This document shows, piece by piece, positions 1 to 64,000 of a DNA stretch of 64,000 bases. The notes beneath the pieces were generated by a model. That model was not told the DNA's origin. It saw only the letters and a list, made by a program, of their open reading frames with translations, and ran no database searches. Both the position numbers and the translations under genes were made by a program. How positions within the stretch are numbered: the stretch's first letter is position 1; each line of letters begins with the position of its first letter. The stretch comes from a gamma proteobacterium symbiont of Ctena orbiculata (lineage in GTDB: Bacteria > Pseudomonadota > Gammaproteobacteria > Chromatiales > Chromatiaceae): contig QBVC01000015.1 in assembly GCA_003058495.1 (NCBI GenBank), positions 1 through 64,000 on the forward strand, read 5' to 3'.

Positions 1-212
1 CTTATTCCACAGGGGACATCTACCATGAGTTGATCATTAAAGTATGGCTGGGACTCCGCATAGTCCATGCTGTCATCGCCGGCGGCACCCGACCATGTCT
101 GTTGGTTAACGACATTACTGCCATTGGCGTACATGAACTCCCTATCGGGACCGGAGTAGCAGTAGTACCATTCTGACCAGTCGTCCACGTTGTCGTGGAC
201 TATGTGATTGGT
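1..212 (-). pseudogene. Orphan fragment of the Rhs/DUF2235 toxin tail, running off the window
   Basis: Read on the minus strand, this stretch encodes a diverged copy of residues about 1790-1860 of the large toxin at 822-6563. Shared short blocks include EWYYCYSGPDREFMYANGS, GAAGD, SMDY, ESQP and VPCG, with scattered substitutions throughout. The similarity begins around position 212, some 30 bases after the stop codon of the lipoprotein gene at 244. There is no start codon or upstream catalytic domain in frame, so it cannot be an intact toxin. It looks like a displaced C-terminal cassette of the kind left behind when polymorphic toxins exchange tips. How far it extends to the left is not visible. 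Confidence 0.75.
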
Positions 213-243
213 TGAATTTCGACACACATAACTATCGATTAAA

Positions 244-825
244 TCAGCTAAGTGAATTACTGGCGAAGCCACCCACACGCATTTCCACCTCCTCATCTCT
301 AAAAATAAACATAATGGTCATAACACGCTTGCTGCCAAACCGAATGCGCTCTCCCGCTCGCTTAGCGTACTCGGTGTTTTGAATTTCTTTCAGATCAAAC
401 ACTTTACGGAAGACCTTTTCTTCCAAGGGCGTCCAGGTACAGCCTAATTTTCTTATATATATCTTAGTGTCATCCGTTTTTGGCACTTTTGACCTAAATC
501 TGTCTACCCGACGACAATCACTCAACTCCGCCAACTGCCACTCCACCACAACCTGGTCCGGCAGGGAATTTGGATGGTCGGGAAAGCGGCCTTTGTCAAT
601 AATGTCATCTCTGACTCCCGGTATTCCAGTTCGTATCCTATTGGTACCCGCTGTTGTCTCCGGTGAAATTATTATGACCCCATAATCCCCATAATTGGCC
701 ATCCCTACCGCATACAAAAACTTCGAACAACTAGACAAGGTGATAATACTAAGTACACTCAACAATACAATCCCGAATAGAAAGTACTGCCTATAGGCTC
801 GCGTGATCCTCAGTTTTGTTTTCAT
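244..825 (-). CDS. Lipoprotein, candidate immunity protein for the Rhs-phospholipase toxin
   Basis: This is a 193-residue protein with a basic start, a hydrophobic stretch at residues 15-31 and a lipobox ending LSSC, so it should be a lipid-anchored periplasmic protein. Its ATG overlaps the toxin stop codon in an ATGA arrangement, which implies translational coupling to the toxin at 822-6563. Known Tle1-type phospholipase effectors are neutralised by an immunity protein encoded next to them, often a lipoprotein or periplasmic protein. The role here is inferred from that precedent plus position, because I do not recognise the family from sequence. The mature part has two cysteines (in SDCRR and KLGCTW) that could pair. 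An alternative is an unrelated accessory lipoprotein of the pilus locus. Confidence 0.75.
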   Translation of the reverse strand: MKTKLRITRAYRQYFLFGIVLLSVLSIITLSSCSKFLYAVGMANYGDYGVIIISPETTAGTNRIRTGIPGVRDDIIDKGRFPDHPNSLPDQVVVEWQLAELSDCRRVDRFRSKVPKTDDTKIYIRKLGCTWTPLEEKVFRKVFDLKEIQNTEYAKRAGERIRFGSKRVMTIMFIFRDEEVEMRVGGFASNSLS

Positions 826-3800
826 GGGCGCAAATCACTGTGGTTAATGTCTATGTAGAGACCATAGTGTGCAGTTAACCATTCACTATAGGTATCAATC
901 GCTTCCGTCAGGTTGTTGGCGTCTTCGAGGATAATTGCACCCACCTTGGTCCGGTTACCGCCTCTATCCACCCCCTTTTCGTGGCAGGTATTCTGCCACA
1001 TGAATCCACAGGGGACATCCTCCATAAACCGCTCATCGAAGAACGGCTGGGACTCAGAATAGTCCATGCTGCCATCTCCGGCAGCACCCAGCCATGCCTG
1101 CTGGGTGACAACATCACTGCCGTTGGCATACATGAACTCCCGGTCGGGACCGGAGTAGCAGTAGTACCATTCCGGACATACGTCCACGCTGTTATGGACG
1201 ATAGGATTTGTTACCTCATCCCACAATTCACTCTGCATGTAACCTCTATCCATCTCCACCCCCTCACTCTCCGCCTGCTGCACCATCCACATGAAGGCCA
1301 CATCCGACAGGTCGCCCTCCGCGTAGCCACCGCCGATATCCGAGTGGGCGCCGATGAAGCCACGCTCGATACGGGTGGCGCTGTTGGCCGTCGACGGCGA
1401 GTCGTGAATGGAGACTCCCGCGAAGTCGGTCCGGTGTTCGTTCACCGCCACGGCATGAGCTGCATGGTCGGCAATCGCCGGTATGCCCAGGCGCAACTGC
1501 TGCAGATCGTTGCCCTGGTATGCCCAATAGTGTGGCACGGTGTCGAACAGGCCGATGAAGTTGAGGTTGATCATCAGGTTGCAGTCCCGGTTGAGGTAGT
1601 CGAGGGCAGCTCTCAGGCGATTCATGTCGGCATCGATGGCTGATCCGACATTAGTATCGATAAATGGGTCCTGTTCCCGCCTCAGGTTTTCATAGATATA
1701 GCTAAGATCATCGGCGGCTGCAGGATCGCTGAAATCGGCGCCGGACTGGGCGACCCGAATGATGTCATCGACCACATTGGCAAACATGCGGGCCTCCGCC
1801 GCGCCGCGGGAGAAGCCGACGATGTCGATATCCACCGGAGTGGTGGCGCCCTGCGCTTCCATCTGTTCGATATATTGCACCAGATAGTCGGCCATCTGGG
1901 CGACCCTTTGTTGCAGGCTGACGCCAAATGCTGCATCTGGTGATGGCGCACTGCTAAAATTCGGATCATCCACGCCGGCGCCGGTGATGTAGTAGTAGTC
2001 CCGGTTGGATGCCGTACTCCCGTCCCAGTCGATGTAGGGGGTGACAGGCAGTTCACCGGGGGCACTGCGGTAACTCTCGGCGAAACGCACCACGTTGGAG
2101 ATGTCTCCCGGGTTCTCAGGATCGCGCAGTTCGTCCCGGTTGTTGGTGTTGCCTGTGCCATCGAAGGCGAAGAGCAACAGGCCGGTGGGGTCGATGTTGC
2201 GCACGGGGTCGTTGGCTGCGTAGGCGTAGGTGTTCATACCCGCGTTCAGATCCAGCGGATCGCTGCTGAGGTAGCGGCCTGTCTCCGGATCGTAGTAGCG
2301 ATAGTAGTTGTAGTAGAGCCCGGTCTCGGTATCTTCGTATTGACCGGGGAGCCGCAGGTTGAGTTGGAACGAAATTTGGTCTCCGTCCGGGTCGTCCTCT
2401 ATATGAGCTCGACCGAATGGGGCATAGTGAGCGCGCCAGACAAGCCGGCCCGCGGAGTCGCTCACCGCCACCGGCGCACTCAGGTGGTTGCTGTGGATGG
2501 TGTAGATCTCTCCCGCTTCCAGCAGGGCGACCGGTTGCCAGCCCAGGTAGAGATATTGGCGGACGATCTCTCCCTGTTCATCCATCTCGGCAATGAGGCG
2601 TTTGTTTTCGTAAAGGTAGTGGGTGGTGACCGGGACCGCCTCTCCATAGACTGTCTTACTGATTCGCTCGGCACGATTGTTGTAGCTATAGCTGGCGACC
2701 AGTTCGTCCGCCACCCAGATATGCTCGGGCTGGCCGTTGGCGGTATAGTCTATCTTGGCATCCGCGCTCTGGTGGATGTTGCCCCTACTGTCGTGGACCA
2801 TAGGTATCGCATAGCTATTTAGCGATGCCTGTTTTATGTGGTTACTGTCATCCGCATAATCGTAGTGAACATGGGTGCCATTGACTATTTTTTCGGTGCG
2901 ATTGCCGTTCGCATCATAGCGGTAGCCGTAGAGCGCGAAAGGCATCATGGCAAAGTTAAGACGATCTTCGTTATCATAGCGATAACGGGCATAGGCCTGT
3001 TCTCCATCGTCGATGCCGGATATGGCACCGCTTACGTTGTATTGGTAGCGATAGTCGTGGATACCCTTGGCATGGAGGCCTTCGAGTTTCGTGCCATTAA
3101 AGCGGTAGGTTGTGGTGATGCCGTTACCGAAGCGTATTTGATTCAATAGGTTACTCTCCTTCACTGATGTAAGGATGCTTTTATCACGGAACCATCCGTC
3201 AAGGGATAGGTTCACTCCACCTCGAATGGGATCTTGGCTGTATTTGAGCTTTTGCCCGCCCGGCAGACCGACCTTTTCGAGGCGGCCGGTCTCGTCATAC
3301 CAGTAGCGGGTGGTGTAGTCATGATCTGCATAGGCTCGTGTAAAGGCAGTCATGCGGCCGTTTGGGTCATATTGCCACTGTTCACTCTCTTTTTGACGAT
3401 ATATGGATTGCAGCTCACCTTGGTTGTAGGTCAGGATCACCTCTTCGTCCGGGTAGCGTACTTTCGCCAGCCTACCAGCGGTATTGTATGAAAACACTAC
3501 GCGCTGCCCAGCGGCATCGGTTTTGGAAACCAGTCTGTCTTTTTCGTCGTATTGATAGGTGATAAGGCCCTTGTCCGGACTCTGTGTGAACACCACCCGC
3601 CCGAAATCATCGTAATGGTAGTGGGTTGTGTTGCCGCGCGCATTGGTTACGGCGATCAGCTTGCCGTGGCTTTCACTGGCATAACGCCTGACAATGCCAT
3701 CCGAGGTTATGAGATGCTTGAGTTTGCCAAAGTCGTCATATTCGATTGTGGTAAGCCTACCCGGGGCAATTATGCTGTTGGGCAGTTTTTTCCCCGTCTC

Positions 3801-6563
3801 ATACTCAAACTGGCGGACGATCTGACCGGATTGGTTTTTCAGGGCGATCAATCTTTGGTGATCGTCGTAAACATAGTTCAGTGTGGAGACCGGGACGCCC
3901 GCGACATGCCAGGATTTTTGCTCGATTCTGTTATCTTTGGTCCATTTGTAACGGGTTTCCAGGCGGTCGTTATATCGCCTGATCATCCGTCCCGCCAAAT
4001 CGTACTCCATATTGAGTTCGGTTCCATACATGTCTCTGTAAAGCAACGGCTTGCCCGTGACATCGTATTCAAAACTGAATGTTCCAGCCTGAGTTTCTAT
4101 CGATGCAACGGCTAGATCGGCTGTGTATGAGACCGTTATCGGATTCCCTCCATCAAACTGTATTTCATCGATTTTTCCATATGCATTGTATGAAATATTC
4201 TGGGTCGTACCATCGTAGTTGGCTATTTTCTCAGTGCGTCCATACGAATCTTTTTCTAAGTGTGTGATGTCCGCTATCTGGCTCAAGACACCATCGATAG
4301 AGTGCAGTTGCTGTTTACTCTTGCTCTCGTATTTCAGTTGTACTTCACGTGTAATCGGTGTGAATCCACCTTCAGGTTGCGGGGCAAAACCTTTTTCCTG
4401 CACTTTCTCCGGCTTACCCCGTGCGTTGTAGTCTACCTCCCTGACAAAATCGGCACCGGATTTTACACTGGGTACACTGATTTCAATCGGCATATCCCGC
4501 TCTGCAAGGTACTTAAAGCTAACGACCCTCCGCTCATTCTCTCCGGCTGTTCTGATCAGCTCAGTCACACGCCCCAATTCGTCGTGTGTGTAGTGCAGGG
4601 TAGTACCGTCGCTGTTTGTCTGCGCTATGATCTGGAAACGCTCGTTGTAGCGATAACTCACATCCCCGGGACCACAGCTGGAACAGCCGGGACCATGGAT
4701 GGCAGTGACCAGGGCCACGCCCTCCCTGACCTCGGTGGTGTAGACACTGACCTTGCCCTGGCTGTCCGTGATTCGGGTCTCGCCGGGGCTGCTGAAGTCG
4801 AGTTTGACCTGGCCCACCTGTTCGGCATGGGTGGAGAGAATCGCCCGGTCCTTGTCATCGTATGCCCAGGTGGCGTAACGCACACCCCTCTCATCGGTAA
4901 TACCAGTGAGGTTATGGCTGTCGTGGGGATCTTCGTAGTGGTAGATCCGTGCGGCGCCGTCAGATCTGGTCACTTGTTGTAGGTTGCCGACGGCATCGTA
5001 GCGGTAGCGGGTCTCTTTGCCACCGGGATCATACATGGACTTGAGGCGGCCGTTGGGGTAGTGATCCAGGCTCAGCTCGCGGCCCAGGGGATCGCGCACC
5101 AGGAAGAGTTTGCCCTGGGGGTTATAGAGGAGGCTCAGGGTCTGACCGGTAACGAGCACGATGCGTTGAAGTCGACCTTCCGGGCTGAACTGGAGCTGGC
5201 GGCCGTCGCGCCAGTGCCATGTGAGCTGTTCACTATTGATCCGTAGCCATCCGTCTCTGATACGGGGAGCGATATAGTGATCACTGCTGTCACTGGGGTG
5301 AAAGTGGATGACCCGGCCGTCGCTTTGGCGCAGGCGGTAGCCGTCCCCCACTGCCCATAGACTCAGGTCGTAGCTGTGGCTCCAGCCATAACCAAGGGGA
5401 CCCTTGTAGCTGCTGTGGCTGTTGTAGTGGCGCTTGAAGAGCAGGCCCAGACTTCCGGGTAAGGGGCTGAGATCAACCTCATGCTGATATTTGTTGCCGG
5501 TGACCACGTGGATCGGGTTGCCCTCGTGGCTACCGGCGATACCGCTGGATTGCGAGGTTGGACTGAACGTCTCATCCCCAGGTGTCTCAGGTATTTCGCA
5601 TATAGCCGGACCGTGATCATCACCTTCGCTGATTGACGGGAAGTCTCCTCCATCACTGATCGGTGGTGGATCATCGTCATCACTGTTTTCTTCATTGTCT
5701 TCATCTTGGTTATCGTCGGATGACGGAAGATCCGTATCATCTGATACATTTGTATCACCTGAATCAGCCGTATCATCCGCCTCCTCATCGTCACCCCCCT
5801 GATCCGCTTCATCACCCGGGGAGGCATCACCCGTTTCAGGATCAGTTTCAGTAGGAGGTGGAGTACCGCCACTACCAGGTAGTTCCATATGGACATTGTT
5901 CTCATCCCGCCAGGCATCCGACTGCATGCGTACCGTCGCCACCGAGGTGATTGGTAGGCGGCGGGCGTTGTAGTATTGGCTATTACCCGGATCAACCATA
6001 CGCATCACCGCAGGGATAACCCGATCCATCAGTGGGACTTTAAGTTGATAGCCGTAGGTAACCTTGACTTTGAGCAGGTTGGCGTCCTGGATGTTGACGC
6101 CACTGCTGCCAATATCGCGTTGACGCCAGCGCAGGTGACTGTTAGGGATGCCGAAGTGGACATGACCCGTGCGGGGATCGACGATTTCGCGGCCGAACTC
6201 GTCAAAGGCCTCGATGGTGGGATTGATGATCTCGATCTCGGTGAAGCGCCGATCCTGAACATCAAGGCTTGCACGGGTGATTGCCGATATCGCTCTATCA
6301 GCGCTGCCGTCGCCGCCGAACAAAGGAGCCAGGCGTAAGCCTAGCTGCTCGCGCATAGCATCACTCTGTGCATGGTTGACCGCGCCCTCGCGGGCCGCCT
6401 CGAAAGTAGCGTAGTTGATGGTTGTCTTGGCGTCAAACAGAAGGGCTGTCTGCAGACCACCAAGCCCCATCAGCAGCAGTGCCGGCAGAGAGACCAGCAA
6501 CTCGGTCATGGCTGCGCCTGAGTATCTTTTTAAGAGACGGTTCAAGTTCCTTTTGATGTGCAT
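822..6563 (-). CDS. TadE-like prepilin / Rhs / DUF2235 (Tle1-type phospholipase) fusion toxin
   Basis: This 1913-residue protein has three parts. Residues 1-230 look like a TadE minor pilin: a basic leader, a prepilin-peptidase motif with cleavage predicted after Gly16 (SG|AAMTE, Glu at +5), one hydrophobic helix, and the usual pilin C-terminal segment. A very acidic low-complexity linker follows (about 235-345). From about 348 to 1460 there is an Rhs shell: a DUF6531-like start (HVVTGNKY), many YD repeats (YDxxGR), and the Rhs core end with YYDPETGRYLSSDP and IDPTGL. Residues 1465-1913 are a DUF2235 alpha/beta hydrolase with FDGTGN, the nucleophile motif GFSRG (Ser1585), FDTV (Asp1674) and GAHSDIGGGY (His1740). 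That is the triad expected of Tle1 phospholipases. The start has an AGGAG ribosome site. No PAAR or VgrG part is present. Function as a pilus-borne antibacterial lipase is inference. Confidence 0.88.
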   Translation of the reverse strand: MHIKRNLNRLLKRYSGAAMTELLVSLPALLLMGLGGLQTALLFDAKTTINYATFEAAREGAVNHAQSDAMREQLGLRLAPLFGGDGSADRAISAITRASLDVQDRRFTEIEIINPTIEAFDEFGREIVDPRTGHVHFGIPNSHLRWRQRDIGSSGVNIQDANLLKVKVTYGYQLKVPLMDRVIPAVMRMVDPGNSQYYNARRLPITSVATVRMQSDAWRDENNVHMELPGSGGTPPPTETDPETGDASPGDEADQGGDDEEADDTADSGDTNVSDDTDLPSSDDNQDEDNEENSDDDDPPPISDGGDFPSISEGDDHGPAICEIPETPGDETFSPTSQSSGIAGSHEGNPIHVVTGNKYQHEVDLSPLPGSLGLLFKRHYNSHSSYKGPLGYGWSHSYDLSLWAVGDGYRLRQSDGRVIHFHPSDSSDHYIAPRIRDGWLRINSEQLTWHWRDGRQLQFSPEGRLQRIVLVTGQTLSLLYNPQGKLFLVRDPLGRELSLDHYPNGRLKSMYDPGGKETRYRYDAVGNLQQVTRSDGAARIYHYEDPHDSHNLTGITDERGVRYATWAYDDKDRAILSTHAEQVGQVKLDFSSPGETRITDSQGKVSVYTTEVREGVALVTAIHGPGCSSCGPGDVSYRYNERFQIIAQTNSDGTTLHYTHDELGRVTELIRTAGENERRVVSFKYLAERDMPIEISVPSVKSGADFVREVDYNARGKPEKVQEKGFAPQPEGGFTPITREVQLKYESKSKQQLHSIDGVLSQIADITHLEKDSYGRTEKIANYDGTTQNISYNAYGKIDEIQFDGGNPITVSYTADLAVASIETQAGTFSFEYDVTGKPLLYRDMYGTELNMEYDLAGRMIRRYNDRLETRYKWTKDNRIEQKSWHVAGVPVSTLNYVYDDHQRLIALKNQSGQIVRQFEYETGKKLPNSIIAPGRLTTIEYDDFGKLKHLITSDGIVRRYASESHGKLIAVTNARGNTTHYHYDDFGRVVFTQSPDKGLITYQYDEKDRLVSKTDAAGQRVVFSYNTAGRLAKVRYPDEEVILTYNQGELQSIYRQKESEQWQYDPNGRMTAFTRAYADHDYTTRYWYDETGRLEKVGLPGGQKLKYSQDPIRGGVNLSLDGWFRDKSILTSVKESNLLNQIRFGNGITTTYRFNGTKLEGLHAKGIHDYRYQYNVSGAISGIDDGEQAYARYRYDNEDRLNFAMMPFALYGYRYDANGNRTEKIVNGTHVHYDYADDSNHIKQASLNSYAIPMVHDSRGNIHQSADAKIDYTANGQPEHIWVADELVASYSYNNRAERISKTVYGEAVPVTTHYLYENKRLIAEMDEQGEIVRQYLYLGWQPVALLEAGEIYTIHSNHLSAPVAVSDSAGRLVWRAHYAPFGRAHIEDDPDGDQISFQLNLRLPGQYEDTETGLYYNYYRYYDPETGRYLSSDPLDLNAGMNTYAYAANDPVRNIDPTGLLLFAFDGTGNTNNRDELRDPENPGDISNVVRFAESYRSAPGELPVTPYIDWDGSTASNRDYYYITGAGVDDPNFSSAPSPDAAFGVSLQQRVAQMADYLVQYIEQMEAQGATTPVDIDIVGFSRGAAEARMFANVVDDIIRVAQSGADFSDPAAADDLSYIYENLRREQDPFIDTNVGSAIDADMNRLRAALDYLNRDCNLMINLNFIGLFDTVPHYWAYQGNDLQQLRLGIPAIADHAAHAVAVNEHRTDFAGVSIHDSPSTANSATRIERGFIGAHSDIGGGYAEGDLSDVAFMWMVQQAESEGVEMDRGYMQSELWDEVTNPIVHNSVDVCPEWYYCYSGPDREFMYANGSDVVTQQAWLGAAGDGSMDYSESQPFFDERFMEDVPCGFMWQNTCHEKGVDRGGNRTKVGAIILEDANNLTEAIDTYSEWLTAHYGLYIDINHSDLRP

Positions 6564-6673
6564 TCTGCACTCCTAAACCAACGGTCTTTCCATAGAGTTG
6601 GTTTTTTTCTTTAGCAGATCAGATTCATTATCTGTGATGGCTGATATTTAGTCTGTGGGTCATTCCTCATCCG

Positions 6674-7696
6674 TTACTCTGAATGAATGTCTTCTGGGAT
6701 AATAATTGCTGCCGCAAAAAAGTCATTGTTTGTCAGTTGTTGCTGCTCATCAATCGTGCCATCATTGTTCCTATCCAAAACCACTTGGATATTATCGAAC
6801 CCAGCTATAGTGACGTCGATTCTGTGTCCTTGTATGATCAAGAAATAGCTACCCGAATATAAACCATTCTCATCAGCCCTCATGTCATCCAATACCGTTG
6901 TGGTGTACGAGAAATCGCTATTTTCTTTATCATGAGCTTCTGTATCCCAGTAGAGTTGATTTACGGATATCGAGTCATCAAAGTATCTTTCAAATACCAT
7001 TCTGGAAATACGAACTTTATCATCTTCATAATGCGGTGTTGCAAGTTGACCCGTTCTTGGGTTGCCCTTGAATGATCCATCAATTTCATAGCGATCCGAG
7101 TTAATTCCAATAACACTTTCTTCACCAAGCACTTCATTCTTAATTCGCATATTCTTTATCTTCGTTTCACCATCAACACTCCCATTGCTAACAACTTCAA
7201 GTAGTTGTCTTGACTCAACATTACTTACTTCATCGTATTCGATAAAAACAATTGAGTAGTTTCCTTCCTTAACACCATCTCCCTCATCACACTGCAGAAA
7301 TGTTGTAGTCATACTGTCGCCCGAACTGAGAGATCTGGCAGGCCCGGATTTTTGCATATTTACATTCTTTTCACCACCGATTTCGCAAGCCATTACTTCT
7401 TGACCACTATCATTATAATAAAGTGCCATATGGGCGAAGATTGTATCAGCCGCATAAACGCCACCCAGACTGGACTGGGTCACATAGACCCTTGCTGCTG
7501 TTCCCACGTAGTCTTCGGATACAGGAAGAATGTCTACATTACTATTGTCGTTGCCAGACGTACCATCACCAAGTCCATCATTTTCCCCATTACCGCTGCC
7601 TCCACCTCCACATGCAACTAAAGTACATGCAAAAAATATTGCGATACTAAATTGAGAAAGCAAACTTGAGTATTTAGAGTTGATTACAAGGTCCAT
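6674..7696 (-). CDS. Large exported lipoprotein of the Tad locus, unknown function
   Basis: The 340-residue product has a signal peptide and a lipobox ending LVAC, followed by a glycine/asparagine-rich spacer (GGGGSGNGEN). The rest is beta-rich in appearance with no family I recognise. Near the C-terminus it carries a calcium-loop-like motif, DRNNDGTIDE, similar to the one in the lipoprotein at 8743-9348. An AGGAG ribosome site stands just before the ATG. It is the gene immediately upstream of the Rhs toxin, with a 110-bp gap. It could be a surface-exposed pilus accessory, an adhesin or a toxin-loading partner. The start of the mature protein resembles the small lipoprotein at 19955-20353 (CGGGGS), which links both to the same locus. 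Confidence 0.75.
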   Translation of the reverse strand: MDLVINSKYSSLLSQFSIAIFFACTLVACGGGGSGNGENDGLGDGTSGNDNSNVDILPVSEDYVGTAARVYVTQSSLGGVYAADTIFAHMALYYNDSGQEVMACEIGGEKNVNMQKSGPARSLSSGDSMTTTFLQCDEGDGVKEGNYSIVFIEYDEVSNVESRQLLEVVSNGSVDGETKIKNMRIKNEVLGEESVIGINSDRYEIDGSFKGNPRTGQLATPHYEDDKVRISRMVFERYFDDSISVNQLYWDTEAHDKENSDFSYTTTVLDDMRADENGLYSGSYFLIIQGHRIDVTIAGFDNIQVVLDRNNDGTIDEQQQLTNNDFFAAAIIIPEDIHSE

Positions 7697-7865
7697 TTGT
7701 TTCTCCTAAAATACATTATGGATTCGGTGAAGCATCTGAAAAATGATGTTCAGTAAGTTAAAATCCGTTTCGTTTGTGAATATAGATAAACGTTCCGTTC
7801 CTTTTTATGTTAAATCCGGTCTTCTGTTTCGATATTCCTCCCATTACCCTGGTATGTTATCGGTT

Positions 7866-8351
7866 TCAGTATCGGATCAATCCCGCAGCAGGCGATGGCA
7901 GATCACTGATCGGTTTGTAGATAATCCCATGCAGCCGGTTGAGTTTTTCTTCTATTACCCTGCGCTCATAGCTCGACTCTGCGGCTAACCGCTGCGCCAT
8001 CTGTAACGACTGGTGGGCCATCAATAGGTAGGCTTCCGCCAGATTATGGTGAGGTTTCGGCTGTCTTGCATCACGCTGCAGCGAGGCGTTGTAAGCGTGA
8101 ATCGCTGCTTGGATATTGCCTTGATGGAGCCGCGAGTTGCCCAGCCTGAACCAGGCATAGAAGTCTTTAGGCGCAACCTCTGTGATAGCCCGATAGTGTC
8201 GCTCAGCCTCCACCCATCTACCCTGTTCATAGGCCCTATCCGCCAACTCAAGACGAGTGAATGCCTTCTGTTTGGGCGCCGTCCCGCCACAGGCTGTAAG
8301 TACCAGAATCAACATCGCTAGAATCGCTTGTGCTAAAGTGTTCTTATACAC
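7866..8351 (-). CDS. tadD: TPR lipoprotein, TadD-like
   Basis: This product of about 161 residues begins at a GTG preceded by AGGAG with five-base spacing; a longer reading frame upstream lacks such a site. It has a signal peptide with lipobox LTAC and then two to three tetratricopeptide repeats (for example ADRAYEQGRWVEAERHYRAI and FRLGNSRLHQGNIQAAIHAY). TadD is the TPR lipoprotein of Tad loci that is needed for secretin assembly or stability, and the position downstream of tadABC fits. It overlaps or abuts the DUF192 gene upstream, so it is probably in the same transcript. The assignment to TadD rests on TPR plus lipobox plus context. Confidence 0.8.
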   Translation of the reverse strand: MYKNTLAQAILAMLILVLTACGGTAPKQKAFTRLELADRAYEQGRWVEAERHYRAITEVAPKDFYAWFRLGNSRLHQGNIQAAIHAYNASLQRDARQPKPHHNLAEAYLLMAHQSLQMAQRLAAESSYERRVIEEKLNRLHGIIYKPISDLPSPAAGLIRY

Positions 8352-8362
8352 ATCGACTCCTT

Positions 8363-8731
8363 TTAAGCATCTTCCCAAGTGAAGCTGTCGTTGACCGAAA
8401 TACCTTGACTGCTGATTGTTCCCTGGTTTATTTCAAGCGTGTAGTAGGCACCGCGAGCAGATACGCTTCGAAAAGGCATGACCCCTTGAATACACTTCAA
8501 AACCATACCTTTTTTGTCCATGAAGATGATATCCAAGGGATAATGCATACCAACTGTGTGGACAGCAGCGCAACGGATGAGCAGCAGACCTTCATTATCG
8601 CCGAGCCGCTTCTTACCCAGGAGGCCGAGTAGTCGGCTCAGAAATGTGTCGGCCAACCATGCCTCGAGCTCGGAACCATCATGTATCAATTCGCTATTCA
8701 TAGCGTGCTTTTTCAGTCTTACCCGTTTCAT
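8363..8731 (-). CDS. DUF192 family protein
   Basis: The 122-residue protein matches the DUF192 fold: an N-terminal leader-like start, the segment FLSRLLGLLGKK, the conserved CAAVHTVGMHYPLDIIFMDKKG region, and the C-terminal ALEIN-type motif here read as YTLEINQGT. DUF192 proteins are small beta-rich proteins of unknown function, often exported. This copy has no obvious signal peptide. Such genes occur in some Tad loci, and here it lies between an Ig-like lipoprotein and tadD with minimal gaps, consistent with co-transcription. A biochemical role cannot be assigned. Confidence 0.85.
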   Translation of the reverse strand: MKRVRLKKHAMNSELIHDGSELEAWLADTFLSRLLGLLGKKRLGDNEGLLLIRCAAVHTVGMHYPLDIIFMDKKGMVLKCIQGVMPFRSVSARGAYYTLEINQGTISSQGISVNDSFTWEDA

Positions 8732-8742
8732 GACCGTCTGTT

Positions 8743-9369
8743 CTATTCCGTTACCTGAACCTCATCCTGACTCTCGGTAGTCTCATCAGCCGGCTCCTCT
8801 TCGGTTTGAGTCTTGATCTCCATCGCATCGTATCCATCTCCTGCATACGCGTGCAGCGTTGCACGGTAACCGCCACAAGAGGTATTGGTCCTTACGATCA
8901 CAGTCTTTGTACCGTGGTATTTCTCAGTCTTGGTGGCATATAGAATGGGGTCGCCGGTACCACTCACCAGTTCCTGTGGATGATCTATTACACCATTGTT
9001 GTTAAGGTCATCATAGAGGTGAAATATATGTAGATTTTCTTGTTGTGGAGGCGAGGTAGAGTTGGAGGGCGAGAGATAGATTTCCAAGTCCATCTCGCCA
9101 ATCGGTCTTCCACTCGCATCGGCGACCGTTATAACCATTACGTTATCCTGATAGTCATCTGAGAAGTAGATGCACTGACCCTGGTCATCAAGATACTCAA
9201 TCACAGTCCAGGAATAAGCTGATGGAGCGATGGTGACATTGGCGCCTGGTGGAAATTGCTCGTTTTGGTTATTACACGCCACTGATAACAGAGCAACAGC
9301 GCCTATGCACAGCCGGTTACAAAAGCGTTTTGTATGTATAGTATTCATAGAAAGAACGAGTGACTTCAT
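8743..9369 (-). CDS. Ig-like domain lipoprotein of the Tad locus
   Basis: The reading frame gives 208 residues. A second methionine (MNTIHTK, start at 9348) is an equally plausible start. The signal sequence ends in a lipobox LSVAC. The mature part has the pattern of a bacterial Ig-like domain (VMVITVADASGRPIGEMDLEIYLS), then a calcium-loop-like segment (DDLNNNGVIDHPQEL) and an acidic tail rich in Glu and Thr. Four cysteines remain after the lipobox Cys. It starts eight bases after tadC. Ig-like folds in Tad or pilus loci usually act in surface display or adhesion, which is the best inference here. Confidence 0.75.
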   Translation of the reverse strand: MKSLVLSMNTIHTKRFCNRLCIGAVALLSVACNNQNEQFPPGANVTIAPSAYSWTVIEYLDDQGQCIYFSDDYQDNVMVITVADASGRPIGEMDLEIYLSPSNSTSPPQQENLHIFHLYDDLNNNGVIDHPQELVSGTGDPILYATKTEKYHGTKTVIVRTNTSCGGYRATLHAYAGDGYDAMEIKTQTEEEPADETTESQDEVQVTE

Positions 9370-9377
9370 AGTTATCC

Positions 9378-10298
9378 CTAACCTGGCCAGTTAAAGGCCC
9401 ATATCAACGGTTTGAAGATGGGCCATGTCATCACACCCTTTTGGATTGCGCTGCTGAGAATGACAAAGATGATGATTAAAAAGGTGTTTGGGAAGATAAA
9501 CATGACCAGGGGCCCCAGCAGCTTGACCGGCGCTTCCATGGCCTGCTTTTCGGCTCTCTGGAACCGGGCCGATCTCAGTTGGTCCGCCTGAGCCTTGAGA
9601 ACCGGTCCCAGACTGGAGCCGGTTTTCTCTGCCTGTATGATACTGCTGACCACATTTCGCACACTTTCCGTGTCTATGCGATCCCCCAAGTCTCGAAGCG
9701 CATCGGCACGTGGCTTGCCTGCGCGAACATCCCGCAGCACCCTGACGAACTCTTGTCTGAGAGGGCCATTGGTTGCCTTGTTGACAGCCTGTTGTAATCC
9801 GCCGGTGAAGTTGGTGCCGGCTTCAACGGCTAGGATGATGATATCTAGATAAAAAGGCAGTTCCCTGAAAATGCATCTATTTCTTTGCTCTGTAGCCTCC
9901 CGTAACCATAACTCTGGATAGAAAAATCCGCCCACCAATCCGAGTAGTGTTATATACCATGCGTCTGATCCAAGCATATTGAGAAACAAGAAAGTGAATA
10001 GCGAAAAGAAAACAGATGCGATTACTTTTCCTGCAAAATACTGTTCCGGGGACAACATGTAGTCAAGTCCTGCTTTTCTTAGCCTTAACAGTGTGACAAT
10101 GCGGTAATTCTTCGTTATCAAAGCACCGAAATAGTGAACAAATGCGTTTACCAGGGGCCATGTCAAACGGTAACCCATGGGTGGACGATCGAGATAGGAT
10201 CTATCCTGAACAGGTACCAAAGCAAACACCCTGTAGGTGTTCCATATGATCATCGCCAGGATTGCACCGAAGAAAAGACTTATTATGATCAGTTCCAT
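9378..10298 (-). CDS. tadC: Tad pilus inner-membrane platform protein TadC
   Basis: The 306-residue product has a T2SSF/GspF-type domain in the middle (LPFYLDIIILAVEAGTNFTGGLQQAV, then RVLRDVRAGKPRADALRDL and VSSIIQAEKTGSSLGPVLKAQA) with membrane helices at the N-terminus, around residues 90-130 and at the C-terminus. TadC pairs with TadB as the polytopic platform on which the TadA ATPase acts. It begins four bases after the tadB stop, so coupling is likely. Its length and domain layout are normal for TadC. Confidence 0.93.
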   Translation of the reverse strand: MELIIISLFFGAILAMIIWNTYRVFALVPVQDRSYLDRPPMGYRLTWPLVNAFVHYFGALITKNYRIVTLLRLRKAGLDYMLSPEQYFAGKVIASVFFSLFTFLFLNMLGSDAWYITLLGLVGGFFYPELWLREATEQRNRCIFRELPFYLDIIILAVEAGTNFTGGLQQAVNKATNGPLRQEFVRVLRDVRAGKPRADALRDLGDRIDTESVRNVVSSIIQAEKTGSSLGPVLKAQADQLRSARFQRAEKQAMEAPVKLLGPLVMFIFPNTFLIIIFVILSSAIQKGVMTWPIFKPLIWAFNWPG

Positions 10299-10301
10299 TG
10301 C

Positions 10302-11150
10302 TTAGATATCTATATTGACTATTTTGCGGATCATCAATCCACCGATCATCTCGAGTATCAGGATGATACAAAGAAATATCCATCCTAGAAGATTGGTGAA
10401 AATAGGCTCGATGTTCGCGCGATCAACGAAATAGAGCGCACCGATAATGAACATTGGTAATAAACCTACTACCCATCCCTGGAGTACGCCTTGGGCGGTC
10501 AATGCCTTGATCTTGCCCTCCATCGCCATTTTTCGCCTCAGGCTGTCTGCCAATCGCTGAAAAATCTCTGATAAGTTACCTCCCACCTCATTTGCGATCT
10601 GAGTGGCTGTGACAACCAAATCTATCTCCTCTGCCTGTACCCGTTCTGCCAGATTATCCATTGCTTCTGCCAACGACATCCCCAGGCGTTGTTCTCTCAA
10701 TACCAGAGAAAATTCCTGGCTTATGGGACCCGTTGTCTCTTTCACCATGGTTTCCACAGCCGATAGAAAGGTCTGCCCTGCACTCATGCCGCCTGCGATC
10801 TGCACCAAGACATCCGGAATTGCACTTACAAGCTTTTCCTTTCGCTTCTTCTCCATTCTTATGAGTAATAATCTTGGTATTAACAGCAATGCAAGAATCG
10901 ATAAAACCACATAAAAGAGCGTATTTGTTATAAAATAGATGGATACGGGGATGCCCAGAAGCGTTACTATGTTTAAGAGGAACATTTTTTTTGCATCCAC
11001 AAATAAAAACAGACTCTCTAATTGAGTCTCAGTCCGCTCTGTAAATGCTTTCTTGTAGCGGTCATAACCTTGGATGCCGTATACCAGTATCACCCATATC
11101 ATGAGACTGAGACCTAGAAACACAAGAGCGAGTATGAGGTAGATCTCCAT
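10302..11150 (-). CDS. tadB: Tad pilus inner-membrane platform protein TadB
   Basis: This 282-residue membrane protein has an N-terminal helix, a further pair of helices around residues 55-95, a GspF-like cytoplasmic domain with the motifs SAIPDVLVQIAGGMSAGQT, LREQRLGMSLAEAMDNLAERV and VTATQIANEVGGNLSEIF, and two C-terminal helices. It forms the Tad secretion platform with TadC. The start ATG overlaps the stop of tadA as TAATG, which indicates translational coupling. The gene order tadA-tadB-tadC is the standard one. Confidence 0.93.
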   Translation of the reverse strand: MEIYLILALVFLGLSLMIWVILVYGIQGYDRYKKAFTERTETQLESLFLFVDAKKMFLLNIVTLLGIPVSIYFITNTLFYVVLSILALLLIPRLLLIRMEKKRKEKLVSAIPDVLVQIAGGMSAGQTFLSAVETMVKETTGPISQEFSLVLREQRLGMSLAEAMDNLAERVQAEEIDLVVTATQIANEVGGNLSEIFQRLADSLRRKMAMEGKIKALTAQGVLQGWVVGLLPMFIIGALYFVDRANIEPIFTNLLGWIFLCIILILEMIGGLMIRKIVNIDI

Positions 11151-12844
11151 TAGTTGGAATCAACCTGGCTATTATCAAAGATACCAAGATCCACAGGTAC
11201 ACCGATCGAGTTGAGTGTCTCATAGAATGACGGTACGAATCCCGTGGCGATGAAGTTACCCCATACTTTTCCCTGCTCGTCGAATCCTCGCTGTCTAAAT
11301 TCGAAGATATCCTGCAACTGAATTGTGTTTCTTTCGATTCCTGTAACCTCGGTAATCTTTGTGATCTTCCTGGAACCACAGGCATAACGCGTCTGTTGAA
11401 CGATGATATTGACTGCTGATGCGACTTGTTCGCGAATCGCGGTAACAGGTAGGTCCATACCTGCCATCAGAACCATGACTTCCAGCCTCGAGAGAGCATC
11501 TCTTGGACTGTTGGCATGGGCGGTTGTGAGTGAGCCGTCATGCCCCGTATTCATGGCCTGCAACATATCGAGTGCTTCACCCCCCCGGCACTCACCAACC
11601 ACAATCCTGTCAGGGCGCATACGCAGGGTGTTTTTCACTAGTTCGCGAATGCTTACCGCGCCTCGTCCTTCAAGGTTCGCTGGCTTTGCCTCCAATGAGA
11701 CAAGATTTGGTTGATAAAGCCGCAGCTCTGCGGCATCCTCCACAGTGATGATGCGCTCACTATCAGGAATAAAATTTGAAAGCACATTGAGCAAGGTTGT
11801 CTTGCCAGATCCTGTGCCGCCGGATACGATAATATTTTTCCTTTGTTCGACACAAATCTTGAGAAAATCAACCATGGCATGACTTATCGAGCCATATTTT
11901 ATTATATCGTTGAACGTCAAGCGTTGTTTGGCAAACTTTCTAATCGTGAGACTGGGGCCTTTTATCGCTAAAGGCGGTATGATCGCATTGACACGTGATC
12001 CGTCTTTGAGACGTGCATCCACCATTGGACTACTCTCATCGATGCGTCTTCCCAGAGGGGTGATGATACGCTCGATTACCGACAAGACAGCCTGGTCACT
12101 ACTAAAGCTCTCCCCACTTTTTACCAGTTTTCCTGCACGCTCCACGAATATTTCCCTGTGGTTATTGACCATGATTTCAGTAATCGAGTCATCTTCGATG
12201 AAACGTTCTAGGGGACCGAGCCCGACTGCTTCATTAAGTACACTGACTCTCAGCTTGCCAAGCTCGAAATGATCAGGCAGATCAGGCTTTAATCGCACAA
12301 TAATCTGATCTATCAGATTTTCCGCTTCAACTCTAAGCTGGTCATCTGACATGCTGTGAACGTCCTTGCGCCGCAGGTCCATTTCCGATATCAGCTGTTC
12401 GTGTATTATTCTTGTCCAGTAGAGTATTATCTTTTGTTCTTCTGCTGTCTCGCCCTGTTGATTAATATCGCCCAGTCCTAAGGCATTTTCTTGTGTATGA
12501 TATTGTTGAATTCCGTCGTTATCTGATATTTGTGGGAATACCAGATCTCGGTTGTTGTCTAGTTCGACCCTGAGACTAACATCACCGATGGTTATCTCAT
12601 CATGGTTATTTAAGGGACCATAGTTTATGACGCGTTCACGATTGACCCAGGTTCCGGTTATACTGCCATGGTCCTCAATATGTACTTGATTGTCTTTCGC
12701 ATACAGGGTGGCATGCCTTTTTGCAATATGACGGTGCTTGATCACCAGGTCGCTGTGACGGGCACTGCCGATAACGCACCTGTCCCCTTTTACGGTATGA
12801 CGGCTTCTTCTTTTTCTTCCTTGTTGATAGTGAATTTCAAACAC
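11150..12844 (-). CDS. tadA: Tad pilus ATPase TadA/CpaF with an N-terminal FHA domain
   Basis: The 564-residue protein starts at a GTG. Residues 1-95 form a forkhead-associated domain (CVIGSARHSDLVI, KRHATLY, GTWVNRERV), a phosphothreonine-binding module. The rest is a type II/IV secretion ATPase: Walker A SGGTGSGKTTLLN with Lys348, the Asp and His boxes, and the Walker B region RIVVGECRGGEALDMLQAMNTGHDG. It powers pilin export and pilus assembly. Canonical CpaF/TadA is shorter and lacks FHA. In some loci a separate FHA protein exists, so this fusion may bring phospho-dependent control or localisation directly to the motor. It sits between the secretin and tadB genes. Confidence 0.93.
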   Translation of the reverse strand: MFEIHYQQGRKRRSRHTVKGDRCVIGSARHSDLVIKHRHIAKRHATLYAKDNQVHIEDHGSITGTWVNRERVINYGPLNNHDEITIGDVSLRVELDNNRDLVFPQISDNDGIQQYHTQENALGLGDINQQGETAEEQKIILYWTRIIHEQLISEMDLRRKDVHSMSDDQLRVEAENLIDQIIVRLKPDLPDHFELGKLRVSVLNEAVGLGPLERFIEDDSITEIMVNNHREIFVERAGKLVKSGESFSSDQAVLSVIERIITPLGRRIDESSPMVDARLKDGSRVNAIIPPLAIKGPSLTIRKFAKQRLTFNDIIKYGSISHAMVDFLKICVEQRKNIIVSGGTGSGKTTLLNVLSNFIPDSERIITVEDAAELRLYQPNLVSLEAKPANLEGRGAVSIRELVKNTLRMRPDRIVVGECRGGEALDMLQAMNTGHDGSLTTAHANSPRDALSRLEVMVLMAGMDLPVTAIREQVASAVNIIVQQTRYACGSRKITKITEVTGIERNTIQLQDIFEFRQRGFDEQGKVWGNFIATGFVPSFYETLNSIGVPVDLGIFDNSQVDSN

Positions 12845-12848
12845 TTTT

Positions 12849-13967
12849 TCAGTCCAGGATATTGAATTTGAGCCGCTTGTCTAGCTGATCGACGGTATTC
12901 TGTCTTATTCCCATCATGCGCTTCGCCCTCTGATCGTATGTTTCTTCCACCTTCACGACTTCCGGGGTTAGAAAGACGACCATTTCAGACATCTCCTGCT
13001 GCAGGTCATCGGTACTGAAGAGACCGCCTACCAGCGGTATATCTCCCAACCCAGGTATCTTACTTGTACCTCTACCCTGCTTTGCCTTTAACAAGCCTGA
13101 GATAATGATCGTTTGACCAGAATGGACATTGACAATAGTCTCAGTCTCATTCGTCAGGATTCCAGGTACACCCAATACTGTAGTGGACTGATCGATTTCA
13201 CTGACTTCTGCTTTAATCGTTGTATAAATCTGATTTTTACTGTTTGCCTTTGGTGATATATCTATTTTGATACCGTATTGTTTGAACTCAACACTGGTGC
13301 CTCCGTTTTGATTAGTAACTGGTATCGGATACTCACCTCCCGATATAAATTTTGCTGTACCTCCATTTACACAACTCAAAACAGGTTCTGATAGTACGAC
13401 TGCATCACCGTCTGATGCCAAGAGGTTTATACGGGATGTAAGACTGGTTGCAATCCCGAAATAGGAGGTAAACGGCTTCACACGAAGCGGCAGCTGACTG
13501 CCGTCGATAGCCGACGCCGGTGACCTGAACATGGAATTTGAAAGAAAATCACCCACTGTAGCAAAAGTCGGGCCAGTGATATCCTTTGACCAGTCAATAC
13601 CTAGTTTCGATAACGCGCTTTTTCTGAACTCAACCATCTTGACACTGATCCTTATCATGCTATCCATCCGAACACGCTTTTCTGGGTCCTTTTCAGTCAC
13701 CCTAATTGTGTACTGGGTGTAGCTTCCATCCTTGTTCCATAAACGTATTGATGTACTTCCCGCCTTCTCACCGATGACCAGCAACTCATCAGAACTAAGT
13801 ATTTCCAGCTTGACTATACCTGCTTGACCTATTGCGACTCGGTCCACATAGACTTTGCCGAGTATTTTCACCTCACCAACGAACAGATCGATATTTGTTG
13901 CAAAAACCCCTGTTGACAAAATCATCAAGCAAAGAGATATTCCTGTGTTTATCCATTTATTCACCAC
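12849..13967 (-). CDS. rcpA: Tad pilus outer-membrane secretin RcpA/CpaC
   Basis: The likely start is a GTG at 13967, which has AAGGGA upstream and gives a clean signal peptide (NKWINTGISLCLMILSTGVFA). A TTG at 14009 overlapping the previous stop is the alternative. The 372-residue product has an N-terminal pilus-secretin domain (GEVKILGKVYVDRVAIG, GSTSIRLWNKDG) and a C-terminal secretin domain with VNVHSGQTIIISGLLK, IPGLGDIPLVGGLF and MVVFLTPEVV. It forms the outer-membrane channel through which the Flp pilus emerges. The length is slightly short for the family. It follows rcpC/cpaB directly. Confidence 0.92.
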   Translation of the reverse strand: MVNKWINTGISLCLMILSTGVFATNIDLFVGEVKILGKVYVDRVAIGQAGIVKLEILSSDELLVIGEKAGSTSIRLWNKDGSYTQYTIRVTEKDPEKRVRMDSMIRISVKMVEFRKSALSKLGIDWSKDITGPTFATVGDFLSNSMFRSPASAIDGSQLPLRVKPFTSYFGIATSLTSRINLLASDGDAVVLSEPVLSCVNGGTAKFISGGEYPIPVTNQNGGTSVEFKQYGIKIDISPKANSKNQIYTTIKAEVSEIDQSTTVLGVPGILTNETETIVNVHSGQTIIISGLLKAKQGRGTSKIPGLGDIPLVGGLFSTDDLQQEMSEMVVFLTPEVVKVEETYDQRAKRMMGIRQNTVDQLDKRLKFNILD

Positions 13968-14005
13968 GTATAGATCGTCCCTTTGATATCTTACATCGCC
14001 ACGAA

Positions 14006-14848
14006 TCAACTTCCACTGCCACCAATAATGTACTCGATACCCTTCTCTTTCTTTTCTAATCTTTTCTGTACACTCTTTATTGGTTTTGGCTTATTGAAAA
14101 GACGCGCTACCGTCATGGGCTCATCACTGATCGGTTTTTCGTCATGGGGAGGTCGTAGTAGCGCCGTAATCTTGCCTAACGTCCTTGCCAAGGTTATTTT
14201 TTCTGCTATTTCAGGCGTCACCACTACTGTAATTATGCTGTATGGATCTGCAACCTGCCTACCCGTCTTGTCGATACGTGTTTTATTGCCAGTTGCTACT
14301 ACATGTAAATTTTGTATTATTGGAATAACCTGGTCGTTATAATCGAGCAGCAGATCTATTTTATCATTTGGCTGCAAAAAACCAGATATTGAATTGACTT
14401 TATCGACAGTAAATGACAATGCTCTTGTACCAGGCTCCAGCTTACCGGAAAATGTAGGGTACACACCCCCCTCGAGATGCGCCCATAACAGGGGACGACC
14501 TTCGGTGATATCAAAAGATACTTTTTGACCAACAGCTGTATTGAATGTCGCTTGGGTCACGGCATTTTTATGCGCATACTTGGCTGGGATATCCCGCTTT
14601 ACAAAATCACGCAATGAGACGATTGAGCCACGTGGAATGTTTCTATTCGGCACGACAAGGGTCACCATCTTTTCTGTTTTTTCCAGTTGACTCCTGTAGT
14701 AGTTGATCTTTTTTTCTATAAAGTCCTTGGTCAGGTACACACCGCCTACCCCCACAGTTAGAGAAATGACAAGCATGATCACATTTTTGTTTATTATTCT
14801 CTGCTTTTTGTGCAAACCTGCCACTTCCTTGGCATTAATCACATCCAT
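14006..14848 (-). CDS. cpaB: Tad pilus assembly protein RcpC/CpaB
   Basis: I chose the ATG at 14848 because GGTGA stands five bases upstream; a TTG lies four codons earlier. The product of about 280 residues has one N-terminal membrane helix (VIMLVISLTVGVGGVYL) and a SAF domain beginning VTLVVPNRNIPRGSIVSLRDFVKRDIP, followed by the RcpC-type C-terminal domain (GTRALSFTVDKVNSISGFLQPNDKIDLLL). RcpC/CpaB proteins are periplasmic, associate with the secretin and may bind peptidoglycan. The position just before the secretin gene is typical. Confidence 0.92.
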   Translation of the reverse strand: MDVINAKEVAGLHKKQRIINKNVIMLVISLTVGVGGVYLTKDFIEKKINYYRSQLEKTEKMVTLVVPNRNIPRGSIVSLRDFVKRDIPAKYAHKNAVTQATFNTAVGQKVSFDITEGRPLLWAHLEGGVYPTFSGKLEPGTRALSFTVDKVNSISGFLQPNDKIDLLLDYNDQVIPIIQNLHVVATGNKTRIDKTGRQVADPYSIITVVVTPEIAEKITLARTLGKITALLRPPHDEKPISDEPMTVARLFNKPKPIKSVQKRLEKKEKGIEYIIGGSGS

Positions 14849-14863
14849 AAAATTCACCAAATA

Positions 14864-15061
14864 TTATGGTAGGGAAAAGAGCAGGGATCTGTTTCTATCG
14901 TAATCTCGAATAGCATCCATAAACAGACCCATCACTGATTGATTATCATCTGTTATCGGCGTAAATAAAAACATAACAAGGATGAATGTCACTAGAGCAT
15001 ACTCCAAAGCAATATGACCTTTTTGTTCACTGGTGACTTTTCTGTCCTTATTTCTCGTCAT
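14864..15061 (-). CDS. Small Flp-like pilin
   Basis: This is a 65-residue protein with a basic leader, a prepilin-peptidase motif (KG|HIALEY, Glu at +5 and Tyr at +6) and one hydrophobic helix, the layout of Flp-type pilins. The Glu-Tyr pair is characteristic of Flp. The start overlaps the end of the preceding gene by 14 bases and is preceded by GGTGGA. It lies directly upstream of rcpC. Since a second, larger Flp-type protein is encoded at 18710, this one may be a minor or alternative pilin. Confidence 0.78.
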   Translation of the reverse strand: MTRNKDRKVTSEQKGHIALEYALVTFILVMFLFTPITDDNQSVMGLFMDAIRDYDRNRSLLFSLP

Positions 15062-15779
15062 TTATTTCCACCAGATTTGCCAATATAACTGACTTTCCAT
15101 CGTCGGTTTTACTCAAGGTGAGATCGCAGTACCAGTTATCCATTAGAAAGTAAAGAATCGATATATTGTCTTTGGCACCGCTTCGGGACAAGCGCCAACC
15201 CTGTGCATCCATGCTCGTCAGATAAAATTCGTTGTTTTCAGTCACTGAATTATCATTTAAAAAAATCAGTGTATATGCTCGTCGACCTTTGTCATTCGAC
15301 ACTGTATTGGAGAACAGTTCACTCCCATCCATACGGGGAAATTCAGTCACCCATCGGCCCGGTTTTTCTATGTTTGATAAGTCAGCTATCGATATAAAGC
15401 CCTCGGTAGTTCCGTCAGATAATTTCTTTAACTGGACCACAACGCTTTTTGATGCTTCGACCTTGCTCAAAATTGCCCAATTGCTGACATGCTTTTCAAT
15501 AAAGGATGGAACATTGTCTTTTCCACTCGTCACGTCAGACCAGCGCTGCTTGTAAAAGGCCAATATTTCGGTGGGAGAGTAATGGGATGTAAACTGTAAT
15601 ATCTCCATCGGCAGGGCGTTGTGTACCACTTCACCCACATAAGTCATTTTTGAACCAGGCGGTTTTGCGATATCCGTCAAACTGTACGCACAGGATGGCT
15701 CAACATGCAGGAACATGCATAAAAGACATAGGAATGAATTACGCACGTATATTGTGCTGGTGGTATCAGTCTTCTGCAT
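15048..15779 (-). CDS. Exported protein of unknown function in the Tad locus
   Basis: A start at 15779 gives a 243-residue product with a signal peptide ending in HVEPSCA; a longer start is possible but would extend further into the TadE gene. This start overlaps the TadE stop by 14 bases, so the two are probably coupled. The mature protein is soluble and hydrophilic, with a segment near the middle (QFTSHYSPTEILAFYKQRW) of the kind seen in periplasmic proteins with a lipoprotein-like beta fold. I do not recognise the family. Its place between two pilin-type genes suggests a periplasmic pilus-assembly or pilin-handling role. Confidence 0.72.
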   Translation of the reverse strand: MQKTDTTSTIYVRNSFLCLLCMFLHVEPSCAYSLTDIAKPPGSKMTYVGEVVHNALPMEILQFTSHYSPTEILAFYKQRWSDVTSGKDNVPSFIEKHVSNWAILSKVEASKSVVVQLKKLSDGTTEGFISIADLSNIEKPGRWVTEFPRMDGSELFSNTVSNDKGRRAYTLIFLNDNSVTENNEFYLTSMDAQGWRLSRSGAKDNISILYFLMDNWYCDLTLSKTDDGKSVILANLVEINDEK

Positions 15780-16608
15780 AACGATCCATAGGCAATACAT
15801 TTGGATTCACATAGCCGAAACCACCGTTGCCATCTGAGCGCAAACCAGTAATATCGGCAAAGAATGGGATAATTCGTCTAATCACTGCCAGACTATCGCC
15901 AACAGGTTCAAGCGCGCCGGCAGGGACAAATGTCCTCGCTCTATTCCCTGCCTGACCCGCATTTTCTGCGTCCCAACTGTCCACAAAAATAGTATTGGTG
16001 CGACTGATGCAAAGAGTGATGGATTCAGATTCCATACCATCGCAATCAATACCCGATGCAAGAAAGGCGGTTCTGGAGACTTCGATTGAAACCTCACCCC
16101 TATATAACCCACGATCTTCAATACGCCAATCACCACCTGATAAACCCGCCATGGCTCTGCCCATGGTGACGATTGCTGCAGACATTGTCCCAGTCAAGCC
16201 ATGGGGCCGGTCATTCTGCAGTGTATATCCAACACTGCTATCCTGATCCACTAAACGGTTGACTGTCTCATCATCACTAAGCCCATAGCCAGTCCACATC
16301 GGGTTGATAGAGTCTTGATCGGCTAGCTGCTGATTTGTTCGGATTTGTAGATCTGGATCCAGGTAAAACCTGTTTCGGATCTCTGTCTCTAGCTCCGTTT
16401 GAGGTTGTGTGTCGCTACCTGGCCTGGCTACAGTCTGTTCCCAGGCCAGGTAGCGACTCGCCTGCGTCGTGGAGTTGTCGATGTCCGCTAGTTTGCCTAT
16501 TAACGGGATGCCGCTGAGCAAAGGCGCCATTACAGTGGCTATTAAAATGGTTTCTACCGTCGCATTTCCGCATTGCTTCGATAGGATTACCGGACGTGAT
16601 GAAAGCAT
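15766..16608 (-). CDS. tadE: TadE-like minor pilin
   Basis: The start at 16608 has AGGGAA seven bases upstream, and nine codons further up another ATG lacks a ribosome site. The 280-residue product has a prepilin motif (KQCG|NATVET, Glu at +5), a hydrophobic helix (ILIATVMAPLLSGIPLIG) and a large exported domain with several Trp and Asp residues. TadE and TadF are minor pseudopilins processed by the TadV peptidase. It is longer than a typical TadE (about 150-200 residues). The assignment rests on the N-terminal motif and the position after tadG. Confidence 0.8.
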   Translation of the reverse strand: MLSSRPVILSKQCGNATVETILIATVMAPLLSGIPLIGKLADIDNSTTQASRYLAWEQTVARPGSDTQPQTELETEIRNRFYLDPDLQIRTNQQLADQDSINPMWTGYGLSDDETVNRLVDQDSSVGYTLQNDRPHGLTGTMSAAIVTMGRAMAGLSGGDWRIEDRGLYRGEVSIEVSRTAFLASGIDCDGMESESITLCISRTNTIFVDSWDAENAGQAGNRARTFVPAGALEPVGDSLAVIRRIIPFFADITGLRSDGNGGFGYVNPNVLPMDRYAED

Positions 16609-16692
16609 GCTTATGTTCCCTATAGGCAGTTGCATAATCTGATTACATTTTATTTACGTAATTAATCCTCACTCTATACATGATTTCCCAAC

Positions 16693-18591
16693 TCATCGTA
16701 AAATTGATGACATCGCACTCTCAACAGTGGTTTCGGCATCCTGCTCTAGGGTTTGCTGCAACTGACCAGTCGCCTGATCAACAAGCTCATCCTGGAATCC
16801 TTCAATAAGCTCCTCTCCCTGCAGTTCCCCATACTCCTGCAACATCTCTTCATACCCTGCTACCTGAGCATTTTCCGCATAGGTGAGACCCTGCGCCATC
16901 TCTTGTTCAAATCTTTCAGTAAAGCTGGCCGTGGCATCGTCCGCCGACTCCAGTTGATCAATCTGTGATAACACTTGAGCAAGCTGCGTCTCGATCTGCC
17001 CACGCCTTATCGCATCGAGGGTGTTATCCAATTGATTTTGAAGGCTCGCTTGCAACTGGCGAAGCTGCTCAAGTTCCTCCAACCTATCACTGGCAAAGTG
17101 CGCTATACCTTCTGCCACACCGGAGGCGCCGTCAGCAAGTAGCGCCTCATCTCTAAGCGCCCATGCCATGAAATGTCGTTCCATGGGCGTGTCTATCAAA
17201 TGGACCTCCCAATAGGGGCTGAACAGGCTGGCGATTTCATAACGACCCGTTCTCATGGCCGGGTTATAGTCGTCAGGCGGATGAAAATAGAGCTCACCAG
17301 CCGCAATCGCGGTCATGCCCCCGCCCGCCATCTGGTCCTCCGTACCAAACATGCCTTCGCCGATCCCTGTTCTCAGTAGCTCCTGGGGTATGGCATCTGA
17401 CCCCAAGCCATCTATTTTGGAGGCTGTTCTGACATCGCTCTCCGGCAGTTCGACCTCGATGCGCAGCGCCAAACGGGGATCTTTATTCTCCCGACTCAGG
17501 TCTCTCAAGTCATAATAGGCCCGCATACCGTTATATTCGGCATTGAGTTCTTGATTACTCATATTGGCAAACCACTCCGCCCGCCTGTTCTCCTGTGTGT
17601 ATCTCGGGCAATCACCAGAAGAGAACCACATAGACCAATAACTTTGATTTTGATTTTCCTCGCACTCGAAATCGCCATTCACGTGACGAGAGCCCCACGC
17701 GATTGGTACCTCCTCATGATCCCATTCTTGATCACCAGAATCCCATGTTTCAATGTGTAATGAAAGCGTATCTTTACCCTTCCACTCAAACTCCACATCA
17801 TCAGTCGTAGATGAACTAATCTCACTAACCAAATTTGTCCTACCTTCCTTTGTGACCCAGACACGAACAAAACCTAAATTCAGTCTATTAGGCGCATCTG
17901 GGACAATCTCTCCCGTACTGAGATTTCTTGATGCTGTGAATTCGTCCTTTGAACGATTGACCACATCCGCCTTGCGCAGGAGTCCAACCGAATCATCGTA
18001 CTGCCTTATGATGTTCCGCCATCCCGAGGCATTTTCACCCATACCGATAACCGCATAGGCCGTGCTTGCGTTGTAGCGCTGATCATTCTCCTCCACCACC
18101 TCGCGGACAATACCCGGTGTCGCGGCGAAGCTGGCGACATAGATCGCCTGCTGGGTTCTGCTCAACACACCGTTTACGCTATCGATAATGGGGATAAAGA
18201 CCTCCGCGACGTTGACCATTTCATCATCGATCCGTTCCGTTATCTCTTGCGCCGCTTGCGTGATGTAGCCGACTACCGGGAAATAGTTGGTTATTTCATT
18301 GATTCTCCGGGCTAAAATATAGGCGTAGTCGGTCCACGAGGTAAGGCTCACCAGCTGCCCGATGGAGACCTGGTTAGCGACCATTGCCCTGTTGGTGTAA
18401 GCCTGAAAATTTAGCGCCCGTGCCTGCCATACCAGACCGCTGTAGGCAGCGGCATCGGCCGCATTGGTGAGCCGGGACTTCTCGGAGGCAGTCTGCGCCG
18501 TGTTAAATAGGACTATACCCAGCAATAACGATGACATGAGAAAGGCGATACCTAGTGGAAGCGCTTGTCCTGTTTCCTTCATGGAATTCAT
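16693..18591 (-). CDS. tadG: TadG-like pilus-associated protein
   Basis: This 632-residue protein begins with the TadE/G-like N-terminal domain: ETGQALPLGIAFLMSSLLLGIVLF, then SRLTNAADAAAYSGLVWQARALNFQAYTNRAM, a signature of this family. It has the G-x-x-x-x pattern but no Glu at +5, as is common for TadG. The long exported region follows, and residues about 500-600 are a predicted coiled coil rich in Gln, Glu and Leu (LEELEQLRQLQASLQNQL). TadG-type proteins anchor or present the pilus at the surface. It lies 118 bp after the flp pilin gene. Confidence 0.85.
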   Translation of the reverse strand: MNSMKETGQALPLGIAFLMSSLLLGIVLFNTAQTASEKSRLTNAADAAAYSGLVWQARALNFQAYTNRAMVANQVSIGQLVSLTSWTDYAYILARRINEITNYFPVVGYITQAAQEITERIDDEMVNVAEVFIPIIDSVNGVLSRTQQAIYVASFAATPGIVREVVEENDQRYNASTAYAVIGMGENASGWRNIIRQYDDSVGLLRKADVVNRSKDEFTASRNLSTGEIVPDAPNRLNLGFVRVWVTKEGRTNLVSEISSSTTDDVEFEWKGKDTLSLHIETWDSGDQEWDHEEVPIAWGSRHVNGDFECEENQNQSYWSMWFSSGDCPRYTQENRRAEWFANMSNQELNAEYNGMRAYYDLRDLSRENKDPRLALRIEVELPESDVRTASKIDGLGSDAIPQELLRTGIGEGMFGTEDQMAGGGMTAIAAGELYFHPPDDYNPAMRTGRYEIASLFSPYWEVHLIDTPMERHFMAWALRDEALLADGASGVAEGIAHFASDRLEELEQLRQLQASLQNQLDNTLDAIRRGQIETQLAQVLSQIDQLESADDATASFTERFEQEMAQGLTYAENAQVAGYEEMLQEYGELQGEELIEGFQDELVDQATGQLQQTLEQDAETTVESAMSSILR

Positions 18592-18709
18592 TGCTCAATC
18601 CATCTGCTCACAACCACCGGGTACCATCTATTGATAAGCAGATGGCGCCTCGGTAATATCATTCTTCCCAAATATGGCTATCGCCGTTTATTTCTCTCTC
18701 AAATACTTA

Positions 18710-19003
18710 CTATTCACCAGTTCCACCACTGTTGTTATCCGTATATTGTCCCATGGTGTTATTCTCCTGTCCGGCAAAATTCGCGGACTCATCACCCAAG
18801 GAACCTGCGGCAGATCTGGTCTCCGTAGCATCAACACCACCGAGCTCTTGACCAACACCTGCGATCTGAGTCTCTACAATTTGACCGAAATAGCCGAATG
18901 CACCGATAGCGGCTATCGCAATGACCGCAACAATGATGATGTATTCAGTCATTCCCTGTCCAAGGTAGGATTTTTTGGTTAATTTCCCGGTTAACTTAAA
19001 CAT
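18710..19003 (-). CDS. flp: Flp-type major pilin candidate
   Basis: The 97-residue prepilin has a basic leader (MFKLTGKLTKKSYLG), predicted cleavage before QGMTEY with Glu at +5 and Tyr at +6, and a hydrophobic helix (IIIVAVIAIAAIGAFGYF). The mature chain of about 82 residues is longer than classical Flp (about 50) because of a hydrophilic Gly/Asn/Gln/Ala-rich tail. Its place first among the structural Tad genes, with a 165-bp upstream gap, suggests it is the main pilin and has its own promoter. The class is clear; whether it is the main filament subunit is inferred. Confidence 0.85.
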   Translation of the reverse strand: MFKLTGKLTKKSYLGQGMTEYIIIVAVIAIAAIGAFGYFGQIVETQIAGVGQELGGVDATETRSAAGSLGDESANFAGQENNTMGQYTDNNSGGTGE

Positions 19004-19120
19004 ATCTGCGACTCCTTGTGAATAAACGCTTTCCTATATCGAATTTATAAATCCCGCTTTAATACCGTGACACCACTTCCTTGTTATTACTTATGTATAC
19101 AGCCTAATCCGAGTAACAAA

Positions 19121-19137
19121 TAATCAATTCTTGATTA
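19121..19137. promoter_or_regulatory. Inverted repeat upstream of the flp pilin gene
   Basis: A perfect 7-bp inverted repeat, TAATCAA-TTC-TTGATTA, lies about 120 bp upstream of the flp start in the 165-bp gap before it. It is not followed by a T-run in either direction, so it is more like an operator than a terminator. A regulator cannot be named. Confidence 0.35.
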
Positions 19138-19168
19138 GAAGTGTCCGGTTTGCTCGAAAAAAAATGAC

Positions 19169-19858
19169 TCATTCCACATAGTCAGGAAGCTCTGCTTCTC
19201 CCATGATCAATTCGCTTAGCGATACTTCTCGATAGTCCTCTGATGGTATAATGTGGTCACTTGATCTATTCACTAATACGATATCCCGCAACACACTTAT
19301 CCAGCCATCATGGCTCTCTTGTCTAACAACAACACCCAGCAACGTACTAAAGTGCTGGAGATAAGCCTGTCCATGCTCATCATTGCAGCGCCAAATACTC
19401 AGTTCGCTGTCGCCAACCGCGCTCGATGATTGCTTGCTGCCATTCAATCCAACGCAGGGTCTGTTTGCCAGAACACCTAACCGGTGGGTCCACTCGCCAG
19501 TGGCGTCCTCATTGCTTGCTACCAGAGTACCCCTTGGTAACTCACTGTATATCTCCTTTTTTGGATCAACCAGCCAATCCTGACCGGTTTGGTGGTTCCT
19601 TATAAAAACTATCTTTACACTACCAAACCGGTTGGTCTTCGTTTCAGAACGCATGCCCTGTTCACTGAGTATCAGACGCGTCTCTGTTTTCAGGTTCGGG
19701 TTATTTCTGTTGTACTCAACAAGCACGCCACTAAAAGGCGTCGTGGGTATAAAGCCACTACCACTATCTCTTCTGTCTATACCAGCCGCAAACGCACCAG
19801 TACCAATCAGGCAGGACAGTGATGCAACCACAGCACGTAGTGATAATCGTCCTTCCAT
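19169..19858 (-). CDS. Exported protein of unknown function upstream of flp
   Basis: The reading frame is open from 19930, but a start at 19858 places a normal signal peptide (VVASLSCLIGTGAFA) at the N-terminus and gives about 229 residues. The mature protein contains LVEYNRNNPNLKTETRLILSEQGMRSET and WLVDPKKEIYSELPRG. That pattern resembles outer-membrane-lipoprotein-like beta proteins of the DUF4412 or LolA-like type, but I do not claim a match. It is the second gene of the minus-strand block that contains the Tad genes. The upstream gene is a small lipoprotein 96 bp away. Confidence 0.65.
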   Translation of the reverse strand: MEGRLSLRAVVASLSCLIGTGAFAAGIDRRDSGSGFIPTTPFSGVLVEYNRNNPNLKTETRLILSEQGMRSETKTNRFGSVKIVFIRNHQTGQDWLVDPKKEIYSELPRGTLVASNEDATGEWTHRLGVLANRPCVGLNGSKQSSSAVGDSELSIWRCNDEHGQAYLQHFSTLLGVVVRQESHDGWISVLRDIVLVNRSSDHIIPSEDYREVSLSELIMGEAELPDYVE

Positions 19859-19954
19859 GATCTGCTCAATCTCTAATCCTTTAAATAAAAAGACCATCAC
19901 CATAGCTACAGGAATCGAATCTATATACATAGTTCACAGCATCCCCAAGACGTT

Positions 19955-20353
19955 CTACGTGCTCAATGATGACTTCCCCTCCATGAGGACAGAGTCCCGC
20001 TGTAGTCCTTTGCCGCTCCTCTTTGTGGGCACTATGATCACCATTGGTTGTATCGGTTGCACTCCTGAGTACGACTTTGTAGCCGTTTGCATCGGAAACT
20101 CTATTCCATGTTCATCAACCACTTGCTTCGCACCGGATGCGGCACTTATCGCAAAATCCTTGGCGTTATTTTCAGCAACCACGGCTTGTTCTTCGCTGCT
20201 GTCGTAGCCACCGGAGTTGGTATCGACCGGATTGTTGTTGTTGACGGGATCGTTTGTGTCGGTTGGATTGTCGGAGGAACCACCGCCACCACATCCTTGT
20301 GCGAGCAGTTGGATAACTAGAAGCGCCATCCCTGGCTTTACTGATTTCATCAT
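19955..20353 (-). CDS. Small lipoprotein at the head of the Tad block
   Basis: The 132-residue product has a short signal peptide and lipobox LAQGC, followed by GGGGSSDNP and an Asn/Asp/Pro/Thr-rich spacer. The C-terminal half holds no recognised domain. The CGGGGS start of the mature chain is shared with the lipoprotein at 6674-7696, although low-complexity spacers of this kind are common. It is the first gene of the block and the 246-bp gap upstream could hold the promoter. Confidence 0.6.
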   Translation of the reverse strand: MMKSVKPGMALLVIQLLAQGCGGGGSSDNPTDTNDPVNNNNPVDTNSGGYDSSEEQAVVAENNAKDFAISAASGAKQVVDEHGIEFPMQTATKSYSGVQPIQPMVIIVPTKRSGKGLQRDSVLMEGKSSLST

Positions 20354-20599
20354 GTCCCTATTTCCTATGCTTATTCCATTAAGCTAAGCCGAGAGTACCG
20401 CCTTATCCCCCGTGAATGAAACAGTAACAGGACGCTTAAAGATTGATTTCAGAAAACACCCACACGGTAATGTGAACAACCTCACATATTATTCAAGGTT
20501 TGATATTCTGGCTTATATAATTAATTCTCAGTTCTGAACACTACTACTATGTTTGGCTCTAGCAATGTGCTAGCGGTCAAATTTCAATTCTTGATCCCC

Positions 20600-21928
20600 T
20601 CACTCCTCCCCCGCCTCTTCATCCAGGCGGCGGAGATAAGCGAGCTTCTCGGCGATCTTGATCTCCATGCCCCTGTCGACCGGATGGTAGTATTGACGAT
20701 CTTTTAACTGGTCCGGCATATAGTTCACGCCGGCGGCATAGGCATTGGGTTCGTCGTGGGCGTAGCGGTAGGCCTTGCCGTAGTCGAGTTCTTTCATCAG
20801 CTTGGTGGGTGCGTTGCGCAGATGCAGGGGGACTTCGAGAGAGCCTGAATTTCTTGCTTCGGCCAGGGCGTCGTTCCATGCGGTGTAGACGGCATTGCTC
20901 TTGGGGGCGCAGGCCATGTAGACCACGGCCTGGGCGATGGCCAGTTCGCCCTCCGGGCTGCCGAGGCGCTGTTGGGTGTCCCAGGCGTTGAGGGCCAGTT
21001 GCAGCGCTCGCGGGTCCGCATTGCCGATATCCTCGCTTGCCATGCGCACCACCCTGCGGGCGATGTAGAGGGGATCGCAGCCGCCGTCGACCATGCGCGC
21101 CAACCAGTAGAGGGCGGCGTCCGGCGCGGATCCCCTGACCGATTTATGCAGCGCCGAAATCTGATCGTAAAAGGCCTCGCCGCCTTTGTCGAAACGTCGC
21201 AGGGTGCCGCTGGCCACCTCCTCCACAACGGATTGCGGGATCTCTCCCGACTCGGTCAGGTCGGCGGCGATCTCCAGCAGATTCAATGCCCGCCTGGCGT
21301 CGCCATCCGCCGCCTCCGCCAGCAAGCCGCGGGCCTCGCTGTTGATGGTGAGTCCCCTCTCTCCCAGCCCGTTGCTGTTGTCGCTCAGGGCCAGATCGAT
21401 AATCCGTTCCAGCTCCTCTGTTGTCAGCGATTTCAATACATAGGTGCGCGCCCGGGAGAGCAGCGCATTGTTGAGTTCGAACGAGGGGTTCTCGGTGGTG
21501 GCGCCGATGAAGACGACGGTGCCATCCTCCACATGGGGCAGAAAGGCGTCCTGCTGCGACTTGTTGAAGCGGTGCACCTCATCGATAAAGAGCACGGTGG
21601 GGCGCTGCGCCTGCTGTTTGAAGTGCTTCGCCTGCTCCACCGCGGCGCGGATGTCCTTGACCCCGGACAGCACCGCCGAGAGGCTGAGAAACTGGGCGCC
21701 GGAGTGGTGCGCGATCAGTCTCGCCAGGGTCGTCTTGCCGGTGCCCGGCGGGCCCCAGAAGATCATCGAGTGGAGGCGGTCCTCCTCGATGGCGCTGCGC
21801 AGGGGTTTGCCATCGGAGACGATGTGGGACTGGCCGACAAACTGCTCCAGGGTCCGGGGACGCATGCGGTCGGCGAGGGGGCGGTTCTCTCCGCCCCCAG
21901 GCTGGGCAAAGAGATCCTGTTCGTTCAT
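20600..21928 (-). CDS. rarA: Replication-associated recombination protein RarA (MgsA)
   Basis: This 442-residue AAA+ ATPase has the RarA start ([21 protein letters not shown]), Walker [10 protein letters not shown] with Lys65, and Walker [21 protein letters not shown]. The C-terminal MgsA domain includes [20 protein letters not shown] and ends with [15 protein letters not shown]. RarA acts at stalled replication forks and single-strand gaps. Its start overlaps lolA by four bases, and the order ftsK-lolA-rarA is conserved in Gammaproteobacteria. In many relatives serS follows rarA, but here the Tad locus follows. Confidence 0.96.
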
Positions 21929-22554
21929 AGGTCGCCGATCAGATCGACCAAGGGAGGGGGTTGAAAAGTGAACAGTGCCGCGTCGAGCTCCGGGTTGCGC
22001 CGGATGTTGTCGAACACGAAGCGGGTGGTCTGGCCGAAATTGTCGATCATCTCCATGCGCTGCAGCTGGTTGTCGATGAGGGCGAGACGCAGGCTGCTGA
22101 ACTGCGCCTCTTCCTCTTTCGGCAGCAGCTCGACCCAGTGGAGGCCATCCTCCTCGCCCATATCCTGAATCGTGAAATGGTCGCTGATCGGCGCCTGGCC
22201 ACTCAACAGCTGGGCCGGCGTACCGACCAGCGCCGCCTCTTGGCTGCGGTGGGAGACCTGTTCCAGCTCGATGTCGTAGAGCCAGATGCGCTCACCGTCG
22301 GCCACGATCAACTGCTCGCTCGGGGTGTTGTACTCCCAACGCAACAGGCCAGGCCGTTTCAGATAGAAGACACCGTTGCTGATGTAGAGCCGGTCGTCAT
22401 CCTGCTGCTCGAGGGTCTGTTGAAAGTCGGCCTTCAGGGTGGTGAGATCCTTGAGAAAGGCATCCAGCTGCTGGGGTCCGTTCATCGCCCAGAGGGGCGG
22501 CTGGACCAGGCCCGTTGCCAAGAGGAATATAAGCGCTTGCAAAACTGGTTTCAT
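21925..22554 (-). CDS. lolA: Outer-membrane lipoprotein carrier protein LolA
   Basis: The 209-residue periplasmic protein has a signal peptide ([16 protein letters not shown]) and LolA features: [30 protein letters not shown], and [17 protein letters not shown]. LolA carries lipoproteins from the LolCDE complex to LolB across the periplasm. It overlaps rarA by four bases and lies 18 bp after ftsK. The number of lipoproteins encoded in the Tad block makes this chaperone relevant to that region too, although that is only contextual. Confidence 0.95.
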
Positions 22555-22572
22555 ACGAGCATCAGCCCTCGA

Positions 22573-24885
22573 TCAATCTTTAGGCGGCGGCGGTGCCAGC
22601 ACCGTGCGGCTGCCGTTGCTTTCCGCCGGGCCGACAATGCCGGTCCGTTCCATCTCCTCGATCATCCGGGCGGCACGGTTATAGCCGATCTTCAGGCGCC
22701 GCTGTACGCCGGATATGGAGGCCCGGCGGGTCTCGGTGACGATGCGAACCGCCTCGTCATAGAGGGGATCGCTATCCTCCACATCGCCGTTCTCCGCGGG
22801 GAAGCCGGGAACAGCCTCGGTGGCTTCCTGCAGCACCTCTTCCAGGTAGTCGGGTTGCCCTGCCTGTTTCAGGTGCTTCACCACCCGGTGGACCTCGTTG
22901 TCATCCACGAAGGCGCCGTGCATGCGCTGCGGGATATTGCTGCCGGTGCCCATGTAGAGCATGTCGCCATGGCCCAGCAGGTGCTCCGCGCCCATCTGGT
23001 CGAGGATGGTACGGGAATCGACCCTGGAGGAGACCTGGAAGGCGATACGGGTGGGTATGTTCGCCTTGATCAGACCGGTGATCACATCCACCGAGGGGCG
23101 CTGGGTGGCCAGGACCAGGTGGATGCCCGAGGCGCGGGCCTTCTGCGCCAGCCTGGCGATCAGCTCCTCGACCTTCTTCCTCGCCATCATCATCATGTCG
23201 GCAAGCTCGTCGATAATGACCACGATATAGGGGAGAGGTTCCAGGGTGGGATGCTCCATGCCCTCGATGATCTCGGTCGGCTCCGGCTGAAACAGCGGAT
23301 CCTTGATCGGCTCGCCCTTCTTGATCGCATCCCTGACCTTGCGGTTGTAGCCGACGATATTCCTCACCCCGAGGCTGGCCATCAGCCGGTAGCGGCGCTC
23401 CATCTCGCCCACGCACCAGCGCAGGGCGTTGGCCGCCTCCTGCATATCGGTCACCACCGGGGTCAGGAGATGCGGAATGCCTTCGTAGACCGACAGCTCC
23501 AGCATCTTGGGATCGACCATGATCATCCGCACCTGGTCCGGTTTGGACTTGTAGAGCAGGCTGAGAATCATGGCGTTGATCGCCACCGATTTACCGGAAC
23601 CGGTGGTGCCGGCGATCAGCACGTGGGGCATCCTCGCCAGATCCGCGCACATCGGGTTTCCGGCGATGTCCTTGCCCAGGGCCAGGGTGAGTGACGATTT
23701 GGCCCCCTCGTAGGTTTCCGACTGCAGGATCTCGCTGAGGAAGACCATCTCCCGATACTCGTTGGGGATCTCCAGGCCGATCACCGACTTGCCGGGGATG
23801 ACCTCCACCACGCGCACCGCGATGGTCGAGAGCGCGCGGGCAAGGTCCTTCGACAGACCGCTGATCTTGCTCACCTTGGTGCCGGCGGCGAGCTGCAGCT
23901 CGAACAGGGTCACCACCGGACCCGGATGGACAGCGACCACCTGAACATCGATATCGAAATCGGCAAATTTCAACTCGACCTGACGCGACATCGCCTGCAG
24001 CGCCTCCGGGGAGTAGCCCTGGACCGTCTGCTTCGCCGGATCGAGCAGGGACAGGGGCGGCAGCTCGCTGTTGGGGTCGGCCTCGAACAGGGGCACCTGG
24101 CGCTCCTTCTCCACCCGTTCGCTGACCTTCGGCGCGTTGATCACCGGTTCGATACGGGGTTGTTTGCGGGTCACCGACCGCTTCTGCTCCTTCTTGATCA
24201 GCTCGACCCGCTCCTGACGCGCCCGCCTTGCCGCCAGGCCTTCCCGCCAGCGGATATAGAAGTGCTGGATCTTGCGCAGGGTGCCGAGCACCAGCCCGCC
24301 GAGAAAGTCCATCACGGTAAACCAGGAGACGCCGGTGAAGAGGGTGAACCCGCTGAGGAACAGCGCCAGCATCAGCAGGGAGCTGCCCGAGCGACTGAAT
24401 GTGGCCTCGAAATGGCTGCCGAGGAAATTACCCAGCGCCCCGCCGGTGCCGGTGGGGAGTGTGGTCCCCAGATGGCCGGTATGCAGGGCCGCCAGGGCAC
24501 AGCCGGACGCCAGGGTGATGAAAAAGCCGAGCCAGCGCACCAGCACCAGGTTCAGGTTGACCGAATCATCCGGATTGCGACGGCGAAACACCAGCACCGC
24601 GCTCCAGCTCAACATGACGGGAAAGAGATAGGCGAAGAGCCCGAAGAGATAGAGAAAGACATCGGCAAACCAGGCGCCGGCCGGGCCGCCCGAATTCGCC
24701 ACCTTCATTGCGGGGCCGGTATAGGACCAGCCCGGATCCAGCGGCGAATAGCTGAACAGCGACAACAGCAGATAGCCGCTGAGGCAAAACAGACTCCACA
24801 TGATGCCCTCGCGCAGGGCATGGCTGACGTGGCTCTGAAACGCGCTCTGATCCGGTGTCTGTTGTGTCTTGGCCTGTACTGGCAT
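22573..24885 (-). CDS. ftsK: DNA translocase FtsK
   Basis: The 770-residue protein has four N-terminal membrane helices within the first 200 residues, a short linker with basic and acidic runs, and the RecA-like motor with Walker [11 protein letters not shown] (Lys432) and Walker [14 protein letters not shown]. The C-terminal winged-helix gamma domain ([23 protein letters not shown]) reads KOPS sites. It couples division to chromosome segregation at dif. The linker is short compared with E. coli FtsK, as in many other bacteria. It is followed closely by lolA. Confidence 0.97.
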
Positions 24886-24935
24886 ATTAATAATCTTTTT
24901 AAATTAAAATGTTACAGTTCTTTATTATTGTAGTT

Positions 24936-25997
24936 TCATAGGTACTGGTCGCGCAAGGCCGGATAGACCAGCTCACCCCCGCTGAGGTTGACCGCGGCGC
25001 TCAGCAGGGGATCGTCCCGCCACCCCTCCAGCAGGCGCCTGAGATAGGGCATCATCGCCGCGGAGAGGGCCTGGCTGGCACTCCTGGGGACCGCGCCCGG
25101 CATATTGGTGACGCAGAAATGGATCACCCCGTCCACCCGGTAGGTCGGCTCTCTGTAGTTGGTCGGCCGGGTGGTTTCGATACAGCCTCCCTGGTCAACG
25201 GAGATGTCCACAACCACGCTGCCGGATCGCATGCTCGAGACCTGACGGCCGGAGACGAGCTTCGGCGCCTTGGCGCCCGGTATCAGCACCGCACCGATCA
25301 GCAGGTCGGCATCGGCAACCGCCTCGCTGACGGCATCCTGGTAGGGATAGAGGGCGGTGACATTGGCCCCCAGTTCACGCATCGATCCCATCTTCTCCCT
25401 CAGACGATCGAACACCGTCACCCTGGCGCCCATGGCGGCCGCGAGCTGGGCCGCGTTACCGCCCGCCTCACCCGCACCCAGGATCACCACATGGCCCCGC
25501 TCCGCGGCCGGCAGACCGCCAAGCAGGAGCCCCCTGCCCCCCTGCTGGTGGTGCAGCAGGGTGGCGCCATTCTGCACCGCGATGCGGCCGGCGATATCGC
25601 TCATCGGGGCCAGGATCGGCAACCCGCCGCGATCCGCCACGGTCTCGAAGGCGATGCCGGTCACCCTCGACGCGAGCAGGCGCCGGGTCAAGTCCTCGTC
25701 CGCCGCCAGATGGAGAAAGCAGAACAGCAGCTGCCCCTCCCGCAGCATCTCCGGCTCGCTGCCATAGGGCTCTTTGACCTTGACCACCAGTTCAGCCTGA
25801 TCGTACAGGGCCTGGGCGTCGGCGACGGTCTCCACCCCCGCATCCAGGTAGCGCTTATCCGGATAGCCGCTCGCCTCGCCCGCACCCTGCTCCAGGATCA
25901 CCCGATGCCCCGCCTTGACCAGTTCGCCACAGGCCTCGGGCACCAATCCAACCCTGCCCTCGAGGGGTTTAATCTCTCTCGGTACACCGATTTTCAT
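24936..25997 (-). CDS. ald: Alanine dehydrogenase
   Basis: The 353-residue enzyme starts MKIGVPREIKPLEGRVGL, the family signature, and has the Rossmann motif VILGAGEAGGNAAQLAAAMGARVTVFD and the catalytic region around HLAADEDLT. It interconverts L-alanine and pyruvate plus ammonia with NAD. It is slightly shorter than the usual 370 residues, mainly at the C-terminus. It is divergent from trxB with about 170 bp between them, and takes the place that lrp holds in enterobacteria between trxB and ftsK. Confidence 0.93.
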   Translation of the reverse strand: MKIGVPREIKPLEGRVGLVPEACGELVKAGHRVILEQGAGEASGYPDKRYLDAGVETVADAQALYDQAELVVKVKEPYGSEPEMLREGQLLFCFLHLAADEDLTRRLLASRVTGIAFETVADRGGLPILAPMSDIAGRIAVQNGATLLHHQQGGRGLLLGGLPAAERGHVVILGAGEAGGNAAQLAAAMGARVTVFDRLREKMGSMRELGANVTALYPYQDAVSEAVADADLLIGAVLIPGAKAPKLVSGRQVSSMRSGSVVVDISVDQGGCIETTRPTNYREPTYRVDGVIHFCVTNMPGAVPRSASQALSAAMMPYLRRLLEGWRDDPLLSAAVNLSGGELVYPALRDQYL

Positions 25998-26164
25998 TCA
26001 CAGCTTCTCTCGATTCTTTACCCCAGGGGGATGATTCCGTAGTATTCCCGCATTCCCGATTTAAGACTTGGATGCGGGTCACCGATTGAGGACGCGCCAG
26101 GCCAAGTCCCTCTATATATATGGTCTGCCAGGCTTCCGGCCATGGCAGAGCAGAGCTGGAGTAA

Positions 26165-27136
<972 letters not shown>

Positions 27137-27144
27137 GGAAAGAG

Positions 27145-27177
27145 GTCCGCAGATGAACGCCAATAAACGCAAATGAG
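27145..27177. repeat. Intergenic repeat copy (ATGAACGCCAATAAACGC type)
   Basis: Just after trxB there is a short sequence, ATGAACGCCAATAAACGC, that recurs in related form at 53143-53184 (ATGAACGCCAATTACCGCG) and as its reverse complement at 53311-53330. Such motifs are scattered in intergenic regions of many Gammaproteobacteria. It is too short to assign a function. Confidence 0.5.
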
Positions 27178-27395
27178 TTTTTGGTTGGCGGATGTTGTGA
27201 TTGAGATACGGACCTGTGTGAAAATTTCACAATCGCACAGATAAATTGTTCACTTACCGAATCCCGCCCGGCGCCTATAGTTAAATCACAAGGAAGACGG
27301 TTCTTTCGGAACCACTATAACAGGGAGAGAATTGGGTATCCTCGGGTAGAAAACAAAATCGGAATCCATAATAAAAAGAACAAGACTGCTAATCA

Positions 27396-27489
27396 GCACA
27401 GGGATGTGCTGATCATCTTTCAGCCATCAGCGTACAGACCACCCGCCGATCCCGCCTCGGACCGTCGAATTCGCAGAAGAAGATATTCT
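27396..27489. repeat. Left copy of a perfect 94-bp direct repeat bounding the accessory island
   Basis: This is base-for-base identical to 30920-31013 and in the same orientation. The right copy is the 3' end of yjbQ plus 17 bases beyond its stop, so the left copy is a detached piece of yjbQ. The repeat begins with the small hairpin GCACA-GGGA-TGTGC. It fits an attachment-site duplication, or the trace of a tandem duplication followed by replacement. No gene is seen from 27137 to 27696 apart from this repeat. The remainder is AT-rich and includes a doubled TTCTTGACCA motif near 27601-27621. Confidence 0.9.
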
Positions 27490-27696
27490 AACTATATAGG
27501 TATAGTGAATATTTCAATTCCGCTCATTACGGTTTTTTATTCGTTAATAGTATTTTCAAGTAGTCTACTTTCGACCAGTTTCGAATAGTTTAAACCTATT
27601 TCTTGACCACTTCTTGACCATTTTTACTTCGCCGAAGCTGAGTTCAACCGTGCCTGAATACTATTTTTGTGATCCCACAATGTAGGATTTGCGAGC

Positions 27697-28116
27697 ATGG
27701 TCAAACGTAAACGGTGGACTGCAGAAGAGGATGAATTCATCTGTGCTCACTACTAGGCGTATGGCCTACAGTGGGTAGCAGACCGTATGCCAGAGAGGAC
27801 AAGGGGTGGGGTTGCCAAGCGTGCGGGCCAACTCGGTGTCAATGGAATTGATTGGACAGGTGCCGAAGATTACGTGATCAGGACATGTTACCGACACTTC
27901 GGTGCAGCCTACTGCCGGCAGTACATGCCGCGGCGGTCAGAGGTAGCGATCATGACCAGGGCCAGAAGGATAGGCGTAGCACGGGATCAGAAGAAGAGTA
28001 AGAAGACTATGCCGGGTCATGACGAGATCGGTTGTCAGCAGGCGGCGATCAAAACAGGGTGGATGAATCCGCCAGAAGATCTGCCAGAAGGGTTTTTTGA
28101 GTTGGCGGTTATTTAG
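27697..28116 (+). pseudogene. Myb/SANT-like two-repeat protein interrupted by an amber codon
   Basis: From ATG at 27697 the frame reads VKRKRWTAEEDEFICAHY, then TAG at 27754-27756, then continues in the same frame to 28116 with AYGLQWVADRMPERTRGGVAKRAGQLGV. A second similar unit follows (DWTGAEDYVIRTCY, YMPRRSEVAIMTRARRIGV). Both units have the spaced Trp, acidic run and MPxRT/S pattern of Myb/SANT helix-turn-helix repeats. The stop falls inside the first repeat, so the gene is either a fresh pseudogene or read by suppression. The only methionine after the stop (27787) would lose most of the first repeat. It is the first gene inside the island. Confidence 0.7.
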
Positions 28117-28129
28117 TTGACTTTACAAA

Positions 28130-28915
28130 TCATGTGTGTGGTGATTTTAATTGCAGATTTTCTACGACTTTTAAAATTAGATTTGCTTGTTTAATGCTTT
28201 CCTCACTAGCTTTATCCCCCAGCAACAAACTTTTCAACTCATTTAGAAGGAGCGTTTCGAGTTCTTCCAGGTATGTGTGGAAAATCTCGTGCCCATGTTT
28301 TTGTATGGCTTCTTCACGATGCGGTAATGCTACAACTAGTACTTTGATTACAATTGGATTTTCAATGATTTCAGTTTTATCAAGACTCTTTTGTATCATA
28401 AGATATTTTACATAATAATTACGTAGTATTAAATTGTAAGCAGAATAATATGCCCATGCTAAATCAGAAATGAAGGGTCTCGCCTTCTCAGCATCTATTC
28501 CGTTTAAACAGTTACGATCAAAGTCGTCACCAATAACGTCGATAACTTCTTTTAGGTGTGGATTCTCAGTAACTGCTTTCATCATAGTATCGAACTTATA
28601 TGCGCCCAGTTGTGCTGCAAATACTTTTGCTGGCTTCATCTGAATCACAGAATTCCAAATTTGATCTACAGCTAATACTTGGCGTTTATATTGAGCATTT
28701 TGTCTGTTGATTATGCCTGACAAAGCCCCGCTGCTAAGTGATTTCATTTGTATCGAATTCTTATTTAAATCATCTCGGAGCTTTTCGAATTTTACATCGT
28801 ATTCGTGTTTAACTGAGTGCGTTAGCCTTGTAAGAATCAGTTTCCTACCAAGCCACAATAGGATCAGCACTATTGAACTTGTTGTTATTGACGGTATCCA
28901 TGCATTAATCTCCAT
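28130..28915 (-). CDS. Membrane-anchored protein of unknown function (island gene)
   Basis: The 261-residue product has one N-terminal membrane helix (ITTSSIVLILLWLGRKLIL) followed by an alpha-helical, charged cytoplasmic or periplasmic body with a coiled-coil-like start (KHEYDVKFEKLRDDLNKN). No family is recognised. Base composition is strongly AT-rich, unlike trxB or yjbQ, which indicates recent acquisition. It lies 12 bp after the other island membrane gene and probably forms a two-gene operon with it. The tail-to-tail position against the Myb-like gene leaves only 13 bp between them. Confidence 0.8.
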   Translation of the reverse strand: MEINAWIPSITTSSIVLILLWLGRKLILTRLTHSVKHEYDVKFEKLRDDLNKNSIQMKSLSSGALSGIINRQNAQYKRQVLAVDQIWNSVIQMKPAKVFAAQLGAYKFDTMMKAVTENPHLKEVIDVIGDDFDRNCLNGIDAEKARPFISDLAWAYYSAYNLILRNYYVKYLMIQKSLDKTEIIENPIVIKVLVVALPHREEAIQKHGHEIFHTYLEELETLLLNELKSLLLGDKASEESIKQANLILKVVENLQLKSPHT

Positions 28916-28927
28916 ACTTTTTATTTC

Positions 28928-30163
28928 CTATCGATTAGTAGTAGCTTTTATTATCTCTGATATTACTGGCATAGTTGGTCCAGATTCACTAGCAAGCAAC
29001 CCTGTTTCCGCCCTACTAAAGAGGGCTTGAAATACAATATCTCTTGATTTCTCATCTGCTGCTTTGTTATTAATAAGTGACAAATAAAGATATGTTAATT
29101 GCTCTCTTTCTTCAGCATCTCTCATTAAATGAAATGCACTAAATGTGATTCTTGACAGTACTCTTACAAGATAAGCGTAAACTGCAACCAGCGTACCGAA
29201 GATAATAACCCCTTGGACGCTACCAAGATTTACATCTGATTCTTTACCGATTAACCATAGCGAAAAGAAATCACTAAAATACAATAATCCCACTGCGATG
29301 CTTGCTACAAGAGTAAGCGACCACAACAGACCCTGTAGTTTGAATTTTTTTGCTGCTTTATTCCAATAATCCGCAGGCTTTGCCAAGCGCAATAATTCTT
29401 CATATGTTTTTTCCAATGTTGATATATTATCCTTACATTGTTCTATATACTCATTAAACTCAGTCTGGTATCCGCCTTGAGCAGTTTTATGTTCTTTTTC
29501 TTTATCATTTAACCAACCTGGCCAACTATTTTTTGTAACATTATACCAATCTTGAAATTCAGCTTTAAATTCATCAACTTCTCGTACTAACTCGTTTTTC
29601 GAACTTGATAAAGCTTCTCTCAACCGAGATAGTGATTCACGTTCTGAAACACTACGCTTTGTTATGTCTGAATCCTGCATTAGGAATTCATAACCCAACA
29701 ACACACCGATCAAATAATCTTGTTCATTTAGGTTTGCACATTGCTTCTTGATAAGAAAGTCAATGAAAGCAGTAGTGACTTTTAAGTTATATTTCAGATT
29801 GCACTTGTAGAAAGTTTCAGTATACGGCTGTCCGCTCCACAACCAGATTGCCCTCAATCCTCTTAGTTGTTCGTTTATTTGATTAATCCGATTTACATAA
29901 ACTTTTTCATCTAATTCACTCGCTTCCTTTTCAAGATCATCGATTGCTGTAACAATACGAGATATATGCGTATAAGATGTAAAATGCTGATGAATCTCTT
30001 GAATTTTTGTACTTTCGAACCCTTCATATTTCCCTTTCCAGAATTCTATTTCTGTATTCAAAAACTCCTTTAATTCAGCTAGGTTTGTGAATTCCCATAA
30101 CTGATCAGTAGCATCTTTTACTGCCAACTTTATTGTTTGCTGCATTATTTTATCCCTATCCAT
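28928..30163 (-). CDS. Coiled-coil membrane protein, DUF6161-like (island gene)
   Basis: An ATG at 30163 gives about 411 residues; a TTG three codons upstream is possible, and neither has a clear ribosome site. The N-terminal two thirds are helical and charged, with a coiled coil around KTYEELLRLAKPADYWNKAAKK. Two membrane helices follow (WSLTLVASIAVGLLYF and GVIIFGTLVAVYAYLV). The C-terminus has a motif-rich segment: RDAEEREQLTYLYLSLI, QALFSRAETGLL and GPTMP. This resembles the DUF6161 group, by my recollection of that family and not by a search. Function is unknown. It is AT-rich and paired with the gene at 28130. Confidence 0.78.
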   Translation of the reverse strand: MDRDKIMQQTIKLAVKDATDQLWEFTNLAELKEFLNTEIEFWKGKYEGFESTKIQEIHQHFTSYTHISRIVTAIDDLEKEASELDEKVYVNRINQINEQLRGLRAIWLWSGQPYTETFYKCNLKYNLKVTTAFIDFLIKKQCANLNEQDYLIGVLLGYEFLMQDSDITKRSVSERESLSRLREALSSSKNELVREVDEFKAEFQDWYNVTKNSWPGWLNDKEKEHKTAQGGYQTEFNEYIEQCKDNISTLEKTYEELLRLAKPADYWNKAAKKFKLQGLLWSLTLVASIAVGLLYFSDFFSLWLIGKESDVNLGSVQGVIIFGTLVAVYAYLVRVLSRITFSAFHLMRDAEEREQLTYLYLSLINNKAADEKSRDIVFQALFSRAETGLLASESGPTMPVISEIIKATTNR

Positions 30164-30427
30164 GACAATCAATTTACTGATTAAATAAACACTATATTAT
30201 TATCACTACAGTCATGTTGAGTACAGCCTTTCCAGCAGTAAGGGCTCGAAAGGATGGGAATTCATTTCTTGGTAGATAACTGAATAATGAAGAGGCCCAC
30301 AAACATGAACCCCAGGTTAGAACCCTTGGGGTTGGCGGGACTATGCATCCACAAGCTGCTGGTGACGATTACCAGGGTATTGCGGGACACATGAAAATAT
30401 ACTTGATTAAGGTCTTGTTGGGAGCGG

Positions 30428-30895
30428 CTAAGCCGCCCGCGGCTCCCCTTTCTGCCTCAGCACCTGCTGCCTGATCCAGGCCTCGGCCTCATCCTGGGAT
30501 CCGAAGGTCAGGCCGCACACCTCATTGCAGCGACCAGTTACCGTATCGAGCACCACACGGGGTGTGAGGGGTGGAAAGTCGCTGATTGTCACCGGTGTTA
30601 ATACCCTGCCCCCATGACTCCCGGTATCACTCTGCCAGCCCAGGATCGGGAAGGTATCGATCTGAGATTTATCGTCATAAAACAGGCCAACAAGTAGCAC
30701 CAGGTGGGGTTGAGAATTGATCATAGGCTCGGGCTCATCAGGATCCAGCCCGTGAATTTCGTAGTCTCGACCGTCTACGGTTCGGATCCAGGGCTGGGCA
30801 CGTTTACCAGGGGACTGCTTGTAATATACCCGGGCGATCTGTGACTCAGCAATGAACTCATTTGACCCATAACTACCTATCGAAAAATAGCGCAT
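30428..30895 (-). CDS. Hypothetical protein downstream of yjbQ
   Basis: The frame opens at 30940, but the ATG at 30895 has AGGAGG at ideal spacing and is the likely start, giving 155 residues (MRYFSIGSYGSNEF). The sequence is soluble, with IGSYGSNEFIAESQIARVYYKQ and a C-terminal helix (SQDEAEAWIRQQVL). No family is recognised. It follows yjbQ by about 40 bp in the same direction, but lies inside the 94-bp repeats, so it may belong to the island and not to the ancestral yjbQ operon. The 255 bp between it and the gene at 28928 contain nothing I can identify. Confidence 0.7.
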   Translation of the reverse strand: MRYFSIGSYGSNEFIAESQIARVYYKQSPGKRAQPWIRTVDGRDYEIHGLDPDEPEPMINSQPHLVLLVGLFYDDKSQIDTFPILGWQSDTGSHGGRVLTPVTISDFPPLTPRVVLDTVTGRCNEVCGLTFGSQDEAEAWIRQQVLRQKGEPRAA

Positions 30896-30919
30896 CTCCA
30901 TCCTCCTATTCCGCCACCT

Positions 30920-31013
30920 GCACAGGGATGTGCTGATCATCTTTCAGCCATCAGCGTACAGACCACCCGCCGATCCCGCCTCGGACCGTCGAATTCGCAG
31001 AAGAAGATATTCT
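30920..31013. repeat. Right copy of the 94-bp direct repeat, overlapping the yjbQ 3' end
   Basis: Identical to 27396-27489. Bases 30937-31013 are the last 25 codons and the stop of yjbQ, and the rest is downstream. Mismatch begins at the first base on either side of the 94. The span between copies is about 3.4 kb. Confidence 0.9.
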
Positions 31014-31344
31014 GCCAGCGGGAGAGGCCCAGTTTGCCGTCGATGATCGGCACGGTCTCGGATGGGCCCACCAGACCCGCCTTCAGATGACTGTCCCCAT
31101 TGCCGTCCTGGGCATCGTGCAACCAGACACCCCGGGGGATCATTTTACGCAGCAGGTCGATCACATCGGTCTGTACGCTCTCATCCCAGTTTTCCTGAAT
31201 CATGATCGCCGCCGTGGCCCCTTGGGCGTAGGCATTGACCAGGCCTTGTTGGATCCCGCTCTGGTTTACCAGACGCTCGACCTGGTCGGTTATATCCACA
31301 AGGGTCTCCCGGCTGTGGGTCTCTAAATGTATCGTCTCACGCAT
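30937..31344 (-). CDS. yjbQ: YjbQ family protein (UPF0047)
   Basis: This 135-residue protein has the UPF0047/YjbQ pattern: an N-terminal strand with HLETHSRETLVDIT, QGLVNAYAQGATAAIMIQENWD, GDSHLKAGLVGPSETVPIIDGKLGLSRWQNIFFCEFDGPRRDRRV. Family members have weak thiamin-phosphate-synthase activity, and the physiological role is uncertain. The conserved histidine and acidic residues of the family are present. Its 3' end provides one arm of the 94-bp repeat, yet the reading frame is intact. Confidence 0.92.
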   Translation of the reverse strand: MRETIHLETHSRETLVDITDQVERLVNQSGIQQGLVNAYAQGATAAIMIQENWDESVQTDVIDLLRKMIPRGVWLHDAQDGNGDSHLKAGLVGPSETVPIIDGKLGLSRWQNIFFCEFDGPRRDRRVVCTLMAER

Positions 31345-31508
31345 ACCTGTAACTCACTCTTGGGCCATAGGACGCCAGCCATATCTGAACCGCCAACGGA
31401 TTTACAATCCCGCCACCTGACCCATCATCGCAGTACAAAACCCGATAATTCAACCAGATAAGGCAGTTTCTTTATGCCTCCCCATGGCAATTTACAGGCT
31501 ATTTTACA

Positions 31509-31536
31509 ACACGCCAAATTGGCATGTTTTTTTTGT
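31509..31536. promoter_or_regulatory. Palindrome with T-run: upstream activator site or terminator
   Basis: A nearly perfect palindrome (CACGCCAAATTGGCATG, one mismatch) is followed on the plus strand by a run of eight T. It lies about 160 bp upstream of the sigma-54 element at 31680. That is the usual place for an activator binding site, but the T-run would also fit an intrinsic terminator. No gene was found in 31345-31866. Confidence 0.45.
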
Positions 31537-31679
31537 TTAGATAACAGGCGTTTACATCCGCCCGCTTAAAAAAGCACGACAGTTTGTCAGGTTCAAGGGA
31601 TCGAAGGCGCCTGTTTTGACATCCTTCCATAGGCACTTTTTCCAAAACAATCAATAGGATATCGAATTGGCGCAAGCAA

Positions 31680-31695
31680 TGGCACAGGGATTGCT
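31680..31695 (+). promoter_or_regulatory. Sigma-54 (RpoN) promoter of the Fe-S/NrfD/cytochrome operon
   Basis: The sequence TGGCAC-AGGGA-TTGCT matches the -24/-12 consensus (TGGCAC-N5-TTGC) exactly at all conserved positions and spacing. Transcription would start near 31707, giving a leader of about 160 bases before the gene at 31867. Use of RpoN implies an enhancer-binding activator, which is not encoded in this window. Confidence 0.72.
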
Positions 31696-31866
31696 GCTGG
31701 CTAATAGTTGCGCTTGCAGGGGCCAACTTAGATCTGCAGTAAAAAATATCGCGATTGCAGGATTCCGAATTCGTTGACGTGGTAAAGCTTCACCGGCGCC
31801 GACCACCGCGCCGGGCGGTATGAACGCATGCATCGACGATTCTGATCCAGGCCAAGGGGGATTGAA

Positions 31867-32202
31867 ATGAAGAGACGATGGTTCATACCGCTACCCAAGT
31901 GGTTGTTCGGTGGCGATGCCAAGCCAGGGCAGGGTCGGCTCAACGGCAGTGACGAGCCAGATGCCAGGCGCCGGCGTTTTTTCACCCGCGCCGCCGTCAG
32001 TGCGGTGAGTGTGACCGGTACTGCCGGTCTGGCCAAGGCGGTGGTGGACAGTCTCCCGCAACCCGACCTGAAACAGCGCTACAACAAAGATGCCGTCAAC
32101 GGTGAAGAGGAACTCCTGTCCCGTGAATATGTGCTCATGACCGAGCGTGAAAAGCAGGCCATGGTGCAGACACTCATCGATAACTATGACGAAAAATCCT
32201 GA
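31867..32202 (+). CDS. Small Tat-signal protein heading the electron-transfer operon
   Basis: The 111-residue protein has a twin-arginine-like stretch (RRRRFFTRAAVSAVSVTGTAGLA) that begins unusually far in, at residue 34, after a Pro/Gly-rich lead. The C-terminal part (YVLMTEREKQAMVQTLIDNY) resembles the segment after the Tat signal in the next protein (YRLMTEEEKQEAIERLETRY). AAGGGGG stands before the ATG. It is probably exported or membrane-tethered and part of the same complex as the ferredoxin subunit, possibly a companion or assembly factor. No family is recognised. Confidence 0.75.
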   Translation: MKRRWFIPLPKWLFGGDAKPGQGRLNGSDEPDARRRRFFTRAAVSAVSVTGTAGLAKAVVDSLPQPDLKQRYNKDAVNGEEELLSREYVLMTEREKQAMVQTLIDNYDEKS

Positions 32203-32255
32203 TCACCGGGTGATCGTTCCATTCCCTTCGATAGCCACTTGATCAGAGGACAGCC

Positions 32256-33284
32256 ATGCCCAATCAAGACAAGAGCAAAGAAAAAGAGAGCAGACCCACC
32301 ACCCGCCGGGATTTTCTGCGCGGCGCGGGCAACTACACGGTGGCCTCACTCTCCGGTGCGGCGATGCTGCTGGCCGACCCCAAACCGGCGAAAGCGAATA
32401 TCACCTGGGCGGAACATTTCCAAAAGAACTACCGCCTGATGACGGAAGAGGAGAAGCAGGAGGCCATCGAACGCCTGGAAACCCGATATTCCGAGGAGTA
32501 CGGTAAAAAAGTCACGGTAGACGGCACACCCTCCATAGAGGGTGTGCTGTTCGGCTATGCGCTGAATATTCAGAAGTGTATCGGTTGCCGGCGTTGCGTT
32601 AAGGCATGCGTGGCCGAGAACAACCAGTCCCGCGGCGATGAACAGCAGATCGAATGGATTCGGGTTCTGCGCATGGAGAAGGGAAATTTTTCCGCAGAGG
32701 ACAGGGATCAGCACGGCTATCCGGAATCGTTCGGCGTTCAGGTCGGCGGCAACGCCTATAAGCCTGCAGGGGTGGTGCTGGAGGGCCAACACTACTATGA
32801 GCCCGAACAGGTGCCGGAAAAGGATGCCTTCTACTTCCCCATGCAGTGCATGCAGTGTGAGAAGCCCCCCTGCGTGAAGGTCTGCCCGGTGCGCACCACC
32901 TACCGCGACCCGGACGGCATCGTCGTCATCGACTACAACTGGTGCATCGGCTGTCGCATGTGCATCGGCGCCTGCCCCTACTGGGCGAGACGATTCAACT
33001 GGGGCGAACCCAATCTGCCGAAGGAGGAGATGAATCCCGTCACCCACTATCTCGGCAACCGCCCGCGCATGAAGGGGGTCGTGGAGAAGTGCACGTACTG
33101 CGTGCAACGCACCCGCAAGGGGCGTTGGACCGCCTGTGTCGAGGTCTGTCCCGTCGGCGCACGCAAGTTCGGCAATCTGCTGGATCCCAACAGTGAAATC
33201 CGCAAGGTCCTCGCCAAAAAGAAGGTGTTTCGCCTGCGGGCCGACCTCAACACCTATCCAAAGTTTTTCTATTTCATGGATTAA
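32256..33284 (+). CDS. Tat-exported four-cluster [4Fe-4S] ferredoxin subunit (DsrO/NrfC/PsrB-like)
   Basis: The 342-residue protein begins with a Tat signal (TTRRDFLRGAGNYTVASLSGA; Arg17-Arg18) and contains Cys motifs for four [4Fe-4S] clusters: CIGCRRCVKAC, CMQCEKPPCVKVCP, CIGCRMCIGACP, and the split CTYC...CVEVCP. This is the electron-wiring subunit of complex iron-sulfur molybdoenzyme or NrfD-type complexes, on the periplasmic side. It is longer than NrfC or DsrO owing to an N-terminal extension and an insert between the first two motifs. It is followed at once by the NrfD-type gene. The partner enzyme is not encoded nearby. Confidence 0.9.
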   Translation: MPNQDKSKEKESRPTTRRDFLRGAGNYTVASLSGAAMLLADPKPAKANITWAEHFQKNYRLMTEEEKQEAIERLETRYSEEYGKKVTVDGTPSIEGVLFGYALNIQKCIGCRRCVKACVAENNQSRGDEQQIEWIRVLRMEKGNFSAEDRDQHGYPESFGVQVGGNAYKPAGVVLEGQHYYEPEQVPEKDAFYFPMQCMQCEKPPCVKVCPVRTTYRDPDGIVVIDYNWCIGCRMCIGACPYWARRFNWGEPNLPKEEMNPVTHYLGNRPRMKGVVEKCTYCVQRTRKGRWTACVEVCPVGARKFGNLLDPNSEIRKVLAKKKVFRLRADLNTYPKFFYFMD

Positions 33285-33295
33285 TGGGAGATCTC

Positions 33296-34552
33296 ATGAT
33301 GCGCTTTACTCAATTCGTGGTTGATTTCCTGCGGGCGGGATTCACCGGCGGCATCCTTTTCTGGTGCTGGATGCTCTTCCTCGCATTCTTCATCATGCTC
33401 TGGGGCTATGGCGAATATGTGCAGATCGCCAACGGCATGATCGTCACCAATCTCAATGATCAGGTCAGCTGGGGATTCTACCTGGCCAACTTCGTGTTCA
33501 TGGTCGGCGTGGCCGCGGCGGCGGTCACGGTGGTGTTTCCCGCCTATGTCTACAAGCACAAGGAGCTGCATCGAATCGTCATCCTCGGTGAAATGCTCGC
33601 CATTGCCGCCGTGGTGATGTGCCTGTTGTTCGTGATTGCGCACATGGGAAGACCGGACCGGCTATGGCATATCCTTCCGGTGATCGGCATCTTCAACTGG
33701 CCCCATGCCATGTTGACCTGGGATGTGATCGTACTCAGCGGCTATCTGCTGCTCAACATCATCGGCGGTTTCTACTACCTGTATAAAAAATATGCCGGCG
33801 GCGAAGTCAACAAGGCGTTCTATCTGCCGATCGTCTATATCGCCATCGTCTGGGCGCTGAGCATCCACACGGTTACCGCTTTTCTGATCAATACCATGCC
33901 GGCGCGTCCGATGTGGTTCCACTCGATGATGCCGATCAAGTTCATCACCACCGCCTTTGCCGCCGGTCCTTCATTGATCATCATCGTATTCCTTCTGGTG
34001 CGTCGATTCACCCCAATGAAGATCGCCGATGAGGCCTTCGATCTGCTATCCCAGATCGTTGTCTGGTGCCTCGGTATCGCCCTGTTTCTGACCATGTCTG
34101 AAATCGTCACCGAGCTCTATCCGGCCACCGAACACTCCCTCGGCCTGCAATACCTGATGTTCGGGCATAACGGCCTCAACAGCCTGGTGCCCTATTTCTG
34201 GATCGCGCTCACCCTGATGGTGGTGTCATTCGTGCTGCTGCTGATACCCAGGCTCAGAAAGAACCTGACCCTGTTGCCCTTCATCTGCGCCGCCGCCTTT
34301 GTCGGCATTTGGATCGAAAAGGGAATGGGACTGATGCTGCCCGGCGTCATCCCGACGCCGATCGGCGAGTTCGCGGAGTATACACCGAGCCATATCGAAC
34401 TGATGGTGGTCGGCGGGGTATGGGCGATCGGTTTCTTCCTCCTCACCATCCTGCTCAAAGGCGCGGTCGCGGTGCTTTTGGGCGAGGTGAGTTATCAGCC
34501 GCAGACAGACAAGCGACCTGTTTCAAGCGAACAGGGAGAAGCGGCAATCTAG
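33296..34552 (+). CDS. NrfD/PsrC-type quinone-interacting membrane subunit
   Basis: An ATG at 33296 has GGGAG five bases upstream; an earlier in-frame ATG overlaps the ferredoxin stop. The 418-residue protein has about ten membrane helices, with the NrfD/DsrP-like features FTGGILFWCWMLFLAFFIMLWGYGEY, QVSWGFYLANFVFMVGVAAAAV and HMGRPDRLWHI. Proteins of this type exchange electrons with the quinone pool, either reducing or oxidising it, with the Fe-S subunit as partner. The helical N-terminal half is closest in feel to DsrP-type proteins, but no dsr genes are near. Confidence 0.9.
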   Translation: MMRFTQFVVDFLRAGFTGGILFWCWMLFLAFFIMLWGYGEYVQIANGMIVTNLNDQVSWGFYLANFVFMVGVAAAAVTVVFPAYVYKHKELHRIVILGEMLAIAAVVMCLLFVIAHMGRPDRLWHILPVIGIFNWPHAMLTWDVIVLSGYLLLNIIGGFYYLYKKYAGGEVNKAFYLPIVYIAIVWALSIHTVTAFLINTMPARPMWFHSMMPIKFITTAFAAGPSLIIIVFLLVRRFTPMKIADEAFDLLSQIVVWCLGIALFLTMSEIVTELYPATEHSLGLQYLMFGHNGLNSLVPYFWIALTLMVVSFVLLLIPRLRKNLTLLPFICAAAFVGIWIEKGMGLMLPGVIPTPIGEFAEYTPSHIELMVVGGVWAIGFFLLTILLKGAVAVLLGEVSYQPQTDKRPVSSEQGEAAI

Positions 34553-34598
34553 CTTCATGACGCATGGCATGTAGAGACAAAATCGATTTGGAGAAACA

Positions 34599-35411
34599 AT
34601 GATGACAAGCTATCGAAACCATCTGTCAATCATGGGTCTATGGTTGCTGGCGATCTTGTCGATCAAACCTTCGCTGGGCGCCGGGCTGGAGCAAACCGGC
34701 GAGTGTTTTGAAAGCAGGGACGGCATGTCTCAGGTCGATGTCCATGAATCAGCAGCCGGCGTGGTGAATGTGAAATGCTCACCCGAAACCGGCGGCGTAC
34801 TCTGGTGGGGAGATCCTTTCGAAGGCACTGTCCCCATGGGGGACATGGAAGTCGAGGCGGACTACTGGCACGAAGAGGCCGTGGTGAAACCCCGCGAACC
34901 GCAGATCGACAGGAACAAAATGCTGACCATATGCAGTATGGCCTGCCACAACGGCGTCTATGTTCCGATCCCCTACAACAAGGATGCCCGCCCGTTGAAG
35001 ATGCATCTGGACATTATCCCGGATGCCATGAACCTCAAACATGGCAAGGGAGGCGTTTGGTGTCTGGATTGTCACCACCTGGTCGATCGCACCAAGCTGA
35101 TCGACAACTTCGGCTATTCAGTCAGCTTTAACCAGCCGCAGAAGCTCTGCGGCAAGTGCCACGGCCAGGTCTATCGCGCCTGGCGCGACGGCATTCACGG
35201 AAAACGCATCGGGATGTGGGACCAGGGCGGCAAAAAACGCTGGTGGGTCTGCACTGAATGCCACAATCCGCACGACGTTGAACAGGGCGACAGGAACTCC
35301 GGTTTTGCCCAGCTGGCGCCGGAGCCTGCACCCAACCTGCCCAAGGGCATGACGAATGCGGACCATGAAAGGATGCATCATGGTCCGGATAAAGGTGATT
35401 CAACGCATTAA
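34599..35411 (+). CDS. Periplasmic multihaem cytochrome c
   Basis: This 270-residue protein has a signal peptide (IMGLWLLAILSIKPSLGA) and haem-binding motifs CLDCH, CGKCH and CTECH, plus CSMACH, which has three residues between the cysteines instead of two. That implies three c-type haems and possibly a fourth at an atypical site. Several distal His residues are available (including NLKHGKG and RDGIHGK). It closes the Fe-S/NrfD operon and would be the periplasmic electron donor or acceptor. A GGAGAAAC ribosome site precedes it. It is larger than DsrJ. Confidence 0.88.
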   Translation: MMTSYRNHLSIMGLWLLAILSIKPSLGAGLEQTGECFESRDGMSQVDVHESAAGVVNVKCSPETGGVLWWGDPFEGTVPMGDMEVEADYWHEEAVVKPREPQIDRNKMLTICSMACHNGVYVPIPYNKDARPLKMHLDIIPDAMNLKHGKGGVWCLDCHHLVDRTKLIDNFGYSVSFNQPQKLCGKCHGQVYRAWRDGIHGKRIGMWDQGGKKRWWVCTECHNPHDVEQGDRNSGFAQLAPEPAPNLPKGMTNADHERMHHGPDKGDSTH

Positions 35412-35521
35412 GGTTGGCCGCAAAAACGATGTCCATGCAGTGACACTGGTCAGGGTACGGGGGTATTGATCCATGGTCCGTAATCCGGGATGAAAGCAAA
35501 CTGGTCGATGGGGAAAGAGGC

Positions 35522-36271
35522 GTGACAACAAGTTTCCAGAACAGAGAAGAGACCAGGCGACAGGCATTCGAGTCGATCTGGGAAAGCCAGATCGACGCGG
35601 TGTTTGCCGATGTCGCGGCGGTGTACGACAGGGCCAACGACTTTGCCAGTCTCGGCACCCTGAAAGGTCTGCGTCGCAAGTTCATTGCGACGATTGACGT
35701 CTTCCCCGGTCAACGGGTCCTCGATGTCTGCGCCGGCACCAATGTGATCGGCATCGACTTGCTGAAAAAGGAGCCGGACCTCGATGTCCACGCGGTCGAT
35801 CGCAGTAATGCGATGCAGAAAGTCGGCTATCACCGCGCGTCACAGCAGGGCTTTGAAATCAAGGGACGCATCTGCGACGTGCACCAGCTGCCGTTCCCCG
35901 ACAACCATTTCGATATCGTCACCCTGCAATATGCGACCCGCCACCTGCGCGTGATCGATGTCTTTTCGGAGATCAACCGGGTGCTCAAGCCGGGGGGGCA
36001 TTTCTATCACTTCGACATGCTCAGGCCGGCCAACAAAATCATCGAAGAGGCCTATTGCCTCTACTTGAAGGGCTGTCTCAAAACAGTATCCTGGGCCATC
36101 AATTGCGGTCCGGAAGCGAGAACCTGCTGTGACTATTTCATCGATGCCATACGTCTCTTCTACTCCACGGATGAGCTCTCCCGGCTGCTCTCAGAACTGG
36201 GTTTTTCGGATGTCGACGGCAGACCCCTGCTGGGCGGTACGGTTGCGATACACAAGGCATGCAAGGCTTAG
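35522..36271 (+). CDS. UbiE/MenG-like class I SAM methyltransferase
   Basis: This 249-residue protein starts at GTG after GGGGAAAGAGG. It has the SAM-binding motifs VLDVCAGTNVIGIDLLKKE, HAVDRSNAMQK and DNHFDIVTLQYATRHL, and the C-terminal signature GGTVAIHKACKA of the UbiE/MenG family. Such enzymes methylate ubiquinone or menaquinone precursors. Placed in a quinone-linked redox operon, it may alter a quinone used by the NrfD subunit, an inference. A general methyltransferase is possible. It is not the housekeeping ubiE by context, since no ubi genes flank it. Confidence 0.82.
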   Translation: MTTSFQNREETRRQAFESIWESQIDAVFADVAAVYDRANDFASLGTLKGLRRKFIATIDVFPGQRVLDVCAGTNVIGIDLLKKEPDLDVHAVDRSNAMQKVGYHRASQQGFEIKGRICDVHQLPFPDNHFDIVTLQYATRHLRVIDVFSEINRVLKPGGHFYHFDMLRPANKIIEEAYCLYLKGCLKTVSWAINCGPEARTCCDYFIDAIRLFYSTDELSRLLSELGFSDVDGRPLLGGTVAIHKACKA

Positions 36272-36302
36272 CGGAAGTCGATGACGGATGCACAGATAGA
36301 TT

Positions 36303-36644
36303 ATGAGAAAAGACATTATGACGATTGATAACAGATTGTTTGCTTTCATTTGCCTCACTGCGATCACGCTGTCGCCGGTCTCGGCCGTGGCACTGGATGC
36401 GCCTGCTCTCTACCACGAACGCACCTGTATCGCCTGCCATGGAAGCAACGGCAGGGAACCGGCAATGGATGACTATCCTAAATTGGCCGGACAGTCCGAA
36501 GAGTATCTGCTGACTCAGATGCGGGATATAAAAAACGGATCGCGGTCGAATGCGCACTCGATCGCGATGAAAAACGTCATGCATCTGATCAGCGACGAGG
36601 AGATGTCGATATTGGCGAAGTGGTTGGCCAAGCTGCCTGAATAA
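36303..36644 (+). CDS. Monohaem cytochrome c (c553/c5-like)
   Basis: The reading frame gives 113 residues; a start at 36318 (MTIDNRL) is an alternative. A signal peptide ends at VSAVA, and one haem motif CIACH with GSNGREPA and a distal Met (around IAMKNVM) makes a class I cytochrome c. The segment YPKLAGQSEEYLLTQMRDIKNGSR is near-identical in pattern to the cytochrome at 37588. Likely a periplasmic electron shuttle for the preceding complex. Confidence 0.88.
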   Translation: MRKDIMTIDNRLFAFICLTAITLSPVSAVALDAPALYHERTCIACHGSNGREPAMDDYPKLAGQSEEYLLTQMRDIKNGSRSNAHSIAMKNVMHLISDEEMSILAKWLAKLPE

Positions 36645-36684
36645 GTTGCACACCGGCTGTCAACTGGGCCGGTACGCGCGGGCA

Positions 36685-37140
36685 TCAGCGCCAGGCGGCA
36701 TCAGCCAGGGAACTGATCTGTTCGTAATAGGCGTCGCGATCCATGCCGAGCAGGGTGGCGCCGAAGATTTCCGCGTCGTTTGCGGTGGCGAGATCGCCGT
36801 AATTGACCAGTACCAACTGATAGAGGATAAGCGCGGGTAGCTCGTCGTGTCGATTTTCGAAATAACTGTGCAGCGAGATAGTGTAGCCGTCATCGGGATT
36901 ATCGGAAACAGGCTCGGTCTTGGCGAACATCCCCGGTTCAATACCTTCGGAGGTAAACCTGACCTGTACCGGATAGCGGACCGACTTGCGATCGTCAAGC
37001 ATGCTGAGCACGGTCTGGTAGTCGATGTTTTCGCCATAGCGGTTTCGAATCTCCTTTGCCTTTTCAAGGGCATGCAGCGAGACCGCGCCGTGGATAACCT
37101 TTCCTGCTCTTTTTTTGACCTTGGGTGTTTGATCTGTCAT
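36685..37140 (-). CDS. Hypothetical protein divergent from 37177
   Basis: The ATG at 37140 starts a 151-residue protein (TDQTPKVKKRAGKVIHGAVSLHALEKAKEIRNRYG). The frame stays open further upstream but that part is antisense to the gene at 37177 and unlikely to be coding. The product is soluble and basic at the start, with YTISLHSYFENRHDELPALILYQLVLV near the end. I do not recognise it. It is divergent from the next gene with 36 bp between, and both lie between two cytochrome genes. Confidence 0.62.
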   Translation of the reverse strand: MTDQTPKVKKRAGKVIHGAVSLHALEKAKEIRNRYGENIDYQTVLSMLDDRKSVRYPVQVRFTSEGIEPGMFAKTEPVSDNPDDGYTISLHSYFENRHDELPALILYQLVLVNYGDLATANDAEIFGATLLGMDRDAYYEQISSLADAAWR

Positions 37141-37176
37141 GACAGTTATACTCGCATTACCGGCCGGGGATAGACG

Positions 37177-37548
37177 ATGTCCGACTACAAGCTGAAGTTT
37201 AGCGAAGATCCTATCGAGGAATCCAGGCAGCGCACCATGGATGAGATCCACCGCTTTATCGGGATGATGGACGGGCGGCCGCTCGCGGTGGTGACCCTTA
37301 GCGAAGAACAGAGCGAGCTTTGGGATTCGGAAGGAGAGATCGATTTCCAGGATCTGTTTGGTCGACAGATAGTCAGCCAGGTTTCGGATGGCAGCACCGA
37401 AACCCTGCTGATCCGCAACCACCAGGGTTTTCCCCTGGCGCTGGCGGCATTGAACGCCAGTGATGGCTGGCAGGGACTGGGTATAGACAAACGTTTGCGC
37501 TTTGAGGTCGCGAGGATGTTTCAGAATGATGAAACTGAATTCATCTAA
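37177..37548 (+). CDS. Hypothetical protein
   Basis: The 123-residue protein is preceded by GGGGA. It is acidic and soluble, with LKFSEDPIEESRQRTMDEIHRFI and WDSEGEIDFQDLFGRQIV. No family is recognised. It forms a divergent pair with 36685-37140 and is followed by a cytochrome c gene 39 bp on. Confidence 0.68.
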   Translation: MSDYKLKFSEDPIEESRQRTMDEIHRFIGMMDGRPLAVVTLSEEQSELWDSEGEIDFQDLFGRQIVSQVSDGSTETLLIRNHQGFPLALAALNASDGWQGLGIDKRLRFEVARMFQNDETEFI

Positions 37549-37587
37549 ACAAACAGCTGCATACAGCATTCACCGCCTGGAGGTCTC

Positions 37588-37923
37588 ATGATGAACATTT
37601 CGATTTGCAAGGCATTGTCTCTGTTGGGACTCATTGCAAGCTTCCTATTCGCCACCGCACATGCCCAAAACAGCGATGCTGACAGCGCCAGCCTCTATCT
37701 CGCCAAGGCCTGCGCGGGGTGTCATGGGGTGGACGGCCGTACACCCGCGACCCCCTACTACCCGAAGGTTGCAGGGCAAAACGAAACCTACCTCTACAAT
37801 CAACTGCGCGACTTGAAAAACGGCAGCCGCAACAACAGCCAATCGAGTATCATGAAGGGCATCATGACGGCCGTCAGTGATGAGGAGATGCGTGCCATCG
37901 CCGCATGGCTTGCAAAACAGTAG
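37588..37923 (+). CDS. Monohaem cytochrome c (c553/c5-like), paralogue of 36303
   Basis: The 111-residue protein has GGAGG at the start, a signal peptide (LSLLGLIASFLFATAHA), one haem motif CAGCH with GVDGRTPA, and Met ligand candidates near SIMKGIM. It matches the cytochrome at 36303 across its C-terminal half (YPKVAGQNETYLYNQLRDLKNGSR). A recent duplication is likely. Periplasmic electron carrier. Confidence 0.9.
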   Translation: MMNISICKALSLLGLIASFLFATAHAQNSDADSASLYLAKACAGCHGVDGRTPATPYYPKVAGQNETYLYNQLRDLKNGSRNNSQSSIMKGIMTAVSDEEMRAIAAWLAKQ

Positions 37924-37979
37924 ACGACACGGATTCCCATGGGGAAAGCGGAAAAACAACCGCCATCACAAGCTACAAG

Positions 37980-38417
37980 TCAGCCGCCAAACAGATAGCG
38001 AATCGCCTTGCGGTTGGTCCAGGAGCTGGCCAATCGGAGGGCCTGCGCATAAGAGACCCAACGATATTCCGCATGCTCCTTTACGTGCAGCCTGGGCTGC
38101 CGCCTGTATTGCAGCCTTACCGCAAACCAGTGTTCGGTGTTGGCATGCACATGGGCACCGTAGCGGGAACGCCAGGCGGGGAGGATCGGAAAGGTCTCCC
38201 GGCAAGAGAGATCGACCAGGCTCCCTCCAACGAGAATCCCGGTCTCCTCGTAGAGCTCCCGACGCGCGGCCTGGGCGGCAGACTCACCCCACTCCAGGCT
38301 GCCGGTCACCGATTGCCAGAAGTCCCCGGGGCGGGTGCGACGCAGCATCAACACCTCACCCGCCGCGGTATAGACGACTACCAGGACCGATTCGGGCCGC
38401 TTATTTGCTTTCTTCAC
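37980..38417 (-). CDS. nudB: Dihydroneopterin triphosphate diphosphatase NudB
   Basis: The 145-residue Nudix hydrolase has the box [23 protein letters not shown], and the C-terminal segment [26 protein letters not shown] seen in NudB. It removes pyrophosphate from dihydroneopterin triphosphate in folate synthesis. It overlaps the end of aspS by 17 bases, and the order aspS-nudB is conserved in Gammaproteobacteria. Confidence 0.92.
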
Positions 38418-40188
38418 TGACCGGTTTACGCACCCGGATCGAGAGCTCCCGCAACTGATCCGCGCCCACTTCCGAGGGCGCGGAGGTGAGCGGACAGGCA
38501 GCGGTCTGGGTCTTGGGGAAGGCCATCACTTCACGGATCGAGGCGGAACCGGTCAACAGCATGACCAGGCGGTCGAGACCGAAGGCCAGGCCGCCATGGG
38601 GAGGACAACCGAATCGCAGCGCGCTCAGCAGGAAGCCGAACTTCTCCTCGGCCTCCTCTTCGCCGATCTCCAACAGCCGAAAGATCTTCTGCTGCACCTC
38701 CTGCTGGTGGATACGGATCGAGCCTCCGCCCAGTTCGACGCCGTTCATGACCATGTCGTAGGCCCGCGATTTGCAGGCCCCGGGATCACGCTCGAGCAGC
38801 TCGAGCTGGTCCAGTTTCGGCGAGGTGAAGGGGTGGTGCAGGGGCGCCCAGCGGTCGTGCTGCTCGTCCCACTCGAACATCGGGAAATCGACCACCCAGA
38901 GGGGCTGCCACTCGCCCTGGAGCAGCTCCAGGTCATGCCCCAGCCTGACCCGCAGCGCGCCCAGGGCCTCATTGACCACATGGCTCTTGTCGGCGCCGAA
39001 GAAGATCAGGTCACCGTCCTTGGCCCCGGTGCGCTGCATGATCGCCTCGACCACAGGATCAGGTAGAAACTTGAGGATCGGCGACTGCAGGCCCTCGGTC
39101 CCCTTGGCGATCTCGTTGACCTTGATGTAGGCCAGGCCCTTGGCGCCGTAGATGGCGACGAACTTGGTGTATTCGTCGATCTGCTTGCGGCTGAGCGAAC
39201 TGCCGCCGGGCACCTTCAACGCCGCGACCCGGCCCTTGGGGTCCTTCGCCGGGGCGGAAAAGACCTTGAATTCGACCTCCTTCATCAGGTCGCGCAGATC
39301 CACCAGCTCGAGGGGGACGCGCAGGTCGGGGCGATCCGAGCCGAAGCGCTCCATCGCCTCGTCATAGCTCATGCGCGGGAAGGGATCGGGCAGATCCACA
39401 TCCAGTATCTCCTTGTAGAGCTGACGAATCATCTCCTCGTTGATCTCGATGATCTCGTTCTCGTCGAGAAAGGAGGTCTCGATATCGAGCTGGGTGAATT
39501 CGGGCTGCCTGTCGGCACGCAGGTCCTCGTCGCGAAAACAGCGCACGATCTGGTAGTAGCGATCCATGCAGGACATCATCAGCAGCTGCTTGAACAGCTG
39601 CGGGGACTGGGGCAGCGCGAAGAAGGAGCCCGGATGGGTACGGCTCGGTACCAGATAGTCCCGGGCCCCTTCCGGGGTCGCCTTGGTCAGCATCGGTGTT
39701 TCGATATCGAGAAAACCGTTGTCATCGAGGAAGCGGCGCAGCACCTGGGTCACCCTTGCCCGGGTACGGATCTTCTCCAGCATCTCGGGACGGCGCAGAT
39801 CCACATAGCGGAAGCGCAGGCGGATCTCCTCGGAGGCCTTCTCATGCTCGTCGAGCTGAAACGGCGGGGTATCGGCAGGATTCAGCACCTCCAGCTCCAA
39901 TCCCAGGACCTCGATCTCACCGGTGGGCAGATCGGGGTTTACCGTGCCCTCGGGCCTGGGCCTGACGCGGCCCTTGATACGCAGCACATACTCATTGCGC
40001 ACCTGCTCCGCAATGCTGAAAACCTCGGGCAGATCCGGATCGTAGACCACCTGCACCAGCCCTTCCCGGTCCCGCAGATCGATAAAAATGACCCCGCCGT
40101 GATCCCGTCGGCGGTGCACCCAACCACAAAGTTCCACTTCCTGGTCGATATGAGAGCTGTTGATCTGTCCACAATAGTGACTGCGCAT
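38401..40188 (-). CDS. aspS: Aspartyl-tRNA synthetase
   Basis: The 595-residue class II synthetase has an N-terminal anticodon-binding OB fold ([26 protein letters not shown]), the motif 2 region [20 protein letters not shown], a GAD insertion domain, and motif 3 [16 protein letters not shown]. Length and layout match the bacterial type. Charges tRNA-Asp; whether it also charges tRNA-Asn is not decided from sequence. Followed by nudB. Confidence 0.97.
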
Positions 40189-40248
40189 GGAAATTTCCTG
40201 TGAGAATCCGCTGATACCAGCCCGGCAACGGGCTAAAGAGCGGGAATG

Positions 40249-40881
40249 TTACGGCTTGACCTCTGCCTCTGCAAGCCCATCGGCATCGGCCGGATTGACC
40301 GCCCCCATGGAGAGCAGCATCTTGAGTCCGTCGTCGACGCTCATGTCCAGCTCCCTTATATCCTCCTTCGGCACCAGGACGAAATAGCCGCCGGTGGGAT
40401 TGGGCGTGGTCGGCACATAGACATTGACCACATCCCGTCCGGTGGCCTGCTGCACCGCGCCACTCTCTTCACTGGTCAGGAAGGCGAGGGTCCAGAGCCC
40501 GCGGCGCGGGAACTCCACCAGGATCACCTTGCGAAACGACCGGCCCTTGTCGGCGAACATGGTCTCGACCATCTGCTTGACCGCGGAGTAGACCGATCTG
40601 ACCAGCGGTATCCGCGCCAGCAGCCTCTCCCACATGCTCACCACCTTGCGGCCGAAGAGATTGGCGGCAACCAGGCCGGTGAGGAGCAGGATCAGCAGGG
40701 AGAGCAGGACACCCAGTCCGGGTATGTGAAAGCCGAACAGATTATCCGGACGGTAGGCCTCGGGCAGCAGCAGCAGGCTGTTGTCCATCCAGCCCACGAG
40801 CAGATTGATGACCAGGAAGGTAGCCCCCAGGGGCAGCCATACCAGGAGACCGGCCACGAGATAGCGGCGGAGAAAGCTCAT
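40249..40881 (-). CDS. DUF502 family membrane protein
   Basis: This 210-residue protein has two N-terminal helices (LVWLPLGATFLVINLLVG and LLSLLILLLTGLVAANL) and the DUF502 core: IPLVRSVYSAVKQMVETMF, VILVEFPRRGLWTLAFLT and VPTTPNPTGGYFVLVPKEDI. The family is widespread and its function is not established. It lies between fmdB and aspS, a conserved order. Confidence 0.92.
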   Translation of the reverse strand: MSFLRRYLVAGLLVWLPLGATFLVINLLVGWMDNSLLLLPEAYRPDNLFGFHIPGLGVLLSLLILLLTGLVAANLFGRKVVSMWERLLARIPLVRSVYSAVKQMVETMFADKGRSFRKVILVEFPRRGLWTLAFLTSEESGAVQQATGRDVVNVYVPTTPNPTGGYFVLVPKEDIRELDMSVDDGLKMLLSMGAVNPADADGLAEAEVKP

Positions 40882-40902
40882 CGCACTGTTTCCCGCCGCG
40901 CT

Positions 40903-41187
40903 TCAGTGGCAGCCGCAGGAGCCGCCGCCGCAGCTTGACGCCTTTTTCTCTTTGCCGGCGGATTTGCCTTCGCCGGCGCCGCTGTCGTGGATGTTTTTCT
41001 TGCCCCCACTCTTGAAATCGGTTTCGTACCAACCGCCGCCCTTGAGGCGGAAGGCGGCGGCGGAGATGATCTTTTTCAGCGTATCCTGCTTGCATTCCGG
41101 ACATTCGGAAAGGGCCGGATCGCTCATCTTCTGGATGGCTTCCAGCTCATGATCACAGGCCTCACAGCGATACTCGTAGATAGGCAT
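40903..41187 (-). CDS. FmdB-type zinc-ribbon protein
   Basis: The 94-residue protein begins MPIYEYRCEACDHELEAIQ with a second pair CPECK, forming a four-Cys zinc ribbon, then a basic linker and a Cys/Gly-rich tail (SSCGGGSCGCH) that may bind metal. FmdB-type proteins are putative regulators. It is upstream of DUF502 and aspS. Confidence 0.92.
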   Translation of the reverse strand: MPIYEYRCEACDHELEAIQKMSDPALSECPECKQDTLKKIISAAAFRLKGGGWYETDFKSGGKKNIHDSGAGEGKSAGKEKKASSCGGGSCGCH

Positions 41188-41441
41188 GATAGGTTCCTCA
41201 ATATTCGATCCGCAGCGGCAGCGATGTCTGGCATACCCCTGAAACGGGGAATCCTACCATAATGGGGATGGGAAACGACATTTCAAGGCCCGAAACAGCC
41301 CCGGCGCCGGCCAACAGGCGTCGCATTCACCGCTGAGCAGGGCTTGCGAGCCCGGGGCCGGGTGATCAGTCAGAGAGCGTCGCATCCGCTGCGGGAGAAG
41401 CGCCACTTCGGCCCGCCGAAGAATCACGACAGGCGCGGCAA

Positions 41442-42062
41442 TCAATCGCTGTCCTGTTCCTGTCTCTCTCTGCGTTGACGCAGCATCTCACCCTGGCGTC
41501 GTGTGATGTGGCGGATCAGGGCATCCTGGTCACTGCTGCGAATGAGGTTGAAATTGATCCTGGTATGGTAGGGATAGGCGCTGTCACCGCCCGCGGCCTC
41601 TTCGATGCCGACCACATCGCCGTAGGCGATGATTCCGGTATACGAGGGCAACAGCAGCAGCTTGAGCTCAACCAGCGCTCCCGGCTCGAGCTTTTCCTTG
41701 ATGTCCATGGCGATTCCGCCGGCACTGAGGTTGACCGTGCTGGAGGGACGATTCAGCAGTTCATTCTCATCCGCGAGGAAGCTCTGTCCCAGCAGATTGA
41801 TCTTCTCATCCAACGCCTTGAGGTAGTCGGCGACGTCCGGATCGCGCTGCTCGATACGGTGCAGGGGCGCCGAGAGGTGCTGGCTGATATTCTGCAGTCT
41901 GGTCATTACGGTGAACCTGTCACTCTCCTGCAGCTGTTCATCGATACTCTGCGGCAGCTCGTTTCGGGTTATCACCCGATAGCTGACCTGGATCGAATCG
42001 TCGATACGGAAGAACTCTCTGCGTTCATCCCGGGAGATTCCCTTTTCGTCATTGCTCATCAA
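41442..42062 (-). CDS. PilZ-domain protein downstream of pomB
   Basis: The 206-residue protein overlaps pomB by four bases. It has an N-terminal arginine motif (RDERREFFRID) and the PilZ signature NLSAGGIAMDI, the two parts that bind cyclic di-GMP. The middle has a helical insert. As the third gene after the stator pair it is a good candidate for a c-di-GMP-responsive brake or stator modulator of the flagellar motor. The function is inferred from domain and context. Confidence 0.85.
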   Translation of the reverse strand: MMSNDEKGISRDERREFFRIDDSIQVSYRVITRNELPQSIDEQLQESDRFTVMTRLQNISQHLSAPLHRIEQRDPDVADYLKALDEKINLLGQSFLADENELLNRPSSTVNLSAGGIAMDIKEKLEPGALVELKLLLLPSYTGIIAYGDVVGIEEAAGGDSAYPYHTRINFNLIRSSDQDALIRHITRRQGEMLRQRRERQEQDSD

Positions 42063-42973
42063 TCAGCACTCCTCTCCGCCTCAGACTGGTGTTCACTGGC
42101 CTTGATCACCTGGCCGCTGTCCTCATCCTCACCTCGCTGAATAACCAGCTCCACACGCCTGTTTTGCGCCCTGTTCTCGCTGGAATCGTTGGCAACCAGC
42201 GGCTGAGAGTCGGCATACCCCTGGATCAGAAAACGGTTTTCGTCAATCGCGGCGTTACTCAGCATAGCATGTACCACGGTCACAGCCCTGGCTGATGAGA
42301 GTTCCCAGTTGGAGCGGAAACGGCGTGTCGAAATCGGCACATTATCGGTATGACCGGCAACGATTATCTTGCCGGGCGTGGTGGCGATCACATCGGTTAT
42401 CTTGGAAATCACTTCGAAGAAATCGGGATTGAGATTGGCACGCCCGGATGGGAACGAGCCCTTCTCCTGAATACGGATGATGATCTTCGTATCCTCCATC
42501 TCCACATCCAGCAATCCGGCCGTGATTTCCCCATCCAGCATCTCCTGCAGCTCCTCCGCCTGTTCCTTGACCTCTTGCTCGAGCTGCGCCTGCATCGCCG
42601 CCTTTGCCGCATCGATATCGAGCTCCGGATCGATCAGATCCTCGCTCTGCTGCTGCTCCTCGCGCTGCAGAAACTCCTTCTCCATATCCGCTGTCGACTG
42701 GCGCAGTTCGTCCAACGGCGTCGGTTCGGGCTTGCCCGGGCTGAACTCCTGCATGATGACGCTGGTGCCCTTGACCACGTCCATCACCGGGATTTCACGC
42801 TGCACACCGAAGGCGTCCTTCATCGACTCGGCCATTTTCTTGAACCGTTGGGCATCGACCTCCGCGAACGAGAGCAGGAGCACGAAGAAGCACATCAGCA
42901 GCGACATCAGATCGGCAAAGGTCGCCAGCCAGGGCGGCAGGCCGTCGGGACACTTCGGGCACTCATCAGCCAT
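42059..42973 (-). CDS. pomB: Flagellar stator protein PomB/MotB
   Basis: The 304-residue protein has a cytoplasmic start (MADECPKCPDG), one helix with the ion-channel aspartate (ATFADLMSLLMCFFVLLLSFAE, Asp21), a plug/linker rich in Glu and Gln, and a C-terminal OmpA peptidoglycan-binding domain (IIVAGHTDNVPIS, NWELSSARAVTVV, GYADSQPLV, NRRVELVI). It couples ion flow to torque with PomA. The short cytoplasmic Cys-containing N-terminus resembles sodium-type PomB. Confidence 0.93.
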   Translation of the reverse strand: MADECPKCPDGLPPWLATFADLMSLLMCFFVLLLSFAEVDAQRFKKMAESMKDAFGVQREIPVMDVVKGTSVIMQEFSPGKPEPTPLDELRQSTADMEKEFLQREEQQQSEDLIDPELDIDAAKAAMQAQLEQEVKEQAEELQEMLDGEITAGLLDVEMEDTKIIIRIQEKGSFPSGRANLNPDFFEVISKITDVIATTPGKIIVAGHTDNVPISTRRFRSNWELSSARAVTVVHAMLSNAAIDENRFLIQGYADSQPLVANDSSENRAQNRRVELVIQRGEDEDSGQVIKASEHQSEAERSAD

Positions 42974-42977
42974 CTGT

Positions 42978-43736
42978 TCAGGCTTCCTGAACCGGGCGCT
43001 TGCCGGTCGGGAGGTAGGTGCTCAGCAGTTGCTCCAGCACCCGTGGATTCATGCCTTCCTGGATACCGGATATGGTTTCGATGATCAGGGATTTATTGGT
43101 CTTCTCCATGGAACTGGCCCTGGCCAGTTTGTCGGAGATGGGCTGCGCGAAGGCGTTCGCGATGACAGCGCCATAGAGGGTCGTCAGCAGGGCCACCGCC
43201 ATGGCGGGACCGATGCTCGCAGGATCCGACATATTGGCCAGCATCTGCACCAGACCAACCAGGGTACCGATCATACCCATCGCCGGGGCCATGGTGGCCA
43301 TGTTTTTGAACATAGTTTGACCCACTTCATGGCGCTGGATCGTCAGATCGATATCCTTTGTCAACAGCTTATTGACCAGCACCGGATCGTGGCCGTCCAC
43401 GCACAAGCCGATGCCCTGCTTGAGGAATGGATTGCCGATCTCCTGGCCCTCCAGCGCCAGCAGGCCGTTCTTACGCGCGATGTCGGCCAGCTCCACCGCC
43501 TCATCTATCAGTTTCTTCGGATCATCCGTCTTATAGAAGAAGGCCTTCATGCCAATACTGAAAGAGCCGAGGAAATCACCCAGCGAGACCTGCATCAGGG
43601 TGACCATGAAGGTTCCCCCGACCACAATCAACAACGAGGGGACATTGACGAACAGCATGACATCGCCACCCGAAGCGATCGCTCCGATGATAATGCCGAA
43701 ACCACCCAATAGACCAACCAGAGTAGCAATATCCAC
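42978..43736 (-). CDS. pomA: Flagellar stator protein PomA/MotA
   Basis: This 252-residue protein has four membrane helices and the MotA/PomA signature MATMAPAMGMIGTLVGLVQMLANM with the following loop PASIGPAMAVALLTTLYGAV. Length (about 253) and N-terminus (MDIATLVGLLGGFGIIIGAI) match the PomA type, which drives the motor with Na+, though the ion is not proven by sequence. It is four bases upstream of pomB. Confidence 0.93.
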   Translation of the reverse strand: MDIATLVGLLGGFGIIIGAIASGGDVMLFVNVPSLLIVVGGTFMVTLMQVSLGDFLGSFSIGMKAFFYKTDDPKKLIDEAVELADIARKNGLLALEGQEIGNPFLKQGIGLCVDGHDPVLVNKLLTKDIDLTIQRHEVGQTMFKNMATMAPAMGMIGTLVGLVQMLANMSDPASIGPAMAVALLTTLYGAVIANAFAQPISDKLARASSMEKTNKSLIIETISGIQEGMNPRVLEQLLSTYLPTGKRPVQEA

Positions 43737-43847
43737 AGATTATTTCTCCGAATCCCCGTACTGTTTTTTGATTCGTTACTAAACCGTTCGAGATCGACCC
43801 GTCCAGGGCGATCGCATGCATTGAGAAAGGACTCCAATCTGTTTGTT

Positions 43848-43874
43848 TTAGCGGTAGGAATAGGTCAAACTTTA
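43848..43874 (-). promoter_or_regulatory. Sigma-28 (FliA) promoter upstream of pomAB-PilZ
   Basis: On the minus strand TAAAGTTT is followed by 11 bases and ACCGCTAA, close to the FliA consensus TAAAGTTT-N11-GCCGATAA (first half perfect, second half 6 of 8). It lies about 110 bp upstream of pomA, so all three genes should be under flagellar class III control. Confidence 0.7.
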
Positions 43875-43990
43875 ATTCCTCAAGGGGTGGGAAAGAATCG
43901 GCTTTTTGGCTCCGAAAAGGGTGAATTTCGGCTATAGAAACGGCATTTTGCGGGTCAAATTGTCACCTCCATGATACCTTTGCACTCACT

Positions 43991-44839
43991 ATGGCAGAGA
44001 GAAAAAACGTTCTGATCACCGGCTGCTCCAGCGGTATTGGCCACAGCGTCGCCACCGGGCTCAAGGATCGCGGCTACCGTGTCATCACCAGCGCCCGCAA
44101 GGAGGAGGATGTCAGGGAATTGCAGCGCCAGGGGTTTGAATCGCTGGCCCTCGATCTTGCCCACAGCAGCGCCATAGAGAAGGCGGTGGATCAGCTGCTG
44201 GAACTCACCGACGGCCGCCTCTATGCCCTCTTCAACAACGGCGCCTACGGTCAGCCGGGGGCGGTTGAAGATCTCAGCCGCGAGGTATTGAGGCAGCAGT
44301 TTGAAACCAATCTCTTCGGCTGGCATGAGCTGACATGCCGGGTGATACCGTTGATGCGCAGACAGGGCGAGGGACGCATCATCCAGAACAGCTCCATCCT
44401 GGGCTTTATCACCCTGCCCTATCGAGGTGCCTATGTGGCCAGCAAGTATGCCCTCGAGGGATTGAGCGACACCCTGCGCCTGGAACTGGCCGGCAGCGGC
44501 ATCCATGTCTCGCTGATCGAGCCCGGCCCCATCGAGAGCCGGTTTCGGGAAAATGCCCATGCCATGTTCAACAAACATATCGACAGTGACCGCTCCGTGC
44601 ATCGGGAATACTACAGGACGATGGTCAAAAGACTCGAAAAACAAGGGCATGCCGCCCCCTTCACCCTGCCGCCGGAAGCGGTGCTGAAGCGAGTCATCCA
44701 CGCCCTGGAGAGCAGCAATCCGAAACCACGCTACCCTGTCACCTTCCCCACCCGCCTCTTCGCGGTGCTGCGCCGCCTGCTCAGCAGCCGCGCCATGGAT
44801 CGCACCCTGCTCTGGGTCAGCGGCGGTGGCAGACGCTGA
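43991..44839 (+). CDS. Short-chain dehydrogenase/reductase (SDR)
   Basis: The 282-residue classical SDR has VLITGCSSGIGHSVATGL (cofactor site), NNGAYG, and the catalytic Ser and YVASK. The C-terminal tail carries basic residues (RLFAVLRRLLSSR) that may sit at the membrane. The substrate is not predictable. It is divergent from pomA with about 250 bp between them. Confidence 0.9.
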   Translation: MAERKNVLITGCSSGIGHSVATGLKDRGYRVITSARKEEDVRELQRQGFESLALDLAHSSAIEKAVDQLLELTDGRLYALFNNGAYGQPGAVEDLSREVLRQQFETNLFGWHELTCRVIPLMRRQGEGRIIQNSSILGFITLPYRGAYVASKYALEGLSDTLRLELAGSGIHVSLIEPGPIESRFRENAHAMFNKHIDSDRSVHREYYRTMVKRLEKQGHAAPFTLPPEAVLKRVIHALESSNPKPRYPVTFPTRLFAVLRRLLSSRAMDRTLLWVSGGGRR

Positions 44840-44929
44840 TGGCTCCAGCTGAGATTCCAGGTTGAAGCGGCAAGGGGTTCTGTGACATCATCCTTGCCCC
44901 TTTTCCAACCTTGAAGTCCGATACCTGCT

Positions 44930-45568
44930 ATGTCGAATGAGATCCCAACCCCCATTGAGATCAAACTGCATCAAAAATCCCGTCTATTGACGCTGCGATT
45001 TTCCGACGGCATGAGCTTTGAACTCCCTTGCGAATATCTGCGTGTCTTCTCCACGGCGGCAGAGGTCAAGGCGAGCGACTCCCCCGTTACCGGCAAGGAG
45101 TCTGTCAACATCACCCGAATCGAACCCCAGGGGCAGTATGCGGTGCGCCTCCTTTTCGATGACGGCCACGATACCGGAATCTACTCCTGGGAGAGCCTCT
45201 ACCGGTTGGGTATGGAGCAGGAAAGGAACTGGGCCGACTACCTGGCCAGGCTTGAGGCCATCGGCTACCAGCGCAAGGAGACAGGGGGACAGGAGCGCCG
45301 GATCAAGCTCTACTACTTCTCCTGGCTGGCGAACAAAACCGGCAGAGAGAGTGAAGAGCTGGTGCTGCCGCCATCCGTGACGACCGTAACGGAGCTGCTG
45401 GACCTCCTCAGGAAGCGCCGTTATCAAATCGCCCAGGTCTTCGATGAATCGCTCTTGAGACCCACCGTCAACAAGCAGTTCGCGGAGTTTTTCACCCGCC
45501 TGGAAGATGGGGACGAGGTGGCCTTGGTACCCAATCGCCCGACACCGCCCGCAACGCCTGATATCTAG
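44930..45568 (+). CDS. DUF971 protein fused to a MoaD/ThiS-like ubiquitin fold
   Basis: This 212-residue protein has DUF971 in residues 1-115 (FSDGMSFELPCEYLRVFS, VNITRIEPQGQYAVRLLFDDGHDTGIYSWESL), a domain also found in Fe-S protein-related contexts. Residues 125-205 look like MoaD: IKLYYFSWLANKTGRESEELVLP, then VTELLDLLRKRR and LEDGDEVALVPNRP. MoaD normally ends in Gly-Gly for thiocarboxylate formation, but this protein ends PPATPDI. It may be a non-conjugating adaptor. No moa genes flank it. Confidence 0.85.
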   Translation: MSNEIPTPIEIKLHQKSRLLTLRFSDGMSFELPCEYLRVFSTAAEVKASDSPVTGKESVNITRIEPQGQYAVRLLFDDGHDTGIYSWESLYRLGMEQERNWADYLARLEAIGYQRKETGGQERRIKLYYFSWLANKTGRESEELVLPPSVTTVTELLDLLRKRRYQIAQVFDESLLRPTVNKQFAEFFTRLEDGDEVALVPNRPTPPATPDI

Positions 45569-45603
45569 CACCGCCCGCCGGTCGCGCAGGATCGGGAATC
45601 GGC

Positions 45604-46554
45604 TCAGTTCAGATCGAAGTTTAGAACCTGCGGTTTGCCGTTGCGCACGATCTCGACCTGGATGCTCGTCACATCCTTCAATTTTTCGATCAGCTTCATC
45701 GCCTCCTGATCGTTGGAGAGGGCGATGCCGTTTACCGAGGTGACCAGGTCCGAGGGCCGTACCCCCAGTTGGTTGTAGAGTTCGCGATTCTTCTGCGGCA
45801 GTATCCGGTACCCTTTCATGCCCTCCCTGGATTTGACCGGCACAAAACGCACGTACTCAAAAATCTTGAGCGGCTCATTACGCAACACGTCGCTGTATTT
45901 GCTGAGATTTTTACTTGGCCTCTGTTCTGCGGCGCTGGGGCCTGTACTCAACCTGGTTGCGCCTTTGGAGGATGCCGGTCTTTTTCTGGCCGCCGGGGCC
46001 GATCTTTTCGAGACCTTGGGAAAACGCAATGTTTCCGACTGCCCATTTCTCGACAGCACCACCCGGTCGTTGAATACCGCCTGCAAGGTAACCCCCGACA
46101 TCACGGCGTTGCCGACTTTATAATATTTTTGCACGTTGCCCGAGGTGCCGATTATCGCCTCCCCCTTATCGGCTTCATCGGCGACGAACACCCCATGCAG
46201 GGTCAGGTTGAGTCGGGTTTCAGGCGCCTTGGTATCGATCTTCTTTACCGCTTTAGGGGCCCCCGCGACCCCGAAGAGATGCAGATTCGCCACGCTGTCG
46301 AGCCGGTTGGTTGCACCCCTGTTGCTCATGGCGGGTGTTGTTTTCCCCCCCTGTTTCAGCGTCTGCTGCTGAATCTCCGGCGCCGGAATCAGACTCCAGG
46401 TGAGTTCCGCCGCACGCCAGCTGATCAGCAGCACCAGCAGCAGCGCCAGCGCCACCGGCAGCTGCTTGGTCAGCAGATTCTCCAGCCACTTTGGCGCGCT
46501 CTTTTCTGACATCCAGCCGTTGAGATAGGCTTGGGCCTGTGTCGCGATATTCAT
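45604..46554 (-). CDS. gspC: Type II secretion protein GspC
   Basis: This 316-residue protein has one N-terminal helix (LPVALALLLVLLISWRAAELTW), a homology region (LNLTLHGVFVADEADKGEAIIG, YYKVGNAVMSGVTLQAVFNDRVVLSRNG), and a C-terminal PDZ domain (GYRILPQKNRELYNQLGVRPSDLVTSVNGIAL). GspC links the inner-membrane platform to the secretin GspD in T2SS. No other gsp gene is present in the window; the remainder of the system would be elsewhere. It is convergent with 44930. Confidence 0.88.
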   Translation of the reverse strand: MNIATQAQAYLNGWMSEKSAPKWLENLLTKQLPVALALLLVLLISWRAAELTWSLIPAPEIQQQTLKQGGKTTPAMSNRGATNRLDSVANLHLFGVAGAPKAVKKIDTKAPETRLNLTLHGVFVADEADKGEAIIGTSGNVQKYYKVGNAVMSGVTLQAVFNDRVVLSRNGQSETLRFPKVSKRSAPAARKRPASSKGATRLSTGPSAAEQRPSKNLSKYSDVLRNEPLKIFEYVRFVPVKSREGMKGYRILPQKNRELYNQLGVRPSDLVTSVNGIALSNDQEAMKLIEKLKDVTSIQVEIVRNGKPQVLNFDLN

Positions 46555-46577
46555 CTAACTCCCCGCATATCCGGCCG

Positions 46578-47180
46578 CTACTCCGGATATCGCATAAGCT
46601 TGGGCTTTAATTTGAAGCTCTTTTTTATCTTAGCAGCCATTTTTTCAGCCAATCTGTGATCCACCTCCGGTCCGACTCGAATCCGATAGTGCTGTTTACC
46701 GTTCAGCTTCACCTTCTCCATCTGCGCCGGAAGATCGGCCTTACGTAGCTGTTCGACCAGTTTTTTCGCATTATTCTCATTGGTAAGGCTGGCAACCTGG
46801 ATCACCCAGGCTGTGGGCGAGGGTCTTGCGGGTGAACTCCGGGGCGCACCCTCGGGCTTTGCGGCAGGCGGGGTACTCTCCTTGACCGGGGCCGGTTTCG
46901 CTTCGGGGGTCGGTTCGGCTTCAGCCTTGGATGCCGGTTTGGATTCAGATTTCGCAACCGGGGGAGCAGCCTGCCGCTGCTCGATCGCCCTTTGCTGTTG
47001 ACTCCCCGCTTCCGGCAGGGGTCTTCTTACCGGGGGTTTGGCCGGTATTTTGTAGTCCGAGACAGTGCGTCGCTCGACCGGCTCTTCGATCAACATGGGC
47101 ACGAATATCACCACCAATGCGACAAGCACCGCGCCACCCAACAGTCGCTGTTTTAATCTCTCCTCCAGTGCCATATCCAC
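46578..47180 (-). CDS. dedD: SPOR-domain protein (DedD-like)
   Basis: The 200-residue protein has one helix (LLGGAVLVALVVIFVPMLI), a Pro/Ala/Lys/Glu-rich linker, and a C-terminal SPOR domain (WVIQVASLTNENNAKKLVEQLRKADLPAQMEKV, YRIRVGPEVD). SPOR domains bind denuded glycan strands at the division site. Position after folC matches DedD in Gammaproteobacteria. cvpA and purF, which normally follow, are absent and gspC is there instead. Confidence 0.87.
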   Translation of the reverse strand: MDMALEERLKQRLLGGAVLVALVVIFVPMLIEEPVERRTVSDYKIPAKPPVRRPLPEAGSQQQRAIEQRQAAPPVAKSESKPASKAEAEPTPEAKPAPVKESTPPAAKPEGAPRSSPARPSPTAWVIQVASLTNENNAKKLVEQLRKADLPAQMEKVKLNGKQHYRIRVGPEVDHRLAEKMAAKIKKSFKLKPKLMRYPE

Positions 47181-47276
47181 TATTCCAGCTTACGATTCAG
47201 TAACAGGTTGAACCCTATGCAGGGATTCAGTCCTTGTCTGTTGATCCAAGTATATCAGTTCAATCCCCGATCTCCC

Positions 47277-48545
47277 TCATGCCAGATCCAAATAGTGCAT
47301 AGCCTCTCCCACAATCCGGAAAGAGCCGAAGACAAGCAGCAGATCTTCCGGCCCTGCCTGGTCGCGACAGGCACCGTAGGCCTCGGCAAATCCCTGGTGG
47401 CAGCTGACAGGCTGTTTCACCTCGGCCCCTCTCAGGGCCATGGCAAGTTGCTCCGCCCTGCGCCCTCTCCAGCCATCCAGGTCGATCAGATGCCAACCGG
47501 CCAGGTAGGGACCGATCAACTCGACCGCATCGGCCGCATCCTTATCTTCCAGCATCCCGAACAGCGCATACACACTCCCCTGCCAATGCAACTGCTGCAG
47601 GGCCTCGCCGAGGCTTTCCAGGGATTGCCTGTTATGGGCCACATCCAGGAGCATCGCGGGCTTTCCTGCCACGAACTGCAGCCGTCCCGGCAGCCTGACC
47701 TGCTGCAATCCCCGGGCGATCAGATCCGGTTGCAACGGAAAGCTCTCCTGCAGCAGACGGCAGACCATGACCACCGCACTGGCGTTCTGCAGTTGCCTGC
47801 CGCCGGTCAAGCCCGGTGCCGGAAGCTCCAGTACCTCGCCATCCGGACCCCGCCACTGCCAACCCTGCGGTGTCGGGCGATAGTCGAATTCCCGGGTCGA
47901 GAGATAGATATCGGCATCCAGCTGTTCGGCCTGTGCAAGAACCGACTGCGGCATGGCCCGATCACCCAGGACGACGGGCCTGCGGCGGCGGATGATGCCC
48001 GCCTTCTCCCTGCCGATCGTTTCGATATCGTCTCCGAGCCAGTCGGTATGATCCAGATCCACCGTGGTGATCAGGGCAACATCCGCATCGATGATGTTCA
48101 CCGCATCGAGACGGCCTCCCAGCCCCACTTCAAGGATGATCAGCTCCGGTCTCTCCGCGGCGAAACAGATCAATGCGGCCAGGGTGGCAAACTCGAAATA
48201 GCTCAGGCTTATCTGTTCCCTGGCCCGGTCGATCATCTCGAAGGCACGGCACAGCTGCCGATCCGAGACGGGTTCGCCATTGAGGCGGATGCGTTCGTTG
48301 TAACGTACCAGGTGGGGTGAGGTAAAGCAGCCCACCGTGATCCCGGCCCGGGTGTAGATCGATTCCAGCAGCGCCACGGAGGAGCCTTTGCCGTTGGTGC
48401 CGGCAACGGTCACCACCTTGCCCTGAACACCCTCCGGTCGCAGCCTGCGCCATACGGTTGCAACCCGCTGCAATCCAAGGTCTATCTCTGTCGGGTGGTA
48501 GCTGTTCTGCCATTCGAGCCACTGCTGCAAACTCTCAAAGCGCAC
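47277..48545 (-). CDS. folC: Folylpolyglutamate/dihydrofolate synthase
   Basis: The GTG at 48545 gives RFESLQQWLEWQNSYHPTEIDLGL, the normal FolC start, with GGAG upstream; the frame is open further up but those residues are not family-like. The enzyme of about 422 residues has the P-loop VTVAGTNGKGSSVALLE, the region YFEFATLAALICFA, and the metal/ATP motif IILEVGLGGRLDAVNI. It adds glutamate to folates. It sits between accD and the SPOR gene. Confidence 0.94.
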   Translation of the reverse strand: MRFESLQQWLEWQNSYHPTEIDLGLQRVATVWRRLRPEGVQGKVVTVAGTNGKGSSVALLESIYTRAGITVGCFTSPHLVRYNERIRLNGEPVSDRQLCRAFEMIDRAREQISLSYFEFATLAALICFAAERPELIILEVGLGGRLDAVNIIDADVALITTVDLDHTDWLGDDIETIGREKAGIIRRRRPVVLGDRAMPQSVLAQAEQLDADIYLSTREFDYRPTPQGWQWRGPDGEVLELPAPGLTGGRQLQNASAVVMVCRLLQESFPLQPDLIARGLQQVRLPGRLQFVAGKPAMLLDVAHNRQSLESLGEALQQLHWQGSVYALFGMLEDKDAADAVELIGPYLAGWHLIDLDGWRGRRAEQLAMALRGAEVKQPVSCHQGFAEAYGACRDQAGPEDLLLVFGSFRIVGEAMHYLDLA

Positions 48546-48689
48546 CGGCAAGACTCCATAGGCCGCTATCGCCAATCCCTCGTCGAGGCACAAAATACAT
48601 AAATATGTTATTTGAAATCAAAAGCTCAATTTTGACAGCCAAGGCAGGACCGATACGGCCTGGATCTACGTCGGCCGCATCGGCAGCGA

Positions 48690-49550
48690 TCAGGCTTTGG
48701 GTCTGTTCAACATGATAGTAAGCAGATCGGCAATTCGATCCCGCATATCACGCCGGTCGATGATCATATCGATGGCGCCATGGTCGAGGAGAAACTCGCT
48801 GCGCTGAAAACCTTCGGGCAGTTTCTCGCGCACTGTCTGTTCGATTACCCTGGGCCCGGCAAAACCGATCAGGGCGTTGGGTTCCGCCACATTGATGTCA
48901 CCCAGCATCGCCAGGCTGGCGGAGACACCGCCCATGGTGGGATCCGTCATCACCGAGATGAAGGGGAGACCGCGCTTCTGCAGCCGCTCCAGGGCGGCGC
49001 TTGTCTTCGCCATCTGCATCAGGGAGAAGAGCGACTCCTGCATCCGCGCCCCGCCACTGGCGGAAAAACAGATCAGAGGGGTATGCCGCTCCAAGGCCAT
49101 GTTGACGGCGCGCACGAAGCGCTCGCCGACGACCGATCCCATCGAGCCCCCCATGAAACTGAACTCAAAGGCGGCAACCACCAGATCTATTCCCTTCAAC
49201 TGGCCGCGCATGGCGACCAGCGCCTCTTTCTCTCCCGATCCCTTCTGCGCCTGGCTGAGACGCTCCTTGTATTTTTTACTGTCCTTGAATTTCAGCGGAT
49301 CAACCGATTCCAGGCTTGCCCCGATCTCCTCCTGGGGTTCGGGATCGAGAAAGGTCTCGAGGCGACGCCTGGCGCCGATGCGGTTGTGATGGTTGCATTT
49401 GGGGCAGACATCCAGATTCCTTTCCATCTCCGCACGGTAGAGTATGGCGCTGCAACCCGGACACTTGGCCCAGAGGCCCTCGGGAACCGCGCGCTTGTGC
49501 CCTGCATCCGTGCGGATGCGGCTCGGCATCAGTTTTTCGAACCAACTCAT
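48690..49550 (-). CDS. accD: Acetyl-CoA carboxylase carboxyltransferase subunit beta
   Basis: The 286-residue protein has an N-terminal four-Cys zinc finger ([23 protein letters not shown]), and the carboxyltransferase fold with [28 protein letters not shown] and the oxyanion region [15 protein letters not shown]. It transfers CO2 from biotin to acetyl-CoA with AccA. Position between trpA and folC is the gammaproteobacterial order. Confidence 0.96.
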
Positions 49551-49625
49551 AGGATGTACTCGACCTTTGTTATCTCGTTGTCTGCATCGGAAACAGGGGG
49601 TGTCGGCATACAGAAAACTACCGCA

Positions 49626-50435
49626 TCACTCTGCCCTGTCCATTGCCAATCTCATGGCTGAGATGACTTCTCGCAAAGATGCACCTATCTTTTCCGGTGC
49701 TTCGGCGAGGGCCTCGACACGGGAAACCAGCGCACTACCGACGACTACCGCGTCGGCAAGCCTGGAGACTGCGGCGGCCGTCTCTGCATCCTTGATGCCG
49801 AAACCGACACCCACCGGCAGATCGGTTGCCGCCCGGATCTCACCCAGCTTCTCATCCAGGGAGTGCAGATCCAAATGGCTTGCACCTGTCACTCCTTTTA
49901 TGGAGACATAGTAGACGAAGCCCCCCGCCAAGTCACAGATCCGCTGAATGCGCTCTTTGGTACTGGTGGGCGCAACAAGGAAGATCTGATCGATGGCTTC
50001 GGCCTGCAGCAGCCGCTGCAGTTCACCGCCCTCCTCGGGGGGAATATCGACCACCAGTATACCATCCACGCCCGCCTCTGCCGCCTGGCCGGCGAACTGC
50101 TCATATCCCATCACTTCAATGGGATTGAGGTAACCCATCAAAATCACCGGCGTGTCGCTATCCAGCTGCCTGAACTGGGCCACCATCTCCAATACGTCAC
50201 GCAGGCTGACATGGTACTCAAGGGCCCGTTCGCTGGCCCTCTGTATCACCGGCCCGTCGGCCATGGGATCGGAAAAGGGCACCCCCAACTCGATCAGATC
50301 GGCGCCGGTGGAGACCAGATCGTGCATCAGATCGACGGTAATCTCCGGGATCGGATCACCGGCGGTGATGAAAGGGATCAGCGCCTTTCTGCCCTCGGCC
50401 CTGAGCCGGGAAAACCTCTTCGCTATCCGACTCAT
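49626..50435 (-). CDS. trpA: Tryptophan synthase alpha subunit
   Basis: The 269-residue TIM barrel has [36 protein letters not shown] with the catalytic Glu and Asp, [12 protein letters not shown], and GVGFGIKD. It cleaves indole-glycerol phosphate to indole. It overlaps trpB by four bases (ATGA). Confidence 0.96.
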
Positions 50436-51646
50436 AGCTGGATCCCCTCCCGCGCCGCGACCGTGTGCATGTCCTTGTCACCCCGTCCCGAGAGGTTGAC
50501 CAGGATTATCTGCTCCGCACTCATGGTAGCGGCAAGCTTTGCCGCATAGGCGAGGGCGTGACTCGATTCGAGCGCCGGAATGATGCCCTCTATGCGGGTC
50601 AGATCATGGAATGCGGCCAGGGCCTGATCGTCGGTGACCGCGACATAGTTCGCCCTGCCGCTGTCTTTCAGCCAGGCATGCTCCGGTCCGACCCCTGGGT
50701 AGTCGAGCCCGGCGGAGATGGAGTGGGTCTCGATGATCTGCCCGTCCGCATCTTCCATCAGATAGGTACGGTTGCCATGCAGCACACCCGGCCTTCCGGC
50801 ACAGAGCGGTGCCGCATGGTTGCCGCTCTCCAGACCATCCCCCGCCGCCTCGACGCCATAGATGGCGATCTCCGGATCGTCCAGGTAGGGATAGAAGAGG
50901 CCGATGGCGTTTGAACCGCCGCCGACGCAGGCGACCAGTGCATCCGGCTGCCGTCCCGCTTGCTGCGCCATCTGGCTGCGCGACTCGCGGCCGATCACCG
51001 ACTGGAAATCGCGCACCATTGCCGGATAGGGGTGGGGTCCGGCGACCGTGCCGATGATGTAGAAGGTGTTGTCCACATTGGTCACCCAATCGCGCATCGC
51101 CTCATTGAGGGCGTCCTTGAGGGTCTTGGAGCCCGACTCGACCGCCCTCACCTCGGCGCCCAGCAACCGCATGCGGTAGACGTTCGCCTCCTGCCGGGCG
51201 ATATCGACAGCCCCCATGTAGACAACGCACTCCAATCCCAACCGCGCGGCGACGGTGGCGCTGGCAACCCCATGCTGACCGGCGCCGGTCTCGGCGATGA
51301 TACGGCTCTTGCCCATGTGTCTTGCGAGTAGCGCCTGCCCCACGGTGTTGTTGACCTTGTGGGCGCCGGTATGATTCAGATCCTCCCGCTTGAGGTAGAT
51401 CTGGGCGCCGCCCAGCTGCTCACTCCAGCGTTTGGCATGGTAGATGGGAGAGGGCCGTCCGACGTAATGCGCGAGATCCTGGTCCAACTCCTCGAGAAAC
51501 GCCCGATCCTGCATGTAGTGTTGGTAGGCTTGGCGTAACTCCTGCAGCGGCGCCATCAGGGTTTCAGAGACAAAGAGCCCGCCGTACGGACCGAAATGCC
51601 CCTGACTATCGGGCAGGGACCCGATGATCTTCTCAGTTGTCTCCAC
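50432..51646 (-). CDS. trpB: Tryptophan synthase beta subunit
   Basis: A GTG at 51646 with GGGAG six bases upstream gives about 404 residues, the usual length; it overlaps the trpF stop by 14 bases. Motifs are [13 protein letters not shown], the PLP lysine region [27 protein letters not shown], and the phosphate loop [10 protein letters not shown]. It joins indole to serine. Overlap on both sides indicates a tight trpFBA operon. Confidence 0.96.
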
Positions 51647-52256
51647 GCTTGACTCCCGCAATAAATGCCTCAATTTTTGCCGCGTCTTTTATACCCTTCG
51701 AACGTTCGACTCCACCGCTCACATCCACTGCATAGGGATGCACCTGGGCGATCGCCTGAGCCACGTTCTGCGCATCCAGTCCACCCGCCAGGATTATCCT
51801 CGAAGCCAGGGATCCGGGGATTCGACCCCAATCGAATCGCTGGCCGGTGCCTCCGGGCAGTCCTGCCTGATAGCTGTCCAGGAGCAGACCCGCCGCACTG
51901 CCATAGCGCTGTTCCGCCTCTGCCAGGTCTATCCCCTCCCGCATGCGGATCGCCTTGATCCAGGGCCTGGAGTAGCCCGAACATTCCTCGGCGCTCTCGT
52001 CACCATGAAACTGCAGCAGATCGATCGGTACCTGCCGAATCGCCCTCTCGATCGCCTCCCGCTCCTCGTTTACGAAAAGTCCGACCACGGTAACAAACGG
52101 CGGCAGTCCCCGCACAATGGCCTTGGCCTGCTGCAGGCTGACGGCGCGCGGACTGGGGGGATAGAAGACCAGTCCGATGGCATCCGCGCCGAGGCGGACC
52201 GCATCGGCTGCGTCTTCAGCACGGGTGATGCCACATATTTTGATACGCGTTCTCAT
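51633..52256 (-). CDS. trpF: Phosphoribosylanthranilate isomerase
   Basis: The start at 52256 ([19 protein letters not shown]) gives 207 residues and the family N-terminus; an upstream methionine would add 26 unrelated residues. Other motifs are [28 protein letters not shown] and [11 protein letters not shown], and the C-terminal [16 protein letters not shown]. It catalyses the third step of the pathway from anthranilate. Directly precedes trpB, with truA about 90 bp upstream. Confidence 0.96.
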
Positions 52257-52344
52257 AAGCTGCTGAAAGATACAGTAAGCCACACCCCGAGGCCAGTCTT
52301 GAGCACTCTGCAGGGATGCCTGCCTCGACCTCAATCAGCCAGGC

Positions 52345-53118
52345 TCAAAATCCCAATTGGGGAGGATCGGGAATTGCGAACTCCGCCGGATAGTCGACCT
52401 TGGTCAAATAGAGGCCTTGGGGCGGTGCCGTGACCCCGCCCAGGGTGCGATCACGCAGCTCCAGCACCTCCCGGGTCCACGATTCCTCCTGTTCCCCCTT
52501 GCCGATGGCGATCAGGACACCGGCGATGTTGCGTACCATATGGTGGAGAAAGGCATTGGCATGGACCTCGATCGAGATCAATTCACCCACTCTTTCGACA
52601 TCCAGGCTGTGAATAGTTCTGTTCGGGTGTTTGGCCTGACAACCCATCGCCCTGTAGGAAGAGAAATCGTGATTGCCCAGCAGCGTCTGCGCCGCCCGGT
52701 GCATCCTTGATTCGTCCAGGGGCTGGTGAATCCAGACCGCCCGGTTGCGCCACTGTGCGGAGCGATAGCGCCGGTTCAGGATCAGGTATCGGTAGCGCCT
52801 CCCCAGCGCGGAAAAGCGTGCATGAAAGCTGTCCGGCACCTCTTGCGCCCAGCCGATGCTGATATCCGCGGGCAGATTGACATTGCCGCCCAGCACCCAT
52901 GAGCGCTCCGACCTCGCTGCATCGGTTTCGAAGTGGACCACCTGCCCGGTGGCATGCACGCCGCAGTCGGTGCGGCCCGCGCAGTGTACCGTCACGGCAT
53001 GATCGGCCACCCTGGAGAGCGCCTGCTGCAACGACTCCTGGACACTTCTGACATCCCCCTGGAACTGCCAGCCGTGAAATGCGCTGCCGTCGTATTCCAC
53101 ACCCAGAGCTATTTTCAT
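52345..53118 (-). CDS. truA: tRNA pseudouridine(38-40) synthase
   Basis: The 257-residue protein has GVEYDGSAFHGWQFQ, the catalytic Asp motif CAGRTDCGVHATGQVVHFE, and the region ANAFLHHMVRNIAGVLIAIGKG. It modifies the anticodon arm of many tRNAs. Position between fimV and trpF is conserved. Confidence 0.96.
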   Translation of the reverse strand: MKIALGVEYDGSAFHGWQFQGDVRSVQESLQQALSRVADHAVTVHCAGRTDCGVHATGQVVHFETDAARSERSWVLGGNVNLPADISIGWAQEVPDSFHARFSALGRRYRYLILNRRYRSAQWRNRAVWIHQPLDESRMHRAAQTLLGNHDFSSYRAMGCQAKHPNRTIHSLDVERVGELISIEVHANAFLHHMVRNIAGVLIAIGKGEQEESWTREVLELRDRTLGGVTAPPQGLYLTKVDYPAEFAIPDPPQLGF

Positions 53119-53142
53119 CTAATACCCTGATACAAAAGAATT

Positions 53143-53184
53143 AACCGCAAATGAACGCCAATTACCGCGAATCGTCGCAAATGG
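53143..53184. repeat. Intergenic repeat copies in the truA-fimV gap
   Basis: The gap 53119-53430 has the ATGAACGCCAATTACCGCG-type repeat at 53143-53184 and its inverted form CGCGTTTATTGGCGG at 53313-53327, related to the copy at 27145-27177. The remainder of the gap, apart from the fimV terminator at 53377-53405, holds nothing identified. Confidence 0.5.
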
Positions 53185-53376
53185 CAAGACAATGTCGTCT
53201 GTCACCACGCAAACAAATAGCTGGAACCTTTATACCTCCTCTTTGGGATCTCAAATATAATCGCGCTTGAGTTGCACATCATGAATAGACTCTATCCTGA
53301 TTCTGAACATTTCGCGTTTATTGGCGGTTTGTTCTTTATTTTATGAATTTCCCAAATGATCTGAGCCAAGGGCAAT

Positions 53377-53405
53377 AAAAAAGGGTGCACTGGTTGGTGC
53401 ACCCC
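53377..53405 (-). terminator. Intrinsic terminator after fimV
   Basis: On the minus strand a perfect stem GGGTGCAC/GTGCACCC with a six-base loop is followed by six T. It lies 26 bp after the fimV stop. Confidence 0.85.
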
Positions 53406-53430
53406 TTATAGAGATTGGAGAAACCCTGAC

Positions 53431-56100
53431 TCAGGAACCGAGGCTGTTTAGCAACTCCTGGGCCTCTTTCTGCTGGGTGTCGCTGCCTTCGCTGGAGACC
53501 TCCTCGAGGATACTCTTGGCACCTTCGATATCGCCCATGTCGATATAGGCCCGGGCCAGGTCCAGCTTGGTGGTGATCTCATCGGTGGAGTCGAGATCCA
53601 GGTTTTCACTATGGCTCTGCAACAGACTCAAGTCATCGCCCTGCGGCTCTTCGCTGTCCAGATCAGAGGAGAGCCCTTCCAACTCCCGCTCGATACTCTC
53701 TAGGTCCAGATTGTCCAAGGTCTCTGAATCCTCGAGCTCTATGGCATCCGAGGTGCCGGCGGCGGTTACATCGGCGGAGACATCGGAATCCTGCTCGATA
53801 TCAGCCAGATCGAAGGGCTGCTGCGCCTCTTCGACATTCGAATCCATATCGAGATCGCTGAGGTCGATATCCAGGGCATCTTCCTCTTGAGGTGGAGTCT
53901 CACCCGACTCCATCTTGTTGAGGAACTCCGAATCCATGGAGAGATTGGCCTCAAGGCTTTCGGAATCCATGTCGTCGATACTCTCCAGACCACTGAGATC
54001 CATGGAATCGATCTCGACGTCGGACGACGCCTGAGGCTCCTGGGCCTGCGCCTCCTGTTGATCGTCGGCAACCGGCTCTGAGGCGATATCCAGTCCAAGG
54101 TCGCCGAGGGTGTCGTCACCCGATACCACACCGCCCGTGGCCACGCCGGCGGCGCCGGCAAACAGGGCGAGGGACGGATCAAGCTCTTTGCCCATCGCGG
54201 CGATCTTCGACCAGGTGTCCGGCTCCCTCTCCTCCAGGCCACCGTCATGCAGCTCCTGGGCCAGGGCGTTGAACTCCTGCGACTTTTTCGCCGAGAAGTA
54301 GATTTCAGCAAGCTTGTGCTTCAGCTCCTCGCGTTCCGGATTCTTTTCCATCGCCTGTTTGATCAACTCTTCGGCCTGTTGATAACGGCCGTAGGCGATA
54401 TAGACATCGGCCTCGGAGAGGGGATCGACTTCACCGGTCTCATCCTGCAGTGCATCGATATCACTGGGGGAGAAATCACTCATAAACGAGGTTTCGTCGG
54501 TCGGCGCGGTGAGTGAACTCGAATCATCCTTAGCCGCGGTGACGACGCCGCTGTCCGGTGATACCAGAATACTCTCGGCAAACTCCGCCTCGGCCTCTTT
54601 GCGACGGCGCATGATCATCCATAACAGGCCGATCAGCAGGACCGCGACACCGCCGACGATGGAGAGCAGGGTGCTGTTTTCCTTGACGCCATCGAAGTAA
54701 CTCACCGTTTTCGGCGGTATCGGGGCAACCGGGGGTCTGGCCGGGGTCGGTTCGACCTTGGCGATCTTTGGTGCCGTCTCAACCGCAGGCGGTGCCTCGG
54801 TAACCGCAGGCTCCGGCTGCTGGGCCGCCTCGATCTTGGCTTCGATATCGACCTCTTCGATGACCGTGCCGGGTGGTACCGGGACCACAGGCTCCTCGGC
54901 CACTGCCGGCGGCTCTGCCTCTACCTCAGGCGGCGCCATTTCAGGTTCAGCTTCAGGCTCAGCCGGCGGGGGCTCAACCGCCTCCATCTCTTCCATTTTC
55001 TCCGCCGCGATCTCCTGCGCGGTTTGGATCTCGGCCAGCTCATCGCTCTTCAGGGTCAACAAACGCTGGATATCCTGGATCTGTTTTTCCAGTTCCTGCA
55101 CCCGATTCCGCAGTGCTTCATTCTCTTGCAGGGCCCCTTCGTTCGATTCCCGGACCAGCATGATCTCTTCCTGCAGACGACTGACCTCGCTCTCGGATTC
55201 AGCCATGCCTTCGCGTTCGGCGGCTTCACCCTCGCCGGGTTTGGCGGATATCAGACGCAGACGATCTTCCTCTTTGGCCTCGGCCATTTCCTGAGTCTTG
55301 GTGGTCGCGGGAGCCGCGGGTACGCCGCGATCCGCTTTCCATGACCTTGTCTGGGCGAGAAACTCCTCCCGTGCCTCCTGCTTGCTGAGCGAGGTAACAC
55401 CCGCATCCTCGGGCAGCCTCAGTATCTTGCCGACCTTGAGGTTGTTGACGTTGTTGTTGATAAAGGCGGATGGATTATGGCGTTGCAGCGCCATCATCAC
55501 CTGTTCCACCGACTCATCCGTACGCTGCATCCCCTTGGCAATGGTCCAGAGATTGTCATTGGGCTGTACCGGACCGTACTCCCTGTCACCAGACTCACCG
55601 CTCATCGAAGAGGTCACCGCTGCCGGGCGAGATCTGCCAACCTGGGTTGTGGTGGGCGCGATCGTGGTCGCAGGCGCGGTAACGGGCTGAGGTGCACGTT
55701 GCAGGGTTACAGGCGGATCGAGCAGTACCGTGTATTCGCGTACCAGTCTGCCCTTCGGCCAATTCACCTCAATCAAAAAGTTGAGGAAAGGCTCGCGAAT
55801 GGCATCCTTGCTCGAAATGGAGATCACCGGCTTGCCGGCGGGGGTCAACATCGGGGTGAATTTCAAGCCGGTCAACAGATAGGGCCTCTCCATGCCCGCC
55901 TTCTCAAAGGCCTCGCGCGAGGCGAGCGAAACACGAACATCCTGCAGTTCTTCCTGGGAGACCGAAAGCAGATCGATATCGGCTTTGAAGGCTTGGTTGA
56001 GTGCAGACTGGGAATGTATTTCACCCAATCCGAGGGCCAAGACACCGACGGGTGATAGGGCTGTTGCCACAGCCACTGCCAGAGACAGCTTACGAATCAT
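53431..56100 (-). CDS. fimV: FimV/HubP-family polar protein
   Basis: A start at 56100 with AAGGAGG is chosen over an upstream methionine. The protein of about 889 residues has a signal peptide, an N-terminal domain (GLGEIHSQSALNQAFKADIDL), a LysM domain (GPVQPNDNLWTIAKGMQ... INNNVNNLKVGKILRLP), a coiled coil (ENEALRNRVQELEKQIQDIQ), a membrane helix (LLSIVGGVAVLLIGLLWMIM), long acidic repeats and a C-terminal TPR-like FimV motif (LDLARAYIDMGDIEGAKSILEEV). FimV/HubP organises cell-pole proteins and affects type IV pili. It is in the asd-fimV-truA order. Confidence 0.93.
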   Translation of the reverse strand: MIRKLSLAVAVATALSPVGVLALGLGEIHSQSALNQAFKADIDLLSVSQEELQDVRVSLASREAFEKAGMERPYLLTGLKFTPMLTPAGKPVISISSKDAIREPFLNFLIEVNWPKGRLVREYTVLLDPPVTLQRAPQPVTAPATTIAPTTTQVGRSRPAAVTSSMSGESGDREYGPVQPNDNLWTIAKGMQRTDESVEQVMMALQRHNPSAFINNNVNNLKVGKILRLPEDAGVTSLSKQEAREEFLAQTRSWKADRGVPAAPATTKTQEMAEAKEEDRLRLISAKPGEGEAAEREGMAESESEVSRLQEEIMLVRESNEGALQENEALRNRVQELEKQIQDIQRLLTLKSDELAEIQTAQEIAAEKMEEMEAVEPPPAEPEAEPEMAPPEVEAEPPAVAEEPVVPVPPGTVIEEVDIEAKIEAAQQPEPAVTEAPPAVETAPKIAKVEPTPARPPVAPIPPKTVSYFDGVKENSTLLSIVGGVAVLLIGLLWMIMRRRKEAEAEFAESILVSPDSGVVTAAKDDSSSLTAPTDETSFMSDFSPSDIDALQDETGEVDPLSEADVYIAYGRYQQAEELIKQAMEKNPEREELKHKLAEIYFSAKKSQEFNALAQELHDGGLEEREPDTWSKIAAMGKELDPSLALFAGAAGVATGGVVSGDDTLGDLGLDIASEPVADDQQEAQAQEPQASSDVEIDSMDLSGLESIDDMDSESLEANLSMDSEFLNKMESGETPPQEEDALDIDLSDLDMDSNVEEAQQPFDLADIEQDSDVSADVTAAGTSDAIELEDSETLDNLDLESIERELEGLSSDLDSEEPQGDDLSLLQSHSENLDLDSTDEITTKLDLARAYIDMGDIEGAKSILEEVSSEGSDTQQKEAQELLNSLGS

Positions 56101-56410
56101 GCTTCCTCCTTGCCAGAGAACATAACCCACCGGTAAAACTCAGTCCGAATACAGCGTTCAAAATGGTCCGTCGAACAGTCCCGATAGGTTTAGAATAAAC
56201 TTAATAATTAGTCGCTAACTATAGCTGATAAATAATCTTTTTACCAAAACTTCGAAGATCTTCACACTATTTTCTGCGTTACCATACCGCCGTTAGCCTG
56301 CGACTACCCAAAGTGAGAAACAGGTCGAATTTTTCACCCTGTAAAATCACGCCTTCTGGCCAATCGCCAATTCCCTCAGCATCAACCAATCCCCTGATTT
56401 GTCGAGCTGA

Positions 56411-56454
56411 AATAGAAAACCCCGTCGTCAGCCGATCGCCACCACGACGGGGTT
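56411..56454 (-). terminator. Intrinsic terminator after asd
   Basis: On the minus strand AACCCCGTCGT pairs with ACGACGGGGTT around a 15-base loop, followed by TTCTATTT. It is about 35 bp after the asd stop. The rest of the 56101-56488 gap is AT-rich and should contain the fimV promoter, which I cannot place with confidence. Confidence 0.8.
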
Positions 56455-56488
56455 GAACACCGGTTGGCGCGGATCCTTCGGCCGGGGC

Positions 56489-57604
56489 TCAAGCCTCCAG
56501 CAGAATTCTCAACATGCGCCGCAAAGGTTCAGCTGCTCCCCATAGCAGTTGATCGCCTACGGTAAAGGCATTCAGATACTCGTCACCCAGGTTCATCTTT
56601 CTCAGCCGTCCGATCGGGACAGTCAAGGCTCCTGTAACCCGGGCAGGGTTCAATTCCTGTATCGTGATATCCCGATCATTGGGGATAACCTTTACCCAGC
56701 TATTGGCACTTGCCAATATCGACTCCACTTCGTCTATCGGCACATCACTGCGTAACTTTATGGTTAATGCCTGACTATGGCAGCGCATCGAACCGATACG
56801 CACACAGGTGCCATCGATGGGTACAGGTTTGTCGCTGCGGCCGAGTATCTTGTTGGTCTCGACAAAACCCTTCCACTCCTCCTTGCTCTGGCCGTTTTCC
56901 AATGCCACGTCGATCCAGGGAATGAGGCTGCCGGCCAGGGCGGCACCGAAATTATCCGTGGGGAAGGCGTCGCTGCGCATCGTTTGCGCCACATCCCTGT
57001 CGATATCGAGGATTGCGGAGGCGGGATCAGCCAGGGCGTCGCTCACCGATGCCTCGAGGGCCCCCATCTGACTGAGCAGTTCCCGCATGTTGCGCGCCCC
57101 GGCACCGGACGCAGCCTGATAGGTCATGGATGTGGCCCACTCCACGAGATCCTGCTGAAAAAGTCCACCGAGCGCCATCAGCATCAGGCTCACGGTGCAG
57201 TTGCCGCCGATGAAATCCCGCTTGCCGTTGGCCAGGCCGTCGCGAATCACCGGTTCGTTGACCGGATCGAGGACAATCACCGTGTGATCTTTCATGCGCA
57301 GACTGGATGCGGCATCGATCCAATAACCCTGCCAACCCGCGCTGCGCAGCTTGTCGTAGACCTGATTGGTATAGCCGCCGCCCTGGCAGGTCAGGATCGC
57401 GTCCATCTCCATCAAGGCATCGATATCGGTGGCGTCTCTCAGCGGTGCACGTCCCCTGCCGATATCGGGGCCGGGTTGACCGACCTGGGAGGTGGTGAAG
57501 AATAGCGGCTCTTCGATGCCTGCAAAGTCATTCTCCTCCAGCATGCGCCCCATCAACACGGAACCCACCATGCCTCGCCAACCAACAATACCTACTCGTT
57601 TCAT
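56489..57604 (-). CDS. asd: Aspartate-semialdehyde dehydrogenase
   Basis: The start at 57604 gives [17 protein letters not shown] and about 371 residues, the normal gammaproteobacterial length; an upstream methionine adds unrelated residues. The catalytic Cys lies in [12 protein letters not shown], with [11 protein letters not shown] and the C-terminal His region ([12 protein letters not shown]). It supplies lysine, threonine, methionine and diaminopimelate. It lies between leuB and fimV. Confidence 0.95.
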
Positions 57605-57690
57605 CTCAATAACCAAATTAAAAAATTTCACGGTGCGGCAGGCCGCACCCTACATGTTCCGATCCAGCACACAACAGTCTATATGCAAAA

Positions 57691-58770
57691 TCAACTCAAT
57701 GCCGCCACCACGGCATCGCCCATCGCTTCGCAGCTCACTTCAGTCATGCCGTCGGACATGATATCGGCTGTGCGCAAGCCCTCATCCAGGACCCTGTCCA
57801 CGGCAGCCTCGATCCGATCGGCCATTTCAGGCTCGTCGAGGCTGTAGCGCAACAACATCGCCACGGAGAGCACAGTGGCCAGCGGATTGGCGCTACCCTT
57901 GCCCGCGATATCCGGCGCCGAACCGTGAATCGGCTCGTACATGCCCTTGCCCCGTTCATCCAGGGAAGCGGAGGGCAGCATGCCGATGGAGCCGGTCAGC
58001 ATCGCGGCACAATCTGATAGAATATCGCCAAACATATTGGTCGTCACTATTACATCGAACTGCTTGGGCCATTTCACCAGCTGCATAGCCGCGTTATCCA
58101 CGTACATGTGGGTCAGTTCAACATCCGGGTAATCGTCCGCGCCGATCGCTGTCACCACCTCCCGCCAGAGTTCGGTGGTCTCGAGCACATTGGCCTTGTC
58201 CACCGAACAGAGCCTGCCTCCCCGCTTCTTCGCAATATCGAAGGCGACCCTGGCGATGCGGTCGATCTCCGACTCGGAATAGACCAGGGTGTTGAAGCCC
58301 TGGCGCTCGCCGCCATCCAGTTCGCGAATCCCCCGGGGCTGACCGAAGTAGATGCCGCCGGTGAGTTCACGCACGATCATGATATCGAGGCCTGCCACCA
58401 GGTCCGCCTTCAGGCTCGACGCCCCGGCCAGCTGGGGATAGAGGATCGCGGGACGGAGATTGGCGAACAGATTCAACTCGGACCTCAGCCCCAGCAACCC
58501 CTTCTCGGGCCGAATCGAGATATCCAGCGGCTCCCACTTGGGACCGCCGACGGCGCCGAGGAGGATGGCGTCGGCCTCCTTCGCCAGCTCCAGCGTGGCC
58601 TCCGGCAGCGGTCCGCCCGTGGCGTCGATGGCCGCGCCACCCACCAGGGCCTCGTCCAGATCGATATCCAGGTCGTGGGCGTCCCGCAGGTTGGCCAGCA
58701 CCTTCACCGCCTCGGCGACAATCTCGGGACCGATGCCGTCACCCGGCAGTACAAGAATTTTTTTGCTCAT
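57691..58770 (-). CDS. leuB: 3-isopropylmalate dehydrogenase
   Basis: The 359-residue enzyme has [25 protein letters not shown], the substrate region [15 protein letters not shown], the catalytic Lys in [11 protein letters not shown], and the NAD region [14 protein letters not shown]. It oxidises and decarboxylates 3-isopropylmalate in leucine synthesis. It follows leuD by about 170 bp. Confidence 0.97.
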
Positions 58771-58941
58771 TGATTAACCCGTTGCATCAAGTAAGTGGAA
58801 CGAAATGTAATAGTTGAATCGGCAAACCAGGAACAGCACGAAATGGCCGCTGACAGCCTGCCGATATGGATCTCAAAAAATCCCAGGGGAGAAGCGTGAC
58901 TGCGCATGTTGGCTGAGCCCGGCGTCCCCCTTTCGGCTGGT

Positions 58942-59583
58942 TCATGATCCAAAGAGCCAGGGCGCCTCCCGGCGACGCCTCTCCTCATAGGCCCGGATCG
59001 CCTCCACATGCTGCAGGGTCAAGCCGATGTCGTCGAGCCCGTTGAGCAGGCAATCCTTGCGAAAGGGATCGACCTCGAAGTCGATCCCTTCTCCCGATGG
59101 CAGTTTCAGGCGCTGATCCTGAAGATCCACGGTCATCTCCAAGGGTTGCCCGCCCATTGCCATCTTAAAAAGACTGTCAATTATTTCTTCTTTTAAAACA
59201 ATTGGTAACAATCCATTCTTAAAGCAGTTATTAAAAAATATGTCGGCAAAACTCGGTGCCAGAATCACCTTGAATCCATAGTCTTCAAGGGCCCAGGGCG
59301 CATGCTCCCGGGAGGAGCCGCAGCCAAAATTCTCTCGCGCCAGGAGTATCTGCGCACCCTGATAACGGGGATCGTTGAGTACGAAATCGGGATTGACCGC
59401 CCTTTTGCTGTTGTCCATACCCGGTTCGCCATGATCGAGATAGCGCCACTCGTCGAAGAGATTGGGACCAAAGCCGGAGCGTTTGATCGACTTCAGAAAC
59501 TGCTTCGGAATAATGGCATCCGTATCCACGTTGGATCTGTCCAGCGGACAGACGATGCCGGTAAAGGTGTTGAATTTATCCAC
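58942..59583 (-). CDS. leuD: 3-isopropylmalate dehydratase small subunit
   Basis: A GTG at 59583 with GAGGAA upstream gives [30 protein letters not shown], the family start, and 213 residues. Other motifs are [21 protein letters not shown] and [13 protein letters not shown]. With LeuC it isomerises isopropylmalate. The 31-bp gap to leuC implies one transcript. Confidence 0.96.
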
Positions 59584-59613
59584 TGTTGCTTCCTCTTGCA
59601 GTCGCGGCTGCAA

Positions 59614-61035
59614 TCAACCTTTGTCGAGATCGGCAAGATCGACGAAACGGCCCGCCACCGCCGCGGCGGCGGCCATCGCGGGACTCACCAGATGGGTCCG
59701 CCCGCCCTGCCCCTGCCTGCCTTCGAAATTGCGATTCGATGTGGAGGCGCAGCGTTCGCCCGATTCCAGGCGGTCGGCATTCATGGCGAGGCACATGGAG
59801 CAGCCCGGTTCCCGCCATTCGAAACCGGCATCGATGAAGACCTTATCGAGCCCCTCGGCCTCTGCCTCGGCCTTGACCAGGCCCGAGCCCGGCACCACCA
59901 GCGCCTGCTTGACGTTGCCGGCCACCCTGCGTCCCCTGGCCACATCGGCGGCGGCGCGCAGATCCTCAATCCTCGAGTTGGTGCAGGAACCGATGAAGAC
60001 CCTGTCGAGGGGGATCTCGGTGATCGGCGTACCCGCCTGCAGGCCCATGTAATCGAGGGCGCGCTGCATCCCTTCCGCCTTGACGCCATCGCTTTCCTCT
60101 CCCGGATCGGGGACGCGTTGATCCACGGCCACCACCATCTCGGGGGAAGTCCCCCAGGTAACCTGCGGTCTGATGGCGGTCGCATCCAGCGTCACCACAC
60201 GATCGAACTGCGCACCCCGGTCGCTGTGCAAGGTCCTCCAGGAGGCGACCGCCTGCTCCCATAACTCGCCCTCGGGTGCGTAGGGTCGCCCTTTGACATA
60301 GTCGATGGTCTTGTCGTCGACGGCGACGAAGCCCGCCCGCGCGCCCGCCTCGATGGCCATGTTGCAGAGGGTGAGACGGCCCTCGATGGAGAGGGCCTCG
60401 ATCGCCGATCCGGCAAATTCGATCGCATAACCGGTTCCGCCGGCGGTGCCGATCTCACCGATGATCGCCAAGACCACATCCTTGGCTGTCACCCCCCTGC
60501 CCAGTTCACCCTCGACCCGGATCTGCATCGCCTTCGACTTCTTCTGGATCAGACACTGAGTGGCAAGCACATGCTCCACCTCCGAGGTCCCGATACCGAA
60601 GGCCAGCGCACCCATCGCGCCATGGGTGGAGGTGTGGGAATCACCGCAGACCACCGTCATGCCCGGCAGGGTGGCGCCCTGCTCGGGGCCGATCACATGG
60701 ACTATGCCCTGGCGCGGATCGAGCATCTGAAACTCGGTGATGCCGAAGTCGCGGCAGTTGGCGTCCAGGGTCTCGACCTGGGTTCTGGAGATGGGATCCC
60801 GGATCGCCTCCACACCCCCCTCCCGGGGCGTCGTCGGCACATTGTGATCCGGCGTCGCCAGATTGGCATCGACGCGCCAGGGCTTGCGCCCCGCGAGGCG
60901 CAGGCCTTCGAACGCCTGTGGCGAAGTGACTTCGTGCACCAGGTGTCTGTCGATGTAGATCAGCGCGGTGCCATCCGCCTCGCTACGCACCAGATGGGAT
61001 TCCCACAATTTGTCATACAGGGTCTTGGCACTCAT
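59614..61035 (-). CDS. leuC: 3-isopropylmalate dehydratase large subunit
   Basis: The 473-residue aconitase-family protein has [44 protein letters not shown], and the [4Fe-4S] Cys motifs [13 protein letters not shown] and GCSMCLAMN. It is the head of the leuCDB group and is divergent from the LysR gene. Confidence 0.97.
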
Positions 61036-61140
61036 CTATAGCCTCATCCGGGTTCGATTGAATGGTGAAAAACATAGGGGAGTATGCTACATAATACAAA
61101 TTCATATTTTTCATTTTTTCCATTCTTATTAGGAATAGAT

Positions 61141-62016
61141 ATGGAATTAAATACCCTTCGCGCCTTTCTCCAGGTGGCCCGTGACGGCTCGTTTTCCCAG
61201 GCGGCGGAACACCTCTTTCTGACGCAACCCGCAATCAGCAAGCGCATCGCCTCGCTGGAGAGCGAGCTCGACACCCGCCTGTTCGATCGCATGGGGCGGC
61301 AGGTCTTCCTCACCGAGGCGGGCCGGCATCTGCTGCCGAGAGCGGAGCATATCATCGATCAGATGAGCGATATCCGCCGCGAACTCGCCAACCTCAGCGG
61401 GCGGGTCGCCGGACGTCTGGCGATGGCCACCAGCCACCATATCGGCCTCCATCGTCTCCCGGCCGTATTGCGCAGCTACAGCGATACCAATCCCCAGGTG
61501 GAACTGGACATCCGCTTTATGGAGTCGGAGCGGGCCTGCCAGGCGGTGGAACAGGGGGAGCTGGAACTGGCCGTGGTCACCCTGCCCCTGAATCCGGTGG
61601 ATGCCCTTCAGAGCAAGACGATCTGGCAGGATCCGCTGCTGGTCGTGGTCGGCCCGGACCATCCCCTGGCGAAGCTGGAGACGGTGAGTCTCCCGGAGCT
61701 GGTGAGCTATCCGGCGGTGCTGCCCACCCGGGGCACCTACACCCGAACCCTGATCGAGCAGCGGATCAACCGGCATCATCTGCAGGTCAACTGCACCCTC
61801 TCCACCGACTACCTGGAGACCCTGAAGATGATGGCGACCATTGGCCTGGGGTGGAGTCTCCTGCCGGATATCCTGCTGGATGATCAACTGGTCCCGCTGC
61901 AGGTCACCGAACTCGAGCTGAGTCGCTCGCTCGGCATCGTCAGCCACCGCAAACGCACCCTCTCCAACGCGGCACGGGTGATGAGGGAGCTGCTGCTCTT
62001 TTACGCCAACAGATAG
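61141..62016 (+). CDS. LysR-family regulator divergent from leuC
   Basis: A start at 61141 with AGGA upstream gives 291 residues and the usual LysR N-terminus (MELNTLRAFLQVARDGSFSQAAEHLFLTQPAISKRIASLE), with the winged helix in the first 65 residues and a substrate-binding domain after. LysR regulators usually control the divergent gene, so leuCDB and its co-inducer from the leucine pathway are the inferred target. The 105-bp divergent region holds the operator. Confidence 0.92.
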   Translation: MELNTLRAFLQVARDGSFSQAAEHLFLTQPAISKRIASLESELDTRLFDRMGRQVFLTEAGRHLLPRAEHIIDQMSDIRRELANLSGRVAGRLAMATSHHIGLHRLPAVLRSYSDTNPQVELDIRFMESERACQAVEQGELELAVVTLPLNPVDALQSKTIWQDPLLVVVGPDHPLAKLETVSLPELVSYPAVLPTRGTYTRTLIEQRINRHHLQVNCTLSTDYLETLKMMATIGLGWSLLPDILLDDQLVPLQVTELELSRSLGIVSHRKRTLSNAARVMRELLLFYANR

Positions 62017-62018
62017 AC

Positions 62019-62447
62019 TCAGCGGGTGCGTTCGCAGACACCCTCGGGGAAAAAGAAGTCGATTTCCACCCTGGCGGTATCAGGACCATCCGATCCATGC
62101 ACCGCATTTTCATCCACGGTCTGGGCAAAATCGGCGCGGATGGTACCGGGGGCCGCCTCCTGGGGATTGGTGGCGCCCATCACCTCGCGGTTGCGCGCGA
62201 TGGCGTTTTCACCCTCCAGCACCTGCACCATCACCGGACCCGAGGTCATGAAATCGACCAGGTCGTTGTAGAAGGGGCGCTCCTTGTGCACGGCATAGAA
62301 ATCACCCGCCTGCTCACGGCTGAGGTGGAGCATGCGCGAGGCCACAATACGCAGACCCGCATCCTCGAAACGGCTGTAGATCTTGCCGATGAGGTTTTTT
62401 GCAACCGCATCCGGTTTGATGATGGAGAAGGTCTGTTCGATGGCCAT
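62019..62447 (-). CDS. ndk: Nucleoside-diphosphate kinase
   Basis: The 142-residue enzyme has [19 protein letters not shown], the region [26 protein letters not shown], and the phospho-histidine motif NAVHGSDG. It balances NTP pools. It is convergent with the LysR gene, with two bases between the stops. Confidence 0.96.
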
Positions 62448-62615
62448 GGCGGAACTCCCGAGTCAGTATTTGGCGGTGGATTGATGGATAAGCGAGCGGT
62501 GTTGCAGTGCAACAGGCGCGCAACTTACTGACCATCAGGACTGCTGTCAAGGGGTTGGCTACGATATGGATTGGCAGTTGCCCAGCTTGTTCGCCCCGAA
62601 TCAGCGACTTCCTGT

Positions 62616-62778
62616 AGTTTTGAGTTTTAAGTTTTGAGTTTTGAGTTGATGTTTTCGCTTCGCTCAAGCCCTATCAATGGACGCTCAAAAGCAAATGCCC
62701 TTGAGGCAGATTACGAGAAGTATGGCAAACAAGTACGATCGATGATTCCGCAACTCAAAACTCACAACTCAAAACTCT
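62616..62778. repeat. Inverted array of AACTCAAAACTC-type repeats
   Basis: In the 320-bp gap between the MFS stop and ndk, 62616-62648 holds tandem copies of TTTTGAGTT and 62751-62778 holds the inverse AACTCAAAACTC copies, about 100 bp apart. The right block overlaps the stop codon of the MFS gene. No gene was found between them. The structure could form a long hairpin. Confidence 0.65.
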
Positions 62779-63950
62779 TCAGCACAATGCTCATCAGCAA
62801 TCCATCGCCAGGCGATAATGCAGGCCACCAGCGCATAGGCCGCGGCGATCCAGAAGGTTGCGGCGGCACCGACGCCGCTCCAGAGATAGCCGCTGAGGAG
62901 ACTGCCGAAGGCCCCGCCCGCGCCAAAGCTGACACTGCTGTAGAGTGCCTGCCCCCTGCCCTGATGGCGGCCGACGAAGTAGTGGTGGACCAGATGGATG
63001 GCGGCGGCATGGAAGGTGCCGAAGGTGGCGGCGTGCATCACCTGGGCCAGCAGCACCAGGAACAGATTCTCCGGCGCGGAGCCCACGAGAATCCAGCGCA
63101 CCACGGCAATGCCCAGACTGAAGATCAGCACCCGGCGTGCGCCCCATCGATGCAGCAACCTGTGCATCAACAGAAAGAGCCCGACCTCGGCGATCACCCC
63201 CAGGGCCCAGAGCTGACCGATGACGCTGCTCGAATAGCCCACCTCCTCCATGAAGATGGAGTAGAAGGCGTAGTAGGCGCTATGGCTGGCCTGCATCAGG
63301 AAACAGACCAGCAGAAAGGCGATGACGTCACTGCGTTTCAACACCTGCATGATCGAACCCTGATCATGTTCGGGGATGACCGCCTCCTTCTCCGCCACCA
63401 CCATGCTGTTGAGGAAGATGCCGAAAAAGAGCACCAGCACAAAATAGGGGATCACCTTGACGCCCCAGTGGTCGAGCATGAACCCCAAGGCGATGACGGT
63501 GAGAATGAAACCGATCGAACCCCAGAGACGGATCAGGCTGTAGCGCCGGATCTGCTCCCGCAGGTAGCTCATGGTGATCGCCTCGAATTGCGGCAGGGAT
63601 GCGTTCCAGAAAAAACTGAACAGCATCATCACCAGGGCAAAGGACCAGAATCCCCCGGCGGTGAAGACCCCCAGAAAACAGAACAGCGAGAGCAGCGAGG
63701 CGAGGCGCACGATGGGCATGCGGTGGCCGGTGTGATCGCCGATCCAGCCCCAGATATTCGGGGCGATCAGTTTGGTGATCATGATCACCGCCATCAGCTC
63801 GCCGATCTCCACCGGGGTGAAGTCCCGCGCCTGCAGGTAGAGCCCCCAGAAGGGAATCAGGGCGCCGAGGGATGCGAAGTAGAAAAAGTAGAAGCCGGAG
63901 AGACGCCAGTAGGGCATCCGCGCCGTTGCCGCAGGACTAGTCTGACCCAA
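62769..63950 (-). CDS. MFS transporter, MFS_1-like (HcaT/nucleoside-transporter type)
   Basis: The 393-residue protein starts at TTG (63950) or at ATG 63917; both leave twelve membrane helices. It has WRLSGFYFFYFASLGALIPFWGLYLQARDF and YSLIRLWGSIGFI, patterns of the HcaT / 3-phenylpropionate-permease-like MFS group. Substrate is not determined; the group has few characterised members. The stop lies in the repeat array at 62751. Confidence 0.9.
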   Translation of the reverse strand: MGQTSPAATARMPYWRLSGFYFFYFASLGALIPFWGLYLQARDFTPVEIGELMAVIMITKLIAPNIWGWIGDHTGHRMPIVRLASLLSLFCFLGVFTAGGFWSFALVMMLFSFFWNASLPQFEAITMSYLREQIRRYSLIRLWGSIGFILTVIALGFMLDHWGVKVIPYFVLVLFFGIFLNSMVVAEKEAVIPEHDQGSIMQVLKRSDVIAFLLVCFLMQASHSAYYAFYSIFMEEVGYSSSVIGQLWALGVIAEVGLFLLMHRLLHRWGARRVLIFSLGIAVVRWILVGSAPENLFLVLLAQVMHAATFGTFHAAAIHLVHHYFVGRHQGRGQALYSSVSFGAGGAFGSLLSGYLWSGVGAAATFWIAAAYALVACIIAWRWIADEHCAEEF

Positions 63951-64000
63951 GATCGGTCAGGCCCGAATCGACATCCATATTCTGCCCGCGATGGCGCAGC
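63937..64000 (-). CDS. Possible C-terminus of a gene running off the right edge
   Basis: The minus strand is open from 64000 to a TAG at 63937-63939, encoding an acidic tail (GQNMDVDSGLTDLGSD). If the MFS start is the TTG at 63950 the two would overlap; if the ATG at 63917, they are 19 bp apart. Too short to identify. Confidence 0.3.
   Translation of the reverse strand, partial: LRHRGQNMDVDSGLTDLGSD

What the first reader, a model, noticed from the sequence alone, without database searches (positions are those of the whole stretch)
822..6563. A Tad-pilin/Rhs/Tle1 fusion: a polymorphic toxin apparently carried by a Flp pilus and not by a type VI spike
One reading frame of 1913 residues joins a TadE-type prepilin (cleavage motif G16|AAMTE and a pilin helix), an acidic linker, a full Rhs shell and a DUF2235 phospholipase with all three catalytic residues (Ser1585, Asp1674, His1740). 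In known Rhs effectors the N-terminal slot holds a PAAR or another type VI adapter; here it holds a pilin domain, and the gene ends a complete tad locus. The direct reading is that the toxin is inserted in the inner membrane as a minor pilin, processed by the prepilin peptidase and displayed at the pilus base or tip. This would be a delivery mode I do not know to be described.
Basis: partly seen in the sequence, partly recalled or inferred. Interest (0 to 1): 0.97.

Follow-up and report, generated by a model that had tools for sequence, protein, structure and literature searches.

The report
Toxins built onto Tad pilus pilins
This gene, from a bacterium of a genus that lives in the gills of lucinid clams, makes a bacterial toxin fused to a component of a surface pilus; relatives carry different toxins on the same pilus part, most with a likely antidote gene beside them, which suggests a way of delivering toxins that does not seem to have been described.

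Summary
Confirmed. Window 822-6563 (minus strand) is one open frame of 1913 aa: TadE prepilin, acidic linker, Rhs core, Tle1-like phospholipase. It ends a tad locus and overlaps a small lipoprotein gene, the likely immunity gene. It is not a lone oddity. In Ca. Thiodiazotropha and eight other gammaproteobacterial genomes with unbroken fusions, related TadE domains carry different tails: two kinds of Tle1, a WHH/colicin-type nuclease, PT-HINT toxins without Rhs, several beside PoNi, SUKH or other immunity-type genes. Window and L021 are 88% identical in TadE, 2% in the tail. Two copies in one genome match 97-100% over most of TadE and diverge on both sides. Untailed TadE holds the same slot in related tad loci. 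Betaproteobacteria keep TadE and a signal-peptide Rhs as neighbours. Outside the genus 7 of 10 carriers tested lack the T6SS sheath gene; 11 of 11 have a tad ATPase. Against: three Thiodiazotropha genomes with this N-terminus lack tadA; delivery is unproven. Closest precedent: Kil Tad-pilus tips. Nine searches of open-access PMC listed no such fusion.

The parts
822..6563 (-). TadE-Rhs-Tle1 fusion gene, 1913 aa
6516..6563 (-). prepilin leader (residues 1-16) ending in the G16|AAMTE motif
   Evidence: motif read from sequence; G16/E21 in 61 of 61 relatives with residues there (62 rows)
5874..6515 (-). TadE pilin domain (residues 17-230)
   Evidence: PF07811 above cut-off; alignments A1 and A3
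5523..5873 (-). acidic low-complexity linker (residues 231-347)
   Evidence: about one third Asp/Glu (printed before the script stopped)
2178..5522 (-). DUF6531 and Rhs core (residues 348-1462) ending in DPTGL
   Evidence: matches solved Rhs shells 8h8a, 8cp6, 7q97
825..2177 (-). Tle1-like phospholipase tail (residues 1463-1913)
   Evidence: PF09994; catalytic blocks aligned, weakly, with 4o5p and 9j3f
244..825 (-). lipoprotein gene overlapping the toxin stop by 4 bases; probable immunity gene
   Evidence: homologues follow the same Tle1 tail in L022 and L023 and, twice, in L176; no Pfam match
6674..7696 (-). lipoprotein of unknown function between the TPR gene and the fusion; homologues near other Thiodiazotropha TadE-Rhs genes
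   Evidence: no Pfam match
7866..8378 (-). TPR lipoprotein (TadD/pilotin-like)
   Evidence: Pfam TPR; nearest recognised gene before TadE in 23 of 53 untailed loci
8363..8731 (-). DUF192 protein, conserved in these tad loci
   Evidence: nearest recognised gene before TadE in 27 of 53 untailed loci
8743..9369 (-). lipoprotein of the tad locus
9378..10298 (-). TadC
   Evidence: T2SSF
10302..11150 (-). TadB
   Evidence: T2SSF
11150..12844 (-). TadA ATPase with N-terminal FHA domain
   Evidence: T2SSE and FHA
12849..14009 (-). secretin RcpA/CpaC
   Evidence: Secretin, T2SS-T3SS_pil_N
14006..14860 (-). RcpC/CpaB
   Evidence: RcpC
15048..15800 (-). protein of unknown function conserved in tad loci
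15766..16635 (-). TadF-like minor pilin with GNATVE motif
   Evidence: motif read from sequence; no Pfam match
16693..18591 (-). TadG-like minor pilin
   Evidence: PF13400 Tad; homologues beside other TadE-Rhs copies
18710..19003 (-). Flp-like major pilin, 97 aa, motif G|QGMTEY
   Evidence: 40-41% identity to Marinobacterium homologues in tad loci; no Pfam match
19169..19930 (-). DUF4412-like protein of the locus
   Evidence: weak PF14371, below cut-off

Best explanation
The gene encodes a polymorphic toxin whose trafficking domain is the TadE minor pilin of the bacterium's own Tad pilus. Proposed working: the prepilin leader inserts the protein in the inner membrane with the toxin on the periplasmic side (inferred from the family); a prepilin peptidase, probably the single Peptidase_A24 enzyme on another contig, cuts after G16 (inferred); TadE joins TadF and TadG as the priming tip complex (inferred from Kil work, PMC12075869); extension by TadA/TadB/TadC carries the tip through the secretin to a neighbour on contact (inferred); the tail is freed at the Rhs end, or by PT-HINT in the non-Rhs members, and acts in the target (inferred). 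The Tle1 tail would attack membrane phospholipid from the periplasm, which suits a lipoprotein immunity gene. Shown by sequence: the fusion, the pilin motif, the tad slot, tail swapping, immunity-type neighbour genes, TadE near-identity between copies within some genomes, and occurrence in genomes without a detectable T6SS sheath gene. The main targets are probably other bacteria.
For: TadE, DUF6531, RHS_repeat and Tle1 pass their curated cut-offs; the small RHS model PF03527 does not (24.6 against 27.9 bits). The fusion is the only TadE above cut-off in this genome, and both such TadEs in G004 and both in G016 are fusions. Untailed TadE follows TPR or DUF192 in 50 of 53 loci; of the 16 tailed loci, 6 follow TPR, 2 follow TadA and 8 have no recognised tad gene within 3 kb, one of them for want of upstream sequence. 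Tail swapping: window and L021 share 88% in TadE, 47% in the core and 2% in the tail; L021 and L024 tails are 85-98% identical over about 360 columns, then 50% or less; Rhs- and HINT-tailed TadEs intermingle on the tree (corrected labels: starred branches force at least 5 changes of the HINT label among 7 rows and 5 of the Rhs label among 12). Neighbour genes: PoNi_C beside two HINT toxins, SUKH near one, ankyrin repeats beside one Rhs-HINT toxin, lipoproteins beside Tle1 tails. TadE near-identity: G004 copies 97-100% in bins 3-7, against 77-88% between the window and the four G004 and G016 copies in bins 2-6. Genus co-occurrence: tadA in 11 of 14 genomes with this N-terminus and 0 of 8 without; TssC in 12 of 14 and 7 of 8 (one-sided Fisher p 0.0005 for tadA, relatedness ignored). 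Outside the genus 7 of 10 distinct carriers tested lack TssC, 7 of the 8 with unbroken fusions; 11 of 11 have tadA.
Against: No experiment. Three Thiodiazotropha genomes (G006, G012, G021; drafts of 180-440 contigs) have the N-terminus but only remote ATPase matches; all three have T6SS matches. In G006 and G012 only a TadE piece at a contig end is seen, so fusion is shown for G021 alone. The window genome itself has T6SS sheath matches. G005 and G019, which lack TssC, have tadA but truncated fusions. Within-genome likeness is not general: G016's copies are 80-86% alike, G001's 81-98%; G007's copies match in Rhs as well (97-100%), as a recent duplication would; and copies in different genomes can be just as close (G004/G020 95-98%, G007/G018 91-96%). 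Broken copies are common (L027, L042, L043, L076, L085). A secretin lumen of 62 angstroms with a 31-angstrom gate (PMC10499894, passages) may be too narrow for an Rhs cocoon. One tail (L036) is cadherin-like rather than toxin-like. No structure could be predicted. The window's Rhs end reads DPLDLNAG where the published cleavage motif begins DP(I/L)GxxGG.
Confidence: 0.66

Rival explanations
1. The TadE-toxins are T6SS effectors: the hydrophobic N-terminus works like the transmembrane segments of PAAR-type Rhs effectors, and the tad linkage is incidental.
For: T6SS TssC matches in 19 of 22 Thiodiazotropha genomes including this one; the three genomes with this N-terminus but no tadA all have a T6SS match; Tle1 and Rhs are common T6SS cargo (recalled).
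Against: No PAAR or other T6SS adapter domain was found in P0001 at E up to 0.01; 7 of 10 distinct carrier genomes tested outside the genus lack TssC, both Marinobacterium strains included; TssC does not track the N-terminus in the genus (12 of 14 against 7 of 8); the neighbouring Rhs genes of the split form begin with what read by eye as Sec signal peptides, whereas T6SS cargo is loaded in the cytoplasm (recalled).
Confidence: 0.1
2. A two-step system in which TadE only anchors the toxin in the periplasm and the Tad machine exports it like a type II pseudopilus, with no stable display at a pilus tip.
For: Betaproteobacteria keep TadE and a signal-peptide Rhs as separate neighbours; the secretin gate is narrow; the Kil authors also suggest T2SS-like delivery (PMC12075869, passage).
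Against: Where fused, toxin and TadE are covalently one unless cut; a Flp-like major pilin gene is present.
Confidence: 0.15
3. The proteins serve mainly as pilus-tip adhesins or host-directed effectors in the clam gill; Rhs is a binding shell and Tle1 acts on host membranes.
For: Thiodiazotropha are gill symbionts; the Rhs part also matches a teneurin-like protein (9pt5); one tail carries cadherin-like domains.
Against: Downstream immunity-type genes and a bacteriocin-like nuclease tail; occurrence in Marinobacterium and in bins not labelled as symbionts.
Confidence: 0.07
4. A decaying or accidental fusion with no present function.
For: Truncated or broken copies exist (L027, L042, L043, L076, L085).
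Against: Intact long frames in many genomes, a conserved prepilin motif and near-identity of TadE between copies within some genomes.
Confidence: 0.02

Closest known systems
Kil Tad-like pilus with interchangeable minor-pilin Tips of Myxococcus xanthus (Herrou et al. 2025, PMC12075869; Seef et al. 2021, PMC8460266)
   Same: TadE/F/G-like minor pilins with variable C-terminal domains; extra tip gene clusters away from the core locus; contact-dependent killing; the authors suggest that a general prepilin peptidase (PilD) processes some of the pilins.
   Different: There the large variable domain sits on the KilN/TadG pilin, no toxin gene was identified (the words immunity, polymorphic and Rhs do not occur in the 2025 paper), and a T3SS-like complex takes part. 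Here the variable domain sits on TadE and is a recognisable toxin with its own neighbour gene.
Rhs polymorphic toxins, including T6SS Rhs effectors (Tse5, Tse15, RhsA, Tre23)
   Same: DUF6531, YD-repeat core, DPxG end motif, variable C-terminal toxin, downstream immunity-type gene.
   Different: The N-terminal module is a TadE prepilin; no T6SS adapter found; carriers without a detectable T6SS sheath gene exist.
Pretoxin-HINT (PT-HINT) polymorphic toxins with PoNi or SUKH immunity genes
   Same: L031, L063, L072, L075, L098 and L101 have PT-HINT before a short tail; L072 and L098 are followed by PoNi_C genes and L075 has a SUKH gene nearby.
   Different: TadE prepilin N-terminus; four of the six (L031, L075, L098, L101) lie in tad loci.
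Tle1 phospholipases (PF09994; 4o5p, 9j3f)
   Same: GFSRG, GLFDTV and HSDIGGG blocks.
   Different: Fused behind TadE and Rhs instead of delivered by VgrG or PAAR.
Pilus-borne cargo of other type IV filaments (TcpB/TcpF, T2SS pseudopilus; cited in PMC12075869)
   Same: A minor pilin carries or docks an exported protein.
   Different: Cargo there is a separate protein; here it is covalently fused and polymorphic.

Membership tests
Polymorphic toxin system (Rhs type) | constant N-terminus and core with an exchangeable C-terminal toxin | tested here: met
   TadE 88%, core 47%, tail 2% between window and L021; L021/L024 tails diverge after about 360 columns
Polymorphic toxin system (Rhs type) | toxin-specific immunity gene directly downstream | tested here: met
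   of ten downstream proteins scanned, PoNi_C (2), SUKH (1, second gene downstream) and ankyrin (1); four had no Pfam match and two only chance-level ones; Tle1 tails are followed by lipoproteins; neutralisation itself untested
Polymorphic toxin system (Rhs type) | DUF6531, Rhs repeats and core end motif | tested here: met
   the window's end motif is degenerate (DPLDLNAG)
T6SS Rhs effector | PAAR, VgrG, Hcp or other T6SS adapter at the N-terminus | tested here: not met
   only TadE, DUF6531, RHS models and Tle1 at E up to 0.01
T6SS Rhs effector | carriers possess a T6SS | tested here: inconclusive
   TssC present in the window genome and 12 of 14 genus genomes with this N-terminus, absent from 9 of 12 handles (7 of 10 distinct genomes) outside the genus
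TadE minor pilin | PF07811 match and G|xxxxE prepilin motif | tested here: met
TadE minor pilin | encoded in the TadE slot of a tad locus | tested here: met
   window yes; of 16 tailed loci, 8 are next to tad genes and 8 are not
TadE minor pilin | processed and built into a pilus tip | not testable with these tools
   needs biochemistry; structure prediction never ran
Tle1 phospholipase | PF09994 with Ser-Asp-His blocks | tested here: met
   activity not tested
Kil-type Tad tip complex | TadE/F/G-like trio with a variable tip domain | tested here: inconclusive
   all three genes present, but the variable domain is on TadE and not on TadG/KilN; no Kil sequences were compared
Tad (Flp) pilus locus | Flp pilin, TadA, TadB, TadC, secretin, RcpC | tested here: met
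   the Flp-like gene has no Pfam match
Tad (Flp) pilus locus | dedicated prepilin peptidase TadV in the locus | tested here: not met
   one Peptidase_A24 hit in the genome, on contig C24

The most novel reading that the evidence does not exclude
Tad pili of a range of Proteobacteria are a dedicated toxin-injection system: the priming tip pilin is itself an exchangeable polymorphic toxin (Rhs or HINT type) with a cognate immunity gene, and extra tadG plus tadE-toxin cassettes elsewhere in the genome act as alternative warheads kept compatible with the machine by gene conversion of the pilin segment.
Probability: 0.5. Interest if true: 0.94.

Novelty: new variant of a known kind. Interest (0 to 1): 0.88.

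Why it matters
If right, it adds a delivery route to polymorphic toxins and gives Tad pili identifiable warheads. The Kil authors suggest that one tip carries or associates with an unidentified toxic activity (PMC12075869); here the tip pilin and toxin are one gene with an immunity-type neighbour, so the idea that Tad pili deliver toxins becomes directly testable, in culturable Marinobacterium as well as in symbionts. It would also point to a weapon by which lucinid symbionts may compete.

Tried and rejected
T6SS absence as an argument in the home genome: rejected, T6SS sheath matches are present. A fixed tad linkage for all copies: rejected, 8 of 16 tailed loci have no recognised tad gene within 3 kb. 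Flp pilin by Pfam: no hit over the cut-off in 22 genomes; weak hits in relatives led to the gene at 18710-19003. PADLOC scan of the fusion, its neighbour and L098: nothing. Rfam and tRNA scans of the window: nothing. PDB search with TadE profile A1: no hit up to E 1. Plasmid search with the TadE domain: one 'TadE family protein' of Moraxella bovis, 32%, not followed up. A Pfam name for the accessory protein beside HINT fusions: no hit over cut-off. Structure prediction: thirteen attempts, queue always full, so no fold evidence exists. Tree labels: L102 (split) and L085 (broken HINT fusion) were entered as 'plain' and L094 was left out; one search repeats the tree with these mended, and its counts are the ones used. 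In one search L085 still stands among the 53 'plain' rows. 'Plain' or untailed means no long fused tail; whether such loci have separate toxin genes was checked only by similarity to the window's Rhs and Tle1 parts.

Full report
WHAT IS THERE. The frame at 822-6563 is on the minus strand, uninterrupted, 1913 aa. Pfam finds TadE at residues 16-58, DUF6531, RHS repeats and a Tle1-like catalytic domain at 1465-1763, above their curated cut-offs; the small RHS model PF03527 is below its own. PDB searches place the Rhs part with solved Rhs shells (8h8a, 8cp6, 7q97) and the tail, weakly, with Tle1 chains; Ser1585, Asp1674 and His1740 lie in the aligned blocks. The TadE profile has no solved relative.

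THE LOCUS. The genes run on the minus strand with gaps of -35 to 187 bases between neighbours: a lipoprotein, a DUF4412-like protein, a Flp-like pilin (18710-19003), TadG, TadF-like, an unknown, RcpC/CpaB, secretin, FHA-TadA, TadB, TadC, a lipoprotein, DUF192, TPR lipoprotein, a second lipoprotein, the fusion, and a lipoprotein overlapping the fusion's stop by 4 bases. The window begins at base 1 of its contig, so nothing beyond 1 can be read. The genome's one Peptidase_A24 match is on another contig. The Flp-like gene has the G|xxxxEY pattern (the pattern is recalled) and 40-41% identity to homologues in Marinobacterium tad loci.

THE ORGANISM. Contigs of several same-genus genomes match, by length and match position, named records of Candidatus Thiodiazotropha and of 'gamma proteobacterium symbiont of Ctena orbiculata'; one (G013) is named only 'Chromatiales bacterium'.

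A FAMILY OF TOXINS ON ONE PILIN. The N-terminal 230 residues match 19 of 93 genomes searched, 14 of 22 in the genus, the window's genome included. Tails in the genus: Tle1 in window, L022 and L023; another Tle1 type in L026 and L032; a colicin-DNase/WHH nuclease in L024; an unassigned tail in L021 that shares its first part with L024; other tails in L028 and L036, the latter cadherin-like. L031, in a tad locus, has no Rhs but PT-HINT and a short tail. Among 80 loci fetched from named genomes (223 relatives found, best 80 kept), long fusions outside the genus are L059, L061 and L074 (Rhs, tad locus), L075, L098 and L101 (PT-HINT, tad locus), L063 and L072 (PT-HINT, no tad genes in the flank), and L076 (DUF6531/Rhs, no tad genes in the flank, frame interrupted by one stop). 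A class sample of 369 genomes gave 32 with this TadE type, of which 7 had frames of 547 aa or more; two of those (G119, G148) are TadE-Rhs with Tle1-like tails and no tad genes in about 10 kb upstream. Genomes outside the genus with unbroken fusions: G093, G094, G095, G096, G098, G099, G119 and G148.

SWAPPING. Pairwise identities in TadE, core and tail: window/L021 88/47/2, window/L022 88/79/82, L021/L022 (same genome) 95/46/3, L021/L024 87/82/69. On the TadE tree HINT-tailed and Rhs-tailed rows intermix; L059 (Rhs) and L063 (HINT), from one genome, are sisters. With corrected labels (67 rows) starred branches force at least 5 changes of the HINT label and 5 of the Rhs label. DNA profiles: the two G004 copies are 63% and 79% identical in the first two bins, 97-100% in bins 3-7 and 43-49% in the linker. 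G020 (98 and 100% in two bins, 75% in the one before) and G010 (100% in one bin, 82% before) run the same way as far as they can be read. G007's copies are 94-100% alike in TadE and 97-100% in Rhs, which a recent duplication would also give. G016 (80-86%) shows no homogenisation and G001 is mixed (81-98%). The window is 77-88% identical to the four G004 and G016 copies in bins 2-6, but G004/G020 (95-98%) and G007/G018 (91-96%) show that copies in different genomes can be close too. I read the sharp edges in G004 as gene conversion that keeps the pilin module matched to the resident machine; that is an inference.

IMMUNITY. The downstream genes change with the tail: lipoproteins after Tle1 (window, L022, L023; another type after L026 and L032), PoNi_C after L098 and L072, ankyrin repeats after L061, SUKH as the second gene after L075, a 130-aa protein after the L024 nuclease, and three related lipoproteins after L028. 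Of ten such proteins scanned, four matched an immunity-type or repeat family; the rest matched nothing above cut-off. For L074 no plausible small gene stood close behind the frame, and the L101 stretch ends too soon to tell. Neutralisation is inferred.

SPLIT FORM. In Massilia rhizosphaerae (L079), Verminephrobacter (L094), Delftia (L102), a betaproteobacterial bin (L115) and a gammaproteobacterium (L181) a shorter TadE gene is followed by an overlapping or adjacent Rhs frame that starts with what reads by eye as a Sec signal peptide; in Massilia it ends in Tle1. Neighbour in one lineage and fusion in another supports a functional link of TadE and Rhs.

SLOT. In one search, untailed TadE follows TPR or DUF192 in 50 of 53 loci. 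Tailed: 6 of 16 follow TPR, 2 follow TadA, 8 have no recognised tad gene within 3 kb (L054 has no upstream sequence). The window, G004 and G016 copies are not in that set; the window, L021 and L024 are in tad loci, L022 and L023 are not. Copies outside a tad locus sit beside a tadG in five genomes (G004, G016, G021, G020, G010: L022, L023, L025, L048, L050), reminiscent of the separate tip gene clusters of Kil.

MACHINE. In the genus tadA (E up to 1e-80) is in 11 of 14 genomes with this N-terminus and 0 of 8 others; TssC in 12 of 14 and 7 of 8 (tests, relatedness not corrected). The three without tadA (G006, G012, G021) have only remote ATPase matches; their copies break off at contig ends, so they may be remnants or may use another machine. 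TadA is in all 11 carriers: in the locus itself for G093-G096, G098 and G099, and at other places for G097, G119, G148, G271 and G431; G431 was not tested for TssC. Most of these are MAGs, in which absence is weak evidence; the two Marinobacterium records are strain genomes.

MECHANISM. Best reading: a tip pilin that is itself the toxin. Processing, incorporation, delivery and target are inferred. [quoted passage not shown] Either the gate widens, the tail leaves the shell first, or export is T2SS-like. The HINT members, without a shell, avoid the problem.

LITERATURE. Searches of the PMC open library: (9 of 10 allowed); judged by title and abstract start, none of the papers listed concerns a TadE-toxin fusion (one search listed 20 of 22 and 25 of 53), and 'TadE' with 'toxin domain' gave 0 papers. 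Read: PMC12075869 (outline, sections 8 and 16 in full, passages); PMC8460266, PMC10433427, PMC10499894, PMC11461821, PMC11171427 and PMC13137333 (passages only). PMC3482391, the 2012 polymorphic-toxin survey (word search in the first 300,000 of 354,187 characters), has no occurrence of Tad, TadE, pilin, pilus, prepilin or 'type II secretion'. Subscription papers and preprints were not searched, so 'not described' means not in these searches.

VERDICT. The toxin-system identity is near certain; delivery by the Tad pilus is likely but untested. Filed as a new variant of polymorphic toxins and of Tad-pilus tips.

Noticed in passing
L031:11759-12412, L072:11634-12308 and 14583-15077, L075:11325-11885 and 13197-13664, L098:15645-16241: A family of proteins with apparent signal peptides and no Pfam match above cut-off lies downstream of four HINT-type TadE fusions; among the fetched loci and the window it hit nothing else, apart from overlapping copies of these same loci (L056, L179). 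Possibly an accessory or chaperone.
   Followed up: partly
window 6674-7696; L022:14531-15529; L028:15673-16695; L035:1433-2431: A lipoprotein of unknown function accompanies several Thiodiazotropha TadE-Rhs genes but gave no match in the fetched tad-locus stretches of L021 and L024.
   Followed up: no
L042:9567-10673 and L043: In G005 and G019 the tad-locus fusion stops at or just after the start of DUF6531; these two genomes also lack TssC.
   Followed up: partly
L085:7935-8777: Marinobacterium marinum has a TadE frame close to those of M. iners and M. mangrovicola, but the frame is broken before the HINT part.
   Followed up: no
L036:3002-4801: One TadE-Rhs-type protein ends in cadherin/Ig-like domains rather than a recognisable toxin.
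   Followed up: no
L098, L101, L042, L043: In these tad loci the TadE gene follows tadA directly and no TadB/TadC homologue was found in the fetched stretch.
   Followed up: no
L021, 876-1871 bases after the fusion end: A frame that looks to me like a REP-type transposase lies just downstream of the L021 toxin and its neighbour gene, a possible source of cassette movement (recognised from memory, not searched).
   Followed up: no
window 11150-12844: TadA carries an N-terminal FHA domain; the first Kil paper also mentions predicted FHA domains in the kil genes (passage).
   Followed up: no
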